NCBI GenBank assembly: GCA_028386065.3
Contig: JAKUCV010001116.1
Coordinates: 3,063-67,062, forward strand
Direction: 5' to 3'
Source of the DNA: Turnera subulata
Taxonomy: Eukaryota; Streptophyta; Magnoliopsida; Malpighiales; Passifloraceae
DNA: 64,000 nucleotides
The translations under genes and the position numbers were made by a program. Below, piece after piece: positions 1 through 64,000 of this stretch. The notes beneath the pieces are model-generated. The model was not told the DNA's origin and did not search any database. It worked only from the letters and a program-made list of their open reading frames with translations. Position 1 is the stretch's first letter. Every line of letters starts with the position of its first letter.

Positions 1-1320
1 AATTAAGACTAGCGTATGTTGAGAATTATATGAGATATGAATTCTACATACGGGTACAAGTTAGAGAACTTGTGGACTGGACCGACCCACATAAGAACCC
101 TACATGGAACGTTATATGATTGTCATTAGTGGTTCTTATATGTATTGTCCTTAGACCTGAGATCATCAAGGTTCCCAACATATGAGTCGTATACTTTGAT
201 ATTATTTCTTTTGTTAATTATCCCAATATAAATGACAGAAAATTAAAATTAATGGGCCTTGTATGAGCCCAAGCAAAACATAAAGAAAATAAGAAATAAG
301 AAATATAAATGCAGTGGGCATTTTAATAGCCCAATCATAATTTAAAAAACATAAAAATATGCTTACTCGATAGAAGGCGGCTTAGCCGGCCAACAAATGA
401 AACAAAGCGGCTCTGCCGGCCAACAAAGAGATAAGGTGGCTTAGCCGGCCAACAAATAGATAAGGCGGCTTAGCCGGCCAATATTAAATACTAAATAAAG
501 CATAATAGTAGAGGGTATGCTTACTCGATAAATCTTTCAGCAATAATATATAATATATCATACTAATATCCGGTTACTACTCCGGTATATATATACCTTT
601 TTAATTTCGTTTTTCCCAATTTTTCTTTTCCCAAATATATTTTCAGAATTTCCTTTTTTTTCGGGTTGGGCCAGAATATCCAGCCCAGAAACACAGGCCT
701 AGGTGCAGGCCTGGACCAGGGCAAGAAGCCCAGCACGGGCCTGCCAGGTCCGGCCCAACACTAGCCCACCAGCCCAAGACCACACAGAGCCAGCCCAGCA
801 AAGTTAAGCCCACCAACCCAGAAAAACAAGTCCACGACCCGACCACGACCCGTCCGGGTCGTCTTTAACCCGCAACTCTCGTGAGTTGCAGACGGCGGCG
901 TCGAGGCGGGGCGGTGAGGAGCAGGCGGCTGCAGCGAGTTGCGACGCGGTGAGAGGAGGTGATGAGGTTAGGTGCGGCAGCCGGTGCAACGAAAGCGTGA
1001 GGAAAGAGGCAGACCCGTCGGGTCACTCGGGTTGTCGGGCGTCGCCGTTGGGTCTTTGTCTCCTGGTGGCGCGTCCGGCAGCGTAAGAGGGCGGAGAAGG
1101 CGCCGGTCAGTCGGCGACGGCAAGGGGATGCCGGTGGTGGCGGCGGTAAGACAAGATGTGGCGGGGAACGATTTGGAGTGAACAGTAACTGAGAAGGTTG
1201 GCCAACGTTCATCTCTTCTTCGTTTTTCTTCCTTTTTTTCAGTTTTTTTTCATCTCTTCTCTGCTCTGCGTGATGGAACTCGGGTAAGCTCGGGTAGAGA
1301 ACGTTATCGTGCTGATAACG
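1..1320 (-). mobile_element. 5' leader part of a short-LTR retrotransposon, truncated by the window edge
   Basis: Read on the minus strand, this stretch follows the LTR at 1321-1514. It begins with a primer-binding-like sequence (CGTTATCAGCACGATAACG, revcomp just left of 1321), then a GC-rich region (about 660-1200), a poly-pyrimidine tract and AT-rich repeats with TGGGCC/GGCCCA units. The same order of parts occurs at 37140-38538 in the element at 32625-38742, so both belong to one broad family. No gag or pol reading frame is visible. Long arginine/proline-rich frames here come from GC-rich composition. The other LTR lies outside the window. Confidence 0.65.
376..481. repeat. Four tandem copies of a GCCGGC-centred unit
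   Basis: The motif GGCTTAGCCGGCCAACAAA recurs four times with slight variation, at spacings of about 27-37 bp. Each unit carries the palindrome GCCGGC. A related but different set of repeats (CTTGCCGGGAAA) sits at the same relative place in the element at 32625-38742. Confidence 0.8.
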
Positions 1321-1514
1321 TGTTAAGAATAACTCATTAATGGGAATTTTAATGAAGAAAATGGAGGAGAAGGAAGGAAGAAGCAGAGAAAATGGGGAAG
1401 AATTCGGTGCAGCTCTCAAATTTTCATTCACTCTGAGTATATATTTATATAAAGTTTGTTAGGTGGAACAGTGTCACGCACAGTAACATCCACGTTTTAA
1501 CACGTTTTATGACA
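1321..1514 (-). mobile_element. 5' LTR (194 bp) of the truncated retrotransposon
   Basis: The segment starts TGTTAAGAATAAC and ends CACGTTTTATGACA, with TG/CA ends. Its left border joins GCTGATAACG, the same junction as the right LTR of the element at 32625-38742 (GCTGATAACG then TGTTATAAATAG). The right flank is ATACT. The matching target-site duplication would be left of the window, so it cannot be tested here. Confidence 0.6.
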
Positions 1515-2150
1515 ATACTATATTTTTATCGATACTAGGGGAGAAATTATCATCCACCTTAAAGTTATATTATACAATATGAAGCATTTGAAAATTGTTA
1601 TTTCTTTATGTAAACACGGATGATAGAAAAATTATGGTGCCTACCGCTTACTATTTATTCGAAATTGTAGCCACTTCTTGAAGTTTGAACAAGTTGTTTC
1701 ACTCCTTCCTTCCAAGTTTCTAACACAACTACATAAGATATATATTTATCACATGCCAATACTACGAATCTACCATGATCATTCTAATTTCTAAGTCCCT
1801 TCTTACTCCACATTGTTATTTCTCTTACTCAAAAAGATTAAAGAAGCTCGGTTATTAAGAAGATATAAATCTAACTAATTATTTGAAATTAGAGATATTA
1901 GACAACTATGGTAAAAATGCGGCAATAAATTAGTTAAAACCACTAGGTTTAGGTACACAGATGATTAGATAATAAAAATTCAGTTCAAGAGAGTTTCTTT
2001 TGTTTTATTTTTTAATCTTCTAATCATAGCACATGAATGATTTTAAAAAAGCTCATGTTCCCTCAATTGCATCACCACTTACCAAACAAATTATTAATTT
2101 ATTTTGTTTTCTGAGTGAGAAAAATAATAACACACAGAGAAGTTAGGAGT
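1515..2150. other. AT-rich intergenic stretch, no gene seen
   Basis: No open frame with recognisable content. It is ancestral flank between the retrotransposon on the left and the LINE insertion on the right. Confidence 0.7.
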
Positions 2151-2168
2151 AACAAAACTAGTTGATTT
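2151..2168 (+). repeat. Left target-site duplication of the LINE (18 bp)
   Basis: AACAAAACTAGTTGATTT at 2151-2168 is repeated exactly at 8185-8202, directly after the short poly(A) of the LINE. This defines the borders and the plus orientation of the insertion. Confidence 0.95.
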
Positions 2169-2267
2169 GCCATAATTTTACTCTAGCTTCTAACTAAAGA
2201 GGTGACAAAAAGTGCTCCGAATACTTCGAACCCAAGGTATCAAAGTTTTCGCTAGGGTTTTGGTTTG

Positions 2268-3974
2268 ATGGCGGCGCCTGCCGGCCATGCGGCTGAAGTC
2301 ACGCCGGAAGTGACTAGAGAGGAGGAGGATCAACGGGAACGGAGTAATAAGAAGGCTAAGATGGTCCTAGGGGTCGAGACGGAGGGCACTGGTGCAATCC
2401 CTGATGCGCGGTTATTCCATGAGGAGCCGCGCCGGAAAGCGTCTTATAAAACGATGGTTGCAGGGGGTTCTCGAGATGCGATGATGGAAGATGTCGGCCT
2501 GGAGGATGACGAAGGGTTTGGGTCTGAGGCTTCGGATTCGGAGGATGAAGAGGACGATGATCCTTTTTGCCCTACCATCCGTCTCTCATCGAGTGACAAG
2601 AAACGTATCTACCAACGGTGGAAGAACACCTTGATCGTCAAGTTGTTGGGGAAGAAAGTGGGGCACCGATTTCTGCATAGAACTCTTATGAATCAGTGGA
2701 AGCCTCGTGGTGAAATAGTCATGGCGGACATGGGCAATGACTTCTACTTGCTCCAATTTAACACTGAGCAGGATTACCAGCAAGTTTTGTATGATGGTCC
2801 TTGGTTGGTTGCAGACCATGTACTCACGGTCCGACGTTGGCAACCATGTTTTGATAAGGAGGAGGCTGTCATAGACCGTGCGATTGTGTGGGTTCAATTG
2901 CCTAAACTCTACCAAGAGTACTATGATCGTGACATCCTACTCAGGATTGCTCGGTGGGTGGGTAAACCTATTAAGGTAGATGAAGTTACCCTACGCTCAA
3001 CCCGAGTCAAATATGCTCGTGTCTGTGTTGAGGTTGATCTCACGAAGCCATTGGTGTCTAAGTTCCGATTGCACCGCCGTATTTGGAGGATAGTTTATGA
3101 AGGTTTAAGCACGGTGTGTTTCATGTGTGGGCTTTATGGTCATACTTTGGATGCTTGCAGAATTAATGCTGAGCCCTCGTCGGAGATGCCTGCAGGTAAT
3201 CCATCCCCTCCCATGGATGCTGGAGGGAAGTCAGATGAGGTTCTCGACCTGAGGCCGGAGTTGGAGGCTAACCATGGTCCTTGGATGCTGGCTGGTAGGC
3301 GGAGAAGGGGGAAACCAAAGAAGGTTGGTGGGGAGGCTTCGTCTTCCGGCCCAGACCTTCGTTCTGCCGCGACAGGGTCACGCTTCGCTGTATTGAACTC
3401 CTCTTCTGTTGCAGTTGAAGTTACTGTTGTTGTACCCCCTGCGATTCCATCTTCTCCCGTAGTGAGACAGGTAATCCATGCTAGGCCGGTGGTGAGCAAT
3501 AAGGAGGTACAGGCTATGTCGGGCTCCCTTGTGAGAACGAATTCTCCTAGGGCGTCTTTGTCTGTTTCTATGTCTCCGAAGAATGATTTGGTGCAACGTG
3601 TGGCGGTCCGGGGTGATCGAAGTGATTTGGCGTTGGCTAAGGCTCAGGATGTTATGTTGGTGGATGAGGTCAATGTACGACCGATTGTTTCTTCTTTGAC
3701 TGTTTCTGGAGTTGTGGCTGAGGATCGGTTAGTGGTGGCATCAGGATGTTTGGATTCGCCCCCAGCTAGTCGACATCTGGCTCACAAGGCGTCCCTACCG
3801 GAGCCACCTGATCGGGGGCTGGGTCCGGGCGTGGGGGTCCTGTCCAATTCTGTTTCCCGGACGGAGATGATGCATATTGACCCATGTGTGACCTCTACAG
3901 AAGGTAAGGCTGATGCTCAGCTGGGGGGTGATGTCCTGGTTGCGTCCGGGATATCCTCTTCCATGTCTTCTTAA
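2268..3974 (+). CDS. LINE ORF1: DUF4283/zinc-knuckle nucleic-acid-binding protein
   Basis: The frame encodes 568 residues and starts at the ATG at 2268. Residues 1-105 are charged, with an acidic run at about 85-98. A DUF4283-type domain follows (about 105-265), including the stretch YDGPWLVADHVLTVRRWQP. A CCHC zinc knuckle (CFMCGLYGHTLDAC, near residue 284) comes next. The C-terminal 270 residues are low-complexity and poorly conserved in such proteins. Plant LINE ORF1 proteins of this type bind element RNA to form the ribonucleoprotein used in target-primed reverse transcription; that role is family knowledge. The stop TAA (3972-3974) lies one base before the first ORF2 ATG (3976), a layout that favours reinitiation. 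The frame is fully open. Confidence 0.9.
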   Translation: MAAPAGHAAEVTPEVTREEEDQRERSNKKAKMVLGVETEGTGAIPDARLFHEEPRRKASYKTMVAGGSRDAMMEDVGLEDDEGFGSEASDSEDEEDDDPFCPTIRLSSSDKKRIYQRWKNTLIVKLLGKKVGHRFLHRTLMNQWKPRGEIVMADMGNDFYLLQFNTEQDYQQVLYDGPWLVADHVLTVRRWQPCFDKEEAVIDRAIVWVQLPKLYQEYYDRDILLRIARWVGKPIKVDEVTLRSTRVKYARVCVEVDLTKPLVSKFRLHRRIWRIVYEGLSTVCFMCGLYGHTLDACRINAEPSSEMPAGNPSPPMDAGGKSDEVLDLRPELEANHGPWMLAGRRRRGKPKKVGGEASSSGPDLRSAATGSRFAVLNSSSVAVEVTVVVPPAIPSSPVVRQVIHARPVVSNKEVQAMSGSLVRTNSPRASLSVSMSPKNDLVQRVAVRGDRSDLALAKAQDVMLVDEVNVRPIVSSLTVSGVVAEDRLVVASGCLDSPPASRHLAHKASLPEPPDRGLGPGVGVLSNSVSRTEMMHIDPCVTSTEGKADAQLGGDVLVASGISSSMSS

Positions 3975-3975
3975 T

Positions 3976-6900
3976 ATGTTTTACTCCATATGGAGTTCGG
4001 TGCATGTTATCTTTGATCGTCGATTAATGCGAACTCTATATTGGAATATTCGAGGAGCAGCTAGCTCCCGTGCTCGTGATGCAGTGTTGGATTTGATTCG
4101 GATCAATTCCATTCAGTTAGTTGTCATTGCTGAACCCAGAGTTAGTGGTACTCGGGCAGCTAGTGTGATTCGGTCGTGGGGATTTCAGCATAGTTTCTGT
4201 GTGGCTGCCTTGGGTTTCTCTGGAGGTCTGTGGATACTCTGGCGGATGGAAAATAATCCTGTTCGTATACTTCAGCACCATGATGGGTTTATTCACATGG
4301 AGATTATTTCTCCTCAAGGTAGGTGGTTTTTTACGGCGGTTTACATCAACCCAGACCCAGTTCGGAAGCAGGAATGCTTCGCGCAACTCGCTCAATTGGC
4401 GTCATCTACTAATGGGCCGTGGGCGGTTGTGGGGGACTTCAATGAAGTGCTTGACGCCTCCGAAAAGCAGGGTGGGGCGCCTGTGAATGTCACGAGGTGT
4501 GCTAGATTCCAGGATTGGGTTAATGGGTGTGGTTTGTTAGACTTGGGGTTCACGGGTCCTAAATTTACATGGCGGGGTCAAGAGCATAATCATGGTCGTG
4601 TGTTTGAAAGGTTGGACCGTGTTCTAGCAAATATGGAGTGGATGCGTCTATTCCCGGAAGCTTCTGTGCGCCATCTACCGAGGGTGAAATCTGATCATCA
4701 CCCCATCTCTTTGTTTCCAATTGTCCAGTTGGGAAACAGGCGACGTCGTCCTTTTAGGTTCGAGTATGCTTGGGTTTCGCATGAGGATTATGGCCGTGTT
4801 GTCCAAGATTGTTGGGGCCGTGAGGACTCTGTGGTTAACAAGCTTCAAAATCTTGCTAGTTCTTTGCAACAGTGGAATTGGCAGGTTTTTGGGAATATTT
4901 TTCGACGTAAGAGTCGACTATTGGCACTGCTGGGTGGGGTCCAAAGAGCGCTCTCCGTGAGAAGCAATCCTTTCCTACTCCGCCTGGAGAATGAACTGAC
5001 GGCTGAATATAATCTTATCTTGCATCAAGAAGAGGTTCTTTGGTTTCAAAAATCGAGGTCAAAATGGTTGGCTCATGGTGATAGGAACACTAAATTCTTT
5101 CATGCCACCACGATTGTACGGAGGCGCCGGAATCGCATTACCCAATTATTAGATGCGAATGGAGATTGGGTCAGTGATGATGGACTTTTGCAGAATTTGG
5201 TCACGGATTTTTATGCATCTTTATACACGAAAGACCCTAATGTGGGTACTAGGTTTCCTTTGCGTGATGGCTTTCCGAGACTTGATGCTCAGTTGATGTC
5301 CAGATTGTTGATCCCTGTTTCGGTGTCAGAGGTAAAGCGAGCTATGTTTCAAATGGGGGCTTTTAAAGCTCCTGGTCCAGTTGGTTTTCAGGCTTGTTTT
5401 TACCAGAATCAATGGGAGGTGGTGGGTGCGGATGTGACGCGGTTTGCTCAGCAGGTTTTTTCCGGTGCACAATCTATTGGTGCCATTAATCATACTTTCT
5501 TGGTTCTTCTACCTAAAGTGGAGGCCCCTGAGCAGGTTACTCAATTCCGTCCGATAGGGCTTTGTAATGTCTTATACAAACTAATTACGAAGCTTCTTGT
5601 GAACAGGATTAAAGACATTCTCCCCTTATTGGTGGGCCCCTTCCAGAGTAGTTTTGTGCCAGGTAGACAGATTGTTGATAATGTTGTGATAGCTCAGGAA
5701 CTCATTTACACTATGAGAACTATGAGAAGTTCTAAAGGTTTTATGGCTATCAAGGTTGATTTAGAGAAGGCATACGACAGAGTTGATTGGGGTTTTTTGG
5801 CTGATACTTTGTCTGCATGTGGTCTTCCGGATCCGTTTTTGGACCTCATCATGCAGTGTGTTAGTACGGCTAGTATGAGTGTCTTATGGAATGGTGCACC
5901 TACTTCTTCTTTCCAGCCTACACGGGGGGTACGACAAGGTGATCCATTGTCCCCTTACTTATTTGTACTATGTCTTGAGCGACTCTCTCACTTAATTTCG
6001 AGTCGAGTCTCTGATGGGCGGTGGAAACCGATTCATGCTAGTCGGGGTGGACCTCCAATTTCCCATCTCTTGTTTGCTGATGATATGATTCTCTTTGCGG
6101 AGGCTACCTCTGAACAGTTGCTGGTAATCAAGGAATGTCTGGGTGTTTTCTGCGCTGTCTCTGGCCAGAAAGTGAGTGTGGCCAAAACTCGTATATTTTT
6201 CTCCAGGAACGTGGATATTCAGTTGTAAATTGATCTTGCCGAGCGTAGTGGTTTTGGTCTTTCAGAGGATCTTGGTATGTATCTGGGTGTTCCTCTTTAT
6301 CCGGGTCGCATTACCAAACAGACCTTTGCTCACTTAGAGGAGAATGTTCGCCGCAGGCTAGCTGGCTGGAAAGTGGACCAATTATCCTTAGCAGGTCGCA
6401 TTACTCTATGTTAATCTGTGTTGAGTGCCCTTCCAGTGTACACTATGCAGTCGGTGAAGATCCCCAAACAGGTTTGTCAATCTATTGAGAAGCTTTGTCG
6501 TGATTTTATTTGGGGTGATAGGCAGGAGGAAAGGAGAATCCATCTGGTTAATTGGAGAACATTATGTCAGCCGAAAGGATCAGGGGGTATTGGGATGAAG
6601 GACTTGGCCCTGTTTAATGATGCTCTTCTGTTGAAGTTGGGCTGGAAGCTTGTGCGGCGTGAACATGGTTTATGGGGTGATGTTATTTTTGCCAAATACC
6701 TGACTATTCTTAATGGTCGTGTAGCTCTCAATAGTAGGAAAGATCGCTCACCTATAGGGCGTGCTATTACTCAGATGTGGCCCATTGTCCAGTCGGGTAT
6801 CAAGTGGTTTATTGGGGATGGCTCATTGGTGTCCTTCTGGCGCGACTGGTGGTTGGATGGATGTACGGGTTCCCTCCTGCAGGTGGCCACTTGTTCTGTG

Positions 6901-8142
6901 CCAGAGGATCATTTGGATTGGCCGGTCAATCGTTTTCTCACGGCATCCGGGGACTGGAATTGGCAGTTGTTTTCTCCTTTCTTACCGAGGGATTATATCC
7001 TCAAGGTAGCCGCCATGCTACCTCCTATGCCGGGTCGTCCTGATTCCATATCTTGGGGTTGGTCACCTTTAGGCTCCTTTACTGCCAAGTCTGCCTATTC
7101 ACTGTTGGCAAAGGGTTCTTGGGATTCAATGGATAACGTGTGGAAGTGGGTGTGGCATTGGCCTGGTCCCCAACGCGTGCGCTCTTTCCTTTGGCTGGTG
7201 GCTCATGGCAGGCTCCTCACTAATGATTTGCGATGTCGCCGGCATCTTAGCGAGTCTTCTTTGTGTATGGCATGTTCAGGTAGGGTGGAGAATATGCTCC
7301 ACTTGTTTCGGGAGTGTTGGCGTGCTAAGAGGGTATGGAGGAAGCTGATCCCTGTCTCGGGCTGGCAGTCCTTCTGCTCGGGAACATTTGAGCAATGGTT
7401 TTCTCGCCATATATCCCCACGTTTTAGTATGCCAGGAGTGCCTGATTGGCATCTTCTATTTGCTGTTACTCTGTGGAAATTGTGGGGATGGCGTAATGCA
7501 TGGACATTTGGTCGGTGTGGAATTGGGTACTACTCTATTTCTGAGATCAGGGCCTTTGTTCGGGATATTGGTGTTGCGCATGCTTCCATGGCATGTGTTC
7601 CTCGTCCATCTTTATCTCAACCGCGATTGACGCGGTGGTCGGCACCTCCTCCTCCTTGTTTCAAGCTGAATACAGATGGGGCGAGCCGTGGGAATCCCGG
7701 ACTTGCCGGGGTCGGTGGTGTCTGTCGTGATCACAAGGGGTCGTGGGTTTTTGGCTTCACCGCTGCTGTTGGTATTTGCACGGCATTCAAAGCCGAGCTA
7801 TGGGCTGTTTATCATGGCCTTCGCCATGCTTGGGATCATGATATCAAATCATTGGTTTTAGAACTGGACTCTTCAGCAGTGTGTCGGGTCTTGCATGATC
7901 CTATCCCCGTCACGGCTGACCCTCTCCTCCGTTGTATCGGGGACCTGTTGCAGCGCTCTTGGGATGTTTCCGTCCAGTTTATTCATCGTGAAGGCAATGC
8001 CGTTGCTGATTGTCTAGCGAATATGGCTTTTGAGGAAACTTTTAGCTCTACTTTCTTTTCTCATGTTCCTAGTATGTGTTTACAACTTTTTGACGCTGAT
8101 AGGTCGGGGATTGCTAGGCATCCCGTGGCTGATTATTCGTAA
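3976..8142 (+). pseudogene. LINE ORF2: endonuclease-reverse transcriptase-RNase H, two in-frame stops
   Basis: One frame of 1,389 codons runs from ATG 3976 (a second start at 4027 gives MRTLYWNIRGAAS) to 8142. Domains in order: AP-like endonuclease (WNIRG, GDFNEVLDASEK, SDHHPI); reverse transcriptase (VDLEKAYDRVDW, GVRQGDPLSPYLF, and the catalytic FADDMILFAEA); a zinc-binding reverse-transcriptase region (CMACSGRVENMLHLFRECW); and RNase H (NTDGASRGNPG, AELWAV, LELDSSAV, HREGNAVADCLA). The frame is broken only by TAA at 6226-6228 and TAA at 6412-6414. The second falls where relatives have glutamine (TLxQSVLSALP), so CAA to TAA is the simplest change; the first also fits CAA to TAA. Both stops lie after the reverse transcriptase core, so truncated protein would lack the RNase H. 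One residue looks atypical: APGPVGFQ instead of the usual APGPDGFQ. Confidence 0.92.
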
Positions 8143-8184
8143 TCTAAGTAATATGGGCTAGGCCCCGCTTTCTACCAAAAAAAA

Positions 8185-8202
8185 AACAAAACTAGTTGAT
8201 TT
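8185..8202 (+). repeat. Right target-site duplication of the LINE (18 bp)
   Basis: Exact copy of 2151-2168, immediately after the A-run that ends the LINE. Confidence 0.95.
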
Positions 8203-8615
8203 AGGTTAACGATGAGATTTCCATTTTTGTGAGCATTTACCATTTGGTGACGAGCATCATCATGTGAGCCCGTAGAAATATCGCATTTTCAAACTTTTTA
8301 GACAGTACCTCCTCTTTATTTAGTGATTTTTTTTTTAATAAATGTGATATTGTTTTTAGTTTTTTTCGGCAATTATTTTCGGCCAGTTTTTTTTTTTTTA
8401 AAAAAGAAAATAGCTCTCCCCATGGTTTTATCTTTTAAAACCCTATATTCCTTTTACATATCTTTTTGCAAAAAGTAATTTAAAATCTGCAGTCATCTTC
8501 TCCTTTGGCCCAACCTCGCGTTGTCTTGTAGGTTAATTAGTGTACACACATCGAGAGGGGCAAATTTAGCAGCTGATTCCCATAACCAGCGTCTCTCGGG
8601 AGAAGCCAACCGACG
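8203..8615 (+). promoter_or_regulatory. Presumed LCMT1 promoter and 5' UTR, shortened by the LINE
   Basis: Only about 410 bp separate the LINE target-site duplication from the LCMT1 start codon. The stretch is AT-rich with several T-runs (8326-8340, 8388-8400). I see no unambiguous TATA box. The LINE is in the same orientation as the gene, so read-through or loss of upstream elements is possible; this is inference. Confidence 0.4.
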
Positions 8616-11600
8616 ATGGGAACGCCTGCGGCCGAAACGACAAGCAACAGAGCAGCGGTCCAAGCCACAAACGACGACGCTTCAGCCAGTAAATTGTGCG
8701 TAAAAACAACCACTCCCAATCCTCTATTTTCCTCCTCCTTGTTGTTATTTTTTTTGTGTGTTTCCCTCTCATTTCGTCGTCTTTAAATCTGCTGCTTCTT
8801 CCGTCGAAGGTCATGCGTGAAAAGAGGATACATGAAAGATGACTACATCCATTTCTTCGTAAGAAGACCCGTGAGGAGATCCCCTATAATCAACCGTGGT
8901 ACGATTTCTGTTAGAGTAAAAAAAGAACATACTAGTTAAATATCCTTTGCCATTTTTTTCTCTATGCCTGCAATTGCTTAATTTCCGTGTTTCTGCTTCG
9001 TTGCATATGTGGAGGCTACTTTGCCCGCTGGGCTGCTCTTCGCAAACTTCTCTTTCAGTTTCTCGATTGCAAAACTGACGGGAGAGATTGCACAAAGAAG
9101 CAGATATTGTCTCTCGGAGCAGGCTTTGATACCACGTATTTTCAGCTGCAGGCCAGTGAGATTTTTTATTTGCAGTATATACCCACTACTCTCGTACATA
9201 TTCAGTGTGAATTTAGGCCCAGAGCTGAACGGAACAGCTTATGTTCGTTCGTTGGATGCTCTATTCTTTTCACTAGGTGTGCATATTACATCACAAATTT
9301 GTCATTGATTTCTCTTCTTGTAATTTCGATGATTTTTGTTTTTGACGACAGGATGAAGGAAGAGCTCCGTTTTTGTATGTAGAGCTGGATTTCAAAGAGG
9401 TGTGACTGAAATATTTGTTGTAAATCCCAAATACAATTGGGCGATTCACTAGCTTACCTTTGGCTCTCTTGCTTAGTTACATTGAGAGCATTTAGCGTGT
9501 TGAGAAGTTTAGCTTAACTCCTCCATGTCTGCTGGAGGAAAAGTTGTGCCCTATGCTTTCAGCTGACTTCAAATTCATGCTTGTCAGGTGACTAGTAAAA
9601 AGGCGGCAATCATTGAGACCTGCAGTCCTTTGAGAGATAAAGTTGGTGCTTCGGCATCAATCTCTCGAGGTAAGCATCCTAGTTTGATGCAATTGTGAAT
9701 TGTTGGGTATCTGCTTCATATTGGGAAATGCGTACCTCTCTTTTCAGTTTATTGGGTGTATATTATCACATTGATCGTTTAGCTATAAGAACCTTTGTTT
9801 GCTGCTTTCTCCACGTTGCAGAGAAAGGAGAAGTGATTAGCGATTCTTACAAGCTACTTCATGTTGACTTGCGCAATATACAAAAGCTCAACGATGTCAT
9901 AGCCGTTGCTGGTATGGATCCCAGGTATGTATGAAGAGTCAATTCTTCTCTCCGTGGTTTCATCAAATTTCATTAGTCTCTTGTCTGCTTACATCTCTTT
10001 TAGTGTCTGTTTTTTCTTCAAAGAAAGAAAACTGTCTCAACAGTGATTGTGATGGATCTTTTAGCAGACTCTCATTCTCATACCTCTGTTTGTCAAGAAC
10101 CTCACATCCAAATCTATAGCTTCTTGCCTTGCTTTGGCCTTTTTTTTTTTTATGCTTTTTGTAGACTGCTTTGCCTTTATGCTGAAGGAGTTGTTTCATT
10201 CTGACGCTGTTATCAGCCTGCCAACGTTTATAATTGCAGAATGCGTCCTAATATACTTGGATCCTGATTCAACACGTGCTATAGTTGGATGGGCTTCAAA
10301 TACATTTTCAACAGCTGTGTTTTTCTTATACGAGCAGGTTATGAGCCTTCTAAGTTCTAAGATAGTAGAAGTCTTTGGTATTTGCTTATTTGTCAGGAAC
10401 TATTTCAATTTGTATTACTGGTTTTCTTTGAGTTGCGTATTGTTCTATCATCAGAACATGGTTTTTAATTGATTTCATGGTTCTTAAACAGATTCATCCA
10501 GATGATGCTTTTGGGCAGCAAATGATCAGAAACTTGGAGGTTCAGATAATGCTTTTTTGGTTCTTGTTTTGACGAGTTGGCTTAAATCTGCCTGTAAATT
10601 GTTATCCACACTTTTGACTATCTATGTGATTCATCTGGCAAACTCAACAGTAGGAATAGTAAGATAGGAACTTCAACCTATGAATTGTCATTTAAGCATT
10701 ACTCGCAGGCTTCTAATCAGGGGACTTCAGTGGCCAACCTTTAGAAAACATCTTTTTAGATCTTATTGTCAGAGTTGCTTTCCCTGAAGTAAATCTTCAA
10801 TTCTTATGTATCTGAAGACACTGTGTTGTACTATATATAGCTTCCTTTCTCCCACAGTAACTAGAGCCAAAGCTTGCGATACTAGTGTAGAGTTTGTGTG
10901 AGTAAGTGACGCATGATCAAATAATTCCCTATTCCTTGCTCGAGTGATTGTTAAGTTGTTCCTTATCCACTGACAGTCAGGTCGGGCGTGTGCAGGTTAT
11001 AGCTTGGAAGTTTTCTCCAGATATTCTGATTGTATTGTAATGCCATACGTTTGCTCACTCGATTGTTGATAAACTGGTTAAACTATGTTCACTGTTTTAT
11101 TTTGCCTCAGAGCCGAGGGTGTGCGTTATTGGGTATTTATGCTACACCAACTTTGCATGCTAAGGAAAAACTTTTTCTCGATCAGGGATGGCAGGTACAT
11201 TCTTTCATTAGCTTCTCTGGGGAATCAAACCACTTGCTTTTACTAAAAACTGTGATGCTTAAAATGTGGCAAAATATCTGTGATATGACATTATACATGT
11301 TATTTTGACTGGTGATGCTATGCGGATCATAATCCCTTTGGTGCATGGGCGGTGTGGTTTTTGTGGCGCTTAGAGGCTATTGATTAAGATTTGGTATATG
11401 GGTCATTTAGATTGATGAAAATTTTGTACAATTACTGCTTAAATTGGAAAACTCAAACTTGTATTACTCAAGATGTTTGCATTGGGGTATGGCTTTGTGG
11501 GGCTGTGCTTCCAGAATGGCTTAGAATTTGCATGCAAGCATTCCTTCTTCTTTCTGCTGTATGTGTATAACTTTTACGCATTCTTGTTGTGAGTTTCAGA

Positions 11601-13303
11601 GGGCTGTGGCGTGGGATATGCTGAGAGTTTACAGTGATTTCATTGATGCTCATGAAAGACGCAGGTTTTTTCTCATTTAATTCTTGGAGATATACCTGAA
11701 CTTTATTTGGTCGCTTAGATATTGTCATTTCACTCCCAATGCCACCAGTGGCCTTTTGCACATCTCTTACATTGTTCATTTTTTACTACCAACTAAAAAT
11801 AACAACCTTGTATCAGCAGGGTGTGCTGATGTTTTTTGCATTTTTCCTCTGAATATTATTCCTTTTGCTACTCTATGCCTGCCACTGTAAATAGCACTTA
11901 GGCAGGAGAAGCCAATGTCATTGCTGTACTTGGAAGCGACCTTGTAGTGGAAGCCAATGTCATTGCTGATTGTGAGCTGGTGATGAAAACCAACCGCAGT
12001 GGCTTTTTGCGCCTTTGCAATTTTAGCTGTCTAACTTACAGTCGTAATTTGTTTTATGATATGGCGATGAATCTGGAATCTGAAACATGATAAGTTATTT
12101 TGGAATTTGACACTCTCAAAATATAGCTCTGGGAGGAGAAAATGCAAACAATAGATGATAAGTGATATTGTTGGTTCTGGAGGAAAAATTCCAGGCAGTG
12201 CTTCTGCCTCTGCAATGACAGCTCTCTGGAAGGATGAATTCCTGGTGTCTATCTTTACTAGTCCTTTCATCAGGCTGATGGAAAAATTCTATGGTTAAAA
12301 TATGATAGATAGACTTCAGCTCCTCTTAGTGATGCGTGTGGTGATATGGTGGAAAGTTTTCCCTTTTCCTTATTCAGCTGCCCTCTGTTGCATTGTATCA
12401 TTTGTGTAATTTTATTTTTTATTTACCTTTGGTTTTCCAAAATTTTACCGGTGCTTTCTTACCTGTTGTTTTCTGATGTCTAGGATTGAACGGCTGGAAT
12501 TGTTTGATGAGTTTGAAGAGTGGCATATGATGCAGGTGAGTCAAATCATCGCAGGAAGATAAGGCAACAGGTGGCATAAAATTTTTTTTGATAACGTACA
12601 TGGCATTAGCATGGACGACTGGGGACAAAAAAAAAAAAAACAAGCATTGAGCATGCACAAGTGCATAACTGTCCAAAAAGGCATCTTCTAGTGATTTACG
12701 CTTTGGTGGATCATCACTTTATATGAGTTTCTTTTTTCTTATGTTATGTAAAACTGCTGATTTTCAGGAACACTACTGTGTGGCTTATGCAATCAAAGAC
12801 GCCATGGTATGTGAATCAGTGAACCAGTTTGGGGATTCAAACTTTTGACTGTTAGAGCAATGTGAATTTTCCTTCCTAGCCATGATTATTCATCCTTATA
12901 TTTACAACTCTGAACGGGAATGGTCTTACATTAACTTGGTAAATTTGGCCGAGTAATTTTCTTTCATCCTGCTTTATTAGCATTCCTGCTGAAAGTGGTT
13001 TTTTTGCTTTCAGAAAAGGTGAATATAAGATAAAAGGAGTAACGAGTATCGCTAGTTAGCAAGTCTTAGTTGCTTTTACTTTTTTTTGATGATGATTGAT
13101 GACAGGATGAGAGGATATTCTCCTTGGCCCTTTTATTTTGCTGATGATGATGGACGCATATGTATGTTGATTGATACCCAAAGGATAAGGCTCGACTCTT
13201 TGGTTTATTCTTTCTTTCTTTGGTGTAGGGATTGTTTCGGGATTTGGGTTTTCCTAATCAGCAGCAGGACACGATGAGTACAGCGTCAGCAGCATTACCA
13301 TGA
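8616..13303 (+). CDS. LCMT1: Leucine carboxyl methyltransferase 1 (PP2A methyltransferase), 13 exons
   Basis: Exons: 8616-8695, 8810-8898, 9015-9151, 9352-9399, 9588-9669, 9822-9924, 10217-10337, 10492-10539, 11111-11194, 11600-11664, 12484-12535, 12768-12806, 13229-13303. They join to 1,023 nt (340 aa) with every phase consistent. The SAM-binding motif LSLGAGFDT is at residues 88-96, the acidic ELDFKE at 113-118, and [10 protein letters not shown] at about 187-196, all typical of the PPM1/LCMT family. The enzyme methylates the C-terminal leucine of the PP2A catalytic subunit. The Arabidopsis counterpart, SBI1, acts in brassinosteroid receptor down-regulation. Start chosen because the resulting N-terminus ([17 protein letters not shown]) fits plant homologues. 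Intron 3 seems to use a GC donor (CAG then GCCAGT at 9152); all other introns are GT-AG. Introns 10 (819 bp) and 2-13 hold no genes. Confidence 0.93.
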
Positions 13304-16300
13304 ATGCAAGAAGAGGTGGAGTGGAGAAGATTGTAGGGTGGTTATATACTATATTGTGAAGCAATTAACATGAGAGGAGCACGTGTCAGTTGTGGGCGGT
13401 ATGTATCGAGAGGTCAGGTAAAAAAGCGTGTGTCGGAAGTCTGGAGTCCGAAGATACTAGTTAGTAGCAGTTAGTGTTTCAGCTAAAAGTCTGCTTTTGA
13501 TGATTTGTGAGATGCGCCTCTATGCAAAATATTGTTTGTTTGTTTCCACGACTCCAGAAGACAGGTCCCTCTTCTTTTTCTTCGCGCTAGCTGTGTTGCA
13601 TAAAGAATCGTGGTAGGACCCGGTGACACCAGATTGTTGTGCCATAGGTCCACCCAGCCATTCACTTGTGGGGTCTGTGTCATGTGGAAATGGATGAGCA
13701 GGGTTGGTTAATGTCTTCTTTCTGCATTTTGCCTTTTCTTTTTCTTTTGTTACCCATTTGCTTGCCTTTCTTCGGGTTGTGTTTCATTCCAAGTTGTCCA
13801 AAATATCGGTGGACTGGTAGATATTTGCAGAGCCCTTTGTGATTGTTAATGTTTTATCTGAAAGAAAGCTTTTAGATGGTTTACCGAGTGAGGTATCACC
13901 GAGGATTAGGACAAAGAATAGTGAACTTCCTGTATTTATGGGCTGGAAATGGAAGGTTTTTTTGAGGCTGGGAGTAAAAGGTGATAAGCGCGATGTAAAG
14001 TAGGTAGACTTCCGTTCGATAAATCCTCAAGGATTTCTCTTTTCTCCCTTAAAAAATGAATGAATGTGTGTTTTTTTTTTGATCCCCTGTTCTCTCCTAT
14101 CTCTTCTCAAGTCTATGGTGGTGATCGATGGTGGCATGGAAATGTAGGATTTTGGGCCCACAAAAGTAAAGGTTGCTCTAAAAAAAAAACCGAATATTTT
14201 TAGGCATTAAGATGTAAGAGGGTCTCCCTCCAACACCAACAGTGGCCCGCTCTATTTTGCTTTTGAAAGGGTAGAAACAGTTCTATCGTTATCTTTGGAT
14301 TGCCGCCCCTCTTAACTCGTGGGTCTGTTTTGTTTCATACTTTTTGGGAGCTTACTTTGACGCTTGTAACACCTTCGCCCAGTTGCAGCTTTTATCCTTC
14401 GTTTTACAGTTTGAGGCAGTATATATTGGGGTTGGACTGCTTTTTCAGAGTCGGAAAATCGGGAAGGTTCTTGAACCTGTCATTTTTGTCATATTTAAAT
14501 TCTGTCTTCTCGAGGTCTAGTAATAGTAGATTATTAATCTAAGAGGCTATTACCATAGAAAGGCTCGTCAAAATGTCCTTAACTGGATTGCCATATTTTG
14601 CTAGTTCCTCCTCTGTTCGAGCGTAGAGCATCCAATATGGTGCTATTTTCAGTATTGTGCACTGTGGGCATAAGGAATCAGGGTTGTAACGATTCGTATG
14701 CGCCTTATCATGCAGGTGTGTGACTATTTCCTTAACACTTTGGGCCACGCTAGTACCTTTCTCAAGAATTTCCCTTAGATGCAGAGTATGTACAGATTAC
14801 GGCATATTAAATGCTTTCTGCTTTCTGTAATCTATAAACAACTAAAGTGAACCGAAAGTGTTTTTATTGCAAAATTAAACAAATTGCGAAAAAGCATTAA
14901 CCGCAAAGGCATGTTTTGGCTCTTCCATTATGTGCAATTCGTTCTTTTGTTTTCTTGCAAAAAGTAGTTAAAAATTTATGGTATTTCACAAGTTCACTGT
15001 CTTTTTTGTAATGCGTATCCCTTAGTACAAAAAGAAATGAGATCATCTCTTCTTAGATCACCAAATACCCCAGTTAAAAGAGGAATACTTTTGCTTAAGA
15101 ACTGCCTAAAACAAAATAAAGGTAGCGAATATCTTGAAAGGACCATTTAATTTGATGAGGAATCTGATACTCGCCAAAGGGAACTTCATGAACTAGTGGG
15201 TTCTGGCAAAGAATCGCAATAGCCCTTGGAGGTAAGGGAATACACCCAAGACAAGGCGGGCTTCTGTTTCACACTGTTAAGTTTTACCCTAAGTTTTCCG
15301 GGGGCAAAAAGCAGAAGTGCCAGGAAATAGGTCCTAAATCCTAATCCCACTGCGTCGTTTGAACGGTGAAAGTTGAAAGCAAACACTTTTTCATGGAAAA
15401 TTAATAAATAACGAAGGATTGGCCTCCCCATGGTTGGATCCAGTAAGACCATGGACAGTAAAGTTGAGGAGGAAAAAAAAAAGAAAGAAAGAAAAGAAGA
15501 AAAGCTCTTTCACCGTTTTCAATTTTTTTGGGCTTTTCACCCATCTCCTTTCCATCATCTACTTTTCTCCGAAAGGATCCCACTTATCCCGGATTCTGAA
15601 ACTTGTCCATATTCCAGCTATGATTTGGTTCCTCTTGTGGTATAGAGGCCATTAGCGATTAGAAAGGTAACCATCCAACTTAAAAATTAAGAGAAGATAT
15701 CTTAAGCATCATACCATTATACAATTTGTAGCATTGGTTACAGGTGGGGCGTAGTCTCACAAGAAACAAGGAGAATTAAGACATGAGTGGGAAATAAGAA
15801 AAGATGCAAAACAATTTTGTTCATAGTTGATATGACGTTAGAAGATTAAGGAGAAGAGTTGGATGGAAGGGGTAAAAAATGATGGGAAAATAATTCCACA
15901 GAAGTCTACTTCTACTACACGAAAAAAAGGGACAAAATCCAACAACAGCAATGCATGCATAGGTAGGTGGTTAGGGACAGTAGGCTTGAGTAAACCAATG
16001 AATTAATTGGCCCACAAAATTTGTTGAAGATCCACCCCCCCTCACACCACACCTCCTCTCCCTAGCAAAAAAGCACAAAGAAAAACAAAACCACCTCCCC
16101 CCACCCTGGTAGTTAATTACTTAATTAACCAGCAAGCAGCAACAAACACCCAAAAGATTAAACAAATTACCAAAACCCACAGTACTAGTAGTAAGAAAAA
16201 GAAGACCACTAATCAAACATTATTATAGCACTAATTATTTTTCTCTGTCACACCACATCAGGGCAGCGTCAGTAGTAAAAGCTTTGGTAGTAAAACCTTT

Positions 16301-16634
16301 GTGGAAACAGACAGGAGACGGACAAGGGAGTGAAAAAGGAAAAACAAATGAAGAGAGAGTGGTAGTAGTAGTAGTAGTAGCAGCAGAAACAACCAGCAGA
16401 GAAGAGAAGAGAAAAGAAACGATGGGGTGTGATAGAGAGCAATGAAGAGCAAGTACTCCCTCTCTGTACTGCTCTCCCTCCTTCAATCTCTCGATCAAAA
16501 TCAGGCGCCACCACCAGAATAGTAGCCCCACTCCCTCTACTACCTCCTTTGCAGTCTAATAACAAGTGTATTATATACATTACTTTTTTTCTTTTGTGTT
16601 CTACACCAGATTGAGAGCTGCTGGCATATTTAAA
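13304..16634. other. Intergenic region, LCMT1 3' UTR and DUF630/632 promoter plus 5' UTR
   Basis: The first few hundred bases are the likely LCMT1 3' UTR. The rest shows no recognisable gene. A 69-codon minus frame at 14539-14748 contains CPQC, but I do not recognise it. A purine tract lies at 15469-15507, and a (GTA)n microsatellite followed by GCAGCAG at 16363-16388. The last 250 bp before 16635 are CT-rich (CTCCCTC blocks) and look like a 5' UTR. Confidence 0.5.
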
Positions 16635-19600
16635 ATGGGCTGTACGGCGTCGAAGCTGGACAACGAGGACACAGTGAGGCGGTGCAAGGAGCGTCGCCGC
16701 CTCATGAAAGAGGCAGTCTACGCTCGCCACCACCTCGCGGCAGCTCACTCCGACTACTGCCGCTCCCTCCGCCTCACCGGCTCAGCCCTTTGCACCTTCG
16801 CCGCTGGCGAATCTCTCTCCGTATCCGACCAAACCCCCGCCGTCTTCCTCCACCCACCAAACCCTCATCCTCCTCCTACTCCCTCGAAATCCTCCTCCTC
16901 CGCCACTGCCACCCCCATCCCTCCCCGCGTCCCTCCCTCCCCATCCCCTTCTCTCCATCCTCCTCCCCCGCCGCCGCCCCCGCTATCTCCCTCCATCGCC
17001 CCTTCTCCCACTATAGCCAGCTCGAAGCTCCCCCACATCCTGTCCGCATCGAGCGTGAGCTCCACTCCCCGCAATCGCCGCCGCAAGCCGCCGAGACTGC
17101 CTCACATACTCTCCCAATCCAGCCTCAGCCCTTCCTCGTCGCCGCCGCGCGGCCAAAAATTGCAGCCAAAATCGCAGCCCTTCGGCTACCCCACGGCCTA
17201 TCAGGCTAACTCCACTTACTCCGACACTCAGTCCCAAGCCTCCTCCGTGTGGAATTGGGAGAATTTCTACCCTCCTTCCCCTCCCGACTCCGAGTTCTTC
17301 AACCAGAAAAAATCTCACAACCAACGCCCTAACCACCACCACCACCACCTCGACACCGACTACGAAGAATACGGGACGGAGACCGAGACGGAGACGGAAG
17401 CCGAGAGATCGGAGTACGACTTCTTCCAAAGGAAGCAGCCCAGCAGGCGCAATGGCAGCATCGGAGAGGAGACCGAGAGAGAGGAAGTGCACTGCAGCGA
17501 CTGGGGGGATCACGATCACGACCACTACACCACCACCAGCTCCTCCGATGAGGAGGAGGAGGACCGGGACCACGACGCCGGATCCGAGATGGGCACCCGT
17601 TCCAATTTCGGGCGGTCAGAGTCCACCAAGCAGCAGCAGGAACCGCCGCCGCCGCCACCGTTGTATAGGCACTCCACAAAATCGGATAAGTCGGATGAGG
17701 CCGGGTCGTCGACGAGTTATAGGACCGGAGGGGGAGAGATCTCCGACATGAAGCTGGTGGTGCGGCACAAGGACTTGAAGGAGATTGTGGATGCGATCAG
17801 GGAGAATTTCGATATGGCGGCCTCCGCCGGAGATCAGATCTCCGAGATGCTGGAAGTCGGAAGAGCCCAGCTCGATCGCAGCTTCCGGCAATTGAAGAGT
17901 AAGTCAGTCACTCACCCGGGGTTTTGCATTTGATTTTCTTTTTTTTTTTTAAAAAAAATAAAAATGAAAAGTTTTCTTGCTTTATTTTTTTTTATTAGAA
18001 AAAAAAAGAAATCGAAGCTTTATTATTATGTTTCTGCATTTGTGTTCGTATCAATTCGTAACAGCAATTTAAGTTTTGTTTGGTAATGTTTTATTATTGA
18101 AAATTGTTGGTTGTTGGTTGGGGTTGCAGAGACGGTTTACCATTCGAGTAGTGTGTTGAGCAACCTGAGCTCGAGTTGGACTTCAAAGCCGCCACTGGCC
18201 GTTAAATACCGGTTCGACCCGGTTGCTCTAAACGAACCGGGGGGTCCAAGAAGCCTCTGTTCCACATTGGAACGATTGTTGGCCTGGGAGAAGAAACTCT
18301 ACGAGGAAGTCAAGGTAATTAAAAGTTCAAAATTATAAAAACTTTCTTCTTTTTTTTTTTTTCGTTTTGGGAAAAAAAATCATGAATGATTTGCTTTTTG
18401 CTGTCAACTCGTGGATGACTCACTATGGGGTCGGGGCAACTAAAACTTTTCCAAAGGGGGATGGTGGTCTACAAAATGACTGACTAGGCTGTGTGTCCAC
18501 CATCCACTCCACAGTGCTGGAATGGTGGCGTTAGTCCACAGCTTAGCTTGATTGTCACCCTATGTTTTTTGCGGTTTCCCTTTTCCCTTGTCACTCTCTC
18601 ACTCACTACATTGCTTCATTATTATTATTCAAATAGACCATAGTATCCCTGGGAGATGCTACTTGTACATCAATCTTTCTTCTTTTGCGTATTCCCCTGG
18701 TTTCCAACCTCCTTTTTACTTGTCTGCTTATATTTTACCCTAGTAGTAGACCTTTTTCTTTTCTTATATATATTTTATTTATATGCAAGCATGCTTTTTT
18801 CCTCTCCTAATTTGTTGCCGACAATGACTGAAATAATTTCCCTTTGGATTGGACAAACTTTCAGAATGGCAGGGACCCGTCTCTTTCTCCTGGGTACCAG
18901 AACTTGTTTCTGGTCGGTCCAACCAACTTGTCACTCGTTGGGTCGACCTACAGCAAAAAAAAATTGATAATGAAAGAGTACTTAGATTAATTGGTTTGGT
19001 TTCTGCTGACAAAAACAAAAAAAAAAGAATGAGCTGGTTTTAGAGACACGCTTAATGCTTGGGTATCTATGTCTGCCTACATTTGCATCTTATCCGTCTC
19101 TGTTTATCCTTAATTGATCTTGAAAAATCGTTGTACCTGAGCAAGTGATGATGAATTACAGGCCCGAGAAGGTGTGAAGATTGAGCACGAGAAGAAGCTG
19201 GCGACGCTACAGAGTCAGGAGTACAAGGGAGATGATGAACTGAAGTTAGACAAGACCAAGTCTTCAATAAAGAAGCTCCAGTCTCTAATTATTGTTACAT
19301 CTCAGGCTGTTTCTACCACCTCAACTGCCATCGTTGGTCTCAGAGACTCTGATCTTGTTCCGCAGCTCGTTGAACTTTGTCATGGGTATGCCATTCCTTT
19401 CAAATCTGTGTGACAATATAGATGTTTCTATGGAGCCATAGAATGATACCTAAGTGTTTGATTCATTTAATGCAATGATATGTGAAGTTACTAAATATTC
19501 AGAAGTGGCAGCTTGTAGCAACGTTTCCTAGTGAATGATACCCAAATCTTCAGGTAGTTGTTTTATCAATATAGCTCGAAATACCTCCTCTTGAGTCAAC

Positions 19601-21560
19601 TGATTTTGGTTTTCCTGGAAAAACTTTGCCACTCTCTTACCGCATTCATGATACCAAGAAATGCCTAACTTCATCAAATTTTATTCTTTCCTGCTCTAGT
19701 CATTTTTTAGTCTTATTTATTACTGTCCAGGTAGTTGATGCAACTAGTTTGGGACTTGAGGTCTGCTCCTTGGCATTGTTCTACCACGTGCTTTCCCTGT
19801 TTCCGTGATTAGATTTAGCAAAAGTATAGTTACTTGCTCTAATGCGGAAACATATTCTGCATGTAGGGTCTCTTGCTAGTTATTGCCATGAAAGCAGTTT
19901 TCAGTTATGACTCGGAGATTGAAGCATGTTAAGTTGTGCATGTTGTTCTTAGATCTTGCCACGGAGTAATCCAACTTTGACTTGCTCTTTTATCTCGCAT
20001 TTAAAAATTTGTCTTGGTAGGTGAATCATTTCCTGGTGCTGCTACATAGTGCAAGTTGCATTCTTCATACCAGCTGTAGTGCATGTGCCTTGTTGTCTTT
20101 CGACTGTGTAATTTTAACTACCACTTAAAATCAGCAGTGGACCCGACCCTGCACATTCGATGGCTTTGTTTCATCTGACGTACTGGCCCCTTCGAGGGTG
20201 AAATTAATTTTTGGTGGAAAGTTAGGTGCAAAGGCCTGAACTGTGATATGACCAATCATTATCTCTTTCTCGATTGCTGATAGGAGGTTTTCTTGCGGTG
20301 CTATACTACATTTGTAGTCCTCTTATAGTTATAGTTCTTGTTGTCATTTTATCAATTCATTATCCAAATTAATAATTGGCACTAGAAATTAGTGATAAAT
20401 TAAGCTCTTGTACTGAGATTAATGATTGCATGATGAAATTTTGAGCAATTTGAGCAGTATGCTGGTGCTCCAACTTCTGTATAAAGCTCTTATCCTGGAA
20501 ATTCTGCTAGTAAGTATGAGACTAATGTCTCAAAGCTGGTTCACTCATGAGCAAACGGATACTTGACAAAAATGGTACTGGATTAAAGGATAATTCTTTT
20601 TATTGTAGGTAATCCTAATCCCATCAAATGCATGTTTGAGAAGTTTGCTGTTTGCATCATATCCACTATGGAAGCTTATTGGCTTTGTTATTGTCTTACT
20701 GAACTAGTGAAATAAATGCTAAAATGGTTGCCATTTTAACCATGCACAGTTGCATCTGATGTGATGAATGCAGATTCATGTACATGTGGAGGTCAATGCA
20801 CCAGTACCACGAGGTTCAAAATAACATTGTGCAGCAAGTCCGCGGCCTGGTGAACCAATCAGCCAAGGGAGACTCGACATCTGAACTCCACAGACAGGCA
20901 ACCCGGGACCTTGAATCTGCTGTTTCTGCTTGGCATTCCAGTTTTTGCCGCCTTATAAAGTTCCAACGTGACTTTATCCAATGCCTTCATGGCTGGTTCA
21001 AGCTCTCACTTCTTCCTGTGAGTAATGATAACCTGAATGGCCAAATAGAATCCTCCGATTCGTATGCCTTCTGCGATGAGTGGAAGCTTGCCCTTGATCG
21101 TGTCCCTGATACAGTGGCATCTGAAGCCATTAAGAGCTTCATCAATGTGGTACATGTCATAACCGTAAAACAATCAGAGGAGCTCAAGATTAAGAAGCGA
21201 ACTGACACTGCATCAAAAGAGCTGGAGAAGAAGGCTTCTTCTCTCCGGAACATAGAAAGGAAGTTCTATCAATCATATTCTATGGTTGGGCTAGGGCTGC
21301 CAGAGGGTGGGCCGGACAATGGACAGGTACTGGATGCCCGGGATCCCCTGGCTGAGAAGAAATCTGAGCTTGTAGCTTGTCAAAGGCGGGTGGAGGATGA
21401 GATGCTGAGGCATGCCAAGGCAGTGGAGGTGACAAGGGCTATGACCCTAAATAATCTGCAAACAGGGTTACCTGGTGTTTTTCAGGCATTGACCAGTTTT
21501 TCTTCATTATTTATGGAGGCACTAGAACTGGTATGCAACCGTTCTTATGCTATCAAATAG
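16635..21560 (+). CDS. DUF630/DUF632 protein with N-myristoylation signal (At1g02110 type), 4 exons
   Basis: Exons 16635-17898, 18130-18314, 19162-19385 and 20774-21560 join to 2,460 nt (819 aa) with GT-AG borders and matching phases. The ATG at 16635 gives [20 protein letters not shown], the hallmark DUF630 start with Gly2 and Cys3 for myristoylation and palmitoylation. An upstream in-frame extension was rejected because it would bury this signal. Residues 60-200 are proline/serine-rich; 200-370 hold acidic and polyhistidine runs. DUF632 begins near residue 375 ([14 protein letters not shown]) and runs to about 700, followed by a helical C-terminus ending [14 protein letters not shown]. Family members include Arabidopsis NRG2 (nitrate regulation) and rice leaf-rolling proteins. 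Some databases call them bZIP proteins, but no bZIP basic region is visible here. The exact function is unknown. Confidence 0.92.
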
Positions 21561-22786
21561 CTACACAATTTTTTCCACTTGGGAGTTTTGAGACAACTTG
21601 CAATTGGTAAGGGCTGGGTTTTTTGGATGCGGGCTCTTGCGATTGCTGTCATTATTTTTTGGGGGAGGGGTGGGGTATTTTTGGCATGTAAATAGGGGGA
21701 GGAGCTCTTTTTGAGATTTTTCATGTTCCTGGGTTTAAGTGGTGGGGAAAAATTGTCACTGTACAGGATTTTGCTTCGATTGTTGTTGTATCAGAGAGAG
21801 AGAGAGAGGGGTTCACAAAGTCAGCATGATGAATAAATTATACGCATTCTATTTTCTTCCCCTACTCTTCCGTGAGTCTCCTCCTAATGTTGTGCGTTCA
21901 TATTTAGTCTTTTAACAACATTGAGGGGGAGGTTATAGCTTAAGTTTCAGAAGCTGCAGGCGAATTGTCTCTCCCGAGAGTAAAGGCTATGCCTCTATGA
22001 AACTATCACTCTCTTTCCCTCGGTGTTTTCTTTTCTCTTTTATGATGTAGGATAAAGCCAGATTAAGACATACTACGAGACAGAACAAATAATATGCAGC
22101 ATCTCTCTCGCTCGTTTCATGCGGTGGATGTCGTGAAACTTGCATCCTCGAATTGGTAATTCGACCATTTTGGCAGTCACTCCACCCACCCTGGATTTCT
22201 TTTCCTAGCCTAGACATAGCTACCTGTTTACTACTCCAAAAGAAGAGGAACCGAGAATGGACTTGTGTCCTAGCATGAATTTATTAAACCATTGCTTTGC
22301 TTCATGACAATTTTTTTTTTTTTTTGCGAATAAAAAACTAGAAAACAGTGGCTGAGTCTGAGGTATGGCAGGTTTACAGCCTCATCGCAGGACCAAAGGA
22401 AGAATCCTGCGATTTGGCAAATGGTGAACAGATGTCCAATTTGTTTGACCATGAGACAGAGCAGAGGTCGTCGTCACCCTGTCGCATACCAACAAATTGA
22501 TGCAAGATACTACTACGCACAAGTTTCTGCACTGAGCCACACTGACATTGCAGGTTGGAAAAAGAAAAAAGAAAAAACTCATCTTAAATTAAGAATCATT
22601 TTTAAAACCCAAACCCCAATCATATTCATATCAGACAAGGTAGCCAGTTATTTACTGTTTTCCCATATCTTGGATCCGAAGTCTCTGCCTCTCCTCTCTG
22701 CAACACTGATATGATCCTACCTAACACCTGAAATCTGCAACCTTTTTTTTTTTTTAATCATAAAACCACTGTCTGACTGGGTTCTT
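21561..22786. other. 3' UTR and intergenic stretch, no gene seen
   Basis: It follows the DUF632 stop codon. A GA dinucleotide run lies at about 21795-21809, and T-runs at 22311-22325 and 22743-22755. Short frames here have no recognisable content. Confidence 0.6.
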
Positions 22787-23352
22787 GTTTGCTTGTTGGT
22801 TTTTTTCTTCATGAACCAAAAGTCCAACTTGGGTGAGGTAAATGATCCATTTTTTCCTCACTTGAAAACTGTGTCCAAGCAGGAAAAACTTCGGAATAAC
22901 TAACAAGATTTATTAAGACATCGAATCAAGTTACCTTGTGGAAAAACAAAAACAGAAAAAGAAAACAGAGCCAAGCCTTAATCATGTATATATTGGTAGG
23001 TATAGTAATTATGCGGTTGATGCCAAGCAGTCCTTAAGATTGAAACGGAAATACCAAATAAAATGAAAAGAGACCCCCACACGACTGACTAATTAAGCCC
23101 CTATATTAGACTTGGATTTCGGACCTGGCTACCTTTTTTTTTTTTTTTTTTTTTGTGTGGTTGCTTTGCTTTGGGAGAACAGGAGTAGCGATTTGGAATT
23201 TGAAATTGGGACGGCAACTAGACTTCGAGTTGATTGGAATATTGTCTTCTTGCATGGGCCCGGCCCGATTCTTTCCTTTTTGTGGAGAAGTTCTTTGCAG
23301 CTGCCATGGTTTTTCCGAACCAAACTAACAGACAGACAGATGTAGATATTCC
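22787..23352 (+). repeat. Non-coding segment duplicated at 30755-31422 (left copy)
   Basis: The segment starts GTTTGCTTGTTGGTT and ends CAGATGTAGATATTCC; it matches 30755-31422 over most of its length. Shared landmarks are ATGAACCAAAAGTCCAACTT, AACTGTGTCCAAGCAGG, ACGACTGACTAATTAAGCCC and AACTAACAGACAGACAG. The right copy has about 60 extra bases near 31075-31130 and a tandem repeat at its end. No coding content is evident. Confidence 0.85.
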
Positions 23353-23370
23353 AACACCATAGGTGCCTCA

Positions 23371-23763
23371 TCATCTATTTATCCGCCCAAAACATGCGTC
23401 CTTGGATTCATCAGCAAAGGGGGCACTGTGCTCAACCAGTTGCGTTACTGAGAATCACACACGAAGTATCAGCCTGGTAAGGGTGAATTTTCCGGAACTC
23501 AAGGGAAGACTGAAATCATACCAGATACCAAAGAAAGCCTTTTGAACAGCATTTCAGACATCCATTACGTGGATGCTGGCTTAAATTCTTCGGGTGCATA
23601 CATAACAGACGAGGATGTGATTCGGAGAATCTGTGATCGTCTTATGCAAGGAGCTCCCGGAATTCGAATTGTCCTTCACGGAACTCCTAGACAATGGTGC
23701 GACAGTGCGCGGATTTGGATACGTAACGAGAAAGATAAATTGGTTCGTCTACTTGATGGATGA
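23371..23763 (+). pseudogene. Remnant of a UPF0565 (C2orf69-like) alpha/beta-hydrolase-type gene
   Basis: The clearest part is an open frame continuing into 23542-23763, reading NSISDIHYVDAGLNSSGAY, then a region with VLHGTPRQWCD and IRNEKDKLV, and a stop. I recognise this as the C-terminal part of the plant UPF0565/C2orf69-homologue family from memory of its conserved pattern. Upstream, bases from about 23398 encode GFISKGGTVLNQL, close to the family's GFSKGxxVLNQL nucleophile region but with an extra codon. A stop and frame change separate the two parts. Earlier exons and a start are missing, and the frame stops at RLLDG where relatives continue. A degraded gene fragment is the best reading; family assignment is moderate. 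Confidence 0.55.
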
Positions 23764-24860
23764 ATATGAGGACCTCTGTTAATATTTCGTCACTGGAAGT
23801 CTGGGTATGGTATGGCAGTGTTGGATGCTGCATCGACTCGCATCAGTCCTACATTGTACAGTCACTTGCTCTCCAGAATTCATTTATGTACCTGATGCAG
23901 ATTAAGAGCGATGGATATTTTCTTGGTTTGAGAATTCAATTTTGACACGAGCGGAAACCTATTATTGCGTTCTTGTCTATCAAAAACTTCTCAAAATTCC
24001 ACTTGAAACCTATCTTGAGAGGATGATTCTTTGGTGAAGCTGGGTCTGAACTTAATGTGCTGCCTTTGGTTCTGTAACTTGCATTGCTGGATTTGAAATT
24101 CTGGCATTCCCTTGCAATCAGTTTGGGGGCCAAGAGCCTCGATCAAATCCTAAAGATTAAACAGTTTCAAGTTAGAATTCCCAAAATATGATAAGGCATG
24201 AGAAATTTTCCTTAAAACTTTTGTAAAGAGTATTGCAGAAAGCCAGAAACACATAAAGTTGAATGCATGATAGGTTGATGTCAATGGACCAAATAAATCT
24301 CCAGGGAAAAAAACGCAAATCTGAGAATCGACCTTACTCCCAGGTATCCTCCACTGTCTACCGGTACATCGCCGAACAGGTGAACACACACATATTACAC
24401 TTCACCCACCCTCTCATGCCATGTTCGTGTTGATGTTTGTTACAACAAAAGAAAACTAATTCCCTTTATAACAACCCTAATCCATGTGATTATACATATA
24501 AAGACACACTCACACTACTCAGGATTCTGAGTGTGTTAGCTTACTCTGCTAGTAATAAAAGTTTTTTAGAGCCTCTATGTTTCAATGAATCTGCAAATCC
24601 ATGTCGCTCCAAGCGGTGGGTCTAATCGCCGGTGTTTGCGGTACCTCTATCCCTCCCATCGGAAAGCAGCGCGACTTCCACCACACCGATGGGAGCCTGC
24701 CGGAGTTTCCCTGGTCCAAGTTCCCGTCCTCGGGTTTCTTCGCGAAGATGGGCTCTCTATTGACATTGCTTATGGAATTAACCCCCAAAATTCAGCAAAA
24801 GAATTCGACAAGTTCGTGCAACAAGAAGTGTGGGTGTTATAAACAATAAACAACTAAAAA
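23764..24860. other. Intergenic stretch with an unassigned frame
   Basis: No convincing gene. At 24585-24850 two overlapping plus frames of 82-85 codons with higher GC occur (GLIAGVCGTSIPP in one, DIAYGINPQNSAKEFDKF in the other). They may be the debris of an exon, but I cannot name it. They lead directly into the repeat unit at 24861. Confidence 0.4.
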
Positions 24861-24946
24861 AAGCCGCCTCATATAGACAATTGGTGGCGGGAATCATAGT
24901 CATCGCTGCCATACTCATAGGAATAATCGTAGTCCTACTTTGTATA
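24861..24946 (+). repeat. First unit of a ~120-bp tandem duplication, split by the copia insertion
   Basis: Unit 1 is 24861-24946 plus 30353-30383; unit 2 is 30395-30511. Shared blocks are AAGCCGCCT, GGAATAATCGTAGTCCTACT and GCAGGCCAAATTAGTTTCG. In unit 1 one frame encodes a hydrophobic stretch (LVAGIIVIAAILIGIIVVLL) resembling a transmembrane helix; unit 2 does not keep it. The retrotransposon sits inside unit 1. Confidence 0.75.
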
Positions 24947-25645
24947 TGATGGAACTTAGAACAGGAAGAACAAAAACTGCTGCAAAATTTGGTTTTGGGC
25001 TGTTGTACAAATTCTGGAAATTTCAGAATTCTTCAAGAACACCAAGAACACCAAAATGTAGAAATGATCAGCTATGATTCTGAACCTAAAACAATTGTTC
25101 CCTTTGTGATTGAACAACTTTGTTTACTCTCAAATTACTCTCAGAAACGAAAAGGAATAGGTGTTTGACAAGTTTCACAATTATCACACTCAAGAACACA
25201 ATAAGAACATAATGAACATTCAAACAATTTCTAGAATTTTAACCTCAAGTTCAAGGTACAATCAACATATACTAAACAATGTAACTCACTCAAAAACACT
25301 TGCAGAACCAACTCACTTGAATATGGAAGAGAACAAAACGATTTCTCTACACATTCTATTACATTTCTGCAGCATATTTAAACATCACTAAAGTGAAGTC
25401 CAATAACATAGGAACTAGTGTAGACCACTTAGCATTCTGAAAACACTGAGCAAGCATGTTACTTAACAAGCTTGCTTACCTAACCTGACAATAAACAAAG
25501 AATAACACGAAAAAACACAAGAGCATAACAAACTAAAAGAAAACAACAACATGCAGACTTTTCCCTCTTCCAATGCTTGCAGACTTTCTCTTCTTCCAAG
25601 CTGTCCAATGGAATCAGAAATATGCAGCTTGATCACATTCTAACA
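24947..25645 (-). mobile_element. 3' LTR of the copia element (699 bp)
   Basis: Begins TGATGGAACTTAGAACAGG and ends CACATTCTAACA on the plus strand. Compared with the right LTR it keeps about 25 bp near 25400-25425 that the other lacks. Confidence 0.93.
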
Positions 25646-25734
25646 CTCCCTCTTGATCAAGTTGCTGCACACATTTAGCTGAGCTCTCAGTAATTGGTAC
25701 TTCATTTTTTGAAGTGCCTTGGTGAATATATCAG

Positions 25735-28713
25735 CTACTTGACTTTCGAAGCTGCAATACTGAACCTGAACTTCGCCTTCATTTCTGCCTCCCTTATAAC
25801 ATGGTACTTGATCTTGATGTGTTTGGTTCTGCCATAATCAATAGGATTTTTAATCATAGCTATTGCTGCTTGATTATCACAGAAGAGTTCAGATGCCTTC
25901 ATATTTTCTTGACCAAGATCCTTGAGTAATTTCCTCAACCAAATAACTTAATTAACAGCAGCTCCTGCAGCCTAATATTCTGCCTCTGCAGTGGAATGAG
26001 CAATAGCACTTTGCTTCTTTGCACACCAAGACACCGAATTTGAGCCAATTAAAAGTACAAAATTTATTGTACTCTTCATATCTTCACAACTTCCAGCCCA
26101 ATCACTATCACAAAATCCTTTAAGTTGAGCATCACTTGAGGTACTATAACCAAGTCCATAATCTGAGGTGCCCCTGATATACCTCAAGACTCTCTTGACT
26201 GCTCCATCATGGATTCTTTTAGGAGCATGTAAGAAACGAGAGAGCAAATTGGTTGTGAACATCAAGTCTGGCCTTATGATAGTAAGATACATTAAGCTTC
26301 CTACAAAGCTCCTGTACTCCCTCTTATTAGTTGCCTCTTCGTCTCCTTTCAATCTCAGTTTTGCACCAACAACTAAAGGAGTCTCTGCTGGATTACAATC
26401 ACTCATCTTGAATCTTTTCAAAATCACCTATGAAGATGTACCCATCTTGTTGATGAACTTCAATTCCTAGAAAATACTTCATTAACCCCAAATTTGACAT
26501 CTCAAAAACTCTTGCCATTTCAAGCTTGAATGCTTCCACCTTCTCCAAATTACTTCCTGTGATTAGAAGATCATCCATGTAAAGTGATACAAATAGGAAA
26601 TCCTCATTACCATTGATCATGGTATAAAGAGTTGGCTCATTAATGCTTCTTGTAAAACCAGAATTCAGCAAGTGATCATTAATCCTGGTATACCAAGCTC
26701 TTGGAGCTTGTTTCAAACCGTAGAGAGCTTTGATTAGTCTGCACACATGATCTTCTTTTCCCGTCTCTATAAACCCTTCAGGTTGCTCCACATACACTTC
26801 TTCCTTAAGGAAACCATTGAGAAAAGCTGACTTGACATCCAAGTGAAAAACTTTCCACTTATATTGAGCAGAAAGAGCCAGCAACAATCTGATGGTATCA
26901 ATTGGTGCTACGGGAGCAAAGGTTTCCCTATAGTCAATCCCAGCCTCCTGCGAGTATCCTTTGACTACTAACCTTTCTTTGTGCTTGTGAATGGAGCCAT
27001 CTGCATTAAGTTTGAGCTTAAAAATCTACTTGACACCAATAACCTTCTTATTGACAGGCCTAGGTGTGAGTTCTCAAGTTTCATTTTTCTTGATCATTTC
27101 CATTTCTTCCTACATTGCTCTTCTCCATTCTTCATTGCTTACTGCTTATTCAAAGTTTTCTGGTTCCAAACACACTTGATTGTATTGTTCATATATTTCA
27201 GCCAAAGACTTGGTTCTCAAGGGTAAAGAATCTGAATCATAGTCCTCCTTATTCAATTCATTTTCTTCCTTTTCTGCAGATACTCTTGGCTCCTCTTTCT
27301 TTTCAACCTTACTTTTCTCCCAGTTCCAAAAAGCATTTTCTTCAAACTTTATGTCTCTACTTGTAACCACTTTTCCAGCATCCACCAAAAACACTCTATA
27401 ACCTCTGGATTGAGAGCTATATCCCAATAACACTACTTTTCTTGCCTTTACTTCAAGCTTCTTCCTTGTCATATCTGGAACATGGACATAACACAATGAT
27501 CCAAAAATTCGCAGATGTTTCACAGTTGGTTTGACTCCACTCCAAGCTTTAATTGGAGTCTTTCCTTCTACAGACATGGTAGGAAGTCTATTCAGCAAAT
27601 ACACAGAGGTATAAGCTGCCTCTGCCCAAAACTTCAATGGCATCTTCTTGTCATTAAGCATACACCTGACCATTTCCACAATAGTTCTATTCTTCCTCTC
27701 CACTATACCATTTTGCTGAGGTGAATATACAACAGAGAGCTGGTGATGAATCCCTTGATTTTCACAGAACTTGTAAAAGTCCAATGAGGTGTATTCCCTT
27801 CCTTGATTTGACCTTAACACCTTGAGCATGCACCCACTTTGTTTTTCTGTTAATGCTTTAAACTTTCTGAACACAGAAAGTACTTCTGACTTATGCCTCA
27901 AGAAGTAAATCCATGTCATACGGGAAAAATCATCAATAAAGAGCAGGAAATACAGATTACCACTCAGGGATGGAGTGCTCATAGGTCCACACAAGTCAGA
28001 ATGAATTAGTTCTAACTTCTCTTTAGCTCTCCAAGTTGCATTTGCTGAAAATGAATTTCTATGCATTTTTCTAGCTTGACATGCTTCACAAACTCCCTCT
28101 AGCTCACTTAACACAGGTAAGTCTCTAATCAATTGATTCACAGAGGCTTGCTTCAAGGATTGCAAATAAAAATGACCACATCTACGATGCCACAAACTAG
28201 TCTCTTCTTGACTACAAACAAGTGCTCTTTCATAAGCAAATTTCCATTTTACTGGGAAAATATTATCCTCCATTTTAACTTTCCATCCAAAATTACACAA
28301 CATTCATCTTTAAATTCAACAGAGTAACCATTCTTCATCATTTGAGAAACACTCAACAAGTTGTGCTTTAGTGTAGGCACAAAGAGAACATTCGAAATAA
28401 GCTTTGTACCTTGTTTGGTTTTGACAGCAACAATGCCTTTGCCTTCAGCTTGAACCACTTCTCCATTGGCCACCTTGACTTGAGTTGCAGCAGACTTATT
28501 AAGCTCCTTGAACTACCTGGAATCACAAGCCATATGGTTTGTACAACCATTGTCAATGAACCAAGTTGCAGTATTTGATTCATGAACAGAAGTGATGGCC
28601 ATGAATATGAATTCGTCATTTTACTGAAAATCAACCATTTTGGCCTGTTGTTGAGGTTGTATTTGTTGCTGAGTAAGAGGTTGATCCTGCTGCACATGAT
28701 TTAAATTTGTTCC
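25735..28713 (-). pseudogene. Copia pol remnant: protease, integrase, RT, RNase H
   Basis: Reading right to left: a protease region with FIDNGCTNHM, where relatives have DSG at the active site; a frameshift near 28270; the GAG-pre-integrase HHCC region (LWHRRCGHF, CEACQARK); the integrase core with HSDLCGP and VERKNRT but LRSNQGREY instead of the usual LRSDxGGEY, so the second catalytic Asp is Asn (27806-27808). Reverse transcriptase follows at 26887-26399 (HLDVKSAFLNG, LYGLKQAPRAWY, catalytic YMDD), then the C-terminal RT/RNase H region 26427-25735 (DSDWAG, STAEAEY, CDNQAAI). At least three stops occur between gag and integrase. It cannot make an active polyprotein. Confidence 0.9.
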
Positions 28714-29613
28714 CTAACCATGCTTCATTCTGCAAAATCTCTCAATGTGCCCAAACTTGTGGCAAAAATTGCATTTTTTGGTCTTCCAACATCTCTGTTC
28801 AGCATGATTTGCCTTTCCGCAATGCTTGCAAGGTGAAAATTTTGTTTGAGATCCTCCCTCCTTTGCAATATATTGTGCATGTGGTTTCTTGTCTTCAAAG
28901 AACTTTGAGCCTTTCTTGTTAGAAGAGAACTTAGCAACTTGCTTCACAAGTAAAGCTTCTTCCGAAAAAAATTCTGCCTTCTTTGTTTGCCTTTGTTCAT
29001 GAGCATACAATGATCCCACAAGCTCATTTACAGAGATAGTAGTGATATCCTTGGATTCTTCAATAGCTGCTACTCTTGCTTTGAATCTATCCGTGTTTGT
29101 GTTAAGAACTTTTTCAACAATCTTGAGTTCTGGAATCCTTTCTCCATATAGCCTCATCTGATTCACAACTTCTTGTACTCTTGAAGAGTAACCTTTGATT
29201 GATTCTTCTTCTTTCATCTTCAACATTTCAAATTCCCTTCTAAGTGTTTGAAGTCTCATCCGTCTTGTTCTTTCTGATCCTTGAAAGCTTTCCTGCAACA
29301 CTCCCCAAGCTTCTTTTGCAGTTGTACAACTCATAATTAGAGGGAATATTGATTTAGAGACAAGTGAATGCATATATGTAATGGCTATATTGGCCTTTTG
29401 AACATTTTCTCTGTAAGTTTTCAATTGAGCCACAATCAAGCTCCTAACATCTTTAGGCTCTTGGAATCCATCTTGAATTTGTTCCCATAGGCCATTTGCC
29501 ATGAAGAAAGCCTTCATCCTTACTGCCCAATAATCATAGTCTTCTCCATTAAAAGGAGGTGGGGCTGGCAATGATGAAGATGGATGTGAGGTTGATGCTG
29601 CATTACTCACCAT
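28714..29613 (-). CDS. Copia gag (UBN2 domain, two zinc knuckles)
   Basis: An open frame of 299 codons starts with the ATG at 29613-29611. The N-terminus (FNGEDYDYWAVRMKAFF) is the DUF4219/UBN2 gag start of Ty1-copia elements. Two CCHC knuckles close the frame: CKHCGKANHAEQRC and CNFCHKFGHIERFC. It packages element RNA into virus-like particles; that is family knowledge. In intact relatives the frame continues into protease; here a TAG after KHG ends it. The gag part itself is open. Confidence 0.88.
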   Translation of the reverse strand: MVSNAASTSHPSSSLPAPPPFNGEDYDYWAVRMKAFFMANGLWEQIQDGFQEPKDVRSLIVAQLKTYRENVQKANIAITYMHSLVSKSIFPLIMSCTTAKEAWGVLQESFQGSERTRRMRLQTLRREFEMLKMKEEESIKGYSSRVQEVVNQMRLYGERIPELKIVEKVLNTNTDRFKARVAAIEESKDITTISVNELVGSLYAHEQRQTKKAEFFSEEALLVKQVAKFSSNKKGSKFFEDKKPHAQYIAKEGGSQTKFSPCKHCGKANHAEQRCWKTKKCNFCHKFGHIERFCRMKHG

Positions 29614-29641
29614 GTTAATAAGCTTGGTCTCGCAAGATCAG

Positions 29642-29660
29642 AGCTGGCTCCGCTACCAAT
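29642..29660 (-). other. Primer-binding site of the copia element
   Basis: Reverse complement reads ATTGGTAGCGGAGCCAGCT, directly inside the 5' LTR. It is a variant of the tRNA-Met primer site TGGTATCAGAGC. The gypsy-like element at 52802-57444 has the same TGGTAGCGGAGC core. Confidence 0.75.
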
Positions 29661-30347
29661 TGATGGAACTTAGAACAGGAAGAACAGAAACTGCTGCAAA
29701 ATTTGGTTTTTGGGCTGCTGTACAAATTCTGGAAATTCCAGAATTCTTCAAAAACACCAAGAACACCAAAATGCAGAAGTGATCAGCTATGATTCTGAAC
29801 CTAAAACAATTGTTCCCTTTGTGATTGAACAACTTTGTTTACTCCCAAATTACACTCAGAAACGAAAAGGAATAGGTGTTTGACAAGTTTCACAATTATC
29901 ACACTCAAGAACACAATAAGAACACAATAAGAACATGATGAACATTCAAACAATTTTCCAGAATTCTAACCTCAAGTTCAAGGTACAATCAACATACACT
30001 AAACAATATAACTCACTCAAAAACACTTGCAGAACTAACTCAATTGAATATGGAAGAGAACAAAACGATTTCTCTACACATTCCATTACATTTCTGCAGC
30101 ATATTTAAACATCACAAAAGTGCAGTCCACTTAGCATTCTGAAAACACTGAGTAAGCATGTTATTTAACAAGCATGCTTACCTAACCTGACAATAAACAG
30201 AGAATAACACGGAAAAACACAAGAGCATAACAAACTAAAAGAAAACAACAACATGCAGACTTTCCCCTCTTCCAATGCTTGCAAACTTTCCCTTCTTCCA
30301 AGCTGTCCAATGGAATCGGAAATATGCAGCTTGATCACATTCTAACA
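29661..30347 (-). mobile_element. 5' LTR of the copia element (687 bp)
   Basis: Near-identical to 24947-25645. Differences include a 12-bp repeat (AATAAGAACACA) near 29915-29935 and a loss of about 25 bp near 30125. Confidence 0.93.
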
Positions 30348-30394
30348 GTATACTACTTAGGCAGGCCAAATTAGTTTCGGTATTGGAAGAAAAG

Positions 30395-30511
30395 AAGCCG
30401 CCTTATGTAGACCTTGTAATAGAATTGATTACAATTGTTAGCAATTCTCGTAGGAATAATCGTAGTCCTACTTTGTATGCTGCTTACGCAGGCCAAATTA
30501 GTTTCGCTATG
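30395..30511 (+). repeat. Second unit of the ~120-bp tandem duplication
   Basis: Matches 24861-24946 plus 30353-30383; see that entry. It is uninterrupted and so shows what unit 1 looked like before the copia insertion. The 240 bp that follow, to 30754, hold no gene. Confidence 0.75.
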
Positions 30512-30754
30512 TATTAATAATACTAATTTAGGCTTTATGAATATTATGTACTCATTTCTCATTCCTTCTTTATGAAATCTGCATTAATATCTACTTGTTT
30601 GAAATATTATTTACTTACTTTTTCAATTGCGCTCTCTGCATGCTTCATGTTTTATCATTCCAAAAGGCTGGAAAATTCTTCAGGAGTGTTCACGTGGACT
30701 CAGAAATCTATCCAAATCCCTAGGAATTCAATCCTTCCACCGTCTCATACGCTG

Positions 30755-31422
30755 GTTTGCTTGTTGGTTCTTTTTTATTTTTATGAACCAAAAGTCCAAC
30801 TTGGGTGAGTTAAACGATTCATTTTTTTCTCACTTGAAAACTGTGTCCAAGCAGGAAAAACTACAAGAGGGTAAATTTTGGAATTCCTACAAGATTTATT
30901 AGGACTTCGAGTCGAGTTGCCTTGTGGTCAAAAAAAAAAAGAAAAAGAAAAAGAAAACAGAGCCAAACCTTGATCATATATACAGTAGGTATAGTAATTA
31001 TGTAGTTGATGCGTAGCCCTAGCAGTCCTAAGATTGGAACGGAAATACCAAATATAATGAAAAGAGATGGATATGGCAAGTTCTGTGTTTGAAGAAGTTG
31101 AAACCAACTTATTCATAAATTTATAGACCCCCCACACGACTGACTAATTAAGCCCCTATATTAGACTTGGATTTTGGGCCTGGCTACTTTTTTGTGGTTG
31201 CTTTGGGAGAACAAGGGTAGCGATTTGGAATTTGAAATTGGGACGGCAACTAGAATTGGAATATTGTCTTCTTGCATGGGCTGGGCCCGATTCTTTCCTT
31301 TCTGTGGAGAAGAAGTTCGCAGCTTCCATGGTTTTCCTGAACCAAACTAACAGACAGACAGATGTGCGAACTTCTATGGTTTTCCTGAACCAAACTAACA
31401 GACAGACAGATGTAGATATTCC
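30755..31422 (+). repeat. Non-coding segment duplicated at 22787-23352 (right copy)
   Basis: Same landmarks as the left copy, in the same orientation. It carries an A-rich run at 30929-30955 and an extra block at about 31075-31130. Confidence 0.85.
31325..31414 (+). repeat. Two tandem ~47-bp units inside the right duplicate
   Basis: The unit ATGGTTTTCCTGAACCAAAC followed by TAACAGACAGACAGATGT occurs twice here and once in the left duplicate, so it arose after the larger duplication. Confidence 0.85.
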
Positions 31423-32027
31423 GGTTTTTTGCTTGTCGTTTGGTTTTTCATGTCTTGTCTGAATTGGATATCGGAAGGACTAGGAGGACTAGATTGATGA
31501 TTAAACAAGATAGAGCAAGGGTGGCTCAATATAGTGTTTGCTAACAGTTCCTTTTATAGAGGAGGAGTGATTCCATTCCATAACCAATAGGAGTAGTTGA
31601 TTCTCTGACCCTTAACCATCATTTATTTTTTTTTTCGACACTAGAAAAATAGCTTCCACATTTTAACATTCGTAGAGAAGGGCTTTACCCAACTTTTGGT
31701 TTGAGGAAAGGGTAAGTTGTACCAGTCGATCCACAACAATAATGTAGAAATTCCTAAAGAAACAAGTGATACTAGTATTTACTTATTTATGTAGAAATCC
31801 CTCCCCAGCCCAACTAGCCCCTTTGTTAACTAACTAATGTAGGATATCAAATCTTTGGGATTTTAAAAGCGCAAATCCCAGTCCTGAAGAGCATCAACAA
31901 CGGAGAGTTAAGCATGACGACCACTGATTTTTTTTGTTTTTTTTTTTTCTCTTGATAAGGACCACTGAATTGTTAGGACGAGGAGGCGAAGGCAAAAAAG
32001 GAAGAAAGAAGATGGTAGGGAGTATAA
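31423..32027. other. Intergenic stretch, no gene seen
   Basis: AT-rich with T-runs at about 31628 and 31928-31949. No recognisable coding content. Confidence 0.6.
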
Positions 32028-32624
32028 ATAAAACAACAGAGAACTATAGCATAGCCCTCTTATGATATCTATGTGTACGCAAATCCAGAAGTGGATGTGT
32101 GGGGAGAGTGGGCTAAAAGGGGACCAAAGCTTAAACACACAAAACAAAGTCAAAAAACGCAAATTAAAGCCTGGCATTATGGTCCTCCTCCCCCCCCCCC
32201 CCCCCCCCCCCCTTCCTTTTTATTTCAGAGGTCTACTGTAGGTGTCGTCAATTTTCACTCCAGTGTTGGCCTGTCCTATTATTGATTTATTTCCCACTTA
32301 CTGGAAGCAAACCTTGCAGATTCCCGACTTATTTCTCCCCTCTTTTGTTATTGTTGTTCTTCTTCTAATTGTTGTTGTGTTTTGTTGTTCCCATATCTTC
32401 CTTTACATGTTCTGTCCATTTTAAGCTATTCCTATCAAACTGGGCACGCCTCGTTGTAAAAATCGAGGGCTTGAATTTATGTTGGGTTTTCCTACGAGGT
32501 GGAAATTTCTTCATACAAAGTCAAAAGACAACAGTTTGCTTTACTCTAGAAAAATGGCACCGCCTTAAAAGGCCCAACACCCTGCAACTACTACTACTGT
32601 ACTCCATTGAAACTACACTAACTT
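32028..32624. repeat. Segmental duplication, left copy, part 1 (downstream of the kinase pseudogene)
   Basis: It aligns with 44231 to about 44785 (shared: AACTATAGCATAG, AACACACAAAACAAAGT, GGAAATTTCTTC, AAAATGGCACCGCCTTAAAA). The copy is interrupted at 32625 by an LTR element and resumes at 38743. AACTT at 32620-32624 is the target-site duplication of that element. Confidence 0.88.
32190..32212 (+). repeat. 23-base poly-C run
   Basis: An uninterrupted C tract of 23 within the left duplicate. The same position in the right duplicate (44395-44407) is a T-run followed by CAGAGGTTTAC, so the C tract expanded after the duplication or is an assembly error. Confidence 0.85.
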
Positions 32625-32834
32625 TGTTATAAATAGAATTGTTATTATATGGATTGATGAAGAAGACGAAGTAGACGAAGAAGGAATACATAAGAGAGGA
32701 GGAAGATAAATTGATGAACTCTGGATTTTTTCATTCAAAAATTCTCTGACAGCACCACAATATATAGGCCAAAAACAACATTGTTATGGTTGTTGGCTCA
32801 CACTGACATTCACAAGCACGTTTTATTTATAACA
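32625..32834 (-). mobile_element. 3' LTR (210 bp)
   Basis: TGTTATAAATAG to TTTATTTATAACA. Differs from the right LTR by a 6-bp block (GGAAGA) and very few substitutions. Confidence 0.93.
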
Positions 32835-35292
32835 CTATCCCTTGAATGTCATTGTGCTGTAGGTAGAATACGCTTTTGTAATAACTGCCTCGTTAAAAAC
32901 CTTACCAAGAAAAATCCAGTGGGATAAAAACTTGGTGAAGGAAAAAAGAGTGCAGTGCGTATTTTACTCCTCCTCATTTTGGTCTCTCTTGATTTCTTGA
33001 TGTCGTTGCCTGCCAATCATCCTTGTCAACTTTTGGTGACGTGTGCTTTGTTCGGTCACTTTTGATACAACATTACTTTAATAGGACAATGTAGGCAGTA
33101 TTATCTACATAATTTGTTGTCGGAGCATCTTTCTTGCCATCTTGCTTTTCTGGTCTCAATGATATAGCAATTTCGTGTGTAAAATTGTAGCAGATATCTG
33201 TCTGTGCTTTTGTGGATCAAATAAAGGACCTGCATCTGCAAAGACCAATTATATTCTCTTCGGGTTTATAGGGTTAATTCAAAACCGCATCTATTATACC
33301 CCGAAGATATGAGCAAAGTCATATCTTACCAATAGGCTTATGGCAAAAACTTCAGGCTTTTTGTTACTAGCAATATAAATTTCATTTAGATAGGGTACTT
33401 CAGGACCAATCTAATTCTTTATGAGATTTTCATCTCAAATCCTTTCTTTGAAACATAGCTTTTGGAGACTTCTTCAGGAGTTCCAATTTAAACACAAAAA
33501 TTCATATAGATATGAATTATCAACATAAGCAATAATAAATTCATGCATACTCAAAATAGTTTAAATTATGTAAAGATCAATTCAGCTTAATATATTCATA
33601 TATTCCCAGGAATTGGTTGCTTCAAGCAACTTAAACCCTTCAGGGATTCTCATGCATATGTAATGACTTATGGATCCTTAAAAATAGGCTGTAATAGCAT
33701 CCACTAGATGCATTTCTAATTTTATTCATATATAATGCCAGACTTATCAAAATTATTGCATCCACCATAAGGAAGTTTATCTCCTCATGATTAAATACCT
33801 GGTCATTTGGGTAAAAACTTTGTGCCACAAATCGTGCTTTTTATCTCATATTCTTTTCCGCACAAATACCCATTTATCGACCAATCAGTTTTACACCATC
33901 TGGTGTACGGACTACAGGCCCGGAAATTTCTAGTCTAACACAGCCTTTAATCATGTTTCTCTATTTTGGCCAATCATACAACGCCTACTTTCATTAGTAG
34001 GTTCATGATCCTCATTTTTAATATTTAGCGCTATAAATTAAAATTGTATTCCGTCGACGGTTATTTCTCGTCAGTTCCATCTTATTCCTGACACTGTAAT
34101 TGAGATCTCATCATGCTCATTTATTTCAGGTACCTGAGTTACTTCTGGAAATTTATCAATTGTGTCAGAAAATCAACCTCTTCTGGAGGACTTTTAATTC
34201 AAACCTCTACTGGAGGTCTTATTTTCTCACTGGGGCCATCTTATCACTTTTGCTCCTTTTTCTCTATCGAGAATTTCTTTTCTTTTAGAACCGAGTATAA
34301 TCTATAGGTTCATTTGCATACTTATATTGTTCTTCAAGAACATCAATTTAAACAGGAGCATTTGCAGCTGGTATATGGTCACACTTAATTTAAATGTGTC
34401 TGGCAATTGCATATCAATTTTCCTGCAAATGAATCATCTTTTTTTGATTATATGAGGATCAACATTCATATGTATAATGCATTTTAACAATCTTGATCCA
34501 GCTGCTTCTTTCTCCCCCCTGATGTTGGGTATACACACATATCGAATTATCAATAAGCAAATCTTGCTATAAATGAATCTCCAATCTTTTAGTCAATAGT
34601 CTTAATAATGTTGTGATTTGATGGAGATTACCCAACATCTATTCCCAACCTTCTTTAAGGACCAGATTAACTATGCTGTGGTGGAGTATAATATACTGTA
34701 CAACCAACGGTCCGAAGATGGGAGATATTTTGTGACCAAGAACTAATGGGGAGATCTTATGATCTTACAATATCTTATTGGCTTGATGCACATTTACTGC
34801 GTATAAAATACCATAAGCATATTTCATCAATGGTCCTGCAATCAATTGTCAATATGGCCCAGATCACTTTGGGTTTATTTCCAATGATATACATTCTCTA
34901 TTGAAGAAACATACCAGCATTATCTAGACATATAGTCTAATAACATGAGTAGGGAAATGCACCTGCAAGTGGCTTAATCATTAGAACAATTGCGCACAAT
35001 GCCAACTTGCATTACATAATAGACCATCTAGTCGATGCATCGTAAAAATTACCTAGATGGTTAACACTGCGGATTTATCAGTCCGCGTTTATGTCCCTGA
35101 ATTATTCCCAAATTTGCTGGTCTAGGCCAATCTCATCTTAGGATGGTCGTATTATCAATTTCGCAGCAAACAAACACATGAAAATTCATTGATTGTAAAA
35201 CTTCTGGTTTTTCAATGAATGACCAAATAAATTTCGTGCATCATTATTGACCCGGGATGGCCCAACCGGTCATGCCAAATAAATCAAATAAA

Positions 35293-35412
35293 CCAACTTT
35301 AAGTTGGTACCAGCTTCAGGCTGGTATATATGTGCCAGCTTCAGGCTGTTATTTTTACTAGCTTTTGATGGGTACCAACTTCAGGCTGTTGTGTACCAAT
35401 TTTAAGCTTATA
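35293..35412. repeat. Tandem repeats with CAGCTTCAGGCTG-type units
   Basis: Four diverged units of about 30-40 bp (ACCAGCTTCAGGCTGGTA, GCCAGCTTCAGGCTGTTA, ACCAACTTCAGGCTGTTG, ACCAATTTTAAGC). Several are imperfect hairpins. Confidence 0.7.
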
Positions 35413-35589
35413 TCTGCCACTCATGTCGAAAAAAATCAGAATTATTGAGCAATAATTAATGTAGTGGCAGACATTTCCAAAAGCAAATCCTCGAGGATTG
35501 TAAAGCTTTGGAATTTTCTGAATAATAATATAATCCACCGAAAAATCTTTTAGATCTTTTCGGGAACACCTGGCTATCTATGCTCAGGC

Positions 35590-35597
35590 TATAAGAA
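35590..35597 (+). promoter_or_regulatory. TATA-like box upstream of the antisense ORF
   Basis: TATAAGAA lies 88 bp upstream of the ATG at 35678, on the plus strand. The second copy of the ORF has a better box (TATAAAAG) 115 bp upstream of its ATG. Confidence 0.4.
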
Positions 35598-35677
35598 GGG
35601 GGAAGGATTACATGGGAAGATACAGCAAAACTCATAGATATAGAAAAATCCATCAAAGCAAAAATTCCAAGACAAAA

Positions 35678-36361
35678 ATGCCTTCCCCAGCTACTGTTTT
35701 CTTTGTTGAAGGTGCCTCACTAGGCAGAAGAAATAGATTGGCCTATAGCATGGTGAATGAGCAGCAAGAGGAATTACCGAATGATCTGGCTAGAATTCCT
35801 CGTTTAGTGTTTGTAGATGAGCTATACTCGTCTAGGTTCTTTGTGACTCCAATGGAAGAAACTTTCTTCCTGGAGGACCAAGGCAATCTCAGGGCAAATT
35901 TTTATGGCTCAGCTAACTCTATAATGTTTTTCATATCTGCTAGGATGTAGGAATTTCAGCTAGAGCCTTCATGTCAAATTTTAAACCAAAGCAGTTATTA
36001 TCAGGTTTCCATGATGGCTCGGAGCGTCCCAAGGGTGACTGGGTTACCACCTACATGGCCTAAGGTACGACTTTTATTGTGGAATTGTAGGGGTATAGCA
36101 AGAAGGTCTCAAGACTTTGTGCGTACCTTAAGGGATCTGAAGAATCAGTACAAGCCTAACATGGTACTGATTACTGAGACTTTGTGGCAAGCAGGAGAGA
36201 ATCATGGTGTGATTCCACTTCGCTTTCCTCTAACGTATCGGTTTGAGATACCTGGAGAAAACAACAGGGGTGGTATGTGGTTCTTCTGGAACGACAGTGT
36301 TAGGGTCAACATTAATGGTGAGGCTCAGAGTTTCAGGGTTAATGTTGAACCCAACAGATAG
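35678..36361 (+). pseudogene. Antisense passenger ORF, copy 1: novel N-terminal domain plus truncated endonuclease-like domain
   Basis: A 228-codon frame from ATG 35678 to TAG 36359-36361 is broken only by TAG at 35948-35950; the other copy has CAG there. Residues 1-90 are unfamiliar: VFFVEGASLGRRNRLAYSM, then FVDELYSSRFFVTPMEETFF and FYGSANSIMFFIS. Residues from about 125 look like the start of a LINE-type endonuclease: RLLLWNCRGIARRS, then YKPNMVLITET (with the Asn and Glu positions of that fold), GGMWFFW and FRVNVEP. The later GDFN and SDHH catalytic motifs are absent, so nuclease activity is unlikely. The ORF runs opposite to its host element. It could be a captured gene or the element's own accessory ORF. 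Homologue: 55668-56350. Confidence 0.75.
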
Positions 36362-37248
36362 ATTACTTGTTTAAACATATGTATGAGAACCATTCTTCTT
36401 TGAATATTATCCAGTTATGGATCCATTTATGCAATAATAATATGCATGTTTGCTTTGAGCCTTTTCCATTTATTATCTCATTTACGCCCACAGGCACAAA
36501 TAATTATACTGCCTTATTCGCTTCAGGGAATAGATCAGAGTCAATTTATCGGGATCCATAATAATTCATTTTATTGCTGGGGGTGTCTGTACTCGCGTAA
36601 ATATACAATCTTCTAGATCATATTAAAACATGCGTTCTTCAGGAACATATTCGGAGTTATGCTCTTCTGGAGCGTGTTAATCTTTTTCTTATTTCGAGAA
36701 GTCATAATATGTTATGTTATATTGACATCCACACATATAATTCTCCCCCAGTGGATGTCAATTTTGCATTGTCTTCGAGACTAATGCTTGAGGCATTATT
36801 CTAGAAACAATTATAAAGTACTGAAAAGTAAATAAAATAAATTGCAATGCGTAATAATTTAAACTGAACTTGAATATAAAATGAATTGCTCCTTCAGGGT
36901 AAGCAAGTATAATATCCACCTTCTGGTGGTCATATAATTTCCATCTTCTGATGGTAATAGTTTTTATGTTTGATTTTCCTTTGAAGGATCTTCAGGATCT
37001 TTTGAACGGTAAGACTTCTAGTCTTCGTTGTATTTTTTTTAGTGAGTCTGCTGGACTTTTATTTTTAGTCTTCCAGACGATTATCATTTAAATGCATTGT
37101 AGCATTTAATGCCCATGATAAATTTCTTCCGAAAATTTTGCGGGCCTCAAATTCAAGTAACATAATCAAAAGACTTAATTAAAATAAATAAACATGGACC
37201 TTTTATTAATTATCCCAATGAAGAATTAAATAACCGAAAAATTAAAAG

Positions 37249-37491
37249 CAATGGGCCTTACATAAATGAGCCCAATTAAAATAAATGACTAAAAATTAAA
37301 TGCAATGGCCTTTTTTAAATTAGCCCAATAAAAATTAAACTATCGCAAAGTAAATACGATGGGCCTTATACGAGCCCAATAAAATCGTAAAGAAATTAAA
37401 ACGAGAAATTAAATACAATGGGCCTGATATGAGCCCCATTGAAATATAAAGAACAGAATATTAAAATATAATGGGCCTAATATGAGCCCAA
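37249..37491. repeat. Five units of an ATGGGCC...GAGCCCA repeat
   Basis: Units of about 45-60 bp each hold AATGGGCCTTATACGAGCCC or a variant, separated by A-rich sequence. TGGGCC and GGCCCA are inverted and could pair. The same unit occurs twice at 250-340 in the left-edge element. Confidence 0.85.
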
Positions 37492-37536
37492 GCTTAATAT
37501 AAATGAAAAATAATAAAATAAATACAATAGCCTTCT

Positions 37537-37676
37537 GGGCTTGCCGGGAAAAATCCCGAGACACTAAATTTCGGCCAAACACTTCCGGGCTTGCCGAGAA
37601 AAACCCAAGGTATCGGATTCCGGCCAAACACTTCTTGACTTGCCGGGAAAATTTCGAGATGCTAAATTTCGGCAAT
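37537..37676. repeat. Three units of a CTTGCCGGGAAAA repeat
   Basis: Units of about 48 bp: GGCTTGCCGGGAAAAATCCC, GGGCTTGCCGAGAAAAACCC, GACTTGCCGGGAAAATTTCG, each followed by a TTTCGGCCAAACACTTC-like tail. Confidence 0.85.
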
Positions 37677-37679
37677 ATA

Positions 37680-37833
37680 AATTCTTTTTTTTTTCTTTTT
37701 TTCTTTTCTCTTCCCTCTTTTCTTTCTTTCTCTCATTTTTTTTCTTTTCTCTTCCCTCTTTTCTTTCTTTCTCTCATTTTCTCTCCTTTTTTCTTTTTCT
37801 TTCTTTCCGTGTCCCTTTTTTTTCATTTTTTTT
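37680..37833. repeat. Pyrimidine-rich tract with an internal ~50-bp duplication
   Basis: Almost pure C/T. The block TCTTCCCTCTTTTCTTTC with flanks is repeated in tandem. It is a purine strand in the element's orientation. Confidence 0.85.
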
Positions 37834-38538
37834 AGATGAATGGGCCATGAACAGTGCTGGCCCTAGCCCATCACTGTTCCCGGCCCAGGGCAAAAACACA
37901 AATCCACTTGAAACCAGGCCCGCGACCTGTCGGGTCTGTCCGACCCATTCGGGTCATCTTCTTCATCTTGCGGGTCGCCGGCGCGAAGGGAGGGCAGCGA
38001 CAGACGAGAGGCAATGCAGGGATAGCGAGCACGGCGGCTTGGCTGAAGGAGGGCGAGGCGTCGGGTGCAGCAACGGTGGTCGACGCGAGCAGAAGGAAGG
38101 AGGCGGATCCAACGGTTCTTGTCGGGTCGTCGACTTCTGGAAGCACGTCCGGCAGCCGAAGAGGATGGAGAAGGCGTCGGGCGGTGGGCGACGGCGCGAG
38201 GAGCTTGCCGGTGTGGGCGGTGGGCGTCACTGCGTCTGACGGAGCTGTGTGAGGAAGAAAACAGACCCGATGGGTCATGTCGTGTCCATGGCCTCGGCCG
38301 TCGGGTCATCAGCCATGGACGGTGCGTCCGGCAGCGAAAATCGACGGGGGCGGTGGGGTTGAGCTCTCGACGGAACAGCGAAGCTGATGGTGGTGGTGGT
38401 GAGGCGAGAGGTGGCACCGATCGGGTCCTTATGAACAGTAACAGAGAGGAGCTTTTGAGGTGACGAACAGTATACTTGTCTTCTTCCTTTTTCCTTTTCA
38501 GTTTTTCCTTTGCTTGGCAGAGATCGTTGCTGATAACG

Positions 38539-38742
38539 TGTTATAAATAGAATTGTTATTATATGGATTGATGAAGAAGACGAAGTAGACGAAGAAGGAA
38601 TACATAAGAGAGGATAAATTGATGAACTCTGGATTTTTTCATTCAAAAATTCTCTGACAGCACCACAATATATAGGCCAAAAACAACACTGTTATGGTTG
38701 TTGGCTCACACTGACATTCACAAGCACGTTTTATTTATAACA
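38539..38742 (-). mobile_element. 5' LTR (204 bp)
   Basis: Starts TGTTATAAATAG and ends TTTATTTATAACA; joins the primer-binding-like sequence to its left. Confidence 0.93.
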
Positions 38743-40227
38743 AACTTCCAATTCATTCTATATTAAAATTTATCTATCCTCCTATTATGGGGACAAGTGA
38801 GTTGAGTTGCTGCATCATCATCGGTTCTGGTTGTTCCGGACCCAGTTAAGGCATGCAAGAAACCAAGCACAACTGGGCCGGTGTAAGATACTTTTTAAAG
38901 CTAATTAATGATTTCCTTCCTATCACAGCCCAGCAGCAGCAGCCCCCCAAAGGATCTGCTTGTGCTAAAAGAACTCAAAGTCCAGATATTTACCCCCTCC
39001 TCCAGGTTTCATGTTTGTGCCGCCCAGCCCCACCATCCACTTAGTGCTGTTGCCACTGCCACTCCCAACCCCAACCCCTATTGTGTCAACTGCCCCAAAT
39101 TTGGCCCCCGGGAGTTCGGCCTCCACTGGCCTGGGTACCTCTGGAGGAGTGCTGCACCTTATCAGCGCCCAATTCACTCCTTCAAAGAACGGATGCTGCT
39201 TTATCTCGGTTGCTCCCCTCTTCACCCTTAGCCTGTGCTGTGGTTCCTTCACCAGTAAGCCTCTTATCAGATCCCGGCTCGCATAGCTTGTAGCCGGCGT
39301 GTCTGGGAACCTAAGCTGCTGCCCCACCACGTTGAACAGTGTGGCCCGGTTCCTCGAGCCTTTGAATGGGGTCTTCCCATATAGCAGCTCATGCAAGAAG
39401 ATGCCAAATGTCCACCAGTCCACCGCACTCCCATGACCCTCTCCTTTGAAGATTTCAGGGGCAAGGTATTCATAGGTTCCCACGAAGGACATGGACCGGG
39501 CTGCTGTTGGCTCAACTACCAGCTCCAGGAGCGCATTTGCGGGTAATCCGACGTCTGTTCGGGGTTTTCGGCTTTTCTTCTTGCTCTTCTGAGGGAAGAT
39601 GCGAGGGATAAAGCAGGCAGGCTGAATGCACACCGACGTGGGCTCGATACAGGCTGGCTGGACACAGAATGCACCTCCGACAGCTCTTTTTGAAGGATCA
39701 GAATCAAATGATGTTTTTATCAGGGTGGGTGAAACTGCACACCTCAGGGAGAGGTCAAAGTCCGAAAGCATTATATGACCATCATCGCGGACAAGGACGT
39801 TTTCAGGTTTCAAGTCCCTGTACACAACTCCAAGCATATGGAGATATTCAAGAGCCAATAGAACCTCTGCAGCATAAAACCTGTATATATGAAACGAAAA
39901 TAAAAGAATCAGATAGCTAGAAAATTCAAGGCTTCTGGCTAAATATATCTATTACTCATGATGGAAGCTTATAACCAAATCTGAAAATGAAGATTCAGGA
40001 GTTATGGCATCCGGACAAATGGGAACACTGGAAACTCAAACAATCAACAGGGCCAAAACTAGAGATTGACAAATGAACATGTAAACAAGATAATTCCACC
40101 ATGGATAACGCAAACTAAGGATTTTTCCCGTCCCTCTGTGGATACCCTCAAGTCCAAACTGAATATCCTATAAGCCCGAAAAAAAAATTCAGGGAAAGAA
40201 ACAGCTTGAATATAAATGTTAGTCTGC
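38743..40227. repeat. Segmental duplication, left copy, part 2
   Basis: Aligns with about 44785-46291: kinase exon 2 plus the intron upstream of it. Similarity stops at AGTCTGC (40221-40227), six bases before the fold-back element. AACTT at 38743-38747 is the right target-site duplication of the LTR element. Confidence 0.9.
38965..39880 (-). pseudogene. Truncated AGC-VIII kinase copy (exon 2 only)
   Basis: The frame corresponds to exon 2 of the kinase at 45039-47698 and is fully open, with the acceptor (ATACAG) kept at 39881-39886. It encodes the C-lobe from [14 protein letters not shown] through RDLKPEN and SDFD to the end FEFF. The first exon, with the N-terminus, glycine-rich loop and catalytic lysine, is absent; the homology ends inside the intron. 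Three changes hit residues conserved in the intact copy: [12 protein letters not shown] for [12 protein letters not shown], and HRLRVKRG for HRLGVKRG. A non-functional partial duplicate is most likely. A fused transcript with upstream sequence cannot be excluded. Confidence 0.88.
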
Positions 40228-40232
40228 ACATA

Positions 40233-41219
40233 GCCGGCAACACGTGTTCAATTTATGTGAGGCCACGTCATCTGGTGGTCAACCCCACCCTGGGTTCCCC
40301 TCAGGTCTAACCATACCAAATACCAATTTTATTTTAAAAAATTGAGATTAAATCTAAAAATAATTTAAAATAAATAACTAATTTCACTTGTAAATAAGAA
40401 ATGAGATTAAAATTTTAAAATTAAAATTTTAAAATATAAATAAGTATAAATTTTATATATTATTTTTTTTAAAATAAAATTACGATTTAAAAAAAATCTT
40501 ATTTTTTAAAATTATAATAAAATTTATCAAAATAATTTTTTAATTTTTTTATAATTTTAAAAATATATTAATAAAAATAAAATTTATATTTTTGAAAAAA
40601 TAAATTATTATTAAAATCATATTTTATTTTGTAAAATTTTATTTTATAATTTAAAAATATAAATATTATAATTTAAAAAAATATATATTTATATATAAAT
40701 TTGTATAAAGTAAGTTTTTAAAAATAAAATAATTTTATTATAGACAATACTATAATTTATAACTTATAATGTTATAATTTAAAAAAAAATAAAATTTATT
40801 AAATATTTATTGTATAATTATTTATTTTTTAAAATTTATATTTATTTTATATATTTTCCAAAATTATAAAATTTATTTTTAAAAATTTATTATAATTTTT
40901 CAATAAAATTTTATTTTATTGATAATTTTATTTCTAAAATTAAATATATATATTTTATACATATTTATATTTTTAAAATTATAATTCATAAATTTTAATC
41001 TCATTTCTCATTTACAAGTGAAATTAATTATTTATTTTGAATTAATTTTATAATTGTTTTTAGATTTAATCTCAAATTTTGAAAATAAAATTAAATATTT
41101 GGTATGGTTAGACCCGGTATGGGTCGATATTTTAGTGGTTCGGATCATTATTGGGAGAACCATGGTGGGGTTGACCTCAGATGACGTGGACTAACATAAA
41201 TTGGACACTTGTCGTCGGC
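40233..41219. mobile_element. AT-rich fold-back (MITE-like) element, ~987 bp with long inverted arms
   Basis: The left end GCCGGCAACACGTGTTCAAT pairs with the right end (revcomp GCCGACGACAAGTGTCCAAT). Pairing continues inward through TTTATGTxAGxCCACGTCATCT, GGTCAACCCCACC, GGTCTAACCATACCAAAT and AGATTAAATCTAAAAA. The arms reach at least 170 bp and the AT-rich middle may extend them. No protein is encoded. I see no clear target-site duplication, so the superfamily is uncertain. Confidence 0.8.
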
Positions 41220-41353
41220 GACCCTCCAGCCACCAGAAGTACCAAAATCAATGAAAACCATCAAGTAGAGGTACTAAAAATTATGAAATTTAAGTACATG
41301 TACCAAAAACATCGAGGCCGAATACAAGTACAAAAAGACCCTTTAATCCTAGT

Positions 41354-41410
41354 AATGCCATATTAGAACAATACCAATGCTGCAGACTCGACCTCTTTGA
41401 AAGTCCTTAT
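41354..41410 (+). pseudogene. 57-bp fragment of an F-box gene
   Basis: AATGCCATATTAGAACAATA and the bases to 41410 match 42235-42291 inside the F-box gene with a few changes, one of which makes a stop (TTGGAA to TTAGAA is silent to the frame; the surrounding exon is missing). The fragment lies 135 bp from the fold-back element. It is a partial local duplicate. Confidence 0.7.
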
Positions 41411-41895
41411 TGCATATAACTCTTTTAGAAAAAACAAAATGGAATAAGAAAAGACTTCCTGGCAAGACTTTAAAACATAAATAGGTTCCTTCTTGGGATC
41501 AAGTTTCTGCCTTGAACTGAGTCAATGGATCTGCAACTGAAAAAAACACACATGTACAACTAAGGATGGGAGTGGAGGAGCAAATTAAGGTTTTCTAAAA
41601 AAATGTCAAGTTACAAATTACCAATAGAACTACCTAATAATCTGTACCATAACAATCCCAAAAAAAAAAAAAGGAAAAAGTCAATATCCACTGATTTTTT
41701 TCTTTCGTAAAAACAGGAATTGAAAAGAAGCTAAATAGAACAGCAACAAATTAGCAGACTTCAAGAGATACCATCATACATAAAGCCAAGACAACCCAAT
41801 GGAACCAACCAGAGAATAGAACAATAGAAATGCATGCATGCATGCACCCCTAGATAACCCTAAAAGGAAGGATATAGGCAATCGATCGGCAAGGA

Positions 41896-43059
41896 ATGGA
41901 TTCCTCAGCTACTTCCTCGTCGTCGTCGTCGCAGCGGTGCTGGTCGTCTGATATTCCGAGGGATCTTTTGGGAAGGATCGGGAAATGCTTCGACGGCAGC
42001 CGTCTTCACATCCTCCGTTTCCGGGCAGTTTGCCGGTCATGGCGATCTTCTACTCCTCTCCCGCCCATAATCTCCTCGTATCTCGACATTCCAACCCTTA
42101 CTAAGTATCCCGAAAAACTTGTGAGCTGTGTAATAGAAACCACCATTTACTCCATCCAGCCCCTCTCTGACTCCACTATCCCATGCTGGTTTTTGAGAGT
42201 CCAACACAAACAAGAAGGATCAGATCAAGATACTAATGCCATATTGGAACAATACCAATGCTGTAGACTCGACAAACTTGACAGTCCTTATAACTATCCT
42301 CTGCCCAAAGCTATAAACTTGCTTGATTTTAAGGTGTATGAGATATGCAATGATTATCGTGTGGGGATTCCGGGTTGGGAGATTCGGTGTACGAGCCCCG
42401 TCGCAGTTTCTTCTTGTTTTAAAAAGATAGGTAAGCCTAATGGTGATGGATTTGCGGTCATGGCAATGCATCGTGATTATTATAGGTTGGCTCTCTGGCG
42501 AATGGGGGTCGACGACAAATGGACTCTTGTTTTCGACCCTAACAACCGCGCCCATTATAGATTTACCAAGTTCCTTTACAGCCGCGGTAAATTTTATGTC
42601 TTTAATTGGGAAGGACTAGCTTTATCACTTGATCCTGCTCCAGATTCTGATTTGAAACTCACCCAAGTTGCTCCTCCTCCGGCGGCCGGGAACCACCAAT
42701 TTGATAATTGTTCACTACATTATGTACTAGAGTGTTGTGGGGTTATTCTTGGGATGTTTTGGCTTGATGAGAAGACATATGATATGCAGGTTGCGAGATT
42801 GGATGAAGAGGAGCAGCAATGGATTAAGGAGTCAGGAACCGGAGGAGGTGCCCTCAAAGATCACGTGGCTTTTTTTGGCCCATACCTTCTCCCATTCTAT
42901 TCATTTGTATGTTTGGCCAAATATTTACCGGGATACAAACCCAATTGCATTTATATGGATAAAGCTACTTATCCCAATCGACACCCACCATCAAAACCTG
43001 TTTGTGGTCACTCCGGCTCCAAACTTGTGGTTTTTGAGATGGAGAATAGTCATGCCTGA
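41896..43059 (+). CDS. F-box protein with DUF295-like C-terminus, probably frameshifted near its end
   Basis: A single-exon frame of 387 residues begins at ATG 41896. Residues about 15-52 form an F-box (WSSDIPRDLLGRIGKCF, then LRFRAVCRSWRSS), the SKP1-binding part of SCF ubiquitin ligases. The C-terminal part (GKFYVFNWEGLALSLDP, LVVFEMEN) resembles DUF295 proteins such as SKIP23. Relatives end in a WPPP-W motif. Here ILWPPPPWF lies in another frame (about 43090-43117), just past the stop at 43057-43059. So a one-base frameshift near 43040 probably removed the normal C-terminus of about 20-25 residues, or the sequence has an error. Substrate unknown. Confidence 0.8.
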   Translation: MDSSATSSSSSSQRCWSSDIPRDLLGRIGKCFDGSRLHILRFRAVCRSWRSSTPLPPIISSYLDIPTLTKYPEKLVSCVIETTIYSIQPLSDSTIPCWFLRVQHKQEGSDQDTNAILEQYQCCRLDKLDSPYNYPLPKAINLLDFKVYEICNDYRVGIPGWEIRCTSPVAVSSCFKKIGKPNGDGFAVMAMHRDYYRLALWRMGVDDKWTLVFDPNNRAHYRFTKFLYSRGKFYVFNWEGLALSLDPAPDSDLKLTQVAPPPAAGNHQFDNCSLHYVLECCGVILGMFWLDEKTYDMQVARLDEEEQQWIKESGTGGGALKDHVAFFGPYLLPFYSFVCLAKYLPGYKPNCIYMDKATYPNRHPPSKPVCGHSGSKLVVFEMENSHA

Positions 43060-44230
43060 ATTGTGTGATCAATACGGTTGCTCCCCAATCTTATGGCCAC
43101 CACCTCCTTGGTTCGACTCAACAACCACCCCCAGAAGAAGAAACAACCGGCAGAAGAAGAAGCAGCACAACACAAACAAGAGTAGTCGATGAATCAGGTA
43201 ATCAGAATTAATCTTTTGTTTTCTTTTTAACACTTTTTTCTATATGATCCGCATCCTGATATTTATATCTTCAAGTTACTTATCAAGACAAATGAAATTA
43301 TATTGCTTTCTTTCAGATAGATACATTCAATAGATTCTCGAGTGTGGCTCAAATCTATACCACCTAAATTTCTTAATTCATGTTGCGACTTAATTGCTGG
43401 CATTAGAAGGAAGCCGGGAGGAGATTCGATTAAGATCAATACCCACCTTGTTCTGTAATCAAGTAGTTACGATACTGTATTAGGAGGAGTATTGTCATTA
43501 CTCATTACCATGTGCCATTACGTTAATAAGAAGTGATTCATTCTTTCTCCCTGCTGCAGGATTTTTACTAGAATATTTATTTCTTCTCCTACATTTGATA
43601 ACAGCTTTTCTATCTTGAGTTGTTTTGCAAGTGTTTTTCCTTTTATTATATAGCATGTACTTTTTTTTGTTTGTTCTCTCAATGAGAAAGTAAAGATTTT
43701 TCATTTTTTTAAAATTTTTTGTTCATGATTAAATAGGTGAATATTCTTGGTCTTCACTCCAGAGCAAAGGGAAACAAAATTAGCCTACATCTTTATGATC
43801 AATCCAGAGTTGAGAACAAAAAAAAAAAGTAAAAAGGCAATACTGATGCTTCCTTGCTAATGGGTTCTCTTATATATACACCAAGTTTATTAGGTATAAT
43901 TTTTTTTTAAAAAAAAATATATTTCCCAACCATGTATCGTTTTGCTTCTTCTATGTTTATTCTGGTGTTCATTTTCCTATGTTTCTATTGAAAGTTGTAA
44001 CAGATTTGCCATTCCAGTTTTATCCAGAAAAATCGATGCCAGAATTTTTTACATGGCTTGGCTTATACTTTCCTCTTATTTGTATAAATTTTCTAATTTA
44101 TAGGACCTTTCTAAAGTATAACTTAAAATATTTACTGACATTAAAAGCAAAATATTTATACTACCAAATCATGTGCAACAATATATTTTTTCAATCGTCA
44201 AACCCGAATCAAAGCCAGGGCCTTTGGGTA
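43060..44230. other. Intergenic stretch, no gene seen
   Basis: Holds the displaced WPPPPWF codons of the F-box gene, then AT-rich sequence with T-runs at 43661-43670 and 43902-43918. No recognisable gene. Confidence 0.6.
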
Positions 44231-46291
44231 GTAAAACAACAGACAGAGAACTATAGCATAGCTCTCTTATCTGTGTATACCCAAATCCGAAAGTGGATAT
44301 CCGGGAGTGGATGTGGGAGTGTGGGGCTAAGAGGTGGACCAAAGGGTAAACACACAAAACAAAGTTAAAAAAGCAAATTATAGCCCGGCATTATGTTTTT
44401 TTTTTTTCAGAGGTTTACTCAATTTTCACCCCAGTGTTGGTCGGTCCAAACCTTGCATATATTCCAAACTTATTTCTCCCAAATGTTTGTATATTTCCGA
44501 CTTATTTCTCTCAATTTTTGTTGTTGTTGTTGTTGTTGTGTTTTGTCAACCTGTATTCTTAAAGCAGAAACTGCGCATTTTAAGCTGCTCCGATTTTCAT
44601 CTCAAACTGGCTGGGCACGCCTCACGTAATAATCGAGAGGGTTTTTTCCTACGAGATGGAAATTTCTTCTTCATACAAAGTCAAAAGACCACAATTTGCT
44701 CTAGAAAAATGGCACCGCCTTAAAAGGCCCCAACACCCTACAACTACTACTATAATATACTCCATTGAAATTTGAAACTACACTACCAATTCTTCATTCT
44801 ATATTAAAGATTTATCTATCCTCCTCCTATTGTAGGAACAAGTGTGAGTTGAGTTGCTGCATCATCATCATCATCATCGGTTATGGTAGTTCCGGACCCA
44901 GTCAACGCATGCATGCAAGAAACCATGCATAACTCGGCCCGTGTAATAAGATTTTTCAAAGCTAATTAATCTCAATCATTTCCTTCCTATCACAAAGCCC
45001 AGCAGCAGCCGCAGCCCAAAGGATCATGTCTGTCTGTGCTAAAAGAACTCGAAGTCCAGATATTTACCCCCTCCAGGTTTCATGTCTGTGCCGCCCAGCC
45101 CCACCATCCGCTTACTGCTGTTGCCACTGCCACTCCCAACCCCAACCCCTATTGTGTCAACTGCCCCAAATTTGGCCCCCGGGAGTTCGGCCTCCACTGG
45201 CCTGGGTACCTCTGGGGGAGTGCTGCACCTTATCAGCGCCCAATTCACTCCTTCAAAGAACGGATGCTGCTTTATCTCGGTTGCTCCCCTCTTCACCCCT
45301 AGCCTGTGCTGTGGTTCCTTCACCAGCAAGCCTCTTATCAGGTCTCGGCTCGCGTAGCTTGTAGCCGGGGTGTCTGGGAACCTAAGCTGCTGCCCCACCA
45401 CGTTGAACAGTGTGGCCCGGTTCCCCGAGCCTTTGAATGGGGTCTTCCCATATAGCAGCTCATGCAAGAAGATGCCAAATGTCCACCAGTCCACCGCACT
45501 CCCATGACCCTCTCCTTTGATGATTTCAGGGGCAAGGTATTCATGGGTTCCCACGAAGGACATGGACCGGGCTGCTGTCGGTTCAGCTACCAGCTCCGGG
45601 AGCGCATTTGCGGGTAATCCGAGGTCTGTTCGGGGTTTTCGGCTTTTCTTCTTGCTCTTCTGAGGGAAGATGCGAGGGATAAAGCAGGCAGGCTGAATGC
45701 ACACCGACGTGGGCTCGATACAGGCTGGCTGGACACAGAATGCACCTCCGGCAGCTCTTTTTGAAGGATCAGAATCAAATGATGTTTTTATCAGGGTGGG
45801 TGAAACTGCACACCTCAGGGAGAGGTCAAAGTCTGAAAGCATTATATGACCATCATCACGGACAAGTACGTTTTCAGGTTTCAAGTCCCTGTACACAACT
45901 CCAAGCATGTGGAGATATTCAAGAGCCAATAAAACCTCTGCAGCATAAAACCTGTATATATGAAACAAAAATAAAAGAATCAGATAGCAAGAAAATTCAA
46001 GGCTTCTGGCTAAATATATCTATGACTCATGATGGAAGCTCTTATAACCAAATCTGAAAATGAAGATTCAGGAGTTATGGCATCCGTTCAAATGGGAACA
46101 CTGAAAACTCAAAATATCAACAGGGCTAAAACTGGAGATTGACAAATGGATAACCCAAACTAAGGAGTACTTCATTTTTCCCATCCTTCATGTGGATACC
46201 CTCCTCAAGTCCTAACTGAAAATCCTATAAACCCGAAAGACCGAAAGAAATTTCAGGGAAAGAAACAGCTTGACTATAAATGCTAGTCTGC
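44231..46291. repeat. Segmental duplication, right copy (with empty site at ~44785)
   Basis: This copy of about 2.06 kb contains kinase exon 2 and part of its intron. The sequence CTACACTACCAATTC near 44777-44791 is the undisturbed counterpart of the target site at 32620/38743. Confidence 0.9.
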
Positions 46292-47698
46292 TATGTTTCT
46301 ACATAACAGTAAAGCAGCATGCCTACTTGCTATATAACAACTTTAAGTAGTAAGCATCGCCAGGGAATTTACAACTGCAGGACTTTGTGCACATAAGAAG
46401 CTCATGAAGCCATACCTTGCAGCATACTCAGAAAAATGTTTCCCCGGTTGCCGTTGCCTCAGAGTGTGCAGATCACCTCCTGGACAATATTCCATGACCA
46501 AACATGAGAATCTGTCGGTTTCAAAATGAGTATACAAAGTTGGCAAGAATGGATGATCCAACAGCTGCAAAATCTCCCTTTCTGTTTGAGCTCTTGTCAA
46601 CTTCTTCCTGCTAGCAAGAGATGCCTTATCCATGACTTTCATTGCAAAGAAACAACGAGTTCCACTTAGTTCCGAAAGATACACACTGCCAATATCACCA
46701 CAACCAAGCCGTCTAAGTAATCTAAAGTGGCTCATGCCTAGAATTCCATCTCGTGCTCTGATAGCAAGTATAGCCTTCCAACGGGGATCATTTCCTTTGT
46801 GAGGCTTATTTGCACTACCAGTTATATTGCTCCAATTACTGTCATCGCTAAGGCCACTGCTATCACTTGCCCGGCTAACACTTGTCTTTGCACTCTCAAG
46901 AGAATCCCCTCTAACACTGACACTGCCCTTCGTACTTTCATAGTTTCTGTCCATACTAATCAAGCCATCACTTGTCATACCATCACTTCTATATGTACTA
47001 GCACAGCTATTGACAATGCTCATAGCTCTAACAACACCCATACTGTCGATGCTACTATGAGGACTTACATTACCACTTGGAGGCAAAGAGGCATCCCAGA
47101 CACACTCTTTCTCTTCTGAATCGGGTGGAAGCAGGGAGTTTTCTGTATTCTGTGATGCACGAGCAATGGAAAATGGAGAAGAGAGCGCAACTAAGTCGTG
47201 GGGTTCTTCAACCACACTTTCTGCAGGTGAAAGAACAGCAGGGCTTGGTTTTTTAGGTGGGACCCTGATTGAAAGATCTTCCAGAAAAGGCCCCTTCACA
47301 GACATACTCTTCATGAGGCATCCAGCCTCGGATTTCTTCTGGCTTATTGGCACGTATACTGTCGTCATTAGATCTGTATCGATGGGCTCTGGTGGATGAC
47401 TAACCCCGGAGAAAGAACTAGGACCACCTTCATCAAAGGAATCAGTACTGCCTTTAGAAGTAACAGCATCAGGCATTAGCTCTTCTTGCAGAGACAGGTC
47501 CTTGCCTTTCCATGGTCTTACAGGCACGGGAAAATCTGGAACTTGAGAGACTTGCGCGTTAAATCGCCCCACCACTTCTCTGACCAAACCTGCCTGCACT
47601 TTTGCCACATGGCCCGCTTCTTTCCCTGATGCCATGGATAGCTTCCCTCCAACAGGTAAATCCCTGGGTAGAGCTCCCGATTCTGGAATCCTTTCCAT
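45039..47698 (-). CDS. AGC-VIII protein kinase, D6PK/PVPK-1-like, 2 coding exons
   Basis: Exon 1 is 47698-46416 and exon 2 is 45951-45039; with one GT-AG intron they give 731 residues. The first 320 residues are serine-rich and of low conservation. The kinase domain starts near 324 ([17 protein letters not shown], catalytic Lys in [14 protein letters not shown]). It has DFD in place of DFG, the signature of plant AGC-VIII kinases, followed by a long insertion and [16 protein letters not shown]. The protein ends KYLDFEFF, a hydrophobic motif for PDK1 binding. The intron position within the catalytic domain (YAAR/FYAAE) matches D6PK-type genes. D6PK-like kinases phosphorylate PIN auxin exporters at the plasma membrane; that is inferred from family. 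The long N-terminus resembles PVPK-1 more than D6PK itself. Confidence 0.92.
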
Positions 47699-49270
47699 TT
47701 CAGGGAACTATATAATATCTCATGGAATGATCTCTTCCTCCCCAGTAACCTGCAAATTGGAAGAAGAGAAGATTAGATAGGATTTTACTTTTGCTGGTGA
47801 ACTTAATCACCTGTTGGCAGCTCGTTAAAAAAACAGTTAACTGCTCATTCTATTCCCAACCATGAACCGGGATGTCAGCAACATAATAAGATTGTCTCGA
47901 GTTCCATGAAAATCAATAGGCGTAGAGCCATTATAAACTGGAAGGAGACCAAGTATATAACCAAATACAAGCAAAACAAGGGGTTTTGCGGCCAGTGTCT
48001 GTGCAGTGCAGCAAAATAGACCAAAGAGGTATCTTTCAAAGTTTCACACATACAGAGACATCAGGAATCATCTATGATTCATTAGCACAAAATATAAGAG
48101 ATTTTCTCCCCAACGCAAGGAATGAAGCAATGATATAGTAGTTGATCGTCTTGAGTGACCAATTAATTGGTCGCAAAATCTACATGCACCAAAATGGCTC
48201 TAACAACAAAAGATCGTTGATTTGGTTTGCTACGCAAAGGTACTCTTTAGCAGATATATGCAATAGAAAATCTGATCCTCAGATTCTATTTTTGTTTTTG
48301 TTATATTTCTCTTAATTGTCCAGTCCAGAGAACTGTCCTCGCGAAAGCAGGGGAAAAGAAAGTAGCACATCATATCCACAACAAGAGAAAAAAAAAAAGA
48401 AAAAAGGAGAAAAGGCATCAAGTTTAGGAATGCAATCCAGCAGCAAAAATGAAACCGAAATCGAGAGAGGAAACCACAAAAGCCTTGTATGGTAACACAA
48501 CAGACAAGTAAGAAGAATCTGAAAATGGCAACCAAATGAAGCAACTAACAAAAGATGATGGGCTCACCACCGCTCACCAAATTCTTAACTTCATTCAACT
48601 TCTAACCAGAATAACACTAAAAGCTCTAAAATTGAGGAAAGAAATCACAAGAATGGAAAAGGAGGGAGAGGGAAGAATGGGAGATGATAACAAAGTGTGG
48701 AGTGAAGTGGCAATGTTCCGATTTCGAGGCCATAATCACCTTCAAAATTCCAAGCAACAAAACAGCAAAGACAAAAAGATACAGAGAGGGATCTCGAAAC
48801 CCCAAAAATTTATCAAGAACAAAAAAAAAAACCCATAAAAGCGAAGAAGGAATAAAACAAAGTAAGCATGGGAACAGAGTTTTTTTTGTTCTTTTTTTCA
48901 AAAAACAACAAAAAGAAAGAAGGAAAGAGGCAAAGGAAAACGCACCAGGGAACTGAAAACCAACAAGAATAGGGAAGGGAGGAGAAGAATAAAGTTACTG
49001 GGGAGGGGAGGGGAGGGGAGGGGGGGTGTTTGGGTTTTGTTTCTTTGTTTTGGTAATAGTAGCAGGATTTTGGGAGGTTGCGAGAGCAGGGGACTCTCTC
49101 TCTATACCAGAAACTTGGAAATGAACAGAGAAGATGAAAGTATTATTATTACTATTACTTTTATTCAAGCTGTTACATCAACCAAGTAGTAGTAGTATTA
49201 CTTTAGTTCCTTTCTATTCTGCGTCTTCTCTCTCTATATTTTTGGCTTTACTTTGCTGACTTGCACAGAG
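47699..49270 (-). promoter_or_regulatory. Kinase 5' UTR with a probable leader intron
   Basis: On the minus strand TTTGCAG ends at 47750, a good acceptor 50 bp before the start codon. A candidate donor (CCTG then GTGCGTTTT, revcomp near 48940) would give a leader intron of about 1.2 kb. T-rich runs between them fit an intron. The upstream (CT)n and TCTATA sequences at about 49092-49240 could be the first exon or promoter. No coding content. Confidence 0.45.
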
Positions 49271-52200
49271 CAGAGTAGGGAGAGTGGCTTTACCTTTGTC
49301 TGCAAACAAAATTGCTTTTTTGGGTGGTGAGAGGGAGGAGCCCCCGGTAGCTTTTGCTTTATTTGTTTGTGCGCTGTGTGCGTTTGTTTCTCTTCTACTC
49401 TCTGCTTTGCACCTTTATTTTAATTTAATTAGATTTTTGGTTTGTCAAAATGTACCAGTAGTGTTTAGATTGAAAGAAAACAGATTGGAAATAAAAGATA
49501 TAAGAACATGGAGATGCAGTGGAAAATGGAGAATATACCAACCTTGCAAGCGGAGCCAACCATTGCTAGGCTACTTACTACTACTCCTCTTTTGTTGTTG
49601 TTTGTGGCAAAAAAAATCAAAAAGGAAGGGGAGACGGAGGGGAATAGTGTGGTGCGAGTTTGTGAGCCCAGAGAGGGAGGGGGTGGGCTCTATGTGGCCC
49701 ACCCGCTGTTCCTCCTTTATACTACACTGCTTTTCAAAGAGGTGGGGTCTCCCCCTCCCTCTCTCTCTCCTCATTTTTTTACCACGCCCCTTTGACAGCG
49801 CGTCACCTTATACTATTTCCTTGTTTGTGCCCATTTCATTGCAAACACCTACTAAAACTAAACTAATTTTGAGGCCAGATAATTAATAATTAACCCACAC
49901 TGCCTCTCCAGTCCATCAGGTACCCGCACTTTTGTCGTGATTTAGTAGCAATAATCCCATGTGCAAAGTGCAAAAAACCATTGTGTGTTTTAGGCACAAT
50001 TACTGGTGCTAATAAAACCCCTTACTTACCATCTCACCAATTAATGGCGAGCAAGCAAGCTAGTTCTAAAATGAACTTAATTGTAGTAGTTAGTAGTAGA
50101 GAAACGAAAAAAAGGGGGGGCGCGTTGGGATCTGTAGTATTGCAGCGGAACAGGGTAGAATGTGGAAATGACCCCGCAGGCTCTGTAGCCTTGTAGCTAT
50201 CGGATTCGGCCCGGGGGACATGACCAGACCAGACCAGCCAAAGGATATATATATATATATATGGCCGAAACAAGGCTCAATTTGGAAAAAGACGGGCTAA
50301 GCTACGCGTGCATGGTCAATGTCCAGCAAGTAATATATATATGCCAGTTGCCTGCCCTACTACTAGTCAAATAATTTGACGAATGAGTGTTTAGACAACG
50401 GTTAACGGGATCCATTCCTGACCCCCGCCCAGTATATTAGAGACCTAGATAAAGCAACTACAATACACACCCATCAGTGAGTGGTCAGCTTCTCAACCCA
50501 GCTTTAATTAGCTGCTACCACTGGACACCACAACACAACAGTCTTTCCCATCCCATCCTCGATCCCTTATTCCCCCACCTTGGATACGTTTTTTCACAAT
50601 ATCAATTGTACCATGCCTAGTATATCCTCTCTACCTTCTAATTACTTTACAGCATATCTATATCCTACCCAGAGCCACGCATTGCTAACCTATGTCACAT
50701 TCACAACCACCCAGTAAAAAAGATTCTATATCTTATTCTATTTCTACCCATGATTCAAATGCGCTACCCTATGCCTATTATTTCTTATAGGAACACTGTT
50801 CAAACAAAAATTATTTCCTATAGGAATAGCCCTTGCATGGTTTACTAGGGTTGCCATTGGTTATCCCCAAATAATTAATCAATACCCCAATGCATCCTGG
50901 CTGCTAATTGCTTTCTACTTATTAAGTTCCGTGCTAAATGCACTTTCTGCATATGGACAGGATTCCACAACAGCAACAAGAGAAAAGAAAAATGGAGGCC
51001 TATATATGTCTGTTTCATATGCTAATATCATAGGAAAGCCGGTCAAAGTAAATTTGGTATCCAACTAAAGCTATTCACACATCTAGCCAGTGCAATCCTC
51101 TCATGCCCATTACTACTCATTCTGAAAAGCAGGTGTTCTATTGTGATAATTATTCAGCTCATCTGCCGATGGCATGCATTTTTGTCGACAAGCTTTTTCT
51201 TAAAAGAAAAAGAAAAAAATAAAGAATTATGATGAATGTTGATGATGATGTAGTTTAACTAATGGATGGATGATGTGGATCGTGATTGGGTAACTTTATA
51301 TATATATATACATATTGATGGTCACGATCAAATGCACAAGTTGTCATGTGAGTTGCAATCCCATGAAAGCTCTACTTAGTGATTAAAATGATTAGCTCAA
51401 TATTTTACTAGTCCCATGCCAAAACCATCACCACCCACATTTCCAAAAAAGAAGCGTTTTTGTAATCTGCATAAAATGTACTACTAGTAAGTTGTGGGCC
51501 TTCCCCGTTGCTCCCTTGCTTTTTGAAAAGGGGGAAATAAGAGGTTTGAAAGTGTGGGATTATTAGGTTAGTAGCAGTGTATTGTCTTGGAATTAGAAAA
51601 AGGGACGCATTCAAAGGTGGGCTCTTTCATAATTCTTTCTCACTTAAACGATTTGGTCCACCAAAGACTTTTCGCAGTGGGCTGTTCGCAATTATTACCA
51701 GCGAATACTCACTCTGCACTAAATCAGGAGCATAATTAAGTGTTCACCGCGGGGGATCAGTTTTGGATCGACTCTTTAATGTGTTCGTACGTTTGGTTTT
51801 TGTGTGTGAGGATTAATTTGCAGATTTGAAAGTAAGAAGCCAATTGTTAAACTTTCCCTGTAAACCTAGAATTGGGATCTAATTAGAAAATGTATTTTCA
51901 CTGATCCTCCAATCAGTCACGTCAGCCCGGGTATGTTAGTAGTAATTCTTAGCTGGATTACTTCAGTTCAATGTACTGCAATAAATTGCATACATCTTTC
52001 TTGAATTGACCACAAATGTAGCTCGAGTGTTTGTTCCCTGCAGAGGGAATAGTTTTTTCCCTTTCCGTGGATCAAAAGGCCTAACTTCTCCATAGAGCAG
52101 AAGTTACCATCACCTGTCATGTTTGTGCATATGACCAGACCCAGTGACAAGTGATGACTTTTGCCTTGCTTCCAGAATTTTCTTCTCTCACGTCGTTGCA

Positions 52201-52801
52201 AATGTTTCTCAAAATTTTACGGGGCCCAAAACAATTGGGCCTGTGATCCGGTTTTAAAGTTGTTATACCTGCCCCTGGGGGTGGTACATATAGAATAAAT
52301 AAATGGACCTTGCGAGCCTGTGTAGTGTGTGTACCTCAGCAAGGGTTAGAAACTGTGCTGGGCTACTGAAACTAAATGGCTTCTTCTATGCCTCCGATTA
52401 CTAGGTAAAGAGCGTGAAAAAATAAAGACGATCAAGGAAAGAGAGAGCATCGAGAAGAGTTAACGTCGACGATTAATAATAACCCTTCTATGCCAGCAGG
52501 CTTCTTGCTTAGGGGCATCTCCTTAGTTTTTGTAATTACTCTTAGGCCAGGTGATTTGGAAATTCAAAGATAACATAATGTAACTTACACACTAATGTCA
52601 AGTCAAATTAATGGTTCACGGCTTATGATTTTAGTTTGCTCAATTTCATAGAGTCTCAATTTGATACTAATCAAGGATCCATGTGCAAGCTTTTAAGCCA
52701 CTAACATTATTTTTGTACTTCTCATTATAAAAAAACATTATTCTTGTACCGCAATTTGTCACTTGATAAATGACAAATAATATCACACAAGCTGCCCATA
52801 T
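49271..52801. other. Intergenic region, no gene seen
   Basis: It lies between the divergent kinase promoter and the gypsy-like element. A (TA)n run at 50246-50262 and another at 51296-51311 are visible. A C/T-rich block is at 49747-49775. No frame in this 3.5 kb has recognisable content. Confidence 0.55.
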
Positions 52802-54243
52802 TGAAACGCCCCGACCCGTATTTACCGTACACAGTAAACACGTGCCGGAACTATGATGACCCAACCAAACCAAGCCCAGCATACAGTGTATACAACAGAA
52901 ACTCGGGCTCAACAGCCCCAAATAAAAACATCAATAATAACTCAACCGGCCCAATGGCCCAATAATATCAATAAACTGCACAGCGGAAGACTTAATAACT
53001 CACAAAACACTGTATGAGACACAGATGCAAACTATGGATCCAAGTGCTGTCCAAGGGATAACGCCGCAGCCTGTCTGGTATGCACCAAACCTGTACCACA
53101 AATAACTCATCCTTGGCCGATTACTCAACTCCGGAAACAATGACCGGTCCGACGCCGGCTCCTCGGGAAACTGCCCGACATCAAAACCTTGTGGGCTCCG
53201 GCGGCAGCACGAACAGGACGAAGGCGGCACAACGGGACGGGCAGCAACAGCAAGGGTGGCGTGCAGGGGAGGCAACGATGGTGTCGTGTCGCGGCGAGGG
53301 AAGAGGAAGGACGTCCGGTCCTTACGTCGTCGGGTCGTCACGACATCTAGGCGACGGGCGGCGTGGCCTGCAGCGACGAGGAGAGCGGGGGTCGACGACG
53401 AGAGGAAGGATAAGGAGAAGAGGGTGGCGGCGACGAGGTGGTGTTGGTGAGGCTCGACTGGTGTAGAGGCGGTGGGTGGTAGCGGGTTCACGGCCACGAC
53501 GGCGGTGGAGGAAAGGAAGAAAAAGAAGAGAGGAGGGGTGTGTGTTGTTGTCTCGTGGGGCGGCGGTTGGTGGCTGGTCGTAGGGTCGGTTGGCGGAGAG
53601 GGGAAGAAGAGATGGTGGTGGCGGTTGATGGAGGTTCGGTGGTGGCGGATTCAGGCAGAAGAAGATGGTGGAGGGCGCGTGTGGTCTGAGGCAAGGGAAG
53701 GAAAAGACAGAGAGAGAGGGAAAGGCAGGAGGGTGTGGGTGTGTGGAGTAACGGGAAGAGGAAAAGAATGGAAGGAATAATTGAGGGAGGAAGAGACAAG
53801 GGAAGAAAGGAAGAAAAGATTGAAAGTGAGGGGAGGGGCCGGCAAGTCACGAGAAAGAAAAAAAAAAAAGGGAGGCCGGCGGCTGAAAGAAAAGGAGAAG
53901 GAGAAAAGAAAGAGAAGAAAGGAAAAAGAAGAGGAAAGAAAGGAAGAATGGCCACGTGGCAAGCCACGATTGGCCGAACCGGATTTCCGTCCCGAGTCCG
54001 AAAATACAACTTGGGCTCGGAAAATCCGATTAATACCCCTGAACGTCGTCCAAGTCTCGGAATTAAAAACCGAGGCTCGGTTAGTTAGAAAGATACTCCC
54101 GAGTGCGGGAAAACCCTCGGTTACGAAAACACAACGCCCGATTTACCTTGAATTAATTACCCAAGATTAATTCAACAGTAAATCACGGTAAAAAGACTTT
54201 TACAGTCCCAGTAAAAATCCAAAATTTTACCCGGGCTGTTACA
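52802..54243 (-). mobile_element. 3' LTR, full length (1,442 bp)
   Basis: Begins TGAAACGCCCCGACCCG and ends CCCGGGCTGTTACA. Very GC-rich between 53100 and 53700, then purine-rich to 53950. Long arginine-rich frames on both strands reflect this composition. Confidence 0.9.
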
Positions 54244-54387
54244 ATCTACCCACCTTAAAAAGAATTTCATCCCCAAAATTCCGTCTTATCCGTGGGTCCT
54301 ACCACGATAAGCTTCTGGCACACTCTGCCAAGTGTCCAACCTCAACCCGAGATACCGCTTATACCCTTAAGCGACATCTCATCCTCT

Positions 54388-54395
54388 TATAAATA
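54388..54395 (+). promoter_or_regulatory. TATA box before the small antisense ORF
   Basis: TATAAATA on the plus strand, 42 bp upstream of the ATG at 54430. The implied leader would be very short (about 5-12 nt). Confidence 0.5.
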
Positions 54396-54429
54396 CCAAA
54401 CCTCATAATTGAGACACTCACTCTCAGCC

Positions 54430-54807
54430 ATGGACTCTCCACTCCGATCTCGAACTACCTCCGACTCTGAGAACAACAGCTATATCGGTGGCACTGCTTT
54501 CCTGACAAGCTCCGATGAAGAACCTCCCAAGAAGCGGTTCAAAACCAACATCATCGGCCTGAAAGAGCACATGGTCGTCTCCAGCTGACGGCAAAAGAAA
54601 CGTGCTCCAAAAGAAGCTGAGGATCGAAAGGGTAAAGCAATGGCTGAAAGCAGCACTCCGCAGCAGACTTTGACGCTGCTGAACGTCTCACTGAAGAAGA
54701 TCAGCTCGGCGGTGTTGCAAATCGAACTGGCGTGCGCGGAGCTCTTCCCTCACATGAAAAATGTACAAAAGCTTGTAAAAGACCTAGAGAAGCAAGTAAC
54801 TCAATAG
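54430..54807 (+). pseudogene. Small antisense ORF: basic, predicted coiled-coil protein, one nonsense codon
   Basis: A 126-codon frame from ATG 54430 to TAG 54805-54807, broken only by TGA at 54586-54588 followed by CGG. A CGA to TGA change (CpG transition) explains it. The first half is serine-rich with a bipartite-like basic patch (PPKKRFK, then RQKKRAPKE after the stop), suggesting nuclear localisation. The second half has heptad-like spacing (LTLLNVSLKKISSAVLQIEL, then VQKLVKDLEKQV), suggesting a coiled coil. AATAAA follows at 54844-54849. It has no recognised family. It lies antisense to the host element, near its 3' LTR. Confidence 0.6.
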
Positions 54808-55552
54808 GGTACTTCTTCTCCGTTGTAAAACTGTTATGCTTTAAATAAAATAAGTTTCCTTTTTAAATCAAAACTCTTATGCCACGAAATCTTATGTTTA
54901 ACAGAAAATAAAACATCTCAAAGCAAAACAAAAATCAACAATAAGAATATAAAATCAAATATAAAGAAATTAAAAACAAAAATTCGTTTAACAAAACCAA
55001 AACATAAAGAAGTTAAACAAAACATATTCACATGATTGGTGCTCGTATCGGACGTAAACACCCTCGAACCCAAGAAACATAACATACACAGCTAACGGTG
55101 ACGTCGGTTTCCCTCGTGAAAAAGACGTCCGTTATCTCGTAAGGCGATGATCACGGGAACGTCCTGTGTCCCTCGAAAGAAATGTTACCCATTTGTTCAC
55201 AAATTCCGCATAAGCCAAAAACATTTGTCAAGTCTCGTATTTCTCCACGATGTCCGAACAGCTGTAAGCTTGTCGCACATGCGCTCTACTCGAGGTACGG
55301 TCCCATCAGTCTAGCCACAACAGTCACGAATGCATGTGATAAAAGATGCAAGAAAATATAGAAAAACCATGAAAAGAAAGGACAAGGTAGCCAGAGCGAA
55401 AGAAATCATAAGATGGAAAAAAGGCTGAAAAACACTGGCATTCATAGCCCGAAAAATGTATAAAGTAATGAAACAATAAATGAAGCAACGGAAAAATTTT
55501 CAAAAAGCAAAATCTTGAAAATCGAAAACGGTAATCACGCTCCCCATAAGAG

Positions 55553-55560
55553 TATAAAAG
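55553..55560 (+). promoter_or_regulatory. TATA box before antisense ORF copy 2
   Basis: TATAAAAG on the plus strand, 115 bp upstream of ATG 55668; a consensus plant TATA box. The matching place in the other element has TATAAGAA. Confidence 0.55.
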
Positions 55561-55667
55561 ACGGAGCGGTGAGGTGTAAATCATCAAAAGCATTTGAAAG
55601 AAAACAAACCGCTCAGGCAAATAAAACACAACGTTCGTAAAACAAAACCCCACACGTCCAAAACAAG

Positions 55668-56350
55668 ATGCCTGCTCCCTCATCCGTCTTCTTCGTCGAA
55701 GGTGCCAACCTAGGCAGAAGAAACCGGCTGGCCTACAGCATGATCAACGAGCGTCTAGAGGAACTACCGAACGAGCTCGGCAGAATGCCCCGTCTGGTCT
55801 TCGTCGACGAACTCTACTCGTCCAGATTCTTCGTCACTCCCATGGAAGAGACGTTTTTCCTAGAGGACCACGGCACTCTGAGGACCTCCTTCTATGGCTC
55901 GGCAAACTCCATCATGTTTTTCATCTCTAAAAGACTTCAGGAATTCAACCTAGAGTCCACTTGCCAATTCCCGGAGCAAGGTTCCTACTACCAGCTCTCG
56001 ATGACAGCCCAAAGCATGCCCAGAATGACTCGCTACCTCCAACTTGGCCAAAGGCCCGACTGCTGGTGTGGAACTGCAGAGGAGTTGCAAGGCATTCCCA
56101 AGAGTTCTCACGTACCCTGAGGGACCTGAAGAACCAGTACAAACCAAACATGGTTCTTCTCACTAAGACCCAGTGGCAACCTGAAGACGATCACGGTCTC
56201 ATCCCACTCCGGTTCCCTGCAGCAAACCGGTTCGAGCTTCCTGGCCAGAACAACGCAGGCGGCATGTGGTTCTCGTGGAGCGACAGGAACACGGTTAACA
56301 TCAACAGTGACCCCAACAGCTTCAGGGTCAACATCGTTCCAAGGCAATAA
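55668..56350 (+). pseudogene. Antisense passenger ORF, copy 2: novel domain plus truncated endonuclease-like domain
   Basis: Homologue of 35678-36361. The frame from ATG 55668 runs open to about 56033, where one base is missing, and continues in the next frame to TAA 56348-56350. Total length is 683 nt against 684 nt in the other copy, which fits one lost base. The unfamiliar N-terminal part reads VFFVEGANLGRRNRLAYSM, LVFVDELYSSRFFVTPMEET and FYGSANSIMFFIS; the C-terminal part RLLVWNCRGVARHS, YKPNMVLLTKT and GGMWFSW. Where the LINE-type fold would have Glu (TET) this copy has TKT, so it is probably not a nuclease. Third positions are C-rich here but A/T-rich in copy 1. AATAAA overlaps the stop. 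Confidence 0.78.
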
Positions 56351-56604
56351 ATGTATTTTTCTTTTTTATAAAATATCAATGTAATATTTCTGTTTGTAAT
56401 CAAAATATTAGCCATATTAATAATATTTATATTTTCGCTTATTTATGGCATCATTTACCTCATATGTGAATGTTCTGCGACAGCTGGTGTCCTTTGACTG
56501 GATCCATAATGCACTAACTAAAATGATATAAAATAATAAACAAATGGAGCGAGCTATGCAATCAAGGACAACAAACACACAAGGACTTCCCAACAAGACC
56601 TAAC

Positions 56605-56623
56605 ACCCGCTCCGCTACCAAAA
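56605..56623 (-). other. Primer-binding site of the gypsy-like element
   Basis: Reverse complement TTTTGGTAGCGGAGCGGGT, directly inside the 5' LTR. Shares the TGGTAGCGGAGC core with the copia element at 24947-30347. Confidence 0.75.
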
Positions 56624-57444
56624 TGAAACGCCCCGACCCGTATTTACCGTACACAGTAAACACATGCCGGAACTATGATGACCCAACCAAACCAAGCCCA
56701 ACATACAGTGTATACAACAGAAACTCGGGCTCAACAGCCCCAAATAAAAACATCAATAATAACTCAACCGGCCCAATGGCCCAATAATATCAATAAACTG
56801 CACAGCGAAAGACTTAATAACTCACAAAACACTGTATGCGACACAGATGCAAACTATGGATCCAAGTGCTGTCCAAGGGATAACGCCGCAGCCTGTCTGG
56901 TATGCACCAAACCTGTACCACAAATAACTCATCCTTGGCCGATTACTCAACTCCGGAAATAATGACCGGTCCGACGCCGGCTCCTCGGGAAACTGCCCGA
57001 CATCAAAACCTTGTGGGCTCTGGCGGCGGCACGAACTGGACGAAGGCGGCGACGCAGGCGGCACAACGGGACGGGCAGCAGCAGCAAGGGTGGCGTGCAG
57101 GGGAGGCGACGATGGTGGCGTGTCGCGGCGAGGGAAGAGGAAGGACGTCCGGTCCTCACGTCGTCGGGTCGTCACGACATCTAGGCGACGGGCGGCGTGG
57201 CCTGCAGCGACGAGGAGAGCGGGGGTCGACGACGAGAAGAAGGATAAGGAGAAGAGGGTGGCGGCGACGAGGTGATGTTGGTGAGGCTCGACTGGTGTAG
57301 AGGCGGTGGGTGGCAGCGGGTTCACGGTAAAACGACGCCCGGTTTACCTTGAATTAATTACCCAAGATTAATTCAACAGTAAATCACGATAAAAGAACTT
57401 TTACAGTCCCGGTAAAAATCCAAAATTTTACCCGGACTGTTACA
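56624..57444 (-). mobile_element. 5' LTR, internally deleted (821 bp)
   Basis: Matches the left LTR at both ends. After CAGCGGGTTCACGG (about 57327) the sequence jumps to AAAACGACGCCCGG, the counterpart of about 54118. The lost part includes the purine-rich half. Confidence 0.9.
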
Positions 57445-58530
57445 CAATATGATATTAGCCAATTGCAATACACTGATTGGGACTTGGCATTACCTAAAAA
57501 TAATATAAACGAACTATAATTGTTATCTTAGGTGCATTTTCAAACCGCTAACAATGTATACCATAAACAGTAGAAACCAAATTGATTATGCATAAAGCAA
57601 ATAAGTTGGTAAAATGGATTCGACTATTTATAATTAAATCAAACAACGAAAGTAGAATTTCAAGAGGGTTGAGTTCAATCCATTCAAAGTGGTAAAAAAC
57701 AAAGAAAACAAGTCATGGAATGAGCATGGTTGAATCAGGCGGGGGGAAAATGAAGTCATTGATTAACTGTCACAAAGACACTCAAAAAAAAAAGAAACAA
57801 AAAAAAACTGTCACAAAGAACACAGCAAGCTATTTATAACCCACTTTCTTTCTTTTTTGGGCCTAAAGCTATTCACAACTAACACCAGTAAAAAAGATGA
57901 AAAAGGTCAAAAAGTTAGACGGTAGCATAAATTATACGACACGAAAACTTCACGAGAAGCGGCAAGCAACATAAAATATTTATTTATTTATCCCCCAATA
58001 AATTTTCACCATTGATTTTGAAAATCATGATCACGATTCAACTAAGAGGACATAACTTTACAGGAGAGGATCTCAATCCCCAAAAAGGTTCTGCTACTAT
58101 TAAATTTCAGGAAAAGAAAAAGAAAAAGAAAAAAAAGAAGACTGGGGAAGGTAAGTATACGTGCGACGAGTCAACCGAACGGGGAAGTTACGTCGTTGTA
58201 AGTAACTAAGGTGGCGACGCAGAGATGCCACGTGTGTGAAAAGCGAAACGTCCAAAAAACAGGACTGATATTGACTGGGGAGCGCCACCGAGAGCTGACT
58301 TGGGTTGGGGAACCAAACGCTATTCCGAAATTTGTCGGTTGCAAAAGCAAAACACTCAAAAATACTCAACCACCGCTCTTCCTTTCAACGCTTTCTACTC
58401 CCGTCGTCGTCGTCGTCGTCGTCTCTTTCAAAATTCTTAATAATCCAGCTCCTCCCCGTAGTCTCAACTGCCAAACAACCCCTAGGTTGGTGTAGCTCTT
58501 TATTATCTCTCTCGCTCTCTTAATTTTGCT
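57445..58530 (+). promoter_or_regulatory. VAD1 upstream region and 5' UTR
   Basis: About 1.1 kb between the LTR element and the VAD1 start. A-rich to 58140, then a region with CACGTG (58230-58235), a G-box-type ACGT element, inside GCCACGTGTG. CT-rich sequence and the CGT repeat just before the ATG are likely 5' UTR. Confidence 0.5.
58402..58423 (+). repeat. (CGT)n microsatellite in the VAD1 5' UTR
   Basis: Seven CGT/GTC triplets in a row, about 110 bp before the start codon. Confidence 0.85.
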
Positions 58531-61500
58531 ATGGCTCTGGTCTCGGTTAGTCCCGAGAGCATCGACCTCCCTGCAATGGATCCTTCTGCTTCCGGATCAT
58601 CCTCCGACGTCGCACCTGAATCCCCCGCCTTATTCCCTACCTCCGACGCCGCCGACGCTCCTGATCGCCACCAACCGTCCAGCTCCGCCCCGAGCCCTTC
58701 CCGCGATCCCGAAACTCCGGTACTCCCTCTCTAGTCTCCCCGTCTCCTCTTGCCTTTTTAGCTGTTGTGAATTGATAAAACGCTTCTGTGGCTCTGGCCT
58801 CGCCTTGCTCGGTAGATTGTGTTTAATTAAATAGGCCCTTTAGTTCGGGCGGGCGCGTTTTTTGTTTCCTCTTGATGCGGAGGGGATAGCATCCGGATAA
58901 CCATTAGATTGGGAGCCATAAATCTCACCTGTCATTATGTGCTCAAAATAGATCATTTGGAGTGAGGCTTTCTTAGGATCACAGGAACACGCATTGGAGG
59001 AGAAGTTGCAGTTACTTTACCGTTATAGCTGCGTTCACCTCCATTGCCCCGCCGTGGAGGAGCAGCCACTCTAGCTCCTAATTCTAACAATTTGGTGCCA
59101 ATGCCTCTGGATTGACGCCATCTAAACGAAACACCTTGTATATAGGAGAAACCTAATTCTGTTTCCTCGAATTTTTTCCCCGATGGAAACCTAAAATTTT
59201 GTTTATCCATATATGCATTTTTACTGGCCTTTAAAATTGTTTGAGACTCGCCTGGATTAGGCCAGATTGCTAGCTTCGTATCATTCCTTATTTCTCCATA
59301 TATTTATTTTTTCTTTAAAAAAAAAAAAAAATCTCTGCACGGCCTTTCCTTTCCGTAACTTCGTACAACTTTCTGATTCGACATGGGATTTGGTATTGAT
59401 ATTGTTTCTTTATATTTAGGAACTCAGTAGTTGTTTTGAAGCTTATTTTCTTCATTAAACTTGGATGTCCTATCTGTATTTTTTTAGTCGTACTTATTAT
59501 TATTTGCAGCCATTGTTGAAACTGCGGCCTCTTGTTAGTTTTACCTAATCATTTTCTCTTTCTTACAGTCCCCAGCAGCATTAAGGAGTGAAGAGTATCG
59601 CCAGTTGTTCCGTCTCCCACCTGATGAAGTAAGTAGGGCATGGGTGATGTTATTTTCCAAGTATTTTCCGTCTTGAAGTAGGTGCATTTGCTTGCCTGAA
59701 AACATAGTGCCACCAAAATTGAAATGGCTGGTTAACAGCTTATGTGCTTTATTCAGACGTGTCTCTGAGTTCTTTTGGACATTCCTCCACTTCATGCAAA
59801 TTGAGGAATTAGACTACTTCAGCATTATTGAGGGTTTGTCTTATACTGATTTGAGGTTGTGTCTAATTTTCCTCTTTTCTTACATGAATTCCCATGAAGG
59901 TTCTTGTTCAGGATTTCAACTGTGCATTCCAGGAGAGTATTCTTCTTCAGGTATTTATGGTTCCCTAGTAAATGATTGAAATGCAAAGCTTCTGCCATCA
60001 TTTTGATCAACTTTAACCTTATCCAAGTTTGCATTGGAGAAGAGTGACAATGTCCCTAACATGAGCCTTGATTTATTTATGTGTTGCAGGGGCATATGTA
60101 CCTTTTTGTGAATTATATTTGTTTTTATTCCAACATATTTGGATTTGAGACAAAGGTAATGCTTGAAAAGCATCTTTATTCCGGTTTGTTACTAGAGACT
60201 TTCAGTTTGAATCGCTCGTTGAAATTTGACTTTTCCTTTTATATGGGTTTGCTTTCCAGAAAGTAATTCCTTTTAATGAAGTCGCTAGTGTTAAAAGAGC
60301 AAAAACTGCAGGGATCTTCCCTAATGCAATAGAGATTTTGGCTGGGGGAAAAAAGGTATATTGCTATGTCTAAAGCATTTCTTATATTTGGCTTTTCATT
60401 TTCTTTTATTAAATGGGTCCTGAAAATTATTCTTTCACTTCTTAATTTCAGTAACAGCCGCAATATCTAAATCCAGTTATTCATTTGACAGTACTTCTTT
60501 GCATCATTCCTGTCCCGTGATGAAGCTTTCAAGCTAATCAATGATGGATGGTTGCAACGTGATGGCGGTGCCAAAGCAATCTCAGATCAAAAGGTATTGC
60601 AATCATTTTGACATCAATTTGAATTTTTTGGAACATTTCTTTTCAGGTGCTTCTCTTTTTCCTTTGTTTTCATGTTGACATGGAATAAGGCTTTAGCAGA
60701 TGAAGCATCGCACTTGCTTGACATCTGCTTGGATTTATGTAGCTCTGCCGTCCGTTTTTAAGTGATGACCCTTTTAGTTCCATTGCTTTGTTTGTCTGTC
60801 TTGATTTATCTGTGTTTTCTCTCAGGAATCAACGAGTGAGCCCAGCTGCCAAGGGGGACTTATTGTTATTGAAAAGGTTATAGCTTCAGACAAGTCACTG
60901 AATTGCATTTAATGAATAACGGTTTGAGGCTTGAACTGCCTAAAATAGCTGTTTTTTCTGAAATTTTCTTATATGCTGATCATCTACAGGAATCAATCTC
61001 TGGGTCCAATGGCCAAGAAAATGGTCTTATTTTAATTGAAGAAGTTAATAGCTTCAAAGAATTTGGTGACCTAAATTCCAATATGAGGTATTTTCGTGAG
61101 CTATATAAATTTTACATCTCTCTCTTCCGATATGGAAGGGATGATTATCACAGTTGGAATGCATGCTTATGTATCAGGCCGGAGGATACAAGTGATTCAA
61201 AGCTTTCAACACAGGTTGAGTCCGAGTCTGCCTCAGAAGCAGTTGCACGGCCACAAGATAACATCCAACAAATTGCTGAACCAGGTGGCACTGCCGGATC
61301 AACTTCTTCAACAAAATTGTGGACATGGAGTATGCAGAATATCGATGCACCCGAAAGTTAGTCGATTCTTTTCTTCAATTTTTCAACTGCCGCTTTTGTT
61401 GTTTCTTTTCTAATGTGGTGGATGTGAGTATAAATTTCAGTTCTACATTTTCTTTTAGGTTTGGAGTTCTCCTTGCCTATCTTTTAGTTTAACTGATGTA

Positions 61501-64000
61501 AATTGACAACTTTTGGGGGGCTTGATACAAGACTGGTTTTCGTTGTCCTGTAATTTGTTGTGGAAGTTTGGGTATGGGGAATATCATACAGGGAAATCAT
61601 GGTGGCGCTGGGGATGGGTGTGGTGCGTTTGGAGTGGATTGTGAAGGTATTGGTTGGATACACAGGGTTACTGGCTAGTGGTGCGATATTGAGATGTTTT
61701 TTGGTCTGGACCTGTGTGTGTTTCTCATATTTGATGCCTTTTTCATTTGGAGATGCTCTCATAATCTGAACCTGCTGTTTCTTATTGCAGTACCAAAATC
61801 TTATACGAGAGTTGCAGAGACGAGGTTTCCGGTACTGCTACATTTTGGTGCTACCTTATTAATATTCTACTACTTGTTTTGTCTACTATACCATGTCGTG
61901 ACATCTCTCGGAAGAAGATTTCTGATTGTTCTTTTTTATGGACTGCAGATAAAGGTAGAGGACTTATTTTGCTTGTTCTTTTCAGATGATGCCATTAGTT
62001 TTGTTGAATCTTTCCACAAAGGATGTGGTGATAAAGGTATTGCCACTGTTTAATTTTGGTTCAATATTTTGTAGCTTATGAGCTTTTGCTTTTGTTTGTT
62101 TGGTTGAGTTGATTACCAGTGATTTTCAGAATTCAGGTGCTCCTTCTGGTGTCCTGATGGGGAAGCTTGCCATACCCGTGATGTCTCTTTTCAGCATCCG
62201 ATAAAAATTTATTTTGGTAGCATGTTTACCTATTTCTTTTCTACTGAAAATATATGGTTGTTTACACTTTCAAAATCCTCTTTCCGTAGTTTTTAACCTT
62301 TTGTGTTCCTATGAAGGTGCAAAATTTGGCACCTGCCAGGAGGTCCAGAAATTTCGAGTTTACAGAAACAGGTTCGTACCTATTATGTTTTGATAATTTA
62401 TTGTCAGAAATGAGAAATATGTGGGATAGTGTCATCATATCTTTTTTTAAAGATAAGAGTGGCTTGTGCACTTGATTTGTTTTGTTACTATAATTGATGG
62501 TAAATGATTTGATTGGGTCATTCTCTTTCGTGATTGCTTGTGTTTCTACCAGGCATTTGGTTGTTGAGACATCACAAGAAATCAATGATGTTCCTTATGG
62601 AGATTATTTCCGTGTCGAGGTATTAGTCATTTCTGAGCCATTAGGTTATATGATATTGGTAATATATCTTGATATTTGGATATCTTAACAATTTCTGGTA
62701 TATTACTTAATTTTGATGGAATCAATTTGTTAGAAAATATTATGGCACGCAGCATTTTCCAGCACTAATTAGCTATTCTACTTCAATTTTTCTGATAATG
62801 ACTGTACGTTCATTTGCTTATTCTCTTCCTGGCTCAGTATCTTGGTTGTAAATTTATGTTTGACATTAATGTTTCTGATTTGTCTTTGGCTGCACAATGA
62901 CTGGGAAATACTAAATGAAAATGGGACATTTAATGTTAACAGATCACGCCAAGAAGTGCTTATCATACAAATCAGGAGAATTCATGGAAGATTGAAATAG
63001 ATAATTAACTGAAAAAGGAAATGGATCAGGAACTCTTGAAATCCAGATTGCCTAGTATTTAATGACGCAAACTTGAAAGGGAAGAAATGGTTAAAGCTTT
63101 TGAAATCTTTGGCGGATTGCAAAAATGAAAAGTAAAATAGTATTGTTTTGCAGAATTAACTTTCTAGCAAGTTTGTTTTGACGCTGATAAATATTCCTTA
63201 CTACTAGCTATGGTGATTCTCAATGAATTCTTATGCACACCATTGCTTACCAGCCCTTATTTTTTCTGGGTATAATTCCAGGGGCTATGGGAAGCGGTTA
63301 GAGATGGTGAACAATCAAATGAAGGCTGCATTTTAAGGATATATGTGGATGTGGTATTCAGCAAAAGAACTTTTTTTAAAGGTTTGCCTTTCCCATTACA
63401 TGTTCACTATATGTTTCTACTTGCATTCCTTTTGTCCTTAAAATTACTTGATTCACGCAAAGAATGTCCCTGTGATTTGAATCATTATAGTCTATTCTCT
63501 TAGTCGTTATGTTTTCTAACCCTAATTACTAAGATGTTCTAGTGCTGGGCATTTATGTGTAAGATTTTCGGTGTATGTGTTGCTTCTTGCTGTGTACATC
63601 TCCATGAAATATGTAGTAGATTTGATCCCAATTTCCCCTGGATGATATTATAGGGAAAATAGTGCAGTCTACTGTGGAAGAATGTCGTGAAGCATATGCA
63701 TTGTGGATAAACATGGTGAAGTCTTCAACCCATGGATGTTATCAAATTTTTACGTCTTAGTTTGACAATTTATTGGACATTATTCAATTACTTTTCAGGC
63801 ACATGAGTTGTTGAAGCAGAAGAACCTTGAAAAACAAGAAGGTTAGCTGGTTTGCTTTAAATTTAAGCTCCCTTTTACTTTTATAGATATTCCATGCTTT
63901 GGGTGGGTGAACTGCAGTTGATACCCTGGACTGTTTTTGGTTTATTCTTAATGCAGAGAACGTCAGTGTGATTCAGAGTGGGGAAGTTGATTCTGAAAGG
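58531..64000 (+). CDS. VAD1: VAD1-type GRAM and VASt domain protein, 18 exons seen, 3' end outside
   Basis: Exons: 58531-58719, 59569-59628, 59900-59950, 60090-60155, 60260-60355, 60492-60593, 60826-60876, 60990-61087, 61178-61356, 61791-61831, 61949-62036, 62130-62216, 62317-62371, 62553-62619, 63282-63381, 63654-63715, 63799-63841, 63957-64000 (open). They join in frame to 493 codons with GT-AG borders. Residues 1-63 are Ser/Pro/Ala-rich. A GRAM domain covers about 68-185 (FNCAFQESILLQGHMYLFVN, FYSNIFGFETK). A VASt domain covers about 312-465 (FSDDAISFVESFH, FGTCQEVQKFRVYRN, VPYGDYFRVE). The family's C-terminal membrane anchor would follow beyond the window. Arabidopsis VAD1 restrains cell death around vascular tissue; VASt folds bind sterol-type lipids at membrane contacts. 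Confidence 0.93.

Follow-up and report, generated by a model that had tools for sequence, protein, structure and literature searches.

Antisense ORFs are known from several gypsy retrotransposons of plants, namely gene23 of Grande in maize, ORF4 of Retand in Silene, the antisense ORFs of RIRE2 in rice and PvRetro13 in bean, and the TRP28 ORFs, and for the antisense gene of Grande an own promoter was reported (PMC7264820 and PMC11963269, sections consulted). Origin and function of such ORFs in plant retrotransposons are called unknown in the consulted part of PMC7264820. In bdelloid rotifers, extra ORFs (the DEDDy and GDSL ORF3s) are common to different types of retroelements, and exchange was favoured over capture from the host as their source (PMC5408684, consulted part). 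According to the consulted part of PMC9289625, a screen of 121 angiosperm genomes revealed 15 extra domains, all of them in gypsy and none in copia elements. Since this screen started from reverse transcriptase, elements like A and B described below could escape it.

The window analysed here, a stretch of 64,000 nt from Turnera subulata, contains two copies of an ORF (ORF1), one in the short-LTR copia element A and one in the gypsy-like element B; a third host, a copia element with gag-pol, was found elsewhere in the assembly. Like the antisense ORFs of plant gypsy elements, ORF1 is conserved, is retained by most copies and runs against the direction of gag-pol; in the third host it is located beyond pol, probably on the side of the 3' end. 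Two traits of aORF-3R were found: antisense orientation to the element (in 24 of 24 third-host copies at 85-100%, in which the strand is opposite to pol, and in A and B according to the PBS and PPT sides), and coding conservation with retention in most copies, in a sample that favours well-kept ones. Unlike those ORFs, ORF1 lacks a TRP28 domain (PF04195; no match at E<=1) and resides as the same ORF in copia and gypsy-like hosts. Moreover, pol is dead in A and absent from B, and in both elements ORF1 adjoins the 5' side; in the reading direction of A it is located upstream of the pol relic. In the literature searched we found no description of the ORF1 protein or of one antisense ORF common to copia and gypsy elements.

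As in bdelloid rotifers, one type of ORF is found in LTR elements of different lineages. The bdelloid ORFs are also present in retroelements other than LTR elements, and the consulted part of PMC5408684 describes no antisense placement for them and reports no significant departure from neutrality, whereas ORF1 is antisense and is under strong purifying selection.

ORF1 copies and their conservation

ORF1 of element A (positions 35678..36361) and ORF1 of element B (55668..56350) are both on the plus strand. The initial annotation described them as homologous ORFs of about 227 residues. Homology is borne out by 70.6% nucleotide identity over 677 bp and by the distribution of the differences over codon positions 1, 2 and 3 (24/11/67 in a first block with 89 of 117 residues identical, and 24/12/58 in a second block with 71 of 102 residues identical). 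Between the two copies pS is 0.83, with synonymous sites near saturation, and pN is 0.14-0.16. A 27-base pattern corresponding to nine ORF1 residues matched 2639 times in the 519-Mb assembly, compared to 2 matches of the control. The codon pattern and the thousands of genomic copies rule out a likeness by chance.

The proposed length is right for the family (228 codons in the third host), but the copies in the window are interrupted and thus broken: in ORF1 of A, codon 91 is a stop, and in that of B a frame change near 56.03 kb leaves just 150 open codons from position 55668. Open frames of normal length are nevertheless common in the T. subulata assembly, where 27 of the 30 A-type loci and 20 of the 30 B-type loci have one. 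These loci were retrieved via ORF1 itself, so that the sample is biased to well-kept copies. For these 27 and 20 copies, pN/pS is 0.13 within A and 0.15 within B. Divergence of the similarly sampled A-type copies is 0.015 in ORF1 and 0.072-0.074 in its flanks. As read from the sequences, the two ORFs belong to a single protein family under strong purifying selection.

A TATA-like box is located 88 bp ahead of the ORF1 start in A (TATAAG, plus strand, 35590..35595) and 115 bp ahead in B (TATAAA, plus strand, 55553..55558). Such a box precedes ORF1 in 29 of 30 A loci, 28 of 29 B loci and all seven sampled lineages (L064-L070), and we regard it as the promoter-like TATA box of a putative promoter of ORF1.

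Elements A and B

Element A (32625..38742, minus strand) is a non-autonomous copy with a 5' LTR of 204 bp (38539-38742) and a 3' LTR of 210 bp (32625-32834), flanked by the target site duplication AACTT (32620-32624 and 38743-38747). A paralogous empty site was found, which shows that the element arrived as one unit, and in all 30 A-type loci the interior of A flanks ORF1 on either side. The pol relic (32835..35660, minus strand) has many stops in all three frames; Pfam found in its frames just SH3_retrovirus, at E 0.036 and under the cut-off, and two of three open pieces had no Pfam match. In the relative L065 a piece of the relic matches RVT_2 with E 7.4e-7, just below the curated cut-off. 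This match, together with motifs read by eye, suggests that A is a copia element.

Element B (52802..57444, minus strand) has no gag-pol. Its left LTR, the 3' LTR, has 1442 bp (52802-54243) and its right LTR, the 5' LTR, 821 bp (56624-57444), because an inner stretch of approximately 0.6 kb is missing. No clean target site duplication was seen at its ends (flanks CATAT and CAATA). The LTR sequence of B is present in 24 of 30 B-type loci. By its PPT-LTR junction we take B, which lacks RT, to be of the gypsy/chromovirus type; the gypsy label of B, E and F is based on the junction sequence. The initial annotation considered the two LTR families to be unrelated, and we agree, since LTRs and interiors differ and the hosts share little beyond ORF1; a single LTR family for A and B is rejected on the same grounds. 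A tblastn comparison of the other copia proteins of the window with A, B and L061-L063 gave nothing at E<=1.

The PBS and PPT sides, as we interpret these sites, place both elements on the minus strand, in line with the proposed antisense orientation of ORF1.

The third host

In the third host, which we take to be SIRE-like, Pfam found gag, integrase and RVT_2. In at least 36 loci ORF1 lies past the end of pol on the opposite strand, and in 36 of 40 scored loci a single match spans the end of pol into or through ORF1. This host also has diverged sub-lineages, which match at 74-77%. When a copy of this host (G) was compared with A by blastn, ORF1 was the sole shared stretch, and the RT pieces of the two copia hosts are 27% identical.

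In a DNA tree with 22 rows the third-host copy joins B (98/93), apart from the short-LTR copia copies. Without it, the 19-row tree cleanly splits gypsy-borne from copia-borne copies (100/100), so that the incongruence hangs on one sequenced G copy; the base composition of B and its kin also deviates, a caveat for these trees. Copy E falls on the B side in the protein tree and on the copia side in the DNA tree, with support under the starred level. Three host types require two label changes in any tree.

Probable exchange between LTR lineages

Place and orientation of ORF1 are constant within each family in the sampled loci, and the three hosts share almost no DNA outside it. We consider it likely, on sequence grounds, that ORF1 is an antisense accessory gene exchanged among at least three LTR lineages of T. 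subulata. This supports the earlier idea of a passenger gene captured or exchanged between LTR families, with three host types rather than two. The other idea, a module spreading on its own, is not favoured: homology ends near ORF1, and no mobile-element ends were seen there. The transfer, in whichever direction, may have run by template switching between co-packaged RNAs or by DNA recombination.

Nested insertions are common in plant genomes, and ORF1 could be native to one family and have reached the other by a jump of one element into another, as the initial annotation had considered. However, tens of loci in each family have ORF1 at the same place, its flanks are not common to the hosts, the 3.2-kb stretch around ORF1 in the third-host locus L070 lacks the pair of LTRs that a nested element would have, and for A there is the empty site, all of which makes nesting highly improbable. 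Independent capture by each family from one host gene or LINE-derived gene has in its favour the LINE-like C-terminal half described below, which means that a chimeric gene once existed; still, we regard such capture as rather unlikely. The same fusion, the same ends and the antisense orientation recur in all sampled hosts, L070 and L069 also share a short stretch upstream of ORF1 (88 bp, 75%), and no copy of ORF1 was seen outside LTR elements among the sampled loci.

The ORF1 protein

The ORF1 product is, by sequence comparison, a fusion in which an N-terminal part of approximately 125 residues precedes the first half of an APE endonuclease of the LINE type, which gives half of ORF1 an ancestry. 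The C-terminal part of approximately 100 residues aligns with the start of Exo_endo_phos (WN-RG, ET, GG-W--W). Its hhalign score of 23.8 exceeds the maximum of 200 shuffles (10.7) and that of the non-LINE pieces among 40 pieces of the window (8.2), but the hhalign probability is low (24-36%). The best Pfam match has an E of 0.0084, below the cut-off where bits are given (plain HMM, E 0.41), and spans positions 2-85 of the 225 of the profile, where the protein ends; Pfam found no other domain in ORF1. Unlike a LINE APE endonuclease, ORF1 stops before the second half, has an unrelated N-terminal part and is not followed by RT. A complete APE domain with all catalytic residues was not found in it, and with just the first half of the domain the product is probably not an active nuclease.

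In a protein collection, none of 58 candidates reached E<=0.001 and none of a further set of 555 reached E<=1, none of 46 pattern matches in viral contigs was confirmed as an ORF1 relative, and a PDB search gave only chance-level matches; plant sequences are probably scarce in these collections, so that missing relatives there say little. Two AlphaFold2 models of the protein have a mean pLDDT of 35.

Possible function

Since ORF1 crosses copia and gypsy-like hosts under selection, it must help at a step common to them, and two of its hosts have no working gag-pol, which narrows the question of what antisense ORFs do. The protein would be made solely from an antisense transcript of the integrated copy. 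It could then not favour its own packaged RNA by being translated from it. We therefore suppose that it acts once the elements are integrated, on their chromatin or their transcription; that it counters silencing would be one example, which we offer as a tentative first guess. The wider proposal, that both LTR superfamilies trade an antisense gene acting on the chromatin of integrated copies, and that elements without gag-pol keep it because it raises transcription of the carrier families, is more doubtful. If true, an anti-silencing gene would be handed from one genomic parasite to another.

The shared protein might instead serve the retrotransposition cycle in trans, in nuclear entry, integration targeting or particle assembly, and elements without gag-pol would retain it since it aids the machinery they borrow. 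This possibility, of which we are not convinced, gains from the gag-pol of the third host, from a similar role proposed for antisense ORFs (PMC7264820, consulted part) and from the template-switch origin proposed for shared ORFs (PMC5408684, consulted part). Against it, ORF1 is not on the packaged strand, so that a benefit at the family level must be assumed, and its C-terminal part has no second half of the nuclease domain. Finally, the antisense RNA rather than the protein could matter by dsRNA control of the element, as antisense transcripts can do in retroelements (PMC7264820, consulted part). With amino acids constrained within families (pN/pS as above) and synonymous sites near saturation between A and B, this has very little probability, and an RNA-only function is rejected by the codon-level constraint.

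Element B carries a second antisense ORF, ORF2 (54430..54807, plus strand), which has 125 codons in relatives; here a stop codon at 54586-54588 interrupts its frame.

ORF1 in a copia and a gypsy-like element

The ORFs at 35678-36361 and 55668-56350, both on the plus strand, lie antisense in a short-LTR copia element (element A, 32625-38742, minus strand) and in a gypsy-like element (element B, 52802-57444, minus strand), respectively. They share 70.6% identity across 677 bp, the match starting about 12 bp upstream of the ATG and ending near the stop codon, and blastn revealed no other common sequence between the interiors of the two elements. Their differences follow the pattern of a protein (ORF1, about 227 residues): third codon positions account for 67 of the 102 differences in the first block and for 58 of the 94 in the other, pS (0.83) is far higher than pN (0.14-0.16), and none of the reverse-strand frames is free of stops. 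The initial annotation correctly recognized homologous ORFs in both elements. Both window copies are broken, A by an in-frame stop and B by a frame change.

Between the LTRs of element A (204 and 210 bp), the alignment shows a single substitution over 204 positions and, in addition, six gap columns; AACTT is present at both ends. A diverged duplicate of its flanks at about 44.7-44.9 kb is continuous across the insertion point and lacks the element, so element A came in as one unit. The duplication comprises a protein-kinase-like gene stretch with its flank (32032-40227 and 44238-46291; 90% identity over 1530 bp, 69% over 616 bp), element A lying inside one duplicate and the other representing the empty site. 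Between ORF1 and the 3' LTR, a copia pol relic was found (motifs judged by eye), which is stop-rich both here and at L062, another locus of this genome. At L065, a locus related to A, an open piece of 97 codons matched RVT_2 with E 7.4e-7 and 29.4 bits, the cut-off being 31.6. Three further A-type copies have LTR pairs at corresponding places (115, 205 and 216 aligned bp).

Element B has a left LTR of 1442 bp and a right LTR of 821 bp, and no gag or pol was seen in its 2.4-kb interior. Its 3' LTR junction reads AAGGTGGGTAGATTGTAACA on the minus strand, the counterpart at the related locus L068 being AAGGGGGTAGACTGTAACG. Junctions of this form occur in Tekay-type chromoviruses, which makes element B, an element with no RT, a putative relative of these.

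Genomic copies of ORF1 and selection

The assembly of the window (519 Mb, 7125 contigs) contains 2639 exact matches to a 27-nt pattern encoding MEETFFLED, compared with two for the reversed control. With ORF1 of A as query, the 40 scored out of 3321 first-look candidates showed 96-100% identity; with that of B, 40 scored places at 93-100% and one 95-bp fragment at 82% were obtained from 4308 candidates. We sampled 30 A and 30 B loci, including the window's own copies. ORF1 is open to its usual length in 27 A and 20 B loci, two B copies being seven codons longer, but all loci were located via ORF1, which favors well-kept copies. Within A (27 copies) pS is 0.046 and pN 0.006, within B (20 copies) 0.186 and 0.028, and between sampled A and B copies 0.846 and 0.146, with 73% of residues identical. 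In the A loci, divergence is 0.015 in ORF1 versus 0.072-0.074 in the flanks, with a sharp step at each edge of ORF1. All 30 A loci have A-type interior on both sides of ORF1, and B-type LTR sequence was found inside 24 of the 30 B loci.

A third host with gag-pol

The locus L070 on contig C222 represents a new host type, G, in which ORF1 is open (228 codons). Here one strand encodes a copia gag (Retrotran_gag_2, E 6e-25), an integrase (E 3e-17) and RVT_2 (E 4e-42), spread over several open stretches that are separated by breaks; ORF1 follows on the opposite strand, and then a sense ORF (L070:2758-3201; L074:32-1000, plus strand), which matched Transposase_32 with 43.5 bits (cut-off 45). The product of the latter has an acidic C-terminus. 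Judged by its RNase H region, this host is presumably SIRE-like.

A query from the pol end through ORF1 matched unbroken from its start into or through ORF1 at 36 of 40 scored loci including C222, and at 35 of these through the entire ORF1 (74-100% identity), while the remaining four gave shorter or two-piece matches. Since 36 loci share the arrangement, the third host is a family of elements; as the 40 are the top-ranked among 6546 candidates, the count gives a minimum rather than a frequency. Diverged sub-lineages (74-77%) with the same arrangement occur at 12 or more loci, for example G000:C6864:44970-46445. ORF1 of G alone retrieved 24 copies at 85-100%, all within the pol-ORF1 loci and all opposite to the pol strand, and 16 further copies at 76-77% (e.g. 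G000:C4553:27681-28347).

When G was compared by blastn with loci of types A to F, ORF1 was the only common sequence, except for 88 bp (75%) upstream of ORF1 shared with L069. Over 77 aligned positions, the RT piece of G is 27% identical to that of L065, and over 62 positions it shows 56% identity to the RT of the other copia in the window; A and G thus belong to different copia lineages. The other copia-like element of the window (25972-29613, minus strand) contains gag, integrase and RT-like ORFs, and no ORF1 match was found in it. The initial proposal of exchange between LTR families is supported, with a third host carrying gag-pol added.

Further host types and ORF1 trees

Six loci picked by codon variant from 100 listed MEETFFLED matches yielded two short-LTR copia types, C (L064, L065) and D (L066, L067), and two gypsy-like types, E (L068) and F (L069). 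LTR pairs were found in L065 (218 bp, TSD AAAGG), L066 (226 bp, TSD AATTG), L067 (258 bp) and L069 (about 0.82-0.86 kb); none was found in L064 and L068. ORF1 is fully open in L065 and interrupted or shortened in the other five. In addition, L071 is an A-type copy with the first ORF1 residues in a different frame, and L072 is a B variant with ORF1 open.

In a 19-row ORF1 tree without G, one branch (100/100) separates gypsy-borne from copia-borne copies. In the 22-row tree obtained by adding G, L071 and L072, all 11 copies from short-LTR copia elements remain one group (100/100), and G, although a copia, joins B (98/93), with E and F across that branch. This tree forces two gypsy-label changes, the minimum for three host types in any tree. 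In a 17-row protein tree with only one branch starred, G again groups with B (94/89) and E is shifted to that side. The base composition of B and its kin differs from that of A (GC3 0.68 vs 0.42).

Make-up of the ORF1 protein

The database searches made (Pfam, a protein collection, viral contigs and PDB) revealed no relative of residues 1-125. Residues from about 129 to 227 align with the endonuclease start of a LINE in the window (3.9-6.2 kb), part of a LINE-like element at 2265-8142 with ORFs of 569, 771 and 574 aa. The hhalign score was 23.8; the 200 shuffles scored no higher than 10.7, and the remaining pieces in a set of 40 taken from the window no higher than 8.2. The hhalign probability was modest (24-36%). 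Pfam endonuclease matches under the cut-off were obtained for four of 13 ORF1 members (best E 0.0084), and a plain profile comparison gave E 0.41. Since the alignment stops at the protein end, the second half of the domain is absent from ORF1, together with its catalytic residues.

Expression signals and possible function

Of the loci inspected, 29 of 30 A and 28 of 29 B have a TATA-like box no more than 190 nt from the ORF1 start; in L064 to L070 the distance is at most 200 nt. At -130 to -80 it is found in 26/30 A and 25/29 B loci, the corresponding background shares being 17% and 9% of windows. In types C and D it is closer, at about -60 to -68. Since the copies are related, agreement across lineages outweighs these counts.

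The coding strand of ORF1 is not that of the genomic RNA, so the protein can come only from integrated copies, and selection on it would act via such copies or the whole family. This points to a possible action at the level of transcription or chromatin rather than in particles. Antisense extra ORFs, and extra ORFs common to different retroelements, are of an already known kind; in the literature searched we found no description of the ORF1 protein, its chimeric make-up or its spread over copia and gypsy-like elements. The nearest functional parallel in the literature consulted is Grande gene23; according to a review (PMC7264820), it is nuclear and has a promoter of its own from which it is transcribed.

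A second antisense ORF in element B

Element B harbors a second conserved antisense ORF, ORF2 (54430-54807, plus strand), with a homologue of 136 codons in L068 (2152-2547). Frames of 120-139 codons are present in 19 of the 30 B loci, and pN/pS is 0.19 among 13 copies of exactly 125 codons. The protein has a serine/acidic start, a basic stretch (PPKKRFK) and a coiled-coil-like end, the latter two giving only sub-threshold matches in Pfam. ORF2 has its own TATA-like box, located 43 bp upstream both in the window and in L068.
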